Positions 1 through 64,000 of a stretch of 64,000 nt of DNA are shown in pieces; position 1 is the first letter of the stretch, and each line of letters opens with the position of its first letter. This DNA is from Apostichopus japonicus. Lineage: Eukaryota; Echinodermata; Holothuroidea; Aspidochirotida; Stichopodidae. The stretch lies in contig NC_092576.1 in the NCBI RefSeq assembly GCF_037975245.1, forward strand, positions 14,421,111 through 14,485,110, read 5' to 3'. The position numbers and the translations under genes were made by a program. A model generated the notes under the pieces. The model ran no database searches. It was not told the origin of the DNA and saw only the letters and a program-made list of their open reading frames with translations.

Positions 1-3000
1 GAAAAAAAGACGTTAATACTACTATATGAATATATTCAATACATCCAATACACATGATTCAAACAGATCTACGAGTTCGGTAAATACAGGATATAAAACA
101 GACCCATATTTAACGGGTTGATTCGTTAGTGAATCTATCGATATTTGATGCGGGGTCCTTCCTTCGACCACAGTTATTTTGAATTAATGTAGTTGATAAA
201 TTTTAAGCCCTAAGTTTGGTTTTTAATCAATAAACAATACAATGAAATGTGTATAAGATTATGTGGACGGTCCACATAATCCGCTAGTACACTTATGATT
301 ATATATTCCAATTGAGATTACGTGTGTTACAGAAAAAAAAGACGTTAATACTACTATATGAATATATTCAATACATTCAGTACACATGATTTAATTAGAT
401 CTACGAGTTCGGTAAATACAGGATATAAAACAGACCCATATTTGACGGCTTGATTCCTTACTGAATCTGTAGATATTTGATGCGGGGTCCTTCCTTTGAA
501 CACAGTTGTTTTGAATTAATGTAGTTGATATATTTTAAACCCTAATTTTGGTTTATAATCAATAAACAATACAATGAAATGTGTATAAGATTATGTGGAC
601 GGTCCACATAATCCGCTCGTACACTTACGATTATATATTCCAATTGAGATAACGTGTGTTACAGAAAAAAAAGACGTTAATACTACTATATGAATATATT
701 CAATACATCCAATACACATGATTCAAACAGATCTACGAGTTCGGTAAATACAGGATATAAAATAGACCCATATTTGACGGGTTGATTCCTTACTGAATCT
801 ATCGATATTTGGTGCGGGGCATTCCTTTGAACACAGTTATTTTGAATTAATGTAGTTGATAAATTTTAAGCCCTAATTTTGGTTTATAATCAATAAACAA
901 TACAATGAAATGTGTATAAGATTATGTGGACGGTCCACATAATCCGCTCGTACACTTATGATTATATATTCCAATTGAGATTACGTGTGTTACAGAAAAA
1001 AAAGACGTTAATACTACTATATGAATATATTCAATACATTCAGTACACATGATTTAATTAGATCTACGAGTTCGGTAAATACAGGATATAAAACAGACCC
1101 ATATTTGACGGGTTGATTCCTTACTGAATCTATCGATATTTGGTGCGGGGTCCTTCCTTTGAACACAGTTATTTTGAATTAATGTAGTTGATAAATTTTA
1201 AGCCCTAAGTTTGGTTTATAATCAATAAACAATACAATGAAATGTGTATAAGATTATGTGGACGGTCCATATAATCCGCTCGTACACTTATGATTATATA
1301 TTCCAATTGAGATTACGTGTGTTACAGAAAAAAAAAGACGTTAATACTACTATATGAATATATTCAATACATTCAGTACACATGATTTAATTAGATCTAC
1401 GAGTTCGGTAAATACAGGATATAAAACAGACCCATATTTGACGGCTTGATTCCTTACTGAATCTGTAGATATTTGGGGCTGGGTCCTTCCTTTGAACACA
1501 GTTATTTTGAATTAATGTAGTTTATAAATTTTAAGCCCTAATTTTGGTTTATAATCAATAAACAATACAATGAAATGTGTATAAGATTATGTGGACGGTC
1601 CACATAATCCGCTCGTACACTTACGATTATATATTCCAATTGAGATTACGTGTGTTACAGAAAAAAAGACGTTAATACTACTATATGAATATATTCAATA
1701 CATTCAATACACATGATTCAAACAGATCTACGAGTTCGGTAAATACAGGATATAAAACAGACCCATATTTGACGGGTTGATTCCTTACTGAATCTATCGA
1801 TATTTGGTGCGGGGTCCTTCCTTTGAACACAGTTATTTTGAACTAATGTAGTTGATAAATTTTAAGCCCTAATTTTGGTTTATAATCAATAAACAATACA
1901 ATGAAATGTGTATAAGATTATTTGGACGGTCCACATAATCCGCTCCTACACTTACGTTTATATATTCCAATTGAGATTACGTGTGTTACAGGAAAAAAAG
2001 ACGTTAATACTACTATATGAATATATTCAATACATCCAATACACATGATTCAAACAGATCTACGAGTTCGGTAAATACAGGATATAAAACAGACCCATAT
2101 TTGACGGGTTGATTCGTTAGTGAATCTATCGATATTTGGTGCGGGGTCCTTCCTTTGACCACAGTTATTTTGAATTAATGTAGTTGATAAATTTTAAGCC
2201 CTAAGTTTGGTTTTTAATCAATAAACAATACAATGAAATGTGTATAAGATTATGTGGACGGTCCACATAATCCGCTCGTACACTTATGATTATATATTCC
2301 AATTGAGATTACGTGTGTTACAGAAAAAAAAGAAGACGTTAATACTACTATATGAATATATTCAATACATTCAGTACACATGATTTAATTAGATCTACGA
2401 GTTCGGTAAATACAGGATATAAAACAGACCCATATTTGACGGGTTGATTCGTTAGTGAATCTATCGATATTTGGTGCGGGGTCCTTCCTTTGAACACAGT
2501 TATTTTGAACTAATGTAGTTGATAAATTTTAAGCCCTAATTTTGGTTTATAATCAATAAACAATACAATGAAATGTGTATAAGATTATGTGGACGGTCCA
2601 CATAATCCGCTCGTACACTTATGATTATATATATCAATTGAGATTACGTGTGTTACAGAAAAAAAGACGTTAATACTTCTATATGAATATATTCAATACA
2701 TTCAATACACATGATTCAAACAGATCTACGAGTTCGGTAAATACAGGATATAAAACAGACCCATATTTGACGGGTTGATTCCTTACTGAATCTATCGATA
2801 TTTGGTGCGGGGTCCTTCCTTTGAACACAGTTATTTTGAACTAATGTAGTTGATAAATTTTAAGCCCTAATTTTGGTTTATAATCAATAAACAATACAAT
2901 GAAATGTGTATAAGATTATTTGGACGGTCCACATAATCCGCTCCTACACTTACGTTTATATATTCCAATTGAGATTACGTGTGTTACAGGAAAAAAAGAC

Positions 3001-4451
3001 GTTAATACTACTATATGAATATATTCAATACATCCAATACACATGATTCAAACAGATCTACGAGTTCGGTAAATACAGGATATAAAACAGACCCATATTT
3101 GACGGGTTGATTCGTTAGTGAATCTATCGATATTTGGTGCGGGGTCCTTCCTTTGACCACAGTTATTTTGAATTAATGTAGTTGATAAATTTTAAGCCCT
3201 AAGTTTGGTTTTTAATCAATAAACAATACAATGAAATGTGTATAAGATTATGTGGACGGTCCACATAATCCGCTCGTACACTTATGATTATATATTCCAA
3301 TTGAGATTACGTGTGTTACAGAAAAAAAAGAAGACGTTAATACTACTATATGAATATATTCAATACATTCAGTACACATGATTTAATTAGATCTACGAGT
3401 TCGGTAAATACAGGATATAAAACAGACCCATATTTGACGGGTTGATTCGTTAGTGAATCTATCGATATTTGGTGCGGGGTCCTTCCTTTGAACACAGTTA
3501 TTTTGAACTAATGTAGTTGATAAATTTTAAGCCCTAATTTTGGTTTATAATCAATAAACAATACAATGAAATGTGTATAAGATTATGTGGACGGTCCACA
3601 TAATCCGCTCGTACACTTATGATTATATATATCAATTGAGATTACGTGTGTTACAGAAAAAAAGACGTTAATACTTCTATATGAATATATTCAATACATT
3701 CAATACACATGATTCAAACAGATCTACGAGTTCGGTAAATACAGGATATAAAACAGACCCATATTTGACGGGTTGATTCGTTAGTGAATCTATCGATATT
3801 TGGTGCGGGGTCCTTCCTTTGAACACAGTTATTTTGAATTAATGTAGTTGATAAATTTTAAGCCCTAATTTTGGTTTATAATCAATAAACAATACAATGA
3901 AATGTGTATAAGATTATGTGGACGGTCCACATAATCCGCTCGTACACTTACGATTATATATTCCAATTGAGATTACGTGTGTTACAGAAAAAAAGACGTT
4001 AATACTACTATATGAATATATTCAATACATCCAATACACATGATTCAAACAGATCTACGAGTTCGGTAAATACAGGATATAAAACAGACCCATATTTGAC
4101 GGGTTGATTCGTTAGTGAATCTATCGATATTTGGTGCGGGGTCCTTCCTTTGAACACAGTTATTTTGAATTAATGTAGTTGATAAATTTTAAGCCCTAAT
4201 TTTGGTTTATAATCAATAAACAATACAATGAAATGTGTATAAGATTATGTGGACGGTCCACATAATCCGCTCGTACACTTATGACTATATATTCCAATTG
4301 AGATTACGTTTGTTACAGTAAAAAAAAGACGTTAATACTACTATATGAATATATTCAATACATTCAATACACATGATTCAAACAGATCTACGAGTTCGGT
4401 AAATACTGGATATAAAACAGACCCATATTTGACGGGTTGATTCGTTAGTGA
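1..4451. repeat. Satellite 1 array, ~331-bp monomer, first block
   Basis: About 13 head-to-tail monomers, each starting near the word GACGTTAATACTAC (9, 340, 672, 1005 and so on at ~331-333 bp spacing). Every monomer carries the 12-mer GATTATGTGGAC, then one base, then its reverse complement (first case 257-281), giving a 25-bp palindrome. Differences between monomers are point changes and A-tract length. A three-monomer higher-order unit of ~998 bp is visible: the variant TTTGGACGGTCC with CTCCTACACTTACGTTT occurs at 1921 and again at 2919. No reading frame is kept open. Interpreted as a noncoding satellite. Confidence 0.95.
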
Positions 4452-6242
4452 ACAGACCCATATTTGACGGGGTGATTCCTACCTGAAACATATCAAGATA
4501 TGAGGGTGTGTAGCCCTTATTCAGAAGACCGTTATTGTGAATTAATGTAGTTGATTAATTTTTAATATTTTAATTACGGTTTTAGTTGTAATCAATTAAC
4601 AATACAACATCATACGTATAATATAATGTGGACGATCCACATAAACCGATTATACAATTACGATTATATATTTCATTTAGGATGACGTGGATTATTAAAC
4701 AAAAACCTCAATGCTACTATTGCATTCCGGGGGCTCTTTAGCACAGCAGAGAATACTGAGAGATGTTCCTTTACGGAAATGTCGTGGTTATATTCCGTTT
4801 TTAACTGCATGGTTAACCGTAGTAACTAGAGACCAGGCCATATTACAGTAACAAGAAAATAATAAATCTCTGGGTACAAATATTTAGTAAATGTGAATGC
4901 GAACTTATATAATAGATTAATTTCAAAAATAGTCACGGTGGTGACACTCTGGTACATATAATAAGCAATAAAACAATACAACATGTGACGTAAAATCTCT
5001 TTAACTATTTCATTAACAACAACAACATTATCCCCCCAAACATATGCAAATATGTCGTAGACATTAAACTCACTGATAATACCGTTTTACTAAACCCATA
5101 ACTCTCTTAATTAGACTATAAAACACATCAATAAGCATTTAACCATCCTAAATTACATCCCACTTGACTATAAATATTCATGACATGGCTGGCTATGTAG
5201 CTAAGTGCACCGCTTACTACGGATGAGTATAAAAACCATTCACGTTACACTACTATCCTAATACACACTATTTTCTTAACAGCTTCGTTTTAAACAATTA
5301 ATATTTAAATGGTTATGAGTATTATCTTACAGGATAAGGGTAAAAGTAAGTTTTATTTTCAAATGCTTTTTAAGTCGGGGGGTAAGGGTGCGGAGGGGGG
5401 GGGGGGCAGCAATACCATCCATAACTTTGCACCGGTGGTCATTGAGGTCAGTTTACAGGAGTGGTTCATTTCCAATGTTTCCAATTAAAGTTGAGATCAA
5501 GTTTCATTACAATGTAGGTAAACCGACTTCCATGCACAAATTTAATATGATATGGCTATCTATTTTTAATATCAATATTTCTATGCTCAATGACACATGA
5601 TATAGACAGATCTATAACTTCGGAAAATAAAGGATATAAACAGACCCTTGTTTGACGTAGTGATGATTAACTGAAATATTTCGAGATTTGAGGGTTTGGC
5701 CCTTGTTCAGAAGGCTGTCAGTGGGTATTAGATTAGCTGATCATTTCTGAATATATTCAAGAGGAGCTTTGCTTAAGAATCAATATGTTATACAATATCA
5801 TGTGTCTCAGATTATGTGGACGGTCCACATAATCCGCTCATATACTTACGATTATATATTCCATTTGAGATTACGTGTGTTACTAAAAAAAAAACGTTAA
5901 TACTACTATCCAGATACATTCTATAGACCAAAAGAAAATATTTAGGTTGTGATCTTTCTTAACCAGCTGCTTTTATGACAATTTTTATAAACGGTCAACA
6001 GTATTATCATACTAATATTAAGGGTAATGGATTGGGGTTATTCTTTTGGGGTTTCCTATAATAATCCCAACCCATGTAACGAGGATTGTTGATGCCAGCT
6101 TACAAATGTTTTTTTTTTTCCAATGATCCCAAATAACGATTTGTTGAGAATAAATTAACCTAAAGGAAAACCGTATGACATGACAAAAAATACATATTTG
6201 ATAACGTTATCTGTTTTTAATATTAATCTTGATATGCTCAAT
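4452..6242. repeat. Satellite 1 complex block, copy 1 (no SINE)
   Basis: This block replaces ordinary monomers. It starts with a diverged monomer (to about 4,700, with a decayed palindrome around ATGTGGACGATCCACAT). Then comes ~890 bp unrelated to the monomer, a second diverged monomer (about 5,590-5,930), and ~300 bp of further unrelated sequence. The central part holds an octamer ATGCAAAT (5043-5050), a TATA-like GAGTATAAAAACC near 5,225-5,237 and a long G-rich tract (5,377-5,407). Short open frames in it change between copies and look incidental. The SINE site near 4,890 is empty here. Confidence 0.9.
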
Positions 6243-7290
6243 GATACATGATTTAAACAGATCTACGAGTTCAGTAATTAAAGGATATAAAACAGACCCA
6301 TATTTGACGGGTTGATTCCTTACTGAATCTGCCGATATTTGGTGCGGGGTCTTTCCTTTGAACACAGTTGTTTTGAATTAATAGACTTGATCAATTCTCA
6401 ACCCTAATTTTGGTTTATAATCAATAAACAATACAATGAAATGTGTATAAGATTATGTGGACGGTCCACATAATCCGCTCGTACACTTACGATTATATAT
6501 TCCAATTGAGATTACGTGTGTTAGAGAAAAAAAAAGACGTTAATACTACTATATGAATATATTCAATACACTCAGTACACATGATTTAATTAGATCTACG
6601 AGTTCGGTATATACAGGATATAAAACAGACCCATATTTGACGGGTTGATTCGTTAGTGAATCTATCGATATTTGGTGCGGGGTCCTTCCTTTGAACACAG
6701 TTATTTTGAACTAATGTAGTTGATAAATTTTAAGCCCTAATTTTGGTTTATAATCAATAAACAATACAATGAAATGTGTATAAGATTATTTGGACGGTCC
6801 ACATAGTCCGCTCGTACACTTACGATTATATATTCCAATTGAGATTACGTGTGTTAGAGGAAAAAAAAGACGTTAATACTACTATATGAATATATTCAAT
6901 ACATTCAGTACACATGATTTAATTAGATCTACGAGTTCGGTAAATACAGGATATAAAACAGACCCATATTTGACGGGTTGATTCCTTACTGAATCTGTAG
7001 ATATTTGGTGCTGGGTCCTTCCTTTGAACACAGTTGTTTTGAATTAATGTAGTTGATAAATTTTAAACCCTAATTTTGGTTTATAATCAATAAACAATAC
7101 AATGAAATGTGTATAAGATTATGTGGACGGTCCACATAATCCGCTCGTACACTTACGATTATATATTCCAATTGAGATTACGTGTGCTAAAGAAAAAAAA
7201 AGACGTTAATACTTCTATATGAATATATTAAATACCTTCAATACACATGATTTAAACAGATCTACGAGTTCGGTACATACTGGATATCAA
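6243..7290. repeat. Satellite 1 monomers between complex blocks 1 and 2
   Basis: About three ~331-bp monomers with intact palindromes. The last one runs directly into the next complex block. The same three-monomer group recurs at 13,157-14,203, as expected from the 6.9-kb duplication. Confidence 0.92.
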
Positions 7291-7717
7291 ACAGACCCAT
7301 ATTTGACGGGGTGATTCCTACCTGAAACATATCAAGATATGAGGGTGTGTAGCCCTTATTCAGAAGACCGTTATTGTGAATTAATGTAGTTGATTAATTT
7401 TTAATATTTTAATTACGGTTTTAGTTGTAATCAATTAACAATACAACATCATACGTATAATATAATGTGGACGATCCACATAAACCGATTATACAATTAC
7501 GATTATATATTTCATTTAGGATGACGTGGATTATTAAACAAAAACCTCAATGCTACTATTGCATTCCGGGGGCTCTTTAGCACAGCAGAGAATACTGAGA
7601 GATGTTCCTTTACGGAAATGTCGTGGTTATATTCCGTTTTTAACTGCATGGTTAACCGTAGTAACTAGAGACCAGGCCATATTACAGTAACTAGAAAATA
7701 ATAAATCTCTGGGTACA

Positions 7718-7731
7718 AATATTTAGTAAAT
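7718..7731. repeat. Target-site duplication, left copy (SINE copy 1)
   Basis: The 14-mer AATATTTAGTAAAT recurs at 7,915-7,928. Empty sites at about 4,890 and 11,800 contain it once. Confidence 0.85.
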
Positions 7732-7914
7732 ACTTTTTAAGAAAAAGTCACCCAGGAAAGAACCTGGGCACGAAAACCAAACTACCAAACGACTGATCCG
7801 CTCTCAGCCCCAGTCCCCTTGCATCGGGACTGTGACTGTGTGATCATCGTCAGGTGTGTATCACCATTCCCTAAGGGAACAGATACTACACATGATCTTA
7901 GCCAAAAGGCCGAG
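7732..7914 (-). mobile_element. SINE with U2 snRNA-derived 5' end, copy 1
   Basis: Read on the minus strand, the element opens with the U2 snRNA 5' region (CTCGGCCTTTTGGCTAAGAT, then GTGTAGTATCTGTTC). After about 40 nt it departs completely from U2. The 3' part contains small hairpins (CCCAGG/CCTGGG, and an ACTTTTT/AAAAAGT stem at the very end). It is flanked by a 14-bp direct repeat, AATATTTAGTAAAT, at 7,718-7,731 and 7,915-7,928. The same site with a single copy of this 14-mer is present uninterrupted in complex blocks 1 and 3. This is the signature of retroposition by target-primed integration. U2-headed SINEs are known in other animals; whether this family is described I cannot tell. Confidence 0.85.
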
Positions 7915-9290
7915 AATATTTAGTAAATGTGAATGCGAACTTATATAATAGATTAATTTCAAAAATTGACACGGTGGTGACACTCTGGTACATATAATAA
8001 GCAATAAAACAATACAACATGTGACGTAAAATCTCTTTAACTATTTCATTAACAACAACAACATTATCCCCCCAAACATATGCAAATATGTCGTAGACAT
8101 TAAACTCACTGATAATACCGTTTTACTAAACCCATAACTCTCTTAATTAGACTATAAAACACATCAATAAGCATTTAACCATCCTAAATTACATCCCACT
8201 TGACTATAAATATTCATGACATGGCTGGCTATGTAGCTAAGTGCACCGCTTACTACGGATGAGTATAAAAACCATTCACGTTACACTACTATCCTAATAC
8301 ACACTATTTTCTTAACAGCTTCGTTTTAAACAATTAATATTTGAATGGTTATGAGTATTATCTTACAGGATAAGGGTAATAGTAAGTTTTATTTTCAAAG
8401 GCTTTTTAAGTCGGGGGGGGGGGGGTAAGGGTGCGGAGGGGGGGGGGGGCAGCAATACCATCCATAACTTTGCACCGGTGGTCATTGAGGTCAGTTTACA
8501 GGAGTGGTTCATTTCCAATGTTTCCAATTAAAGTTGAGATCAAGTTTCATTACTATGTAGGTAAACCGACTTCCATGCACAAATTTAATATGATATGGCT
8601 ATCTATTTTTAATATCAATATTTCTATGCTCAATGACACATGATATAGACAGATCTATAACTTCGGAAAATAAAGGATATAAACAGACCCTTGTTTGACG
8701 TAGTGATGATTAACTGAAATATTTCGAGATTTGAGGGTTTGGCCCTTGTTCAGAAGGCTGTCAGTGGGTATTAGATTAGCTGATCATTTCTGAATATATT
8801 CAAGAGGAGCTTTGCTTAAGAATCAATATGTTATACAATATCATGTGTCTCAGATTATGTGGACGGTCCACATAATCCGCTCATATACTTACGATTATAT
8901 ATTCCAATTGAGATTACGTGTGTTACTAAAAAAAAAAAAACGTTAATACTACTATCCAGATACATTCTATAGACCAAAAGAAAATATTTAGGTTGTGATC
9001 TTTCTTAACCAGCTGCTTTTATGACAATTTTTATAAACGGTCAACAGTATTATCATACTAATATTAAGGGTAATGGATTGGGGTTATTCTTTTGGGGTTT
9101 CCTATAATAATCCCAACCCATGTAAAGAGGATTGTTGATGCCAGCTTACAAATGTGTTTTTTTTTTTTCAATGATCCCAAATAACGATTTGTTGAGAATA
9201 AATTAACCTAAAGGAAAACCGTATGACATGCCAAAAAATACATATTTGATAACGTTATCTGTTTTTAATATTAATCTTGATATGCTCAAT

Positions 9291-11366
9291 GATACATGAT
9301 TTAAACAGATCTACGAGTTCAGTAATTAAAGGTAATAAAACAGACCCATATTTGACGGGTTGATTCCTTACTGAATCTGTCGATATTTGGTGCGGGGTCT
9401 TTCCTTTGAACACAGTTGTTTTGAATTAATAGAGTTGATCAATTTTCAACCCTAATTTTGGTTTATAATCAATAAACAATACAATGAAATGTGTATAAGA
9501 TTATGTGGACGGTCCACATAATCCGCTCGTACACTTATGATTATATATTCCAATTGAGATTACGTGTGTTACAGAAAAAAAGACGTTAATACTTCTATAT
9601 GAATATATTCAATACATTCAATACACATGATTCAAACAGATCTACGAGTTCGGTAAATACAGGATATAAAACAGACCCATATTTGACGGGTTGATTCGTT
9701 AGTGAATCTATCGATATTTGGTGCGGGGTCATTCCTTTGAACACAGTTGTTTTGAATTAATGTAGTTGATAAATTTTAAACCCTAATTTTGGTTTATAAT
9801 CAATAAACAATACAATGAAATGTGTATAAGATTATGTGGACGGTCCACATAATCCGCTCGTACACTTACGATTATATATTCCAATTGAGATTACGTGTGC
9901 TACAGAAAAAATACATTAATACTTCTATATGAATATATTAAATACCTTCAATACACATGATTTAATTAGATCTACGAGTTCGGTAAATACAGGATATAAA
10001 ACAGACCCATATTTGACGGGTTGATTCCTTACTGAATCTGTAGATAGCCTATTTGGTGCTGGGTCCTTCCTTTGAACACAGTTGTTTTGAATTAATAGAC
10101 TTGATCAATTCTCAACCCTAATTTTGGTTTATAATCAATAAACAATACAATGAAATGTGTATAAGATTATGTGGACGGTCCACATAATCCGCTCGTACAC
10201 TTACGATTATATATTCCAATTGAGATTACGTGTGTTACAGAAAAAAAGACGTTAATACTACTATATGAATATATTCAATACATTCAGTACACATGATTTA
10301 ATTAGATCTACGAGTTCGGTAAATACAGGATATAAAACAGACCCATATTTGACGGCTTGATTCCTTACTGAATCTGTAGATATTTGGTGCTGGGTCCTTC
10401 CTTTGAACACAGTTGTTTTGAATTAATGTAGTTGATAAATTTTAAACCCTAATTTTGGTTTATAATCAATAAACAATACAATGAAATGTGTATAAGATTA
10501 TGTGGACGGTCCACATAATCCGCTCGTACACTTATGATTATATATATCAATTGAGATTACGTGTGTTACAGAAAAAAAGACGTTAATACTTCTATATGAA
10601 TATATTCAATACATTCAATACACATGATTCAAACAGATCTACGAGTTCGGTAAATACAGGATATAAAACAGACCCATATTTGACGGGTTGATTCGTTAGT
10701 GAATCTATCGATATTTGGTGCGGGGTCCTTCCTTTGAACACAGTTATTTTGAATTAATGTAGTTGATAAATTTTAAGCCCTAATTTTGGTTTATAATCAA
10801 TAAACAATACAATGAAATGTGTATAAGATTATGTGGACGGTCCACATAATCCGCTCGTACACTTACGATTATATATTCCAATTGAGATTACGTGTGTTAC
10901 AGAAAAAAAGACGTTAATACTACTATATGAATATATTCAATACATCCAATACACATGATTCAAACAGATCTACGAGTTCGGTAAATACAGGATATAAAAC
11001 AGACCCATATTTGACGGGTTGATTCGTTAGTGAATCTATCGATATTTGGTGCGGGGTCCTTCCTTTGAACACAGTTATTTTGAATTAATGTAGTTGATAA
11101 ATTTTAAGCCCTAATTTTGGTTTATAATCAATAAACAATACAATGAAATGTGTATAAGATTATGTGGACGGTCCACATAATCCGCTCGTACACTTATGAC
11201 TATATATTCCAATTGAGATTACGTGTGTTACAGTAAAAAAAAGACGTTAATACTACTATATGAATATATTCAATACATTCAATACACATGATTCAAACAG
11301 ATCTACGAGTTCGGTAAATACTGGATATAAAACAGACCCATATTTGACGGGTTGATTCGTTAGTGA
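9291..11366. repeat. Satellite 1 monomers between complex blocks 2 and 3
   Basis: About six monomers. The boundary of the 6.9-kb tandem duplication falls here, near 10,530: sequence from about 3,620 on is repeated from about 10,530 on, with an offset of 6,914-6,915 bp. One monomer carries a small insertion (GTAGATAGCCTATTTGG near 10,040). Confidence 0.92.
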
Positions 11367-13156
11367 ACAGACCCATATTTGACGGGGTGATTCCTACCTG
11401 AAACATATCAAGATATGAGGGTGTGTAGCCCTTATTCAGAAGACCGTTATTGTGAATTAATGTAGTTGATTAATTTTTAATATTTTAATTACGGTTTTAG
11501 TTGTAATCAATTAACAATACAACATCATACGTATAATATAATGTGGACGATCCACATAAACCGATTATACAATTACGATTATATATTTCATTTAGGATGA
11601 CGTGGATTATTAAACAAAAACCTCAATGCTACTATTGCATTCCGGGGGCTCTTTAGCACAGCAGAGAATACTGAGAGATGTTCCTTTACGGAAATGTCGT
11701 GGTTATATTCCGTTTTTAACTGCATGGTTAACCGTAGTAACTAGAGACCAGGCCATATTACAGTAACAAGAAAATAATAAATCTCTGGGTACAAATATTT
11801 AGTAAATGTGAATGCGAACTTATATAATAGATTAATTTCAAAAATAGTCACGGTGGTGACACTCTGGTACATATAATAAGCAATAAAACAATACAACATG
11901 TGACGTAAAATCTCTTTAACTATTTCATTAACAACAACAACATTATCCCCCCAAACATATGCAAATATGTCGTAGACATTAAACTCACTGATAATACCGT
12001 TTTACTAAACCCATAACTCTCTTAATTAGACTATAAAACACATCAATAAGCATTTAACCATCCTAAATTACATCCCACTTGACTATAAATATTCATGACA
12101 TGGCTGGCTATGTAGCTAAGTGCACCGCTTACTACGGATGAGTATAAAAACCATTCACGTTACACTACTATCCTAATACACACTATTTTCTTAACAGCTT
12201 CGTTTTAAACAATTAATATTTAAATGGTTATGAGTATTATCTTACAGGATAAGGGTAAAAGTAAGTTTTATTTTCAAATGCTTTTTAAGTCGGGGGGTAA
12301 GGGTGCGGAGGGGGGGGGGGCAGCAATACCATCCATAACTTTGCACCGGTGGTCATTGAGGTCAGTTTACAGGAGTGGTTCATTTCCAATGTTTCCAATT
12401 AAAGTTGAGATCAAGTTTCATTACAATGTAGGTAAACCGACTTCCATGCACAAATTTAATATGATATGGCTATCTATTTTTAATATCAATATTTCTATGC
12501 TCAATGACACATGATATAGACAGATCTATAACTTCGGAAAATAAAGGATATAAACAGACCCTTGTTTGACGTAGTGATGATTAACTGAAATATTTCGAGA
12601 TTTGAGGGTTTGGCCCTTGTTCAGAAGGCTGTCAGTGGGTATTAGATTAGCTGATCATTTCTGAATATATTCAAGAGGAGCTTTGCTTAAGAATCAATAT
12701 GTTATACAATATCATGTGTCTCAGATTATGTGGACGGTCCACATAATCCGCTCATATACTTACGATTATATATTCCATTTGAGATTACGTGTGTTACTAA
12801 AAAAAAAACGTTAATACTACTATCCAGATACATTCTATAGACCAAAAGAAAATATTTAGGTTGTGATCTTTCTTAACCAGCTGCTTTTATGACAATTTTT
12901 ATAAACGGTCAACAGTATTATCATACTAATATTAAGGGTAATGGATTGGGGTTATTCTTTTGGGGTTTCCTATAATAATCCCAACCCATGTAACGAGGAT
13001 TGTTGATGCCAGCTTACAAATGTTTTTTTTTTTCCAATGATCCCAAATAACGATTTGTTGAGAATAAATTAACCTAAAGGAAAACCGTATGACATGACAA
13101 AAAATACATATTTGATAACGTTATCTGTTTTTAATATTAATCTTGATATGCTCAAT
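11367..13156. repeat. Satellite 1 complex block, copy 3 (no SINE)
   Basis: Near-identical to copy 1 at an offset of ~6,915 bp, including the duplicated ACAGACCCATATTTGACGG word at its left edge. The SINE site near 11,800 is empty. A slightly different G-run length opens a 96-codon frame from 12,224 that is shorter in the other copies, which argues against coding. Confidence 0.9.
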
Positions 13157-14203
13157 GATACATGATTTAAACAGATCTACGAGTTCAGTAATTAAAGGAT
13201 ATAAAACAGACCCATATTTGACGGGTTGATTCCTTACTGAATCTGCCGATATTTGGTGCGGGGTCTTTCCTTTGAACACAGTTGTTTTGAATTAATAGAC
13301 TTGATCAATTCTCAACCCTAATTTTGGTTTATAATCAATAAACAATACAATGAAATGTGTATAAGATTATGTGGACGGTCCACATAATCCGCTCGTACAC
13401 TTACGATTATATATTCCAATTGAGATTACGTGTGTTAGAGAAAAAAAAAGACGTTAATACTACTATATGAATATATTCAATACACTCAGTACACATGATT
13501 TAATTAGATCTACGAGTTCGGTATATACAGGATATAAAACAGACCCATATTTGACGGGTTGATTCGTTAGTGAATCTATCGATATTTGGTGCGGGGTCCT
13601 TCCTTTGAACACAGTTATTTTGAACTAATGTAGTTGATAAATTTTAAGCCCTAATTTTGGTTTATAATCAATAAACAATACAATGAAATGTGTATAAGAT
13701 TATTTGGACGGTCCACATAGTCCGCTCGTACACTTACGATTATATATTCCAATTGAGATTACGTGTGTTAGAGGAAAAAAAGACGTTAATACTACTATAT
13801 GAATATATTCAATACATTCAGTACACATGATTTAATTAGATCTACGAGTTCGGTAAATACAGGATATAAAACAGACCCATATTTGACGGGTTGATTCCTT
13901 ACTGAATCTGTAGATATTTGGTGCTGGGTCCTTCCTTTGAACACAGTTGTTTTGAATTAATGTAGTTGATAAATTTTAAACCCTAATTTTGGTTTATAAT
14001 CAATAAACAATACAATGAAATGTGTATAAGATTATGTGGACGGTCCACATAATCCGCTCGTACACTTACGATTATATATTCCAATTGAGATTACGTGTGC
14101 TAAAGAAAAAAAAAGACGTTAATACTTCTATATGAATATATTAAATACCTTCAATACACATGATTTAAACAGATCTACGAGTTCGGTACATACTGGATAT
14201 CAA
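13157..14203. repeat. Satellite 1 monomers between complex blocks 3 and 4
   Basis: Three monomers, the duplicate of 6,243-7,290. The only obvious differences are A-tract length changes. Confidence 0.92.
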
Positions 14204-16201
14204 ACAGACCCATATTTGACGGGGTGATTCCTACCTGAAACATATCAAGATATGAGGGTGTGTAGCCCTTATTCAGAAGACCGTTATTGTGAATTAATGT
14301 AGTTGATTAATTTTTAATATTTTAATTACGGTTTTAGTTGTAATCAATTAACAATACAACATCATACGTATAATATAATGTGGACGATCCACATAAACCG
14401 ATTATACAATTACGATTATATATTTCATTTAGGATGACGTGGATTATTAAACAAAAACCTCAATGCTACTATTGCATTCCGGGGGGCTCTTTAGCACAGC
14501 AGAGAATACTGAGAGATGTTCCTTTACGGAAATGTCGTGGTTATATTCCGTTTTTAACTGCATGGTTAACCGTAGTAACTAGAGACCAGGCCATATTACA
14601 GTAACTAGAAAATAATAAATCTCTGGGTACAAATATTTAGTAAATACTTTTTAAGAAAAAGTCACCCAGGAAAGAACCTGGGCACGAAAACCAAACTACC
14701 AAACGACTGATCCGCTCTCAGCCCCAGTCCCCTTGCATCGGGACTGTGACTGTGTGATCATCGTCAGGTGTGTATCACCATTCCCTAAGGGAACAGATAC
14801 TACACATGATCTTAGCCAAAAGGCCGAGAATATTTAGTAAATGTGAATGCGAACTTATATAATAGATTAATTTCAAAAATTGACACGGTGGTGACACTCT
14901 GGTACATATAATAAGCAATAAAACAATACAACATGTGACGTAAAATCTCTTTAACTATTTCATTAACAACAACAACATTATCCCCCCAAACATATGCAAA
15001 TATGTCGTAGACATTAAACTCACTGATAATACCGTTTTACTAAACCCATAACTCTCTTAATTAGACTATAAAACACATCAATAAGCATTTAACCATCCTA
15101 AATTACATCCCACTTGACTATAAATATTCATGACATGGCTGGCTATGTAGCTAAGTGCACCGCTTACTACGGATGAGTATAAAAACCATTCACGTTACAC
15201 TACTATCCTAATACACACTATTTTCTTAACAGCTTCGTTTTAAACAATTAATATTTGAATGGTTATGAGTATTATCTTACAGGATAAGGGTAATAGTAAG
15301 TTTTATTTTCAAAGGCTTTTTAAGTCGGGGGGGGGGGGTAAGGGTGCGGAGGGGGGGGGGCAGCAATACCATCCATAACTTTGCACCGGTGGTCATTGAG
15401 GTCAGTTTACAGGAGTGGTTCATTTCCAATGTTTCCAATTAAAGTTGAGATCAAGTTTCATTACTATGTAGGTAAACCGACTTCCATGCACAAATTTAAT
15501 ATGATATGGCTATCTATTTTTAATATCAATATTTCTATGCTCAATGACACATGATATAGACAGATCTATAACTTCGGAAAATAAAGGATATAAACAGACC
15601 CTTGTTTGACGTAGTGATGATTAACTGAAATATTTCGAGATTTGAGGGTTTGGCCCTTGTTCAGAAGGCTGTCAGTGGGTATTAGATTAGCTGATCATTT
15701 CTGAATATATTCAAGAGGAGCTTTGCTTAAGAATCAATATGTTATACAATATCATGTGTCTCAGATTATGTGGACGGTCCACATAATCCGCTCATATACT
15801 TACGATTATATATTCCAATTGAGATTACGTGTGTTACTAAAAAAAAAAAAACGTTAATACTACTATCCAGATACATTCTATAGACCAAAAGAAAATATTT
15901 AGGTTGTGATCTTTCTTAACCAGCTGCTTTTATGACAATTTTTATAAACGGTCAACAGTATTATCATACTAATATTAAGGGTAATGGATTGGGGTTATTC
16001 TTTTGGGGTTTCCTATAATAATCCCAACCCATGTAAAGAGGATTGTTGATGCCAGCTTACAAATGTGTTTTTTTTTTTTCAATGATCCCAAATAACGATT
16101 TGTTGAGAATAAATTAACCTAAAGGAAAACCGTATGACATGCCAAAAAATACATATTTGATAACGTTATCTGTTTTTAATATTAATCTTGATATGCTCAA
16201 T
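14204..16201. repeat. Satellite 1 complex block, copy 4 (with SINE)
   Basis: Duplicate of complex block 2, offset ~6,914 bp, SINE included. An extra G near 14,482 opens a 74-codon frame absent from the sister copies. Confidence 0.9.
14646..14828 (-). mobile_element. SINE with U2 snRNA-derived 5' end, copy 2
   Basis: Same 183-bp element in the same site, with the same 14-bp flanking repeat (14,632-14,645 and 14,829-14,842). It was copied by the 6.9-kb duplication rather than inserted independently. Confidence 0.85.
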
Positions 16202-17907
16202 GATACATGATTTAAACAGATCTACGAGTTCAGTAATTAAAGGTAATAAAACAGACCCATATTTGACGGGTTGATTCCTTACTGAATCTGTCGATATTTG
16301 GTGCGGGGTCTTTCCTTTGAACACAGTTGTTTTGAATTAATAGAGTTGATCAATTTTCAACCCTAATTTTGGTTTATAATCAATAAACAATACAATGAAA
16401 TGTGTATAAGATTATGTGGACGGTCCACATAATCCGCTCGTACACTTATGATTATATATTCCAATTGAGATTACGTGTGTTACAGAAAAAAAGACGTTAA
16501 TACTTCTATATGAATATATTCAATACATTCAATACACATGATTCAAACAGATCTACGAGTTCGGTAAATACAGGATATAAAACAGACCCATATTTGACGG
16601 GTTGATTCGTTAGTGAATCTATCGATATTTGGTGCGGGGTCATTCCTTTGAACACAGTTGTTTTGAATTAATGTAGTTGATAAATTTTAAACCCTAATTT
16701 TGGTTTATAATCAATAAACAATACAATGAAATGTGTATAAGATTATGTGGACGGTCCACATAATCCGCTCGTACACTTACGATTATATATTCCAATTGAG
16801 ATTACGTGTGCTACAGAAAAAATACATTAATACTTCTATATGAATATATTAAATACCTTCAATACACATGATTTAATTAGATCTACGAGTTCGGTAAATA
16901 CAGGATATAAAACAGACCCATATTTGACGGGTTGATTCCTTACTGAATCTGTAGATAGCCTATTTGGTGCTGGGTCCTTCCTTTGAACACAGTTGTTTTG
17001 AATTAATAGACTTGATCAATTCTCAACCCTAATTTTGGTTTATAATCAATAAACAATACAATGAAATGTGTATAAGATTATGTGGACGGTCCACATAATC
17101 CGCTCGTACACTTACGATTATATATTCCAATTGAGATTACGTGTGTTACAGAAAAAAAGACGTTAATACTACTATATGAATATATTCAATACATTCAGTA
17201 CACATGATTTAATTAGATCTACGAGTTCGGTAAATACAGGATATAAAACAGACCCATATTTGACGGCTTGATTCCTTACTGAATCTGTAGATATTTGGTG
17301 CTGGGTCCTTCCTTTGAACACAGTTGTTTTGAATTAATGTAGTTGATAAATTTTAAACCCTAATTTTGGTTTATAATCAATAAACAATACAATGAAATGT
17401 GTATAAGATTATGTGGACGGTCCACATAATCCGCTCGTACACTTACGATTATATATTCCAGTTGAGATTACGTGTGCTACAGAAAAAAAACATTAATACT
17501 TCTATATGAATATATTAAATACCTTCAATACACATGATTTAATTAGATCTACGAGTTCGGTAAATACAGGATATAAAACAGACCCATATTTGACGGGTTG
17601 ATTCCTTACTGAATCTGTAGATATTTGGTGCTGGGTCCTTCCTTTGAACACAGTTGTTTTGAATTAATGTAGTTGATAAATTTTAAACCCTAATTTTGGT
17701 TTATAATCAATAAACAATACAATGAAATGTGTATAAGATTATGTGGACGGTCCACATAATCCGCTCGTACACTTACGATTATATATTCCAATTGAGATTA
17801 CGTGTGCTACAGAAAAAAGACGTTAATACTTCTATATGAATATATTAAATACCTTCAATACACATGATTTAAACAGATCTACGAGTTCGGTAAATACTGG
17901 ATATAAT
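16202..17907. repeat. Satellite 1 monomers between complex blocks 4 and 5
   Basis: About five monomers. The right edge of the 6.9-kb duplication lies near 17,440, where similarity to 10,530 breaks down. Confidence 0.92.
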
Positions 17908-19707
17908 ACAGACCCATATTTGACGGGGTGATTCCTACCTGAAACATATCAAGATATGAGGGTGTGTAGCCCTTATTCAGAAGACCGTTATTGTGAATTA
18001 ATGTAGTTGATTAATTTTTAATATTTTCAATTACGGTTTTAGTTATAATCAATTAACAATACAACATCATACGTATAATATAATGTGGACGATCCACATA
18101 AACCGATTATACAATTACGATTATATATTTCATTTAGGATGACGTGGATTATTAAACAAAGACCTCAATGCTACTATTGCATTCCGGGGGCTCTTTAGCA
18201 CAGCAGAGAATACTGTCAGATGTTCCTTTACGGAAATGTCGTGGTTAGGTTCTGTTTTTACCTGCATGGTTAACCGTAGTAACTAGAGACCAGGCCATAT
18301 TACAGTAACAAGAAAATAATAAATCTCTGGGTACAAATTTTTAGTAATTGTGAATGCGAATCTTAATAATATATTAATTTCAAAAATTGAAACGGTGGTG
18401 ACACTCTGGTAAATATAATAAGCAATAAAACAATACAACATGTGACGTAAAATCTCTTTAACTATTTCATTAACAACAACAACATTATTCCCCCAAACAT
18501 ATGCAAATATGTCGTAGACATTAAACTCACTGATAATACCGTTTTACTAAACCCATAACTCTCTTAATTAGACTATAAAACACATCAATAAGCATTTAAC
18601 CATCCTAAATTACATCCCACTTGACTATAAATATTCATGACATGGCTGGCTATGTAGCTAAGTGCACCGCTTACTACGGATGAGTATAAAAACCATTCAC
18701 GTTACACTACTATCCTAATACACACTATTTTCTTAACAGCTTCGATTTAAACAATTAATATTTGAATGGTTATGAGTATTATCTTACAGGATAAGGGTAA
18801 TAGTAAGTTTTATTTTCACAGGCTTTTTAAGTCGGGGGGGGGGGGGGGGTAAGGGTGCGGAGGGGGGGGGGGGCAGCAATACCATCCATAACTTTGCACC
18901 GGTGGTCATTGAGGTCAGTTTACAGGAGTGGTTCATTTCCAATGTTTCCAATTAAAGTTGAGATCAAGTTTCATTACAATGTAGGTAAACCGACTTCCAT
19001 GCACAAATTTAATATGATATGGCTATCTATTTTTAATATCAATATTTCTATGCTCAATGACACATGATATAGACAGATCTATAACTTCGGAAAATAAAGG
19101 ATATAAACAGACCCTTGTTTGACGTAGTGATGATTAACTGAAATATTTCGAGATTTGAGGGTTTGGCCCTTGTTCAGAAGGCTGTCAGTGGGTATTAGAT
19201 TAGCTGATCATTTCTGAATATATTCAAGAGGAGCTTTGCTTAAGAATCAATATGTTATACAATATCATGTGTCTCAGATTATGTGGACGGTCCACATAAT
19301 CCGCTCATATACTTACGATTATATATTCCAATTGAGGTTACGTGTGTTACTAAAAAAAAAAAAACGTTAATACTGCTATCCAGATACATTCTATAGACCA
19401 AAAGAAAATATTTAGGTTGTGTTAACCAGCTGCTTTTAAGACAATTTTTATAAACGGTCAACAGTATTATCATACTAATATTAAGGGTAACGGATTGGGG
19501 TTATTCTTTTGGGGTTTCCTATAATAATCCCAACCCATGTAACGAGGATTGTTGATGCCAGCTTACAAATGTTTTTTTTTTTTGCCAATGTTCCCAAATA
19601 ACGATTTGTTGAGAATAAATTAACCTAAAGGAAAACCGTATGACATGCCAAAAAATACATATTTGATAACGTTATCTGTTTTTAATATTAATCTTGATAT
19701 GCTCAAT
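17908..19707. repeat. Satellite 1 complex block, copy 5 (no SINE, more diverged)
   Basis: Same order of parts as the other blocks with more point differences. It lacks the SINE. It has the longest G tract of the five (about 18,834-18,873). Confidence 0.9.
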
Positions 19708-20545
19708 GATACATGATTTAAACAGATCTACGAGTTCAGTAATTAAAGGTAATAAAACAGACCCATATTTGACGGGTTGATTCCTTCCTGAATCTGTCGA
19801 TATTTGGTGCGGGGTCTTTCATAAGAACGGTTATTTTGAATTAATAGAGTTGATCAATTTTCAACAATATTTTGGTTTATAATCAATAAACAATACAATG
19901 AAATGTGTATAAGATTATGTGGACGGTCCACATAATCCGCTCGTACACTTATGATTATATATTCCAATTGAGATTACGTGTGTTAGAGAAAACAAGACGT
20001 TAATACTTCTATATGAATATATTCAATACATTCAATACACATGATTCAAACAGATCTACGAGTTCGGTAAATACAGGATATAAAACAGACCCATATTTGA
20101 CGGGTTGATTCGTTACTGAATCTATCGATATTTGGTGCGGGGTCATTCCTTTGAACACACTTGTTTTGAATTAATGTAGTTGATAAATTTTAAACCCTAA
20201 TTTTGGTTTATAATCAATAAACAATACAATGAAATGTGTTTTAGATTATTTGGACGGTCCACAGAATCCGCTAATACACTCACGATTATATATTTCAGTT
20301 GAAAGTACGTGTTACAAAAAAAAAAGACGTTAATACGATGTGATTTCTTTCAATGCATTCATTACACAGTTCTAATAAAAAATAAAGGATATAAACAGAC
20401 CCTTGTTTAACGGAGTGAAACATTTATATATCTATTTTTAATTTGAATTTGTCTACGCTCAATGACACATGATATAGACAGATCTACAACTTCGGAAAAT
20501 AAAGGATATAAACAGACCCTTGTTTGACGGAGTGATGATTTCATG
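19708..20545. repeat. Decaying right edge of satellite 1
   Basis: Two recognisable monomers (to about 20,330) are followed by scrambled monomer pieces. The palindrome is degraded (GATTATTTGGACGGTCCACAGAATCC near 20,245). Increased divergence at the edge is typical where a satellite array meets unique DNA. Confidence 0.8.
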
Positions 20546-20945
20546 AAATCAGGGACGTAGCTAAATCCTGATGATTAGGAGGGGGGTGGGGGTGTAGGCT
20601 GAAATTCCAACTGGATAGGTTTTGGAGCCAGAAAATTTCGGCTGCTGTTTGTCCCCCCCCCCCCCGCTCTACTCGCCAACATTCACATATTGAATACCAC
20701 TGGCCCTCACTTCACAAACTTCTTTATCACTCTGGTTAAGCAAAGCAGGTAAGCAACTGAGTAAAGTTATCTGTTTGAAGGCTTATAGACTAATGAATGC
20801 AAAAGCTATGTTAATGTAACAAAAGGAACACTTTTTATTTTCAACAAATTATATTCGACGACAAAGTGAGTTACCCAAAATACAGAGCTTTTATTGGCAC
20901 GCTTAATATTTTTTCTTTGAGGGGGGGGGTGGGGATATTTATCAC
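20546..20945. other. Unique DNA with G/C homopolymer runs
   Basis: No gene is seen. The segment opens with CAGGGACGTAGCTAAATCC, resembling one end of CAGGG-type DNA transposons, with no matching second end found. It holds poly-G (20,580-20,592), poly-C (20,653-20,665) and poly-G (20,922-20,937) runs. Confidence 0.5.
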
Positions 20946-20949
20946 TCAC

Positions 20950-21290
20950 ATGAAATGTTTTAATTGTTCACTTCATTCCAACTGAGCATTCGGAATGAAG
21001 TGAACAATTAAACATTTTGCAGAAAAATGTTGAGTTGACGAGATACGATAAGTTGGCAATTAAACATTTTTCAGAAAATGTTTCAATTGCTCAGATGGAA
21101 TGAAGTGAACGATCGGAAATTTTGCAGAAAAATGTCAAACTGACGAGATAATGATAAGTTGTCAATTAAACATTTTTCAGAAAATGGTTCAATTGATCTG
21201 TTAAAGCAACTGAGCAATCCAACATTTTCTGATTTTGATAACATTTTATCTTGTTACTGAAAAATGTCAAATTATGGGGCAAAGTTTTTG
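20950..21290. repeat. Inverted and tandem repeat cluster
   Basis: An imperfect inverted repeat brackets a short loop: AATTGTTCACTTCATTCC (about 20,961-20,978), then GGAATGAAGTGAACAATT (about 20,991-21,008). The right arm then starts a roughly 120-bp module (GGAATGAAGTGAAC, AATGTT/AATGTC, GACGAGATA, GATAAGTTG, CAATTAAACATTTTTCAGAAAATG) that occurs twice. It resembles a decayed foldback or MITE. No transposase is present. Confidence 0.6.
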
Positions 21291-21554
21291 TTATGTAGAC
21301 GGCACTTTTAAAGCTTCCGTAGATTAGCATTGAGCGTTTTTTGTATACATAGGGACAATGTATATCCTGAACTTACATGAAGCTAGCGAACAGGGAGTAT
21401 TCAAAATCGTACGAAGTTTTGTATGGTGGAGTATAAAGATCGCGTGATACAATTTCTCAATGTGACAAGGAAAACGTGGTAAAAATGACTGATTGAAGGT
21501 CAATGTTGACCGAAAATTTTAGGTCACTCACAAATTACAAGAATATGTGAAAAT

Positions 21555-21614
21555 GAGAGTGCGACAGTCGGAAAAATGAGAGTGCGACAGTCGGAAAGTC
21601 TGACTGTCGCACTC
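21555..21614. repeat. Direct repeat plus 13-bp perfect hairpin
   Basis: The word GAGAGTGCGACAGTCGGAAA occurs twice, 24 bp apart. The second copy pairs with a downstream reverse complement: GAGTGCGACAGTC (21,580-21,592) with GACTGTCGCACTC (21,602-21,614), a 13-bp stem with a 9-nt loop. Confidence 0.75.
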
Positions 21615-22834
21615 AAATGTCCAACTATCGTCAGTTTTACCAAGATTGGGGGGGCCGGGGGGTTATCTATTTTTAATTTGAATCTATTTATGCTCAATGA
21701 TGCATGAATTAAACAGATCTACCAGTTCGGTAAATAAAGGATATTAACAGACCTATATTTGACCAGTTTAAGTCTTCCTGTAAAATATCGAGATTTTATG
21801 GGTGGGGCGTCCCTCCCAGATTCTTCTTGTTGTGAATTATAGTAGTTGATAATTTTTTAATATTTTCAATTACGGGTTTGGTTATCTGGAAATGGTATTT
21901 ATAGTAAGCAGTATACTTTTCTGTATCGTACATATATTGCGATGGGTACTTGTCTACATTTAACGTGCGATTCATCGCTATACGTGCATGATATAGCCTA
22001 AGCCTTTGGTATACTTTCTTCTAATATCACTTGACGGCTTATTCAAAGAAATCGGCAGTGCAAAAAAAACGGACTGTTTAAATTTGATCTCTGACTAATC
22101 TATGAACAAGAAAATAGACCATGGGAATCGTACAAGAGAACATTTAAAACGGGGGCGGGGGTTGTAGGAGGTTGGAAAAGGATTTGCCCAAATTTAAGCA
22201 GAAATTACTGAAAAGGTATCAATCCCCTCCCCGATAAAGTGTTACTTCATTCTTTATTTTTGATGCGAATAATGAAGATTAAGTGTGCCTTTTATATAAC
22301 TATATGAAGGTACAAACATAAACTTTTAGAAAAAAACACCAAGTAAACATTGATTTTCATGTTGACATCATTTGAATTTCAAGACATCTTTTATATGTAC
22401 TCAAAATTCGAATTATTGTTAATTGTTTGTTTATTTATATAGGCCTTTATGTTTAGATGGGGCAACAAAAAAAGAAGTTTAAGGTATGCTGTACATAGAA
22501 TGTCTGAAAACAATTTGGAGAGTCCAGACCTCCAGGAATTAGTACTTTTTTTAAATCTTTACGAAACTTTCCTAACGATAGGATTTAAGGGGCCAATGCA
22601 GCAGACCTGCCACGAACACGTTAATGCACATGCATATTTGGTTGGTTGCAAACTTTCAGGCAAATTTTGAAGAAATAAATACTAAAAAAAGGTGTAACAA
22701 AAAATATACAAACACTGATCACTGTATTTATCATCAACATTTAGGAAAACATGCATGCATTCCATTTCTGTCATTTTGCAAGCTTATTATTGATCAAGGA
22801 CTGTCAAAATAAAAAAAATTGTACATCATAAATT
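21615..22834. other. Unique AT-rich DNA, no supported gene
   Basis: A monomer-1-like remnant (CAGATCTACCAGTTCGGTAAATAAAGGATAT, about 21,713-21,743) shows that satellite 1 pieces are scattered beyond the array. A G-rich run lies at 22,150-22,166. Short open frames around 22,449-22,812 show no splice context or recognisable motif. Confidence 0.5.
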
Positions 22835-22980
22835 TCAAGATTGAACATATGCAGTACATATACTTATATGCAGCTGTGCAATGTCGTTTGTGTTGGTTGT
22901 TAGCGATACTGCTGTCATGGTGGTTGAATAATTATCCTCTTCGACATTGTCGCGTGTTATGTTTGCTACTCGCTGTACGC
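22835..22980 (-). CDS. Candidate terminal exon, protein unrecognised
   Basis: Minus-strand segment of 2 nt plus 47 codons plus TGA. It is preceded by a strong pyrimidine-rich tract and an AG (GCTGTCTCCAAAG|GC). The peptide begins VQRVANITRDNVEEDNYSTT and has the balanced composition of real coding DNA, with CpG-containing codons unlike the surrounding AT-rich DNA. It needs one base from the exon before it (phase 1), the same requirement as the exon at 24,827-24,996. It could be an alternative last exon of the same gene, part of a neighbouring gene, or a chance frame. No function can be assigned. Confidence 0.35.
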
Positions 22981-24826
22981 CTTTGGAGACAGCGTAGAGC
23001 ATGAAGCAGAAAACAATGCGAAATTTACAGAACCTTTAGAAAAGACATATTTTACATGGAATTTTTTATTCCTGTCGAAAGCAGCGCCATTTGACTTCCT
23101 CCCTAGCATGATAAATTTCTAACACCTTCAAATAGTTTCAGTTAGGCTTATTGAACAATTCAAGATCAATATCAATATATTCGAAGCGAATTGCTTAGCA
23201 AAGATGGTAATATAAAAGGAGTTGTATCAAAGGTATACGACACATAAAAAACAAAGTTTGTGCCTTCAAATTCTTATTGAGCAAAGCAAAAGAAAACCAA
23301 GAAAAAGATCATACACAACAAATATCATCAGGTTGCTTTAAGTTGGTTTATCTCTTCCAAATAGTTTACAAAGGTTAATTAAAATGAAAGAAGTACAGTG
23401 TTACACATGAACACAGGATATTGGTCTTGTTTTAATTAACATTTAATAAAAAAAGGACTACCATCTCAAAATATCAAAATCTTAACTGATATGAACACCA
23501 AAACATTTAATACAAAAAAGCACTACATCTCAAAATATAGACTGATATGAACATTAAAACATTTATAAAAAAAAGTACTACATCTCAAAATATCAACTGA
23601 TATGAACAACAACAAAGAATGGGCAAGACTACACCAATGGTGTTGTCATCTACAGCAAAATATATAATGAAAACCTGCACTCAATTTAATCCCCCTGCCT
23701 GTCCCCAAAGCCCCTCCCTGCTCACCTCAATACCCAATATTTAATAGTCTTACTAACACAGTTATAGCAATCAAACTTTCAGCTTTGCATTCATTCAAAT
23801 GTATGATGTTGACTAAGCTCTGCCCACTAGTTTAATAATATGCATAATCCTACTGACATACAATTTGTTCAATAGTTCCTGTGCACCACATAATACATGC
23901 TGTAGGAAAAGGACCATATACATTAGGCAAAAATATAACTATGTCATATGACGATCTTTCAATATGTTATCATAGGACATTAATCACTCATTAATATGAA
24001 TGACATATATATGCAAAAATGACAGGGGATAAAGGTTATGGTCCAATTGAAATATTTGTACCACAATGAGAGACATATGTCTATATAAAAAATATCAATT
24101 TTAAATTTTGGCACAAAACAACTTCATTTGCACCATCTTCCATAGTTTACTAATACCTCAGTTTATTAGTAATGCTATAGATTGAGAAATAATAAGCAGT
24201 TCTCCCCAATCCCTTCACCTTTAATTCATTAATTTATTCAGTCCTGAGAGACCTGCAATAGGTTATCGATATGCCACCATCTGCATCTCCACTCTTCCAA
24301 CATGAAGAGTCTCTTCCAATATCATCTGTATCAGTTTGTACAATAATGGGTCAAATATCTTTTCCAACAGATACATTGTCCTGATTCCCAATAAATTAAT
24401 TGGGGGATTTTTTTTGGTTAGGACGGGATGAGCTATGAGTTTATATTGGACGGGGTAAATCTAATATGTGTGAGGTGAACTTAGTTTCCATAAAGTAAAT
24501 TTATCTTTGATGAAGAAAATTTCTTTTTGAAGAGTACAGTAAGTTTTGATGTGATTTAGTAAATTTATATTTGATGGAGTAAATTTATTTTTGATATCCA
24601 AGTAATTCTTTTTATGAAGAAATTTTCTTTTCTATGGAGAAAATTTCTGTAATGTGTAATGTAATGTAATTTACTTTTTGTTCTTGTTTTTGTGGTAATG
24701 GCCGTCCATAGCCACTCTCATCCAGCTCAAATAAATGACTTTGTAACTGTTCCAAGTAGTTATTTTTGCCCATATATGGTGGTTAAGTCATATGGATGAT
24801 TTTCAGCTACACATGCCTACAATGCC
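22981..24826. other. AT-rich noncoding stretch
   Basis: No convincing exon. The 23,440-23,600 part has three degenerate copies of a ~55-bp unit (CATCTCAAAATAT, ACTGATATGAACA, AAAACATTTA). The 24,460-24,660 part is a degenerate repeat of GTAAATTTATTTTTGAT-like words. TTTATT at about 24,585 would be AATAAA on the minus strand, about 240 nt beyond the stop codon of the exon above, and could serve as its poly(A) signal. Confidence 0.45.
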
Positions 24827-24996
24827 TCATGCTTCTTTAAACCAGTCAAACAGCTTCCATGGAGCAAAATAAATTTCCATCTTTTTGGGAATGGCTTCCA
24901 CCAGGGAGCTGCTTCCATTATTGAGCTCCAAGCAACAGATGACCAGCTCAATGTATTCAGTTGGAAGGTCTTTATTGCTGTTCAGTTCATTGTGTC
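24827..24996 (-). CDS. Terminal coding exon of the minus-strand gene
   Basis: Minus-strand exon of 2 nt, 55 codons and TGA. The acceptor is well formed: a T/C-rich tract (TTTCTTTTGATCCTCCATCTATG) precedes TACAG|GACACA. The peptide starts HNELNSNKDLPTEYIELV and ends IYFAPWKLFDWFKEA. It looks globular, acidic-amphipathic and helix-rich, with no signal peptide or membrane segment in this part. Its first two bases (GA) must be completed by a single base from the exon before. The satellite 3 cassettes end in exactly one such base, a G, giving a Gly codon. I do not recognise the family. Intermediate exons cannot be excluded. Confidence 0.6.
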
Positions 24997-25790
24997 CTGT
25001 ACATAGATGGAGGATCAAAAGAAACAAAAGCAATGTATTTACACAACAAGTTTGGTATAGTAGATATAGTTATTACCTAAATTAATGCTCCTGAAACAGC
25101 AATCAAGTTTTATGATGAATGAATTAGCAGTTCAGAACAGTTTTTATCAAAATAGAAATAAAAATTATCATTGGGAGAGAAGGCTATTGGTTTGAACCCC
25201 AATTGTCATTGCGTATTCACATTTCAGTAAAGAAATAATCCAGATATGGAGCATATTGTTTGATATTAAGTCATGTACAGGTACCTAAAAGTTAGGAATT
25301 TAAGCCAAGTCAGTATTAAAGGAATTGTCTGGTGGAAGATTTTGATACATTGTCCTTGTAGTTATTATTTTTCTCTTTCTAACCATGTAAAAATTGTCCC
25401 CATTCGACATTTTCTTCTTGTAGAAATCTGGTTTTCAAATTCACCAGTTTCTCACCAAAAGTACCGTTTGTTCGAACGCTTCAATATGGTGTTTGACGTA
25501 GTGCTTGCAGATAGGCAAAACAGGCGACTTGAAGTTAGCACTCCCAATTCCGCAGCAAATTAACTCACGTGTAAGCACATTGAATTGCCTCATATATATA
25601 ACGTACATACTCGCGAACGTATATACTACGATGCTCAGTTGGTGTACTTGTATAGCGTTACACATAGTACACTCACACTCAAGCCACAGTTCATTAACTG
25701 TTCTTCGAACTCGCAGAAATAAAATTCACGGATCAAATTAACAGTAAAAGGAAACTTATAAAGTATTCGTTAAACCGAAAGATGAAACTT
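24997..25790. other. Presumed intronic DNA next to the terminal exon
   Basis: No supported gene. A plus-strand acceptor-like tract (CATTTTCTTCTTGTAG near 25,405-25,420) precedes an open stretch to 25,563, but no donor and no recognisable peptide follow. An E-box CACGTG lies near 25,566. Confidence 0.4.
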
Positions 25791-25795
25791 GGCGG

Positions 25796-26300
25796 GATCG
25801 ATGTCATCGCAGAACTGTCCGATTGTAAACGTTAGAGTACCCTATACACGCGAACATTCTTCGCGCTGAAGCTGGATACCGCGATGTATAAACAACGAAG
25901 AGCCTGCTGTTAAAACTTATCTTGTGTTACACAAAGACCACGAAACCACCGATCTACTAAATATATTGCGGCTGAAGGAGTTTTTTTAAATCATATCTAA
26001 TTTATAAGAAATTTCACCGGAAATTATTGAAGAAATTGATCGAATCGTTGTCAGAGCAGAATATAGCGCTGAAAAGCTTAGGCTTCGCAGAACTGTCCGA
26101 TTGTCAACGTTTGAGTACAGCCTACATGCGAAGATTTTTCGCGTTGGAGCTGGATAGCGCGATGTATAGCCTGAACAACTCAGAGTCTGCTGTTAAAATT
26201 TACCTTGTGTTACACAAAGACCACGGAACCACCGCTCAAGTACATGGTGGCTTAAGGAGTTTTTGAAAACATATCTAATTTTTAAGAAATTTCACCGGAA
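25796..26300. repeat. Tandem duplication of a ~280-bp coding-like segment
   Basis: Two diverged direct copies: GCAGAACTGTCCGATTGT at about 25,808 and 26,088, and AAGGAGTTTTT followed by ATCTAATTT...AAGAAATTTCACCGGAAATTA at about 25,976 and 26,253. The second copy supports a 79-codon plus-strand frame (26,027-26,266) whose peptide includes AELSDCQRLSTAYMRRFFAL. The first copy has a TAG in the same frame after CDWKR-equivalent codons, so it is not coding as it stands. CpG content is higher than in the flanks. It could be a decayed duplicated exon or a gene fragment. Confidence 0.55.
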
Positions 26301-26403
26301 ATTAAGGAAGAAATTTATCTGTATACACACGCTGTTTTTGTTGTGATTACCGTATAGTTACTGTGCGGAGGGTGGGTTATGACGCAATCTGCTATGGCAG
26401 AGC

Positions 26404-26411
26404 TGACGTCA
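26404..26411. promoter_or_regulatory. Full CRE palindrome TGACGTCA
   Basis: A perfect CREB/ATF consensus site in a locally GC-richer stretch (26,350-26,420). No transcription start can be tied to it, so a regulatory role is only possible. Confidence 0.25.
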
Positions 26412-26597
26412 CGTATTGTACTGTTCAAATCATATTTGAAATGTCTATCCATAACGATTAAAAAATCGTTTCTCTGTCAAACGCAACATTAGCGTTCTCA
26501 TACTTTGACAACATGTTTGGAAAATTATTTACTATTTTTTAAGGTAACTTCTTTGGGCCACCAGACAATCCTTTTAAGTGATATACTCCTATCAAAA

Positions 26598-26769
26598 GCA
26601 GATCTTACCTTTTTGTCTGGTAAGACTATTTACTGGGACACTATAGTGGCCATAGTAGCTATAGTGGCCAGCATGTGTGTTATGCAGATCTTACTTTTTG
26701 TCTGGAAAGACTATTTACTGGGACACTATAGTGGCCATAGTGGCTATAGTGGCCAGCATGTGCTTGCAA
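26598..26769. repeat. Two direct copies of an 86-bp unit
   Basis: GCAGATCTTAC...TTTTTGTCTGG...GACTATTTACTGGGACACTATAGTGGCC recurs 86 bp later. Inside each copy CTATAGTGGCC itself is repeated. Followed by a short (GCAAAAA)n run to about 26,796. Confidence 0.8.
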
Positions 26770-26860
26770 AAAAGCAAAAAGCAAAAAGCAAAAAGAGGGA
26801 CACTGTAATGGTTAACATTGAAAATTGGGGTGTCTACAAAGACCTAAGACCTGCAAAAAA

Positions 26861-27324
26861 GGTGACATCCCTATGTTCCGACGTCTCTATGTTCCGAAGT
26901 CTCTATGTTCAGAGGAATACGTTCCGATAATTTTTGGACTAATTTTTTTTACCAACATTTCTTCGTACCCAATTTTTTGGGGGGACTTAATTTTTTGGGA
27001 CTCAATTTTTTTGGGGTACTCATGTTTTTTGGGACCAACATTTTTTCTGACGTGACTTGTTAGGACCCACCAATTTTGTTTTCACAAAAAAAAAGGGCCC
27101 AAAGTTTGTTATGACCCAAATAGTGCTTGTCCGAAAAAAAATTTGGTCATGAAAAATTTTAGAGTGAAAAAAAATGTTGGGTCATAAAAATATTTTGGTC
27201 CAAGAACATTTTGATCCGAAAAAACTTGGTCCGAAAACATGTTGGTCAAGAATTTTGGTCAAAAAAAATTGTCGGAACATAGAGATGTTGCAACATAGAG
27301 ACGTCAGAACATAGAGATGTAACC
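26861..27324. mobile_element. Foldback-type nonautonomous DNA transposon, copy 1
   Basis: 464 bp. The left end GGTGACATCCCTATGTTCCG and the right end (reverse complement GGTTACATCTCTATGTTCTG) form long inverted repeats built of iterated 16-bp units around CTATGTTCCGACGTCT. The interior is a run of short self-complementary words (TTTTTTGGACC and GGTCCAAAAAA types), so the whole element can fold on itself. No coding capacity. Flanks do not show an exact target duplication. A second copy in the reverse orientation lies at 40,003-40,465. Confidence 0.8.
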
Positions 27325-29850
27325 CCTGCAAAGCTAAGACCCTATCATCTGCAAAACTAGGACCCTTTTACAAACTAAGACCCCACCTACTGCAATGGCT
27401 AGGACTATATTGCTACAAGTCCTCCTCATCTCAAAGTTCAACGAACGTGTCATAATGATCAGCCCAATGCAAGCTGTGTGAGAGTTTGACCAATACAGTT
27501 ATTAACCCTGAAATTAATCTTTTCAAAGTGGTCTATGTATGGGGATGGCGAGACACTTTACCTCACAATAAATTAAGCTGTTTTGTCAATGGCTAGGCTA
27601 AAATTTAAATAAGATTTAAGATAAACAGGTCAGTACAATTTGGTATAGATTTCAGAAGTGATGACAATAATGACACAATGTCCTTGTGATGATACATAAT
27701 GGGATCATAGGGTTCACTGAGGGGAAGCAATGGAAACTAATAACTCTCAGATAATTCTTACATGAAATGAAGGGAGACTTGATCACAAGCTTGTGTAGCA
27801 ATAAATAACTAAGTGGTGTTAGAGGTTGGAATATTTAACAGTGAAATACTGATGGTGTAAATTGTAAAATATATCCCTGAAATGCAGGCTACGGAAGGTC
27901 TTTGTTATGGGAATTAAGTAACAAAGAGACAATATGCAACACATGCAAAGACTGGACCATACAACGAAAGGTAGTTTTCATGTCGATTGAACTGACAGAC
28001 AGTTTTCCAATCTTGAAACTCAAAGTTTTTTCGTTCTTGATTGAACCATATTTGAAGTCAGATAGCAGTGCATAGTGTGTGAATGGGGAGGGGAGAGTGG
28101 GAGGAGGAGGGGCGTTTTCCTTGATTTAATGGTTATTAATTACATATCATGTATGTATTAAGTAAAGCTATTATCGTTCATTTGAGCTGGGCAATGATTA
28201 CAAATGATTTATTACAAAAACTAATAAGGATTTTCAGTAATGAAAACCACGTTCACCACTGTGCTGCATGGTGGGCATGTGCACGTATAGAACCCACTTT
28301 GATTTGAGGAGAGGGGGGGAGGGGGTTTAAAGATTTGCCCGAAAATTTAACCAATAGAAAGAGCAAACTGGTGACGTTGCAAATTTGTATGCAATCGGAC
28401 CTCTGCTGCATGATATAACCATTGACTTTCATGAAAATATAGAGAGATCAGTTACTCACCAACAGCAGCCTACTGTATATATAGTGTGCTGTTCTAGCTA
28501 TTCTGCGGGATGCCCTTCTAACCCAACAAGTGGGATGGTTCTCCCACCACACCTGCCTGATCAGATTTGGTATGATAAAGCTTTCTGCTCTGCCAAAGCA
28601 AAACTGTTCATTACACTTTTCAAAGAATATCGATACAGGGGTGATGTTTTGTTTATTTTTAAAATGTCCTCCTTTGTGACATTACAAATATATTATGATG
28701 TGGTTAAATGCAACAAATTCTTAAAAATTAAACCCTATTAGAAAGATCTGCTGTATGAGCACCATGCCGTAGCTACAAGTTTCATACAATCTAGCTGCTG
28801 TCATTGTGAGCTGTAGTCTGACTGAAAAGTAGCCTGCACTGCTGAAAGCTTTTCTTCTTGTTATGTGTAAACCAAATTCAGTAGCATGTGTCCTTGCTGT
28901 GAGCTTACACTCTAAACTGTAGATTGTGTATACATTTTGAAAAAGGATAGAATTTGTTCAGTATGACAGATACAAGCAGGTAATTTTCAGTGTTAGTTAG
29001 TTTAGTGTAGGCATGCTAACTTTAAGTGCAAAACAGCAGGTATTTCAATTTGACACAATTTCTTTTAGCATTTATTTTGTAACATGCCTAAGAATTGACT
29101 CTTGTGCAATTTGCTTGAACCAATTTAAAGTTTTCATAAAGTATGTACTTTGAATCCAACATACAGTGACCAATAAAGTAACTGATAGGGACCGCTCATA
29201 TTTTCCCTCCAATTTATATGAATTATGCCTGACACACCTACAGAATGTACATACCACATTGAATACTGCACCAGTTCTTGGATACAAGAAGGAGGGGGGG
29301 GGTGGTTGTATTTACTTGACTTTCACACTTTTTCCAAGTCAACATACAATACCAACAAAATTGCAATTGAGTCTAAGCTCTATGATCACATTTGGAATAG
29401 CGCTACTGTATATCAAGCATTGTATTTATTTATTATTATATAAGTTGAATGACTGGAGTCTGCAAGACAGGACACTGACAAAATATATCCTAGAGACTAG
29501 TGTGAAACAAATTTGACCAATGAACCTAACTGTTTCAAACAAAACTTATCCAAAATCAAAGTTGGTATAAATGAAAACCGCGAGATAATACTTCAATTCT
29601 AATTTTGTGCCTGTTCAACACTTTTGAGGTAAACAGTACTGCAATACCATTCAAAACTTTTTCAGCAAAGGAGCAACCTTTCCTCTGCTATTAGTATTAT
29701 ATTTCCATGTGTACTGTGAATCTGTGACTGTGAAACAAGCCAGAAGCCTCCAAAATGTTAGCAGCTTTCAGTTCATTGAACAATAAACAAGAGACAGACA
29801 GAACAGTGGGCACACTGTCCTTTTTGTTACACCTATGACCTTGATGAGGG
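27325..29850. other. Unique DNA without a supported gene
   Basis: 27,325-27,420 holds loose repeats of CTAAGACC/CTGCAAA, also present just left of the foldback element. 28,080-28,115 and 28,305-28,326 are purine (G/A) runs. At 28,455-28,560 the minus strand shows an AG, about 95 open nt and a GTGAGT, but its phases do not fit the gene model (see rejected items). Nothing else is supported. Confidence 0.45.
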
Positions 29851-29857
29851 CTCTTAT

Positions 29858-29886
29858 CAGGGAGTTGTTAATGGAACAACTCACTG
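29858..29886. repeat. Hairpin, 12-bp arms with one mismatch
   Basis: CAGGGAGTTGTT (29,858-29,869), 5-nt loop, AACAACTCACTG (29,875-29,886). It is a sister of the hairpin at 29,962-29,992. Confidence 0.75.
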
Positions 29887-29961
29887 GTATTATCAAGCTG
29901 TGCAATGCATACCTGAGAGATATCAATGGCATCTCACTGCATGTATACTCCCCTGTTGAAT

Positions 29962-29992
29962 CAGGGAGTTGTTGTTCCATAACAACTCCCTG
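29962..29992. repeat. Hairpin, perfect 12-bp arms
   Basis: CAGGGAGTTGTT (29,962-29,973), 7-nt loop GTTCCAT, AACAACTCCCTG (29,981-29,992). Same arm sequence as the hairpin 104 bp upstream, with a different loop. Confidence 0.8.
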
Positions 29993-30389
29993 GTTGAATG
30001 TACATGTGCTACATTTGTACACAGGTATTGTATGTACAGTACAGCTACCTGCAGTGTAGGGATGAACTATATACTGTATAAACAGTTTCAAGTCTGGGCT
30101 ACTTTTATATACACAAACAATAGGCTCAATAGCAATTGTTACCTTGTTGCTAGCATGGTGGTCAAGAACAGAACACAATGTACAGAAAAAATATAATTAC
30201 TAGACAAAAAGTAATTTGAATGGGAATATTAAAAAAACCCAATGAAGTATGATTTACCTAAGTTTGATACATTTGTCTATTTGGTTCCTGGGAAACGCAT
30301 TCCCAAAAGTGTGATAGAATTATTGGAACACGACATCTACATGCTACCAAATAGCCGTTACAGGCCATGAGACCGAAGGGCAGCAAGAC

Positions 30390-33300
30390 TGAAGGTCTAC
30401 ATGATTATCACATACCAGGACTACAACATGAAATCGGTACCCAACACACTATACTATATACTGTACTGTATGTACTGTACTGTAAATACTCAGAATAGGC
30501 CTTATGTAAGGTCTGCTAGTTTTTTCTGTGAAATATGAAGTGAATATTGGAAAATTTTAATTCAAAGACTTGCTTTCAATACAAAACACATGTATATTTT
30601 AGCCCAGACATAAACATTAACTTGAGTTGTCACTTGAAATTATCACATACCCAGGACTACAACATGAAATCGGTACCCAACACACTATACTATATACTGT
30701 ATATACTGTACTGTATGTACTGTACTGTATATACTAAGAATAGGCCTAATGTAAGGTCTGCTGGTTTTTTCTGTGAAAAATGAAGTGAAAATTGGAAATT
30801 TTAATTCAAAGACTTTGCTTTCAATACAAAACACATGTATATTTAAGCTCAGACAAAGACATTAACTTGAGTTGTCACTTGAAATTATCACATACCATGA
30901 CTTCAAAATGAAATCAGTACCCAACACACTATACTATATACTGTATATACTGTACTGTATGTACTGTACTGTACTGTATATACTAAGAATAGGCCTTATG
31001 TAAGGTGTGCTATTTTTTTTGTGTGAAATATGAAATAAATATTGGAAAATTTTAATTCAAAGACTTGCTTTCAATACAAAACACATGTTTATTTAAGCCC
31101 AGACATAAACATTAACTTGAGTTGTCACTTCAAATTAACACATACCATGACTTCAAAATGAAATCAGTACCCAACACACTATACTATATACTGTATATAC
31201 TGTACTGTATGTACTGTACTGTACTGTATATACTAAGAATAGGCCTAATGTAAGGTCAGCTAGTTTTTTTCTGTGAAATATGAAGTGAAAATTGGAAAAT
31301 TTGAATTCAAAGACTTGCTTTCAATACAAAACACATGTATATTTAAGCTCAGACAAAGACATTAACTTGAGTTGTCACTTGAAATTATCACATACCATGA
31401 CTTCAAAATGACATCAGTACCCAACACACTATACTATATACTGTATATACTGTACTGTATGTACTGTACTGTACTGTATATACTAAGAATAGGCCTTATG
31501 TAAGGTGTGCTATTTTTTCGTGTGAAATATGAAATAAAATATTGGAAAATTTTAATTCAAAGACTTGCTTTCAATACAAAACACATGTATATTTTAGCCC
31601 AGACATAAACATTAACTTGAGTTGTCACTTGAAATTATCACATACCCAGGACTACAACATGAAATCGGTACCCAACACACTATACTATATACTGTATATA
31701 CTGTACTGTATGTACTGTACTGTATATACTAAGAATAGGCCTAATGTAAGGTCTGCTGGTTTTTTCTGTGAAAAATGAAGTGAAAATTGGAAATTTTAAT
31801 TCAAAGACTTTGCTTTCAATACAAAACACATGTATATTTAAGCTCAGACAAAGACATTAACTTGAGTTGTCACTTGAAATTATCACATACCATGACTTCA
31901 AAATGAAATCAGTACCCAACACACTATACTATATACTGTATATACTGTACTGTATGTACTGTACTGTATATACTAAGAATAGGCCTAATGTAAGGTCAGC
32001 TAGTTTTTTTCTGTGAAATATGAAGTGAAAATTTGAAAATTTGAATTCAAAGACTTGCTTTCAATACAAAACACATGTATATTTAAGCTCAGACAAAGAC
32101 ATTAACTTGAGTTGTCACTTGAAATTATCACATACCATGACTTCAAAATGAAATCAGTACCCAACACACTATACTATATACTGTATATACTGTACTGATG
32201 ATGTACTGTACTGTACTGTATATACTAAGAATAGGCCTTATATAAGGTGTGTTTTTTTTTCGTGTGAAATATGAAATAAAATATTGGAAAATTTTAATTC
32301 AAAGACTTGCTTTCAATACAAAACACATGTATATTTAAGCCCAGACATAAACATTAACTTGAGTTGTCACTTCAAATTAACACATACCATGACTTCAAAA
32401 TGAAATCAGTACCCAACACATAGATACTATATACTGTATATACTGTACTGTATGTACTGTACTGTATATACTAAGAATAGGCCTAATGTAAGGTCAGCTA
32501 GTTTTTTTCTGTGAAATATGAAGTGAAAATTTGAAAATTTGAATTCAAAGACTTGCTTTCAATACAAAACACATGTATATTTAAGCTCAGACAAAGACAT
32601 TAACTTGAGTTGTCACTTGAAATTATCACATACCATGACTTCAAAATGAAATCAGTACCCAACACACTATACTATATACTGTATATACTGTACTGTATGT
32701 ACTGTATATACTAAGAATAGGCCTTATGTAAGGTGTGCTATTTTTTCGTGTGAAATATGAAATAAAATATTGGAAAATTTTAATTCAAAGACTTGCTTTC
32801 AATACAAAACACATGTATATTTAAGCCCAGACATAAACATTAACTTGAGTTGTCACTTCAAATTAACACATACCATGACTTCAAAATGAAATCAGTACCC
32901 AACACACTATACTATATACTGTATATACTGTACTGTATGTACTGTACTGTATATACTAAGAATAGGCCTAAATGTAAGGTCAGCTAGTTTTTTTCTGTGA
33001 AATATGAAGTGAAAATTTGAAAATTTGAATTCAAAGACTTGCTTTCAATACAAAACACATGTATATTTAAGCTCAGACAAAGACATTAACTTGAGTTGTC
33101 ACTTGAAATTATCACATACCATGACTTCAAAATGAAATCAGTACCCAACACACTATACTATATACTGTATATACTGTACTGTATGTACTGTACTGTACTG
33201 TATATACTAAGAATAGGCGTTATGTAAGGTGTGCTATTTTTTCGTGTGAAATATGAAATAAAATATTGGAAAATTTTAATTCAAAGACTTGCTTTCAATA

Positions 33301-33659
33301 CAAAAGACATGTATATTTAAGCCCAGACATAAACATTAACTTGAGTTGTCACTTCCAATTAACACATACCATGACTTCAAAATGAAATCAGTACCCAACA
33401 CACTATACTATATACTGTATATACTGTACTGTATGTACTGTACTGTATATACTAAGAATAGGCCTAATGTAAGGTCAGCTAGTTTTTTTCTGTGAAATAT
33501 GAAGTGAAAATTTGAAAATTTGAATTCAAAGACTTGCTTTCAATACAAAACACATGTATATTTAAGCTCAGACAAAGACATTAACTTGAGTTGTCACTTG
33601 AAATTATCACATACCATGACTTCAAAATGAAATCAGTACCCAACACACTATACTATATA
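30390..33659. repeat. Satellite 2 array, left part
   Basis: Monomers of ~240-250 bp beginning around CAAAGACTTGCTTTCAATAC. Two types alternate. One reads AGGCCTAATGTAAGGTCAGCTAG with GAAGTGAAAATTTGAAAATTTG; the other reads AGGCCTTATGTAAGGTGTGCTATTTTTTCG with AAATAAAATATTGG. The repeat unit is therefore a dimer of about 485-490 bp. Every monomer has an ACTGTATATACTGTACTGTA microsatellite-like core of variable length. A 78-codon frame occurs identically at 30,547 and 31,542 (offset 995 bp), reflecting duplication rather than coding. Confidence 0.93.
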
Positions 33660-33979
33660 CAGGGGCGTTGCCAGGATTTTCAAAGTTGTAGGTACGACTA
33701 TCTTAGCGGAGCGCCACCATCAGTTGGCGCGGAGCGTACAAGAAAATTTTGGTTTTACAAACCCCCCAGATGGCCGGAAACGGCCCTTCCCGAGGGTTCA
33801 TTCTGGTTCCCTGGCCTCTTGCTAACTTGAGACACCTCATTCAATAATATCTCTTTTAAACCCCCAAAACAACAAGTTAAAATATTAATATAGAATTATG
33901 GGTGTTTTTAAAAAGAGATAACTTGGCCAAAAAAAGTGTAGGCCCGGGCCTACAGTGCTACATACTGGCTACGCCCCTG
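33660..33979. mobile_element. 320-bp MITE with CAGGGGCGT termini, copy 1
   Basis: The termini CAGGGGCGTTGCCAG and CTGGCTACGCCCCTG are inverted repeats matching at 14 of 15 positions. The insertion splits the satellite core: the left flank ends ATATA and the right flank begins ATATA, and removing the element plus one ATATA restores the standard monomer. The apparent target duplication is thus 5 bp, though the repetitive target leaves 1 or 3 bp possible. CAGGGGCGTAG ends are common in hAT-like elements, which usually make 8-bp duplications, so the superfamily is left open. No transposase. Internal GGCGCGGAGCG-type words are GC-richer than the host array. Confidence 0.8.
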
Positions 33980-35957
33980 ATATACTGTATATACTGTACT
34001 GATGATGTACTGTACTGTACTGTATATACTAAGAATAGGCCTTATGTAAGGTGTGCTATTTTTTTTTTGTGAAATATGAAATAAAATATTGGACAATTTT
34101 AATTCAAAGACTTGCTTTCAATACAAAACACATGTTTATTTAAGCCCAGACATAAACATTAACTTGAGTTGTCACTTCAAATTAACACATACCATGACTT
34201 CAAAATGAAATCAGTACCCAACACACTATACTATATACTGTATATACTGTACTGTATGTACTGTACTGTATATACTAAGAATAGGCCTAATGTAAGGTCA
34301 GCTAGTTTTTTTCTGTGAAATATGAAGTGAAAATTTGAAAATTTGAATTCAAAGACTTGCTTTCAATACAAAACACATGTATATTTAAGCTCAGACAAAG
34401 ACATTAACTTGAGTTGTCACTTGAAATTATCACATACCATGACTTCAAAATGACATCAGTACCCAACACACTATACTATATACTGTATATACTGTACTGT
34501 ATGTACTGTACTGTATATACTAAGAATAGGCCTTATGTAAGGTGTGCTATTTTTTCGTGTGAAATATGAAATAAAATATTGGAAAATTTGAATTCAAAGA
34601 CTTGCTTTCAATACAAAAGACATGTATATTTAAGCCCAGACATAGACATTAACTTGAGTTGTCACTTCAAATTAACACATACCATGACTTCAAAATGAAA
34701 TCAGTACCCAACACACTATACTATATACTGTATATACTGTACTGTATGTACTGTACTGTATATACTAAGAATAGGCCTAATGTAAGGTCAGCTAGTTTTT
34801 TTCTGTGAAATATGAAGTGAAAATTTGAAAATTTGAATTCAAAGACTTGCTTTCAATACAAAACACATGTATATTTAAGCTCAGACAAAGACATTAACTT
34901 GAGTTGTCACTTGAAATTATCACATACCATGACTTCAAAATGAAATCAGTACCCAACACACTATACTATATACTGTATATACTGTACTGTATGTACTGTA
35001 TATACTAAGAATAGGCCTTATGTAAGGTGTGCTATTTTTTCGTGTGAAATATGAAATAAAATATTGGAAAATTTTAATTCAAAGACTTGCTTTCAATACA
35101 AAACACATGTATATTTAAGCCCAGACATAAACATTAACTTGAGTTGTCACTTCAAATTAACACATACCATGACTTCAAAATGAAATCAGTACCCAACACA
35201 CTATACTATATACTGTATATACTGTACTGTATGTACTGTACTGTATATACTAAGAATAGGCCTAATGTAAGGTCAGCTAGTTTTTTTCTGTGAAATATGA
35301 AGTGAAAATTTGAAAATTTGAATTCAAAGACTTGCTTTCAATACAAAACACATGTATATTTAAGCTCAGACAAAGACATTAACTTGAGTTGTCACTTGAA
35401 ATTATCACATACCATGACTTCAAAATGAAATCAGTACCCAACACACTATACTATATACTGTATATACTGTACTGTATGTACTGTACTGTACTGTATATAC
35501 TAAGAATAGGCGTTATGTAAGGTGTGCTATTTTTTCGTGTGAAATATGAAATAAAATATTGGAAAATTTTAATTCAAAGACTTGCTTTCAATACAAAAGA
35601 CATGTATATTTAAGCCCAGACATAAACATTAACTTGAGTTGTCACTTCCAATTAACACATACCATGACTTCAAAATGAAATCAGTACCCAACACACTATA
35701 CTATATACTGTATATACTGTACTGTATGTACTGTACTGTACAGTATATACTAAGAATAGGCCTAATGTAAGGTCAGCTAGTTTTTTTCTGTGAAATATGA
35801 AGTGAAAATTTGAAAATTTGAATTCAAAGACTTGCTTTCAATACAAAACACATGTATATTTAAGCTCAGACAAAGACATTAACTTGAGTTGTCACTTGAA
35901 ATTATCACATACCATGACTTCAAAATGAAATCAGTACCCAACACACTATACTATATA
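33980..35957. repeat. Satellite 2 array, between the two MITE copies
   Basis: About eight alternating monomers with no other insertion. Confidence 0.92.
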
Positions 35958-36277
35958 CAGGGGCGTTGCCAGGATTTTCAAAGTTGTAGGTACGACTATC
36001 TTAGCGGAGCGCCACCATCAGTTGGCGCGGAGCGTACAAGAAAATTTTGGTTTTACAAACCCCCCAGATGGCCGGAAACGGCCCTTCCCGAGGGTTCATT
36101 CTGGTTCCCTGGCCTCTTGCTAACTTGAGACACCTCATTCAATAATATCTCTTTTAAACCCCCAAAACAACAAGTTAAAATATTAATATAGAATTATGGG
36201 TGTTTTTAAAAAGAGATAACTTGGCCAAAAAAAGTGTAGGCCCGGGCCTACAGTGCTACATACTGGCTACGCCCCTG
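35958..36277. mobile_element. 320-bp MITE with CAGGGGCGT termini, copy 2
   Basis: No difference from copy 1 was seen in the stretches compared, and the flanks are the same. It is therefore a passenger of the 2,298-bp duplication and not a second insertion event. Confidence 0.8.
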
Positions 36278-39200
36278 ATATACTGTATATACTGTACTGA
36301 TGATGTACTGTACTGTACTGTATATACTAAGAATAGGCCTTATGTAAGGTGTGCTATTTTTTTTTTGTGAAATATGAAATAAAATATTGGACAATTTTAA
36401 TTCAAAGACTTGCTTTCAATACAAAACACATGTTTATTTAAGCCCAGACATAAACATTAACTTGAGTTGTCACTTCAAATTAACACATACCATGACTTCA
36501 AAATGAAATCAGTACCCAACACACTATACTATATACTGTATATACTGTACTGTATGTACTGTACTGTATATACTAAGAATAGGCCTAATGTAAGGTCAGC
36601 TAGTTTTTTTCTGTGAAATATGAAGTGAAAATTTGAAAATTTGAATTCAAAGACTTGCTTTCAATACAAAACACATGTATATTTAAGCTCAGACAAAGAC
36701 ATTAACTTGAGTTGTCACTTGAAATTATCACATACCATGACTTCAAAATGACATCAGTACCCAACACACTATACTATATACTGTATATACTGTACTGTAT
36801 GTACTGTACTGTATATACTAAGAATAGGCCTTATGTAAGGTGTGCTATTTTTTCGTGTGAAATATGAAATAAAATATTGGAAAATTTGAATTCAAAGACT
36901 TGCTTTCAATACAAAAGACATGTATATTTAAGCCCAGACATAGACATTAACTTGAGTTGTCACTTCAAATTAACACATACCATGACTTCAAAATGAAATC
37001 AGTACCCAACACACTATACTATATACTGTATATACTGTACTGTATGTACTGTACTGTATATACTAAGAATAGGCCTAATGTAAGGTCAGCTAGTTTTTTT
37101 CTGTGAAATATGAAGTGAAAATTTGAAAATTTTAATTCAAAGACTTGCTTTCAATACAAAACACATGTATATTTAAGCTCAGACAAAGACATTAACTTGA
37201 GTTGTCACTTGAAATTATCACATACCATGACTTCAAAATGAAATCAGTACCCAACACACTATACTATATACTGTATATACTGTACTGTATGTACTGTACT
37301 GTACTGTATATACTAAGAATAGGCCTAATGTAAGGTCTGCTAGTTTTTTTCTGTGAAATATGAAGTGAACATTTGAAAATTTTAATTCAAAGACTTGCTT
37401 TCAATACAAAAGACATGTATATTTAAGCCCAGACATAGACATTAACTTGAGTTGTCACTTCAAATTAACACATACCATGACTTCAAAATGAAATCAGTAC
37501 CCAACACACTATACTATATACTGTATATACTGTACTGTATGTACTGTACTGTATATACTAAGAATAGGCCTTATGTAAGGTGTGCTATTTTTTCGTGTGA
37601 AATATGAAATAAAATATTGGAAAATTTTAATTCAAAGACTTGCTTTTAATACAAAACACATCTATATTTAAGCCCAGACATAAACATTAACTTGAGTTGT
37701 CACTTCAAATTAACACATACCATGACTTCAAAATGAAATCAGTACCCAACACACTATACTATATACTGTATATACTGTACTGTATGTACTGTACTGTATA
37801 TACTAAGAATAGGCCTAATGTAAGGTCAGCTAGTTTTTTTCTGTGAAATATGAAGTGAAAATTTGAAAATTTGAATTCAAAGACTTGCTTTCAATACAAA
37901 ACACATGTATATTTAAGCCCAGACAAAGACATTAACTTGAGTTGTCACTTGAAATTATCACATACCATGACTTCAAAATGAAATCAGTACCCAACACACT
38001 ATACTATATACTGTATATACTGTACTGTATGTACTGTACTGTACTGTATATACTAAGAATAGGCCTTATGTAAGGTCTGCTAGTTTTTTTGTGTGAAATA
38101 TGAAGTGAAAATTTGAAAATTTTAATTCAAAGACTTGCTTTCAATACAAAAGACATGTATATTTAAGCCCAGACATAGACATTAACTTGAGTTGTCACTT
38201 CAAATTAACACATACCATGACTTCAAAATGAAATCAGTACCCAACACACTTTACTATATACTGTATATACTGTACTGTATGTACTGTACTGTATATACTA
38301 AGAATAGGCCTTATGTAAGGTGTGCTATTTTTTCGTGTGAAATATGAAATAAAATATTGGAAAATTTTAATTCAAAGACTTGCTTTCAATACAAAAGACA
38401 TGTATATTTAAGCCCAGACATAAACATTAACTTGAGTTGTCACTTCAAATTAACACATACCATGACTTCAAAATGAAATCAGTACCCAACACACTATACT
38501 ATATACTGTATATACTGTACTGTATGTACTGTACTGTATATACTAAGAATAGGCCTAATGTAAGGTCAGCTAGTTTTTTTCTGTGAAATATGAAGTGAAA
38601 ATTGGAAAATTTGAATTCAAAGACTTGCTTTCAATACAAAACACATGTATATTTAAGCCCAGACATAGACATTAACTTGAGTTGTCACTTGAAATTATCA
38701 CATACCATGACTTCAAAATGAAATCAGTACCCAACACACTATACTATATACTGTATATACTGTACTGTATGTACTGTACTGTATATACTAAGAATAGGCC
38801 TTATGTAAGGTCTGCTAGTTTTTTGTGTGAAATATGAAGTGAAAATTTGAAAATTTTAATTCAAAGACTTGCTTTCAATACAAAAGACATGTATATTTAA
38901 GCCCAGACATAGACATTAACTTGAGTTGTCACTTCAAATTAACACATACCATGACTTCAAAATGAAATCAGTACCCAACACACTTTACTATATACTGTAT
39001 ATACTGTACTGTATGTACTGTACTGTATATACTAAGGATAGGCCTTATGTAAGGTGTGCTATTTTTTCGTGTGAAATATGAAATAAAACATTGGAAAATT
39101 TTAATTCAAAGACTTGCTTTCAATACAAAACACATGTATATTTAAGCCCAGACATAAACATTAACTTGAGTTGTCACTTCAAATTAACACATACCATGAC

Positions 39201-40002
39201 TTCAAAATGAAATCAGTACCCAACACACTATACTATATACTGTATATACTGTACTGTATGTACTGTACTGTATATACTAAGAATAGGCCTAATGTAAGGT
39301 CAGCTAGTTTTTTTCTGTGAAATATGAAGTGAAAATTTGAAAATTTGAATTCAAAGACTTGCTTTCAATACAAAACACATGTATATTTAAGCCCAGACAT
39401 AGACATTAACTTGAGTTGTCACTTGAAATTATCACATACCATGACTTCAAAATGAAATCAGTACCCAACACACTATACTATATACTGTATATACTGTACT
39501 GTATGTACTGTACTGTATATACTAAGAATAGGCCTTATGTAAGGTCTGCTAGTTTTTTTCTGTGAAATATGAAGTGAAAATTTGAAAATTTTAATTCAAA
39601 GACTTGCTTTCAATACAAAAGACATGTATATTTAAGCCCAGACATAGACATTAACTTGAGTTGTCACTTCAAATTAACACATACCATGACTTCAAAATGA
39701 AATCAGTACCCAACACACTATACTATATACTGTATACACTGTACTGTATGTACTGTACTGTATATACTAAGAATAGGCCTTATGTAAGGTCTGCTATTTT
39801 TGTGTGTAAAATATGAAGTAAAAATTGGGAAATTTGAATTCAAAGACTTGCTTTCAATACAAAACACATGTATATTCAAGCTCAGACATAGACATTAACT
39901 TGAGTTGTCACTTGAAATTATCACATACCCAGGACTACAACATGAAATTGGTACCCAACGCACATACTGTACTGTATGTAGTGTACTGTATACTGTATGT
40001 AC
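36278..40002. repeat. Satellite 2 array, right part
   Basis: Alternating monomers continue. Towards the right the two types become mixed (for example AGGCCTTATGTAAGGTCTGCTAG), suggesting recombination between types. Confidence 0.92.
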
Positions 40003-40465
40003 GGTTACATCTCTATGTTCTGACGTCTCTGTTCCGACATCTCTATGTTCCTACTTCATTATGTTCCGACAATTTTTCGGGATCAATTTTCATTGGTCCA
40101 AAATTATTTTAGACCAAATTTTTTTATGACCATATTTTTTTTGAACCAACTTTTTTCGGACCAAAATTTTTTTTGACCAAACTGATTTTGGTCCCAAAAA
40201 ATTTGAGTACAAACAATTAAATTTCGGGTCACAAGCAATTTTCGGTCACAAGCACTTTTTGGGTCATAACAAACTTTGGGCCCTTTTTTTTTTGGAGCAT
40301 CCAAAAAGATTGAGTCTCCCCCAAAAAATTGGGTCCGTAAAAATTTTGGTCAAAAAAAATTATAAAGTCCAAACAAATTGTCGGAACAAAGAGACGTCGG
40401 AACAAAGAGACGTCGGAACAAAGAGACGTCGGAATATAGAGACGTCGGAACATAGGGATGTCACC
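40003..40465. mobile_element. Foldback-type nonautonomous DNA transposon, copy 2
   Basis: 463 bp, opposite orientation to the copy at 26,861. The left end starts GGTTACATCTCTATGTTC and the right end closes with GGGATGTCACC. The right arm has five 16-bp subrepeats of the form GTCGGAACAAAGAGAC (40,380-40,459). An 8-bp direct repeat GTATGTAC flanks it (39,995-40,002 and 40,466-40,473), consistent with insertion into satellite 2; the (GTAC)-rich target slightly weakens this. Open frames on both strands here are by-products of the inverted repeats. Confidence 0.82.
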
Positions 40466-41050
40466 GTATGTACTGTACTGTACAACATGAAATCAGTACC
40501 CAACACACTATATTGTACTGTATATGTTCTGTATGAACTGTATGTACCTGTACTGTATATACTAAGAATAATGTCAGGTCTGCTAGTTTTTTGTGTGAAA
40601 TATAAAGTAAAAGTTGGAAAATTTTAATTCAAAGACTTGCTTTCAATACAAAACACATATATGCAAGCTCAGACATAGACATTAACGTGAGTTGTCACTT
40701 CAAACTATCATATACCAGGACTACAACATAAAATAGTACCCAACACACTGTACTGTTCACTAAGAATAATTTTAGGTGTGCTAGTTTTTTGTCTGAAATA
40801 TGATTTCCAAGTTGCAAAATTTTAATTCAAAGACTTGCTTTCAATACAAAACACATATTCAAGCTCAGACATAGGCATTAACTTGAGTTGCCACTTCAAA
40901 TTATCACACACCAGGACCACAACATGAAATCAGTTCCCGTATACCAAGAATAATGTAAGGTGTGCTTGGTTTTTGTCTAAAATATGAAGTCAAATTTGGA
41001 AATTTTTAATTCAAAGACTAGTTTTCAATATTAAACACATATTTGAGCTT
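40466..41050. repeat. Decaying right edge of satellite 2
   Basis: Three progressively shortened and diverged monomers, lacking most of the ACTGTA core. Confidence 0.8.
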
Positions 41051-41780
41051 AGACATAATTAGTTGATAACCCATATTGATTTTTGTGCTCATATAATGAA
41101 TATTAATGAGGTCACAGGGTCAAATGTGAAAATAGTCAAAATTGTAATACCTAGACAATCATAAATCACAGTTTCATCAAATGTGAGTTTGTGATTGGTA
41201 GGTAGCCTACACACAGTGATGTGTGTAACAATGAAAAGTTGTGAATTCATGATGTGGGGCTTGCATTGTTTAGGTTACAAGTTTGTATGACCAATAACTT
41301 CACATGGCAATTATTGATCTTGCTTCATGATCATTATATACTCGGAGTGTTCCGTGTTAATCAAATCAACATGAAATGTTTTCATTCTGGTTAGCCCATA
41401 TTGGTATGAGGTAAAGTCGTGGGTGCTTTTAAGTACCTTTACACCAGCCTTTCTCTTTTTGAACTTGCAACCTCAAAATAATGCTAGCAATGCATTTTTA
41501 TATTCTTCTACAGCTCTTGTACCTATCCTGGTCTTCCAAAAGCCATCTCTTCTAAAATGAGTTAGACATATATCAATTTGCCTAGTATGAGCTTATGGAC
41601 CATTGATACACTTGTTAAGATATGGATACTGAACACTGGATTATAGCCTAGATTAAACTAACACTGACACACACATAGACATCTTTTGACCGCTACCTCA
41701 GTCATGTACTACCAGTCACTTTTGAGTACCCCACCATGGGCGTCCCTTTGTGTGACTTAAGTTCAAACCCTCAGTCCCCA
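41051..41780. other. Unique DNA between satellites 2 and 3
   Basis: No gene, splice-bounded frame or repeat is seen. Likely intronic if the gene model is right. Confidence 0.4.
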
Positions 41781-42642
41781 AAATATAGAATCACCTTCTT
41801 TATTATATTATAATATTTAATAATTGATTGATATTAATCTGCAATACAGAATGAATAGGTTATATTGTCCACAATATCCAAACCTATGCACAATGAAGAA
41901 GGTACATTAAGAAATGTGGAGTTACTACGCCATATCTGACTGCACTAGAAAATCGATCATATTTAGGAAAATGTACAGGTTCTATATTCTACACAATCCA
42001 AACATGTGTGTACTTTAGCAACAGTTGCAGTGGGTATTTTTGAGACAAAAACCTAAGATTAATTGTGCTTTAACCTATATCATGTTCTGTAGTTCCTGGT
42101 AATAACTGAATGTAAGAACTGGATTCATTTCTAAAAGTACAAAATAGAGTGCACAGTAAGCATTGTCCACACAATCTGAAACTGTATAAGAGTACAATAT
42201 TAGGAGCTCAAGTAAATACTAACATGGATTGATTGTGCTTGAACGTAAGGTCAATTATTCATTTGGACAAATATTGTCTTCAAAGACTGAAGGTGGAGTC
42301 ACAGTGTTTAAATTTTTTTGTTCATGCCTATTTTGATTAGACCAGTTACAAGGTAAAGTACACATTAAGCATTGTCCACACAATCTGAAACTGTACAAGA
42401 GTACAATGTTAGGAGTACAAGTGACTACAAACATGGCTTGATTGTGCTTGCACCTAAGTTCAATTGATTCACTTACAAAACTATTGTCCCCAGAGACTGG
42501 AAAATGAGATATTAATGGTTAAGGTTAAGGTTGATTCAGATCGGGTAACTTACAAAACGACAATCGTAACTGAAGCAGTCATTAATCTTCTAATCTGTTT
42601 GTTACACAATTAACTTCAAGTCATTGCCCTCAGTTAACCTAC

Positions 42643-42709
42643 CAGTGATATTAATGTCCATCTTTAGGAAAAGGAATGGTTGGAACACTTCAAGAGCCCT
42701 TTCCATTGC
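42643..42709 (-). CDS. Exon cassette 1 of the array (last in transcription order)
   Basis: 67-nt minus-strand cassette, acceptor TTTTTCAACAG|GCAATGG, donor CACTG|GTAGGT. It encodes AMERALEVFQ, then PFLFLKMD, then INIT, plus one G that starts the next codon (numbering: A1 to T22 across the cassette). Compared with the consensus it has V19I. It is nearest to the terminal exon, 17.6 kb downstream. Confidence 0.45.
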
Positions 42710-43199
42710 CTGTTGAAAAAGCATATATAAAGTCATTAACTACATTGCCTTGATACAGCTGGTTAATGGAAAATAGAATCACTTGCTTTATTATATTATA
42801 TTATTTAATAATTGATATTCATCTGCAATATAGAATGAATAGGTTATATTGTCCACAATATCCAAACATGTGTACAATGAAGAAGGTACAGAAGAAATGT
42901 GGAGTTACTATATGCCAGGTTTGATTCCACTAGAAAATCAATCATATTTAGGAAAATGTACAGGTTCTATATTCTACACAATCCAAACGTGTGCACTTTA
43001 GCAACAGTTGCAGTGGGTATTTTTGAGACAAAAACCTAAGATTAATTGTGCTTAACCTATATCACGATCTGTAGGTCCTGGCAATAGCTGAATGTAAGAA
43101 CTGGATTACTTTCTAAAAGTGCAAAATAGAGTGCACAGTTAGCATTGTCCACACAATCTGAAACTGTATAAGAGTACAATGTTAGGAGTACAAGTGACT

Positions 43200-45150
43200 A
43201 CATACATGGCTTGATTGTGCTTGAACTTAAGTTCAATTGATTCATTTGGACAAATATTGTCTGCAAAGACTGAAAGAGGAGTCACAGTATTTATATTTTT
43301 ATGTTCATGCCTATTTTGTTTAGGTCAGTTACAAGGTAAAATACACATTAAGCATTATCCACACAATCTGAAACTGTACAAGAGTACAATGTTAGGAGTA
43401 CAAGTGACTACATACATGGCTTGATTGTGCTTGAACCTAAGTTCAATTGATTCACTTACAAGACTATTGTAAGCATTGTCCACACAATCTGAAATTGTAT
43501 AAGAGTACAATATTAGGAGCTCAAGTAAATACTATCATGGATTGATTGTGCTTGAACTTAAGTTCAATTGATTCATTTGGACAAATATTGTCTGCAAAGA
43601 CTGAAAGAGGAGTCACAGTATTTAATTTTTTTCGATCATGCCTATTTTGATTAGACCAGTTACAAGGTAAAATACACATTAAGCATTGTCCACACAATCT
43701 GAAACTGTACAAGAGTACAATGTTAGGAGTACAAGTGACTACATACATGGCTTGATTGTGCTTGAACCTAAGTTCAATTGATTCATTTGGACAAATATTG
43801 TCTGCAAAGACTGAAAGAGGAGTCACAGTATTTATATTTTAATGTTCATGCCTATTTTGTTTAGGCCAGTTACAAGGTAAAATACACATTAAGCATTGTC
43901 CACACAATCTGAAACTGTATAAGAGTACAATGTTAGGAGTACAAGTGACTACATACATGGCTTGATTGTGCTTGAACTTAAGTTCAATTGATTCATTTGG
44001 ACAAATATTGTCTGCAAAGACTGAAAGAGGAGTCACAGTATTTATATTTTTATGTTCATGCCTATTTTGTTTAGGTCAGTTACAAGGTAAAATACACATT
44101 AAGCATTATCCACACAATCTGAAACTGTACAAGAGTACAATGTTAGGAGTACAAGTGACTACATACATGGCTTGATTGTGCTTGAACCTAAGTTCAATTG
44201 ATTCACTTACAAGACTATTGTAAGCATTGTCCACACAATCTGAAATTGTATAAGAGTACAATATTAGGAGCTCAAGTAAATACTAACATGGATTGATTGT
44301 GCTTGAACTTAAGTTCAATTGATTCATTTGGACAAATATTGTCTGCAAAGACTGAAAGAGGAGTCACAGTATTTAATTTTTTTCGATCATGCCTATTTTG
44401 ATTAGACCAGTTACAAGGTAAAATACACATTAAGCATTGTCCACACAATCTAAAACTGTACAAGAGTACAATGTTAGGAGTACAAGTGACTACATACATG
44501 GCTTGATTGTGCTTGAACCTAAGTTCAATTGATTCATTTGGACAAATATTGTCTGCAAAGACTGAAAGAGGAGTCACAGTATTTATATTTTTATGTTCAT
44601 GCCTATTTTGTTTAGGCCAGTTACAAGGTAAAATACACATTAAGCATTGTCCACACAATCTGAAACTGTACAAGAGTACAATGTTAGGAGTACAAGTGAC
44701 TACATACATGGCTTGATTGTGCTTGAACCTAAGTTCAATTGATTCATTTGGACAAATATTGTCTGCAAAGACTGAAAGAGGAGTCACAGTATTTATATTT
44801 TTATGTTCATGCCTATTTTGTTTAGGCCAGTTACAAGGTAAAATACACATTAAGCATTGTCCACACAATCTGAAACTGTACAAGAGTACAATGTTAGGAG
44901 TACAAGTGACTGCATACATGGCTTGATTGTGCTTGAACCTAAGTTCAATTGATTCATTTGGACAAATATTGTCTGCAAAGACTGAAAGAGGAGTCACAGT
45001 ATTTATATTTTTATGTTCATGCCTATTTTGTTTAGGCCAGTTACAAGGTAAAATACACATTAAGCATTGTCCACACAATCTGAAACTGTACAAGAGTACA
45101 AGTGACTACATACATGGCTTGATTGTGCTTGAACCTAAGTTCAATTGATT
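43200..45150. repeat. Expanded run of the 210-bp module
   Basis: About ten 210-bp modules, some shortened. A 751-bp stretch is duplicated (43,215-43,424 recurs identically at 43,966-44,175). Because 210 is a multiple of three, the minus strand stays open for 273 codons (44,272-45,093) with a 70-residue period, and the plus strand gives successive 69-codon frames each ending in TGA. No splice or start context makes this coding. Confidence 0.85.
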
Positions 45151-45323
45151 CACTTACAAGACTATTGGCCCCAGAGACTGGAAAATGAGATATTAATGTT
45201 GAAGGTTAAGGCTGATTCAGATCGGGTAACTTACACAATGAAAATCATAACTGAAGCAGTCTATAATCTTCTAATCTGTTTATTACACAATTAACTTCGA
45301 GTCATTGCCCTCTGTTAACCTAC

Positions 45324-45390
45324 CAGTGATATTAACGTCCATCTTTAGGAAAAGGAATGGTTGGAAAACTTCAAGAGCCCTTTCCATTGC
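45324..45390 (-). CDS. Exon cassette 2
   Basis: Consensus peptide; one silent change (Val8 GTT). Both splice signals are intact. Confidence 0.45.
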
Positions 45391-46301
45391 CTGTTGAAAA
45401 AGCATATATAAAGTCATTAACTACATTGCCTTGACACAGCTGGTTAATGGAAAATAAAATCACATGCTTTATTATATTATAATATTTAATAACTGATATT
45501 CATCTGCAATATAGAATGAATAGGTTATATTGTCCACAATATCCAAACCTGTGTACAATGAAGAGGTCCAGGAAAAAATGTGGAGTTGCCAAATCTGACT
45601 GCACTAGAAAATCTATCATATTTAGGAAAATGTACAGGTTCTATATTCTACACAATCCAAACATGTGTGCACTTTAGCAACAGTTGCAGTGGGTATTGTT
45701 GAGACAAAAACCTAAGATTAATTGTGCTTAACCTATATCATGATCTGCAGTTCCTGGCAATAGCTGAATGTAAGAACTGGATTACTTTCTAAAAGTGCAA
45801 AATAGAGTGCACAGTTAGCATTGTCCACACAATCTGAAACTGTATAAGAGTACAATGTTAGGAGTACAAGTGACTACATACATGGCTTGATTGTGCTTGA
45901 ACTTAAGTTCAATTGATTCATTTGGACAAATATTGTCTGCAAAGACTGAAAGAGGAGTCACAGTATTTATATTTTTATGTTCATGCCTATTTTGTTTAGG
46001 CCAGTTACAAGGTAAAATACACATTAAGCATTATCCACACAATCTGAAACTGTACAAGAGTACAATGTTAGGAGTACAAGTGACTACATACATGGCTTGA
46101 TTGTGCTTGAACCTAAGTTCAATTGATTCACTTACAAGACTATTGGCCCCAGAGACTGGAAAATGAGATATTAATGTTGAAGGTTAAGGCTGATTCAGAT
46201 CGGGTAACTTACACAATGAAAATCATAACTGAAGCAGTCTATAATCTTCTAATCTGTTTATTACACAATTAACTTCGAGTCATTGCCCTCTGTTAACCTA
46301 C

Positions 46302-46368
46302 CAGTGATATTAACGTCCATCTTTAGGAAAAGGAATGGTTGGAAAACTTCAAGAGCCCTTTCCATTGC
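46302..46368 (-). CDS. Exon cassette 3
   Basis: No difference from cassette 2 was seen; it lies in the second of the two 978-bp twin units. Confidence 0.45.
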
Positions 46369-47279
46369 CTGTTGAAAAAGCATATATAAAGTCATTAACT
46401 ACATTGCCTTGACACAGCTGGTTAATGGAAAATAAAATCACATGCTTTATTATATTATAATATTTAATAACTGATATTCATCTGCAATATAGAATGAATA
46501 GGTTATATTGTCCACAATATCCAAACCTGTGTACAATGAAGAGGTCCAGGAAAAAATGTGGAGTTGCCAAATCTGACTGCACTAGAAAATCTATCATATT
46601 TAGGAAAATGTACAGGTTCTATATTCTACACAATCCAAACATGTGTGCACTTTAGCAACAGTTGCAGTGGGTATTGTTGAGACAAAAACCTAAGATTAAT
46701 TGTGCTTAACCTATATCATGATCTGCAGTTCCTGGCAATAGCTGAATGTAAGAACTGGATTACTTTCTAAAAGTGCAAAATAGAGTGCACAGTTAGCATT
46801 GTCCACACAATCTGAAACTGTATAAGAGTACAATGTTAGGAGTACAAGTGACTACATACATGGCTTGATTGTGCTTGAACTTAAGTTCAATTGATTCATT
46901 TGGACAAATATTGTCTGCAAAGACTGAAAGAGGAGTCACAGTATTTATATTTTTATGTTCATGCCTATTTTGTTTAGGCCAGTTACAAGGTAAAATACAC
47001 ATTAAGCATTATCCACACAATCTGAAACTGTACAAGAGTACAATGTTAGGAGTACAAGTGACTACATACATGGCTTGATTGTGCTTGAACCTAAGTTCAA
47101 TTGATTCACTTACAAGACTATTGGCCCCAGAGACTGGAAAATGAGATATTAATGTTGAAGGTTAAGGCTGATTCAGATCGGGTAACTTACACAATGAAAA
47201 TCATAACTGAAGCAGTCATTAAGGTTCTAATCTGTTTATTACACAATTAACTTCGAGTCATTGCCCTCAGTTAACCTAC

Positions 47280-47347
47280 CAGTGATATTAACGTCAGTCT
47301 TTAAGAAAAGGATATGGTTGGAACACTTCAAGAGCCCTTTCCATTGC
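47280..47347 (-). pseudogene. Exon cassette 4, frameshifted
   Basis: 68 nt instead of 67: an extra base in GGATATGG (consensus GGAATGG) shifts the frame, and ATGGAC is also altered. Splice signals remain, but inclusion would not restore the downstream frame. A dead member of the array. Confidence 0.5.
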
Positions 47348-48264
47348 CTGTTGAAAAAGCATATATAAAGTCAATAACTACATTGACTTGATACAGCTGG
47401 TTAATGGAAAATAGAATCACATGCTTTATTATACTGTAATATTTAATAATTGATATTAATCTGCAATATAGAATAAATAGGTTATATTGTCAACATTATA
47501 CAAACCTGTGTACAATGAAGAAGGTACATTAAGAAATGTGGAGTTACTACGCCATATTTGACAGCACTAGAAAATCTATAATATTTAGGAAAATGTACAG
47601 GTTCTATATTCTACACAATCCAAACATGTGTGTACTTTAGCAACAGTTGCAGTGGGTATTTTTGAGACAAAAACCTAAGATTAATTGTGCTTTAACCTAT
47701 ATCATGTTCTGCAGTTCCTGGTAATAACTGAATGTAAGAACTGGATTCATTTCTAAAAGTACAAAATAGAGTGCACAGTAAGCATTGTCCACACAATCTG
47801 AAATTGTATAAGAGTACAATATTAGGAGCTCAAGTAAATACTAACATGGATTGATTGTGCTTGAACGTAAGGTCAATTATTCATTTGGACAAATATTGTC
47901 TTCAAAGACTGAAGGTGGAGTCATAGTGTTTAAAAATGTTTGTTCATGCCTATTTTGATTAGACCAGTTACAAGGTAAAGTACACATGAAGCATTATCCA
48001 CACAATCTGAAACTGTACAAGAGTACAATGTTAGGAGTACAAGTGACTACAAACATGGCTTGATTGTGCTTGCACCTAAGCTCAATTGATTCACTTACAG
48101 GACTATTGGCCCCAGAGACTGGAAAATGAGATATTAATGTTGAAGGTTAAGGCTGATTCAGATCGGGTAACTTACAAAACGACAATCGTAACTGAAGCAG
48201 TCATTAATGTTCTAATATGTTTATAACACAATTAACTTAAAGTCATTTCCCTCTGTTAACCTAC

Positions 48265-48331
48265 CAGTGATATTAACGTCCATCTTTAGGAAAAGGAATG
48301 GTTGGAAAACTTCAAGAGCCTTTTCCATTGC
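48265..48331 (-). CDS. Exon cassette 5
   Basis: Open; R4K and silent Val8 GTT. Splice signals intact. Confidence 0.42.
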
Positions 48332-49471
48332 CTGTTGAAAAAGCATATATAAAGTCAATAACTACATTGCCTTGATACAACTGGTTAATGGAAAATAGAA
48401 TCACATGCTTTATTTCACATGCTTTATTATATTATAATATTTAATAATTGATATTAATCTGCAATATAGAATGAATAGGTTATATTGTTAACATTATACA
48501 AACCTGTGTACAATGAAGAAGGTACATTAAGAAATGTGGAGTTACTATGCCATATTTGACAGCACTAGAAAATCTATAATATTTAGGAAAATGTACAGGT
48601 TCTATATTCTACACAATCCAAACATGTGTGCACTTTAGCAACAGTTGCAGTGGGTATTGTTGAGACAAAATCCTCAGATTAATTGTGCTTGAACTTATTT
48701 CATGATCTAAAGCTCTTGGCTTTAGCTGATTAAGAACTGGATTAATTTCTAAAAGTACAAAATAGAGTGCACAGTAAGCATTGTCCATACAATCTGAAAC
48801 TGTATAAGGGTACCATGTTAGGAGCTCAAGTAAATACTAACATGGTTTGATTGTGCTTGAACTTAAGTTCAATTGATTCATTTGGACAAATATTGTCTGC
48901 AAAGACTGAAAGAGGAGTCACAGTATTTAATTTTTTTCGATCATGCCTATTTTGATTAGACCAGTTACAAGGTAAAATACACATTAAGCATTGTCCACAC
49001 AATCTGAAACTGTACAAGAGTACAATGTTAGGAGTACAAGTGACTACATACATGGCTTGATTGTGCTTGAACCTAAGTTCAATTGATTCATTTGGACAAA
49101 TATTGTCTGCAAAGACTGAAAGAGGAGTCACAGTATTTATATTTTTATGTTCATGCCTATTTTGTTTAGGCCAGTTACAAGGTAAAATACACATTAAGCA
49201 TTGTCCAACCAATCTGAAACTGTACAAGAGTACAATGTTAGGAGTACAAGTGACTACATACATGGCTTGATTGTGCTTGAACCTAAGTTCAATTGATTCA
49301 CTTACAAGACTATTGGCCCCAGAGACTGGAAAATGAGATATTAATGTTGAAGGTTAAGGCTGATTCAGATCGGGTAACTTACACAATGAAAATCATAACT
49401 GAAGCAGTCTTTAATCTTCTAATCTGTTTATTACACAATTAACTTCGAGTCATTGCCCTCTGTTAACCTAC

Positions 49472-49538
49472 CAGTGATATTAACGTCCATCTTTAGGAAA
49501 AGGAATGGTTGGAAAACTTCAAGAGCCCTTTCCATTGC
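49472..49538 (-). CDS. Exon cassette 6
   Basis: Consensus peptide. The acceptor is slightly altered (TTTTCCAACAG). Confidence 0.42.
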
Positions 49539-50231
49539 CTGTTGGAAAAGCATATATAAAGTCATTAACTACATTGCCTTGACACAGCTGGTTAATGGAA
49601 AATAAAATCACATGCTTTATTATATTATATTATTTAATAATTGATATTCATCTGCAATATAGAATGAATAGGTTATATTGTCCACAATATCCAAACCTGT
49701 GTACAATGAAGAGGTCCAGGAAAAAATGTGGAGTTGTTATATCTGACTGCACTAGAAAATCTATCATATTTAGGAAAATGTACAGGTTCTATATTCTACA
49801 CAATCCAAACATGTGTGCACTTTAGCAACAGTTGCAGTGGGTATTGTTGAGACAAAAACCTAAGATTAATTGTGCTTTAACCTATATCATGATCTGCAGG
49901 TCCTGGCAATAGCTGAATGTAAGAACTGGATTACTTTCTAAAAGTGCAAAATAGAGTGCACAGCTAGCATTGTCCACACAATCTGAAACTGTATAAGAGT
50001 ACAATGTTAGGAGTACAAGTGACTACATACATGGCTTGATTGTGCTTGAACCTAAGTTCAATTGATTCACTATTGGCCCCAGAGACTGGAAAATGAGATA
50101 TTAATGTTGAAGGTTAAGGCTGATTCAGATCGGGTAACTTACACAATGAAAATCATAACTGAAGCAGTCTTTAATCTTCTAATCTGTTTATTACACAATT
50201 AACTTCGAGTCATTGCCCTCTGTTAACCTAC

Positions 50232-50298
50232 CAGGGATATTAACGTCCATCTTTAGGAAAAGGAATGGTTGGAACACTTCAACAGCCCTTTCCATTGC
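50232..50298 (-). CDS. Exon cassette 7
   Basis: Open; L6V and T22P. The donor-side exon base changes to CCCTG|GTAGGT. It sits in a short unit, only 760 bp from cassette 6. Confidence 0.4.
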
Positions 50299-51210
50299 CT
50301 GTTGAAAAAGCATATATAAAGTCATTAACTACATTGACTTGACACAGCTGGTTAATGGAAAATAAAATCACATGCTTTATTATATTATAATATTTAATAA
50401 TTGATATTCATCTGCAATATAGAATGAATAGGTTATATTGTCCACAATATCCAAACCTGTGTACAATGAAGAGGTCCAGGAAAAAATGTGGAGTTGCCAT
50501 ATCTGACTGCACTAGAAAATCTATCATATTTAGGAAAATGTACAGGTTCTATATTTTACACAATCCAAACATGTGTGCACTTTAGCAACAGTTGCAGTGG
50601 GTATTGTTGGGAAAAAAACCTAAGATTAATTGTGCTTTAACCTATATCATGATCTGCAGTTCCTGGCAATAGCTGAATGAAAGAACTGGATTAATTTCTA
50701 CAAGTACAACATAGCGTGCACAGTAAGCATTGTCCACACAATCTGAGACTGTATAAGAGTACAATGTTAGGAGCTCAAGTAAATACTAGCATGGTTTGAT
50801 TGTGCTTGGACTTAAGTTCAATTGATTCATTTGGACAAATATTGTCTGCAAAGACTGAAAGAGGAGTCACAGTATTTAAATTTTTTGGTTCATGCCTATT
50901 TTAATTAGGCCAGCTACAAGGTAAAATACACATTAAGCATCATCCACACAATCTGAAACTGTACAAGAGTACAATGTTAGGAGTACAAGTGACTGCAAAC
51001 ATGGCTTGAGTGTGCTTGAACCTAAGTAAAATTGATTCACTTACAAAACGATTGTCCCCAGAGACTGGAAAAGGAGATATTAATGTTTAAGGTTAAGGCT
51101 GTTTCAGATCGGGTAACTTAGACAATGACAATCGTAACTGAAGCAATCATTAATCTTCTAATCTGTTTATTGCACAATTAACTTCAAGTCACTGCCGTCT
51201 GTGAACCTAC

Positions 51211-51277
51211 CAGTAATATTCACGTCCATCTTTAGGCAAAGGAATGGTTGGAACACTTCCAGAGCCCTTTCCATTGC
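51211..51277 (-). CDS. Exon cassette 8
   Basis: Open; F14C, with silent changes at Leu6, Val19 and Ile21. The donor reads GTAGGTTCAC. Confidence 0.42.
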
Positions 51278-51920
51278 CTGTTGAAAAAGCATATATAAAA
51301 TCATTAACTACATTGCCTTTATACAGCTGGTTAATGGAAAACAGAATCACATGCTTTATTATATTATAATATTAAATCATTGATATTCATTCTGCAATAT
51401 AGAATGAATAGGTAATATTGTCCACAATATCCAAACCTGTGTACAATGAAGAAGGTACAGTAAGAAATTTGGAGTTACTATGCCAGATTGGACTGCACTA
51501 GAAAATCTATAATATTTAGGAAAATATACAGGTTCCATATTCTACACAATCCTAACACGCACTTTAGCAACAGTTGCAGTGGCTATTGTTGAGATAAAAC
51601 CCTAAGATTAATTGTGCTTTAACCTATATCATGATCTGCAGTTCCTGGCAATAGCTGAATGAAAGAACTGGATTAATTTCTACAAGTACAAAATAGAGTG
51701 CACAGTTAGCATTGTCCACCCAATCTGAAACTGTATAAGAGTACAATGTTAGGAGCGCAAGTTAATACTAACATGGTTTGATTGTGCTTGAACTCTACTT
51801 CAATTGGTTCATTTGGACAAATATTGTCTGCAAAGACTGAAAGAGGAGTCACAGTATTTCTATTTATTGTTCATGCCTATTTTGATTAGGCCAGTTACAA
51901 GGTAAAATACACATTAGGCA

Positions 51921-51977
51921 AATGTCCATGTTTAGGAAAAGAAATGGTTGGAACACTTCAACAGCCCTTTCCATTGC
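51921..51977 (-). pseudogene. Truncated exon cassette, no donor (i)
   Basis: The acceptor and first ~18 codons are present, but sequence breaks away to ATTTGCCTAATG before the donor. It lies in a truncated satellite unit and cannot act as an internal exon. Confidence 0.5.
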
Positions 51978-52886
51978 CTGTTGAAAAGTATATAAAGTCA
52001 TTAACTACATTGCTTTGATACAGTTGGTTAATGGAAAATAGAATCACATTCTTTATTGTATTCTAATATTTAATAATTGATATTCATCTGCAATATAGAA
52101 TGAATAGGTTATATTGTCCACAATATCACAACCTGTGTACAATGAAGAAGGTACAGTAAGAAATGTGGAGTTACTATGCCAGATTTGACTGCACTAGAAA
52201 ATCTATAATACTTAGGAAAATGTACAGGTTCTATATTCTACACAATCCAAACAAGTGTACACTTTAGCAACAGTTGCAGTGGGTATTGTTGAGACAAAAA
52301 CCTAAGATTAATTGTGCTTTTACCTATACCATGATCTGCAGTTCCTGGCATTAGCTGAATGTAAGAACTGGATTAATTTATAACAGTACAAAATAGAGTG
52401 CACAGTAAGCATTGTCCACACAATCTGAAATTGTATAAGAGTACAATGTTAGGAGCGCAAGTTAATACTAACATGGCTTGATTGTGCTTGAACTTAAGTT
52501 CAATTGATTTATTTGGACGAATATTGTCTGCAAAGACTGAAAGAGGAGTCACAGTATTTAAATTGTTTCATTCATGCCTATTTTGATTAGTCCAGTAATT
52601 AGGTAAAATACACATTAAGCATTGTCCACACAATCTGAAACTGTACAAGAGTACAATGTTAGTGAGTACAAAAGACTACAAACAGGCTTGAGTGTGCTTG
52701 AACCTAAGTTCAATTGATTCGATTACAAAACTATCTTCAGAGACTGGAAAAGGAGATATCAATGTTTACGGTTAAGGCTGTTTCAGATCGGGTAACTTAC
52801 ACAACGACAATCGTAACTGAAGCAGTCATTAATCTAATCTGTTTATTACACAATTAACTTCAAGTCATTGCCCTCAGTTAACCTAC

Positions 52887-52953
52887 CAGTGATATTAACA
52901 TCCATCTTCAGGAAAAGGAATGGTTGGAACACTTCAAGAGCCCTTTCCATTGC
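52887..52953 (-). CDS. Exon cassette 9
   Basis: Consensus peptide with silent changes at Leu15 (CTG) and Asp18 (GAT). Confidence 0.43.
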
Positions 52954-53598
52954 CTGTTGAAAAAGCATATATAAAGTCATTAACTACATTGCCTTGATAC
53001 AGCTGGTTAATGGAAAATAGAATCACTTGCTTTAATATATTATAATATTTAATAATTCATATTAATCAGCAATATAGCATGAATAGGTTATATTGTCCAC
53101 AATATCCAAACCTGTGTACAATGCAGAAGGTACAGTAAGAAACGTGGACTTACTATGCCAAATTTGACTGCACTAGAAAATCTGTAATATTTATGAAAAT
53201 GTACAGGTTCTATATTCTACACAATCCAAACATGGGTGCACTTTAGCAACAGTTGCAGTGGGTATTGTTGAGACAAAACTCTAAGATTAATTGTGCTTGA
53301 GCTATATCATGATCTGCAGTTATTGGCAATAGCTGAATGTAACAACTGGATTAATTTCTAAAAGTACAAAATAGAGTGCACAGTTAGCATTGTCCACCCA
53401 ATCTGAAACTGTACAAGAGAACAATGTTAGGAGCTCAAGTAAATGCTAACATGGTTTGATTGTGCTTGAACTCTACTTCAATTGGTTTATTTGGACAAAT
53501 ATTGTCTGCAAAGACTGAAAGAGGAGTCACAGTATTTCTATTTATTGTTCATGCCTATTTTGATTAGGCCAGTTACAAGGTAAAATACACATTAGGCA

Positions 53599-53655
53599 AA
53601 TGTCCATGTTTAGGAAAAGAAATGGTTGGAACACTTCAACAGCCCTTTCCATTGC
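53599..53655 (-). pseudogene. Truncated exon cassette, no donor (ii)
   Basis: Same broken form as at 51,921-51,977, 1,678 bp away. It was duplicated together with its truncated unit. Confidence 0.5.
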
Positions 53656-54570
53656 CTGTTGAAAAGTATATAAAGTCATTAACTACATTGCTTTGATACA
53701 GTTGGTTAATGGAAAATAGAATCACATTCTTTATTGTATTCTAATATTTAATAATTGATATTCATCTGCAATATAGAATGAATAGGTTATATTGTCCACA
53801 ATATCACAACCTGTGTACAACGAAGAAGGTACAGTAAGAAATGTGGAGTTACTATGCCAGATTTGACTGCACTAGAAAATCTATAATACTTAGGAAAATG
53901 TACATGTTCTATATTCTACACAATCCAAACAAGTGTGCACTTTAGCAACAGTTGCAGTGGGTATTGTTGAGACAAAAACCTAAGATTAATTGTGCTTTAA
54001 CCTATACCATGATCTGCAGTTCCTGGCATTAGCTGAATGTAAGAACTGGATTAATTTGTAACAGTACAAAATAGAGTGCACAGTAAGCATTGTCCACACA
54101 ATCTGAAACTGTATAAGAGTACAATGTTAGGAGCGCAAGTTAATACTAACATGGTTTGATTGTGCTTGAACTTAAGTTCAATTGATTCATATGGACAAAT
54201 ATTGTCTGCAAAGACTGAAAGAGGAGTCACAGTGTTTAAGTTTTTTCGTTCATGCCTATTATGATTAGGCCAGTAACTAGGTAAAATACACATTAAGCAT
54301 TTTGTCCACACAATCTGAAACTGTACAAGAGTACAATGTTAGGAGTACAAGTGACTACAAACATGGCTTGAGTATGCTTGAACCTAAGTTCAATTGTTTC
54401 AATTACAAAACATTCTTCAGAGACTGGAAAAGAAGATATGAATGTTGAAGGTTAAGGCTGTTTTCAGATCGGGTAACTTATACAACGTCAATCGTAACTG
54501 AAGCAGTCATTAATCTTCTAATCTGTTTATTACACAATTAACTTGTACTCATTGCCCTCAGTTAACCTAC

Positions 54571-54637
54571 CAGTGATATTAACATCCATCTTTAGGAAAA
54601 GGAATGGTTGGAACACTTCAAGAGCCCTTTCCATTGC
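54571..54637 (-). CDS. Exon cassette 10
   Basis: Consensus peptide with silent Asp18. The acceptor pyrimidine tract is weakened (TTTTTAAACAG). Confidence 0.4.
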
Positions 54638-55547
54638 CTGTTTAAAAAGCATACAAAGCCATTAACTGCATTGCCTTGATACAGCTGGTGAATGGAAAAT
54701 AGAATCACATGCTTTATTATATTATAATATTTAATAATTGATATTTATCTGCAATATAATATGAATAGGTTATATTGTCCACAATTCCCAAAACCTGTGT
54801 ACAATGAAGAAGGTACAGTAAGAAATGTGGAGTTACTTTGCCAGATTTGACTGCATTAGAAAATCTATAATATTTAGGAAAATGTACAGGTTCTATATTC
54901 TACACAATCCAAACATGGGTGCACTTTAGCAACAGTTGCAGTGGCTATTGTTGAGATAAAACCCTAAGATTAATTGTGCTTTAACCTATATCATGATCTG
55001 CAGTTCCTGGCAATAGCTGAATGAAAGAACTGGATTAATTTCTACAAGTACAACATAGCGTGCACAGTAAGCATTGTCCACACAATCTGAAATTGTATAA
55101 GAGTACAATGTTAGAAGCGCAAGTTAATACTAACATGGCTTGATTGTGCTTGAACTTAAGCTCAATTGATTTATTATGACGAATATTGTCTGCAAAGACT
55201 GAAAGGGAGTCACAGTATTTAAATTGTTTCGTTCATGCCTATTTTGATTAGGCCAGTAACTAGGTAAAATACACATTAAGCATTGTCCACACAATCTGAA
55301 ACTGTACAAGAGTACAATGTTAGTGAGTACAAGTGACTACAAACAGGCTTGAGTGTGCTTGAACCTAAGTTCAATTGATTCGATTACAAAACTATCTTCA
55401 GAGACTGGAAAAGGAGATATCAATGTTTAAGGTTAAGGCTGTTTCAGATCGGGTAACTTACACAACGACAATCATAACTGAAGCAGTCATTAATCTAATC
55501 TGTTTACTACACAATTAACTTCAAGTCATTGCCCTCAGTTAACCTAC

Positions 55548-55614
55548 CAGTGATATTAACATCCATCTTCAGGAAAAGGAATGGTTGGAACACTTCAAGA
55601 GCCCTTTCCATTGC
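55548..55614 (-). CDS. Exon cassette 11
   Basis: Consensus peptide, silent Leu15 and Asp18. Acceptor TTTTTTAACAG. Confidence 0.42.
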
Positions 55615-56172
55615 CTGTTAAAAAAGCATATATAAAGTCATTAACTACATTGCCTTGCTACAGCTGGTTGGTTAATGGAAAATAGAATCACTTGCTTTAA
55701 TATATTATAATATTTAATAATTGATATTAATCTGCAATATAGAATGAATAGGTTATATTGATTGTGCTTGAACTTTACTTCAATTCATTCATTTGGACAA
55801 ATATTGTCTGCAAAGACTGAAGGAGGAGTCACAGTGTTTAAATCGTTTCGTTCATGCTTATTTTGATTAGACCAGTTACAAGGTAAAGCACACATTAAGC
55901 ATTGTCCACACAATCTGAAACTGTACAAGAGTACAATGTTAGGAGTACAAGTGATTACAAACAGGCTTGAGTGTGCTTGAACCTAAGTTCAATTGATTCA
56001 CTTACAAAACGATTGTCCCCAGAGACTGGAAAAGGAGATATTAATGTTGAAGTTTAAGGCTGTTTTCAGATCGGGTAACTTACACAACATCAATCGTAAC
56101 TGAAGCAGTCATTAATCTTCTAATCTGTTTATTGCACAATTAACTTCAAGTCATTGCCCTCTGTGAACCTAC

Positions 56173-56239
56173 CAGTAATATTCACGTCCATTTTTAGGCA
56201 AAGGAATGGTTGGAACACTTCCAGAACCCTTTCCATCGC
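56173..56239 (-). CDS. Exon cassette 12
   Basis: Open; A5V and F14C, with silent changes at Ala1, Leu6, Lys16, Val19 and Ile21. Closely related to cassette 8. Confidence 0.42.
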
Positions 56240-57144
56240 CTGTTGAAAAAACATATATAAAATCATTAACTACATTGCCTTGATACAGCTGGTTAATGGA
56301 AAACAGAATCACATGCTTTATTATATTATAATATTAAATAATTGATATTAATCTGCAATATAGAATGAATAGGTAATATTGTCCAAAATATCCAAACCTG
56401 TGTACAATGAAGAAGGTACAGTAAGAAATTTGGAGTTACTATGCCAGATTTGACTGCACTAGAAAATCTATATTTAGGAAAATATACAGGTTCCATATTC
56501 TACACAATCCAAACACGCACTTTAGCAACAGTTGCAGTGGCTATTGTTGAGATAAAACCCTAAGATTAATTGTGCTTTAACCTATATCATGATCTGCAGT
56601 TCCTGGCAATAGCTGAATGAAAGATCTGGATTAATTTCTACAAGTACAACATAGCGTGCACAGTAAGCATTGTCCACACAATCTGAAATTGTATAAGAGT
56701 ACAATGTTAGGAGCGCAAGTTAATACTAACATGGCTTGATTGTGCTTGAACTTAAGTTCAATTGATTTATTTGGACGAATATTGTCTGCAAAGACTGAAA
56801 GAGGAGTCACAGTATTTAAATTGTTTCGTTCATGCCTATTTTGATTAGGCCAGTAACTAGGTAAAATACACATTAAGCATTGTCCACACAATCTGAAACT
56901 GTACAAGAGTACAATGTTAGTGAGTACAAGCGACTACAAACAGGCTTGAGTGTGCTTGAACCTAAGTTCAATTGATTCGATTACAAAACTATCTTCAGAG
57001 ACTGGAAAAGGAGATATCAATGTTTAAGGTTAAGGCTGTTTCAGATCGGGTAACTTACACAACGACAATCATAACTGAAGCAGTCATTAATCTAATCTGT
57101 TTATTACACAATTAACTTCAAGTCATTGCCCTCAGTTAACCTAC

Positions 57145-57211
57145 CAGTGATATTAACATCCATCTTCAGGAAAAGGAATGGTTGGAACACTTCAAGAGCC
57201 CTTTCCATTGC
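57145..57211 (-). CDS. Exon cassette 13
   Basis: Same coding sequence as cassettes 9 and 11 (consensus peptide, silent Leu15 and Asp18). Confidence 0.43.
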
Positions 57212-58133
57212 CTGTTGAAAAAGCATATATAAAGTCATTAACTACATTGCCTTGATACAGCTGGTTGGTTAATGGAAACTAGAATCACTTGCTTTAATAT
57301 ATTATAATATTTAATAATTGATATTAATCTGCAATATAGCATGAATAGGTTATATTGTCCACAATATCCAAACCTGTGTACAATGCAGAAGGTACAGTAA
57401 GAAACGTGGACTTACTATGCCAGATTTGACTGCACTAGAAAATCTGTAATATTTATGAAAATGTACAGGTTCTATATTCTACACAATCCAAACATCTGTG
57501 CACTTTAGCAACAGTTGCAGTGGGTATTGTTGAGACAAAACTCTTAGATTAATTGTGCTTAAGCTATATAATGATCTGCAGTTATTGGCAATAGCTGAAT
57601 GTAACAACTGGATTAATTTCTAAAAGTACAAAATAGAGTGCACGGTTAGCATTGTCCACCCAATCTGAAACTGGACAAGAGAACAATGTTAGGAGCTCAA
57701 GTAAATACTAACATGGTTTGATTGTGCTTGAACTTAAGTTCAATTGGTTCATTTGGACAAATATTGTCTGCAAAGACTGAAAGAGGAGTCACAGTTTTTA
57801 AATTGTTTCGTTCATGCCTATTTTGTTTTTAGGCCAGTTACAAGGTAAAGTACACATTAAGCATTGTGCACACAATCTGAAACTGTACAACAGTATAATG
57901 TTAGGAGTACAAGTGACTTCAAACATGGCTTGATTGTGCTTGAATCTAAGTTCAATTGATTCACTTACAAAACTATTTTCCCAAGAGACTGGAAAATGAG
58001 ATATTAATGTTTAAGGTTAAGACTGATTCAGATCAGGTAACTTACACAACGACAATTGAACTGAAGCAGTCATTAATCTTCTAATCTGTTTAATACACAA
58101 TTAACTTAAAGTCATTGCCCTCAGTTAACCTAC

Positions 58134-58200
58134 CAGTGATATTAACGTCCATCTCAAGGAAAAGGAATGGTTGGAACACTTCAGGAGCCCTTTCCATTGC
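58134..58200 (-). CDS. Exon cassette 14
   Basis: Open; L6P and K16E, both uncommon in the array. Confidence 0.4.
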
Positions 58201-59113
58201 CTGTTGAAAAGTATATAAAGTCATTAACTACATTGCTTTGATGCAGCTGATTAATGGAAAATAGAATCACCTTTTTTGTTATAATATGATATTTAATAAT
58301 TGATATTAATCTACATTATAGAATGAATAGGTTATATTGTCCACAAGATCCAAACATGTGTACAATGAAGAAGGAACATGAAGAAATGTGGAGTTACTAT
58401 GCCAGATTTGGGTGCACTAGAAAATCTATAATATTTAGGAAAATGTACAGGTTCTATATTCTACACAATCCAAACATGTGTGTACTTTAGCAACAGTTGC
58501 AGTGGGTATTTTTGAGACAAAAACCTAAGATTAATTGTGCTTTAGCCTTTATCATGTTCTGCAGTTCCTGGCATTAACTGAATGTAAGAACTGGATTAAT
58601 TTCTAAAAGAACAAAATAGAGTGCACAGTAAGCATTGTCCACACAATCTGAAATTGTACAAGAGTACAATGTTAGGAGCTCAAGTTAATACTAACATGGT
58701 TTGATTGTGCTTGAACTTTACTTCAATTGATTCATTTGGACAAATATTGTCTGCAAAGACTGAAGGAGGAGTCACAGTGTTTAAATTGTTTCATTCATGC
58801 CTATTTTGATTAGACCAGTTACAAGGTAAAGTACACATTAATCATTGTCCACACAATCTGAAACTGTACAAGAGTACAATGTTAGGAGTACAAGTGACTA
58901 CAAACAGGCTTGAGTGTGCTTGAACGTAATTTCAATTGATTCACTTACAAAACGATTGTCCCCAGAGACTGGAAAAGGAGATATTTATGTTGAAGGTTAA
59001 GGCTGATTCAGATCGGGTAACTTACACAACGACAATCGTAACTGAAGCAGTCTTTAATCTTCTAATCTGTTTATTACACATTAACTGCATGTCATTGCCC
59101 TCAGTTAACCTAC

Positions 59114-59180
59114 CAGTGATATTAACGTCCATCTTCAGGAAAAGAAATGGTTGGAACACTTCAAGAGCCCTTGCCATTGC
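59114..59180 (-). CDS. Exon cassette 15
   Basis: Open; E3A, with silent Phe12 and Leu15. Confidence 0.42.
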
Positions 59181-60100
59181 CTGTTGAAAAAGCATATAAA
59201 GTCATTAACTACTTTGCCTTGATACAGCTGGTTAATGGAAAATAGAATCACCTTTTATTATTTTAATATGATATATAATAATTGATATTAATCTGCAATA
59301 TAGAATGAATAGGTTATATTGTCCACAATATCCAAACTTGTGTAAAATGAAGAAGGTACAGTAAGAAATGTGGAGTTACTATGCCAGATTTGACTGCACT
59401 AGAAAATCTATAATATTTAGGAAAATGTACAGGTTCTATATTCTACACAATCCAAACAAGTGTGCACTTTAGCAACAGTTGCAGTGGGTATTGTTTGGAC
59501 AAAAACCTAAGATTAATTGTGCTTTAACCTATATCATGTTCTGCAGTTCCTGGCAATAACTGAATGTAACAACTGGATTAATTTCTAAAAGTACAAAATA
59601 GAGTGAAGTGCACAGTAAGCATTGTCCACACAATCTGAAACTGTATAAGAGTACAATGTTAGGAGCTCAAGTAAATACTAACATGGTTTGATTGTGCTTG
59701 AACTTAAGTTCAATTGATTCGTATGGACAAATATTGTCTGCAAAGACTGAAAGATGAGTCACAGTGTTTAAGTTTTTTCGTTCATGCCTATTATGATTAG
59801 ACTAGTTACAAGGTAAAGTACACATTAAGCATTGTCCACACAATCTGAAACTGTACAAGAGTACAATGTTAGGAGTACAAGTGACTACAAACATGGCCTG
59901 ATTGTGCTTGAACCTAAGTTCAATTGATTCACTTACAAAACAATTGTCCCAGAGACTGGAAAAGGAGATATTAGTGTTGAAGGTTAAGGCTGATTCAGAT
60001 CGGGTAACTCACACAATGACAATCGTAACTGAGCAGTCATTGATCTTCTAATCTGCTTATTACACAATTAACTTCAAGTCATTGCCCTCAGTTAACCTAC

Positions 60101-60167
60101 CAGTGATATTAACGTCCATCTTCAGGAAAAGAAATGGTTGGAACACTTCAAGAGCCCTTTCCATTGC
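60101..60167 (-). CDS. Exon cassette 16
   Basis: Consensus peptide; silent Phe12 (TTT) and Leu15 (CTG). Confidence 0.43.
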
Positions 60168-61087
60168 CTGTTGAAAAAGCATATATAAAATCATTAACTA
60201 CATTGCCTTGATACAGCTGGTAAATAGAAAATAGAATCACATGCTTTATTACATTATAATATTTAATAATTAATATTAATCTGCAATATAGAATGAATAG
60301 GTTATATTGTACACAATATCCAAACCTGTGTACAATGAAGAAGGTACATTAAGAAATGTGGACTTACTATGCCAGATTTGACTGCACTAGAAAATCTAAA
60401 TATTTAGGGAAATGTACAGGTTCTATATTCTACACAATCCAAACAAGTGCGCACTTTAACAACAATTGCAGTGGGTATTGTTCAGAAAAAACTCTAAGAT
60501 TATTTACGCTTTAACCTATACAGTATCATATTCTGCAGTTCTGGCAATAACTGAATGTAAGAACTGGATTAATTTCTAAAAGTACAAAATAGAGTGCACG
60601 GTAAGCATTGTCCACACAGTCTGAAACTGTATAAGAGTACAATGTTAGGAGCTCAAGTAAATACTAACATGGTTTGATTGTGCTTGAACTTAAGTTCAAT
60701 TGATTCATTTGGACAAATATTGACTGCAAAGACTGAAAGAGGAGTCACAGTATTTTTTTTTTTTTGTTCATGCCTATTATGATTAGACTAGTTACAAGGT
60801 AAAGTACACATTAAGCATTATCCACACAATCTGAAACTGTACAAGAGTACAATGTTAGGAGTACAAGTGACTACAAACATGTCTTGATTGTGCTTGAATC
60901 TAAGTTCAATTGATTCACTTACAAAACTATTTTCCCCAGAGACTGGAAAATGAGATATTAATGTTTAAGGTTAAGACTGATTCAGATCGGGTAACTTACA
61001 CAATGACAATTGAACCAAAGCAGTCATTAATCTTCTAATCTGTTTAATACACAATTAACTTAAAGTCATTGCCCTCAGTTAACCTAC

Positions 61088-61154
61088 CAGTGATATTAAC
61101 GTCCATCTCAAGGAAAAGGAATGGTTGGAGCACTCCAAGAGCCCTTTCCATTGC
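61088..61154 (-). CDS. Exon cassette 17
   Basis: Open; E7G, F9L and K16E, the most altered of the open copies. The region before the acceptor is TATATTCTTTTTCAACAG. Confidence 0.4.
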
Positions 61155-62091
61155 CTGTTGAAAAAGAATATATAAAGTCATTAACTACATTGCCTTGATA
61201 CAGCTGGTTAATGGAAAATAGAATCACCTTTTTTATTATAATATGATATTTAATAATTGATATTAATCTGCGATATAGAATGAATAGGTTATATTGTCCA
61301 CAATATCCAAACCTTTGTAAAATGAAGAAGGTACAGTAAGAAATGTGGAGTTACTATGCCAGATTTGACTGCACTAGAAAATCTATAATATTTAGGAAAA
61401 TGTACAGGTTCTATATTCTACACAATCCAAACAAGTGTGCACTTTAGCAAAAGTTGCAGTGGGTATTGTTTGGACAAAAACCTAAGATTAATTGTGCTTT
61501 AACCTATATCATGTTCTGCAGTTCCTGGCAATAACTGAATGTAACAACTGGATTAATTTCTAAAAGTACAAAATAGAGTGAAGTGCACAGTAAGCATTGT
61601 CCACACAATCTGAAACTGTATAAGAGTACAATGTTAGGAGCTCAAGTAAATACTAACATGGTTTGATTGTGCTTGAACTTAAGTTCAATTGATTCGTATG
61701 GACAAATATTGTCTGCAAAGACTGAAAGAGGAGTCACAGTATTTAAATTTTTTCGTTCATGCTTATTATGATTAGACTAGTTACAAGGTAAAGTACACAT
61801 TAAGCATTGTCCACACAATCTGAAACTGTACAAGAGTACAATGTTAAGAGTACAGTACAAGTGACTACAAACATGGCCTGATTGTGCTTGAACCTAAGTT
61901 CAATTGATTCACTTACAAAACAATTGTCCCAGAGACTGGAAAAGGAGATATTAGTGTTGAAGGTTAAGGCTGATTCAGATCGGGTAACTCACACAATGAC
62001 AATCGTATCTGAAGCAGTCATTGATCTTCTAATCTGTTTATTACACAATTAACTTCAATTCATTGCCCTCATTTAACCTACCAGTGATATT

Positions 62092-62158
62092 AACGTCCAT
62101 CTTCAGGAAAAGAAATGGTTGGAACACTTCAAGAGCCCTTTCCATTGCCTGTTGAAAA
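62092..62158 (-). CDS. Exon cassette 18 (first in transcription order)
   Basis: Consensus peptide with silent Phe12 and Leu15, intact acceptor and donor. It lies 1.5 kb downstream of the exon ending at 63,678, and would be the first cassette met by the splicing machinery. Confidence 0.48.
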
Positions 62159-62740
62159 AGCATATATAAAGTCATTAACTACATTGCCTTGATACAGCTG
62201 GTTAATGGAAAATAGAATCACCTTTTTTTATTATAATATGATATTTAATAATTGATATTCATCTGCAATATAGAATGAATAGGTTATATTGTCCACAGTA
62301 TCCAAACATGTGTAAAATGAAGAAGGTATACACAGTAAGAAATGTGGAGTTACTATGCCAGATTTGACAGCACTTGAAAAGCTATAATATTTAGGAAAAT
62401 GTACAGGTTCTATATTCTACGCAATTCAAACATGTGTGTACTTTAGCAACAGTTGCAGTGGGTATTGTTGAGACAAAATCCTAAGATTAATTGTGCTTTA
62501 ACCTACTGTAGATCATGTTCTGCAGTTCCTGGCAATAACTGAATGTAACTGGATTAATTTCTAAAAGTAGAAAATAGAGTGCACAGTAAGCATTAAGCAT
62601 TGTCCACACAATCTGAAACTGTACAAGAGTACAATGTTAGGAGTACAAGTCAAGAGTGCTACGAACATGGCTTGAAATTAAGTTCAATTGATTCACTCAC
62701 AAAACTATTGTCCCTAGAGACTGGAAAAGGAGATATTAAC

Positions 62741-63677
62741 AGTGTAGGATTTATACAGTCATCTGGGACGGCTAGAAAATCAAAACCGTACAAGAGTAGC
62801 CTACCTTATCTGTTTTATTATCTATAGATGAACAGTTGTTGGTTTGGGCCTAGTAAGTCTGATAGGGTACAGCTAGTGGCCAAACTAATATGGAGTAGCC
62901 TATGCATGATTTTGCACCGCACCAAGACCATCATGAAAACTATGACAGCTTTCGGGCGTCTATTTGCCACTCTGAGAAGCTGTCCATGAATAATGACTAA
63001 GGGTAACCTAGGGCCGGGAGTAAGGATAGGCCCACTTAAAAAGATAGTAACATAATCTCAGTGAATGTTCAACATTTACCCAATTAGTAAACCTTTTTTT
63101 GGTTAAGGCTTGTTTGTGCATGTAGGCACAACAACATTAAGTCCTTGGGGCAAACAGTGCATTTATTAGCACATTGTTTACATGACACAGTCTATAGTCT
63201 ACATTTATTAGGACTGTCATTCCTCAAACTAAAGTAAACAAAACGCATTCACATGAAAGGCTGCAGTGTTTCCTTTCGAAAGATAACTACCACTATAAGC
63301 TACGAAAACAACCAAACTGAGAATATATTTTTTCTCGCCAGTATGCATGCATGTAGGCCTAACCTTTTTTTAAGGTCAGCGTACCGTAATTTACAACTAG
63401 TGTAAGCCAACACTCCAACAGAGTAATTAAGTTAGCCGTAGTACAGCCTAACGTTAACGTTAATATTATCAATACTAGCCGATGTAACTACAGTGTAATT
63501 CATAGGCTCTACGTTATGAAAACTTCTCGCTTCTTTCGTAGGTCTCTATGCCAACTGCAGAATTAATTCCGGTACTCTTTTAGGACCGTACCTATAATAA
63601 TATCCAGCATGAACTTCACGATAGTGTTATCCGACACCCTATCGTTAGAGTTATACCATTTAAACAACTGTACTAAC
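62741..63677. other. Presumed first intron, unique DNA
   Basis: AT-rich sequence with scattered CpGs. No exon with both splice signals and an open frame was found on either strand. It runs from the array edge to the GTTAGT donor of the upstream exon. Confidence 0.4.
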
Positions 63678-63815
63678 CTTGAATAAAGTTGAGTAAACTT
63701 CGGCCGTAGACTGTATTACGTAAAAGTGACGAGTAAGGTCATTAGCAAACTTGAAGGCGTCGGCTTTCTCATTCAGATACTGTAGCGACGGTGCTTGCTC
63801 ACGCTCATTTAGATG
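63678..63815 (-). CDS. Upstream coding exon of the minus-strand gene
   Basis: Minus-strand open stretch of 46 codons ending TTCAAG|GTTAGT, an acceptable donor. The peptide includes EREQAPSLQYLNEKADAFKF and ends STAEVYSTLFK; it is charged and helical-looking, with CpG-containing codons that set it apart from the flanks. It ends exactly between codons (phase 0), matching the GCA ATG start of the cassettes. The 5' limit is uncertain: an in-frame TAA lies at 63,816-63,818, there is no in-frame ATG, and the nearby ATG (AAATGAGC) is out of frame. Either an acceptor lies within the stretch (for instance before TATCTGAATG) or the gene is damaged here. The family is not recognised. Confidence 0.6.
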
Positions 63816-63818
63816 TTA

Positions 63819-64000
63819 AGCTGCTGTACAAGATTATGTGGACCGGACTTTTGAGGGCGCTATGCGAATTTTGGAATGATTAAAATCACTTTCAACCGAT
63901 TATGTGGACAAAAATAAAAGTTCGTAATTTCACTAGGAGCGTATGTTTTGTGGGGGGTAGAGCCTGTTTAGAGCAACTGCGTTACGTGGACATCGAATGT
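63819..64000. other. Unique DNA with satellite 1 palindrome half-sites
   Basis: The 12-mer GATTATGTGGAC, the half-site of the satellite 1 palindrome, occurs at 63,832-63,843 and 63,898-63,909, and the related GTTACGTGGAC at 63,981-63,991. No satellite 1 monomer is present around them. Confidence 0.6.

Follow-up and report, generated by a model that had tools for sequence, protein, structure and literature searches.

A Probable Large, Non-autonomous DNA Element Carrying a Satellite-multiplied, Exon-like Cassette in Apostichopus japonicus

Introduction

Giant eukaryotic transposons such as Polintons/Mavericks, Teratorn and Terminons carry recognisable enzymes. In the non-autonomous Helentrons (HINEs) of Crassostrea gigas, the copies are dispersed and combine subterminal inverted repeats with central tandem repeats, and no coding capacity was found in them; they carry satellite arrays, end in a 3' palindrome and insert preferentially at TT (PMC7492417). 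Giant transposons are mobile units of tens of kilobases (PMC6431247). In mutually exclusive exon clusters of the Dscam type, similar cassettes lie between two possible flanking exons and the reading frame allows one of them to be included (PMC8042237, PMC6071210).

The present analysis concerns a stretch of 64,000 nt of the A. japonicus genome (hereafter the window; contig NC_092576.1, positions 14,421,111 to 14,485,110) in which exon-like cassettes recur within a satellite. About 18 dispersed copies of this head-array-tail arrangement exist in the genome, the present locus among them. Dispersed copies, subterminal inverted repeats and central tandem repeats are common to this element and HINEs, and no coding capacity was found in either (here in the part scanned), but the element measures about 50-70 kb and holds three satellites, all of its ends that were read adjoin (TA)n and not TT, and its 3' end folds no better than shuffles do (the last 79 nt gave a z of -0.06, and 88 of 200 shuffles folded as well). 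Like the giant transposons it would be a mobile unit of tens of kilobases; unlike them, it yielded no enzyme in the part scanned, and it consists in large part of satellite DNA. It resembles Dscam-type clusters in its similar cassettes between two possible flanking exons and in a frame that allows one, but differs in that no docking/selector pairing was found, the flanking 'exons' show no constraint and array length varies between copies. Our preferred explanation, to which we assign a probability of roughly 0.62, is a large, apparently non-autonomous DNA element in which a trapped exon-like piece was multiplied by a satellite and spread as a block.

The Cassette Array

Using BLAST, 20 exon-like cassettes were located on the minus strand of the window between 62,148 and 42,643. 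Their first bases and the two proposed flanking exons are as follows.

62148, 61154, 60167, 59180, 58200, 57211, 56239, minus strand: cassettes 1-7
55614, 54637, 53655 (truncated), 52953, 51977 (truncated), 51277, 50298, minus strand: cassettes 8-14
49538, 48331, 47347 (68 nt, frameshift), 46368, 45390, 42709, minus strand: cassettes 15-20
63678-64000, minus strand: 5' part of the element, with the proposed 'head exon' (open frame at 63,779-63,678, 34 codons)
24827-24996, minus strand: proposed 'tail exon' (HNELNSNKDLPTEY...WFKEA*), 18 genomic copies, 16 of them open

The original prediction had described 18 full-length minus-strand copies of 67 nt. That count was confirmed, with 17 cassettes of 67 nt and one of 68 nt (47,347-47,280) in which the frame is shifted; the cassettes at 53,655 and 51,977, truncated after 57 nt, had not been listed. 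Cassette spacing was 972-994 bp in 13 of the 19 intervals and 625, 700, 702, 760, 1,207 and 2,681 bp in the remaining six. The proposed GTAGGT donor directly follows all 18 full-length cassettes, and the proposed CAACAG acceptor was recovered in 16 of them, with AACAG in all 18. A common open frame is kept by 17 of the 18, and the predicted frame arithmetic was reproduced: the head, one cassette and the tail form an open frame, and two or three cassettes lead to a stop in the second cassette.

Element Copies and Ends

The 5' end of the element gave 18 matches in the genome: 15 of them cover the full 191 nt, one starts at base 4, another at base 8 (at 88%), and one is a 90-nt piece. The tail likewise gave 18 matches, and a stretch that stops 36 bp short of the 3' end gave 26, nine of which are diverged relatives. 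Pairing of the match coordinates yielded 13 copies with both ends and the tail, spanning about 49-69 kb.

The window copy's 5' end lies 76 bp beyond the right edge of the window (L001:76) and adjoins (TA)n, and the same end sequence is joined to (TA)n at all 16 readable 5' junctions, which are distributed over six chromosomes; one further 5' locus (L018) is all N. Both 3' ends that were read adjoin (TA)n, as does that of a diverged relative on C3, and the window copy's own 3' end falls in an N-run of the assembly. Since the ends lie inside (TA)n, a target-site duplication is unreadable; the (TA)n might itself be part of the element. Imperfect subterminal inverted repeats (ACCTGGATTACGTGGAC / ACCTGGTTTATGTGGAC; consensus ACCTGGwTTAyGTGGAC) are located about 8-10 bases inside both ends as these were set in the analysis. 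Two features of DNA transposons are present here: copies scattered through the genome that have identical ends but unrelated surroundings, and inverted repeats at the ends.

In two cases, on C9 and C15, copies lie next to each other as a pair; within a pair the lengths are equal and the element ends identical, and the outer flanks differ. The C9 tail pair (L032/L033) shows no mismatches when aligned with a two-base shift. Such neighbouring pairs, and the lack of a transposase in the ORFs scanned, would suit a segmental duplication of a host locus that involves no mobile element. We consider this extremely unlikely given the uniform (TA)n junctions on six chromosomes, the inverted motif common to both ends and the dissimilar outer flanks, among which none of 120 pairs produced a BLAST match at 1e-5 (510-630 bp each, low complexity masked).

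Satellites and Coding Capacity

Three satellites were delimited in the window copy.

41790-62750, minus strand: higher-order satellite array with a unit of ~980 bp, partly of 210/121-bp sub-repeats, holding all cassettes (limits by eye)
30404-39991, no strand assigned: 245/250-bp satellite
1-20336, no strand assigned: 331-bp satellite with the palindrome GGATTATGTGGACCGTCCACATAATC, akin to the end motif of the element

A counterpart of the 245/250-bp satellite was not detected in the C9 copy (first 31 kb), which has ~12 kb of other DNA there. The region of the 331-bp satellite is the 3' part of the element and continues to the left into the assembly N-run. The original prediction had overlooked that the cassette-bearing satellite is located inside a dispersed giant element.

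No transposase was found among the ORFs scanned in those parts of the element that were read, mostly from two copies: none of 20 (8 of 9 window ORFs and 12 of 43 ORFs, at least 75 aa long, from 31 kb of the C9 copy) reached the Pfam cut-off, and one further 133-aa C9 ORF had no Pfam match above threshold. The peptide joined from head, cassette and tail had sub-threshold matches only in Pfam and no relative in PDB (best E 1.6). In a search for a host gene of origin, the tail protein matched the 18 element copies alone, even at E 10; with the 124-aa query, the search covered 150 scored candidates out of 261. For an autonomous partner among older relatives, ORFs of 90 aa or more were listed in 10-kb regions next to the 3' ends on C12 and C3 (L042, L043), and one of those on C12 may be a retroelement fragment. 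A limited literature search returned no account of transposons that contain exon-like satellite arrays.

Cassettes Across Copies

Cassettes were matched at 17 of the 18 tail-bearing copies, the exception being the copy at C16:16.3M, which is without the 5' end. The cross-copy search returned 249 matches including unrelated repeats (backward control: 23). Among the matches listed, the seven copies counted have 5 to 18 cassettes each, with 5, 5, 6, 12 and 15 in copies other than those of the window and C15:5.12M. In the C15:5.12M copy, cassettes 1-8 show the window's diagnostic variants in the window's order, as judged from 15 variants typed among the matches listed, which reach into the second C15 copy. 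This common order indicates that the array was carried along as one block and shortened or lengthened later.

Splice Sites and Coding Signal

Within the 982-bp satellite unit no acceptor and no donor scores higher than those of the cassette, and its splice pair ranks first among 137 sense and 86 antisense candidates; as good a pair arose in 7 of 400 sense shuffles and in 3 of 400 antisense ones. Mean diversity is 0.063 in the cassette and 0.100 outside it, with 80 of 747 windows as conserved as the cassette. An excess of changes at third codon positions was equalled by 6 of 749 control windows when measured by diversity and by 41 of 749 when counted by alleles. Diversity and third-position excess were compared on the full-length cassettes, leaving aside the two truncated ones, and the ranks among control windows are to be read with the cassette having been chosen before the statistics were run.

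In agreement with the earlier hand count of about one half, 10 of the 21 distinct substitutions in the window and the C9 copy are silent (P = 0.035). With all sampled variants the silent share is 12 of 30 (P = 0.085), and variants found only in other element copies comprise 2 silent and 7 missense changes; all of these counts exclude the 68-nt and the truncated cassettes. Because only 1.8% of the point changes in the cassette create a stop, 17 open cassettes out of 18 are expected without selection and open frames are uninformative here.

It is possible, though we find it doubtful, that the cassette was never an exon and belongs to the normal sequence of the satellite, with splice-like edges and an open frame by chance. 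This expectation of open frames, the other long ones in the same repeats (277 aa at 44,272-45,105, and the C9 ORFs), the 2:7 ratio in other copies and a joined peptide without Pfam or PDB relative are all as such a reading would have them, but it leaves to chance the coincidence of the best acceptor and best donor of the unit in one cassette, a third-position excess equalled by 6 of 749 windows and the silent excess in the first sample. The top-ranked splice-site pair, together with the modest third-position excess, points to a cassette that may once have been an exon. An additional 20-nt piece (acceptor CTTTTCCAG, donor GTAAGT; 67 + 20 = 87 nt) was also considered and rejected; its pair ranks eighth (13.5 vs 18.9) and its length is inconstant (20, 19 or 17 nt across the units read).

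The Proposed Exon Choice

The original prediction had proposed either that a young system of exon choice exists here or that an exon became trapped in a satellite while this was expanding. A working exon-choice array on the element would produce transcripts from head to tail with one cassette of many. Such an array would account for a frame that survives one inclusion and not two or three, for the open cassettes with their top-ranked splice pair, and for the ranks of the head donor (AAG/GTTAGT after 63,678; 4 of 87 nearby) and of the tail acceptor (18 of 1258). However, no in-frame ATG is present in the 34 codons of the head open frame, so that the only start would be inside the cassette (MERALEVF..., 77 aa) and a frame locked to the head would be of no consequence. 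Between copies, the head has 8 missense and 4 silent changes and the tail 5 missense, no silent and 1 stop, both at the rate of the introns (N-filled locus L018 excluded; the copies are young and power is low). Frames are broken in single copies by a tail stop (L030), a tail frameshift (L035) and 1-base deletions in the head (L009) and at the head edge (L016).

Docking/selector pairing of the sequence before and after the array (910 and 1,280 nt) with the unit consensus was no better than in shuffles, the best duplexes reaching -47.1 and -49.4 kcal/mol and being equalled by 18 and 6 of 30 shuffles, respectively. No copy of a spliced head-cassette-tail junction was found in the genome, which is a weak negative, and the cassettes differ little in protein. 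Exon choice is not supported and was rejected as the main reading, and we regard a working array as very unlikely. A transposable element whose satellite-built exon array still splices one cassette per transcript is, in our view, highly improbable; if it were true, each insertion would spread through the genome a ready set of first coding exons, 5 to 18 in number and interchangeable, with the start codon in the cassette and with varying array length.

Interpretation

The other original reading, a trapped exon in an expanding satellite, agrees with the splice-site pair and the third-position excess, and placed in a transposon-borne satellite it fits the sequence best. The locus would be one copy of a ~50-70 kb, apparently non-autonomous DNA element residing at (TA)n microsatellites and presumably moving as DNA transposons do, and three different satellites would have expanded inside it. 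A 67-nt piece resembling a former exon would have been caught in the ~980-bp unit and multiplied passively along with that unit. The cassette array would have been built before the element spread; it would then have travelled as a block, units being later lost or gained, probably by unequal exchange.

Implications

A satellite-multiplied, exon-like piece in a mobile element would join two topics that are usually studied apart, since satellites would grow inside the element and then travel as a block. With the exon-like piece copied 5 to 18 times per insertion, in elements that are otherwise similar and differ in array length, the family may serve as a natural experiment on the pace at which satellites change once they have moved a single time, and on the use or neglect of amplified splice sites. 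A further lesson is that, in repeats of low divergence, an open frame says little about the presence of a gene.

Dispersed copies of the element

The assembly searched comprised 671,581,487 bases in 35 contigs, and the window lies at positions 14421111-14485110 of contig C16 (46.04 Mb). Using 401 bp around the head (the proposed upstream exon ending at 63,678, minus strand) as query, 18 matching places were identified on contigs C2, C8, C9, C15, C16 and C17; 16 matches covered nearly the whole query and the two partial ones lay within the copy at C16:43.1M. The joined peptide matched tails, heads and cassettes at those places (150 of 261 candidates scored). Eighteen genomic matches were obtained with the element's 5' end (15 over the full 191 nt), and likewise 18 with the tail (the proposed downstream exon, 24827-24996, minus strand). 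A segment that stops 36 bp short of the 3' end gave 26, nine of which were relatives diverged to 76-85% identity:

C3, at 8.50, 8.58 and 8.63 Mb: diverged 3'-end relatives
C12, at 2.41, 2.45, 2.50, 4.49, 13.55 and 13.63 Mb: diverged 3'-end relatives

Some of these relatives lie 40-80 kb apart. Pairing the coordinates of 5' end, tail and 3' end yielded 13 copies in which both ends and a tail are present, the shortest ~49.1 kb (C8) and the longest 68.8 kb (C16:38.4M) in length. The remaining five tails were located in copies with one end lost or unread; these include the window copy, which has an N-run on its left, and the C2:18.0M copy, where there is also an N-run. In locus L036 (C2:18075700-18077400) the 331-bp satellite of the element is followed by an N-run of ~100 bases and by another tandem repeat containing the tRNA-like GGTTCGAACCCC; no tRNA was predicted in L036 by ARAGORN. 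An unrelated repeat, AACAGGCCAAATGGAAACCC..., was observed among the matches listed within restricted regions (C12:14.8-16.8 Mb, C4:10.3-10.9 Mb, C11:21.6-22.0 Mb), spaced widely, mostly by 120-230 kb.

Element ends and flanks

In all 16 readable 5' junctions (the window and 15 fetched loci; L018, all N, was left out) a common sequence ...CTCTCACTCGACCTGGATTACGTGGACATTCG, slightly altered in L017, was preceded by a (TA)n run. The two 3' ends read (C2, C8) were ...GTCCACATAAACCAGGTAATATATG followed by (TA)n, and a diverged relative on C3 (L043) terminated at (TA)n as well. Similarity between outer flanks (510-630 bp each, low complexity masked) was found in 0 of 120 pairs. The motif ACCTGGwTTAyGTGGAC is common to both ends, inverted, ~8-10 bases inside; a similar motif is the palindrome GGATTATGTGGACCGTCCACATAATC (393 exact occurrences genome-wide) in the 331-bp satellite of the 3' part. 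Judged from its common ends, (TA)n junctions, unrelated flanks and inverted motif, the locus is a mobile DNA element. Two pairs of neighbouring copies, on C9 and C15, had equal end-to-end lengths and differing outer flanks, and were free of mismatches across the 739 and 753 bp compared at the element end and across ~1.2 kb around the tail, which suggests recent local moves. Outside the 5' end, 3.6 kb right of the window (L001:3575-4558, plus strand), lies a 327-aa ORF in a single exon, with a 45-bit match to 7tm_1, the family of rhodopsin-type receptors.

The cassette array

A BLAST search of the cassette, a 67-nt exon-like piece, against the window returned 20 minus-strand cassettes, 17 of them 67 nt long, the others as follows:

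First base 47,347, minus strand: 68-nt cassette, frame shifted
First bases 53,655 and 51,977, minus strand: two cassettes cut short after 57 nt

The original prediction had described the array accurately. AACAG upstream and GTAGGT downstream were present in all 18 full-length cassettes, and the predicted frame was open in 17 of them. The predicted frame arithmetic also held, in that head, one cassette and tail form an open frame and with two or three cassettes a stop falls in the second. Since only 1.8% of point changes in the cassette create a stop, the 17 open frames say little. A 277-aa open frame at 44272-45105 (minus strand) spans 210-bp sub-repeats (70 codons each), which shows how readily open frames appear in repeats of this kind; its Pfam matches all fell below threshold (HlyIII, 20.7 of 26.2 bits). 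The ~980-bp units also hold a 20-nt piece, e.g. near 42497-42478 (minus strand), flanked by the acceptor TTTTCCAG and the donor GTAAGTG; together with the cassette it would make 29 codons, and its length differs between units.

Cassette matches were present at 17 of 18 tail-bearing copies among the matches listed (150 of 261 scored), the exception being C16:16.3M, which is without a 5' end. Copies fully covered among the matches listed carried 12 and 15 (C2), 6 (C8), 5 and 5 (C9), 18 (C15:5.12M) and 18 (the window) exact-edge cassettes; a further copy at C9:23.96M had three and lacked a tail. In the C15:5.12M copy, cassettes one to eight match those of the window in diagnostic variants and order, and the counts differ between copies, so the array existed before the element spread, with units lost or gained afterwards. 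In the C9 copy, ~12 kb absent from the window stands after the array, and the 245-bp satellite of the window had no match in the first 31 kb, the part read. Window positions 25320-26570, ~1.2 kb directly upstream of the tail with a 278-bp repeat pair, are absent from the C9 copy.

Coding and splicing signals

With general splice-site frequency tables, the best acceptor and best donor of the 982-bp unit consensus were those of the cassette. Their pair headed the ranking of 137 candidates in sense and 86 in antisense orientation, and its score was reached by 7 of 400 shuffles in sense and by 3 of 400 in antisense. Variability was 0.118 at third, 0.035 at first and 0.040 at second codon positions, and a third-position excess as large occurred in 6 of 749 control windows from the same units when measured by diversity and in 41 of 749 when alleles were counted (14 and 52 with the C9 copies added). 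Mean diversity was 0.063 in the cassette vs 0.100 outside (80 of 747 windows as low). The earlier estimate that about half of the substitutions are silent agreed with the window and C9 cassettes (10 of 21 distinct changes, ~27% expected, P = 0.035) and weakened across all sampled variants (12 of 30, P = 0.085), with 2 of 9 silent among changes seen only elsewhere. The cassette was probably once an exon and is unlikely to be used as one at present.

The head frame comprises 34 codons from TATCTG with no in-frame ATG. Its 12 distinct changes across copies were 4 silent and 8 missense (0.118 per site vs 0.105 and 0.093 in neighbouring DNA); those of the tail were 5 missense, 1 stop and 0 silent (0.036 vs 0.040 and 0.052). 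These changes gave no sign of constraint on head or tail, in a test of low power because the copies are young. Among the 18 tails there were one stop (L030) and one frameshift (L035). The head donor ranked 4 of 87 and the tail acceptor 18 of 1258. The first in-frame ATG sits in the cassette, and any translation product would be 77 aa, a peptide with no relative in Pfam or PDB; with translation starting there, extra cassettes would add short upstream frames and no rule of single inclusion is needed.

The original prediction read the array as a possible system of exon choice. Docking or selector pairing with the unit consensus was no better than shuffles for the 910 nt before the array (18 of 30 as good) or the 1,280 nt after it (6 of 30). 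Genome-wide, allowing up to two mismatches, no cassette-tail or cassette-cassette junction copies were found, and the two head-cassette matches, both at two mismatches, equalled the backward control in number (weak negatives). With no pairing beyond shuffles, no sign of constraint on head or tail and no spliced-junction copy above control, exon choice is not supported.

Class of element

The Pfam scan covered 20 ORFs, drawn from the window and from the C9 DNA that the window lacks; none reached the cut-off. Non-autonomous Helentrons of the HINE type can carry satellite arrays, according to PMC7492417, and the structure of the element, with its satellite arrays, recalls theirs; unlike in them, neither the expected 3' palindrome nor the expected TT target was found here. 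The whole is a giant mobile element, rich in satellite DNA, in which an exon-like piece has been amplified. The analysis yields no evidence of new function; the anatomy is unusual, and offers a usable natural experiment.
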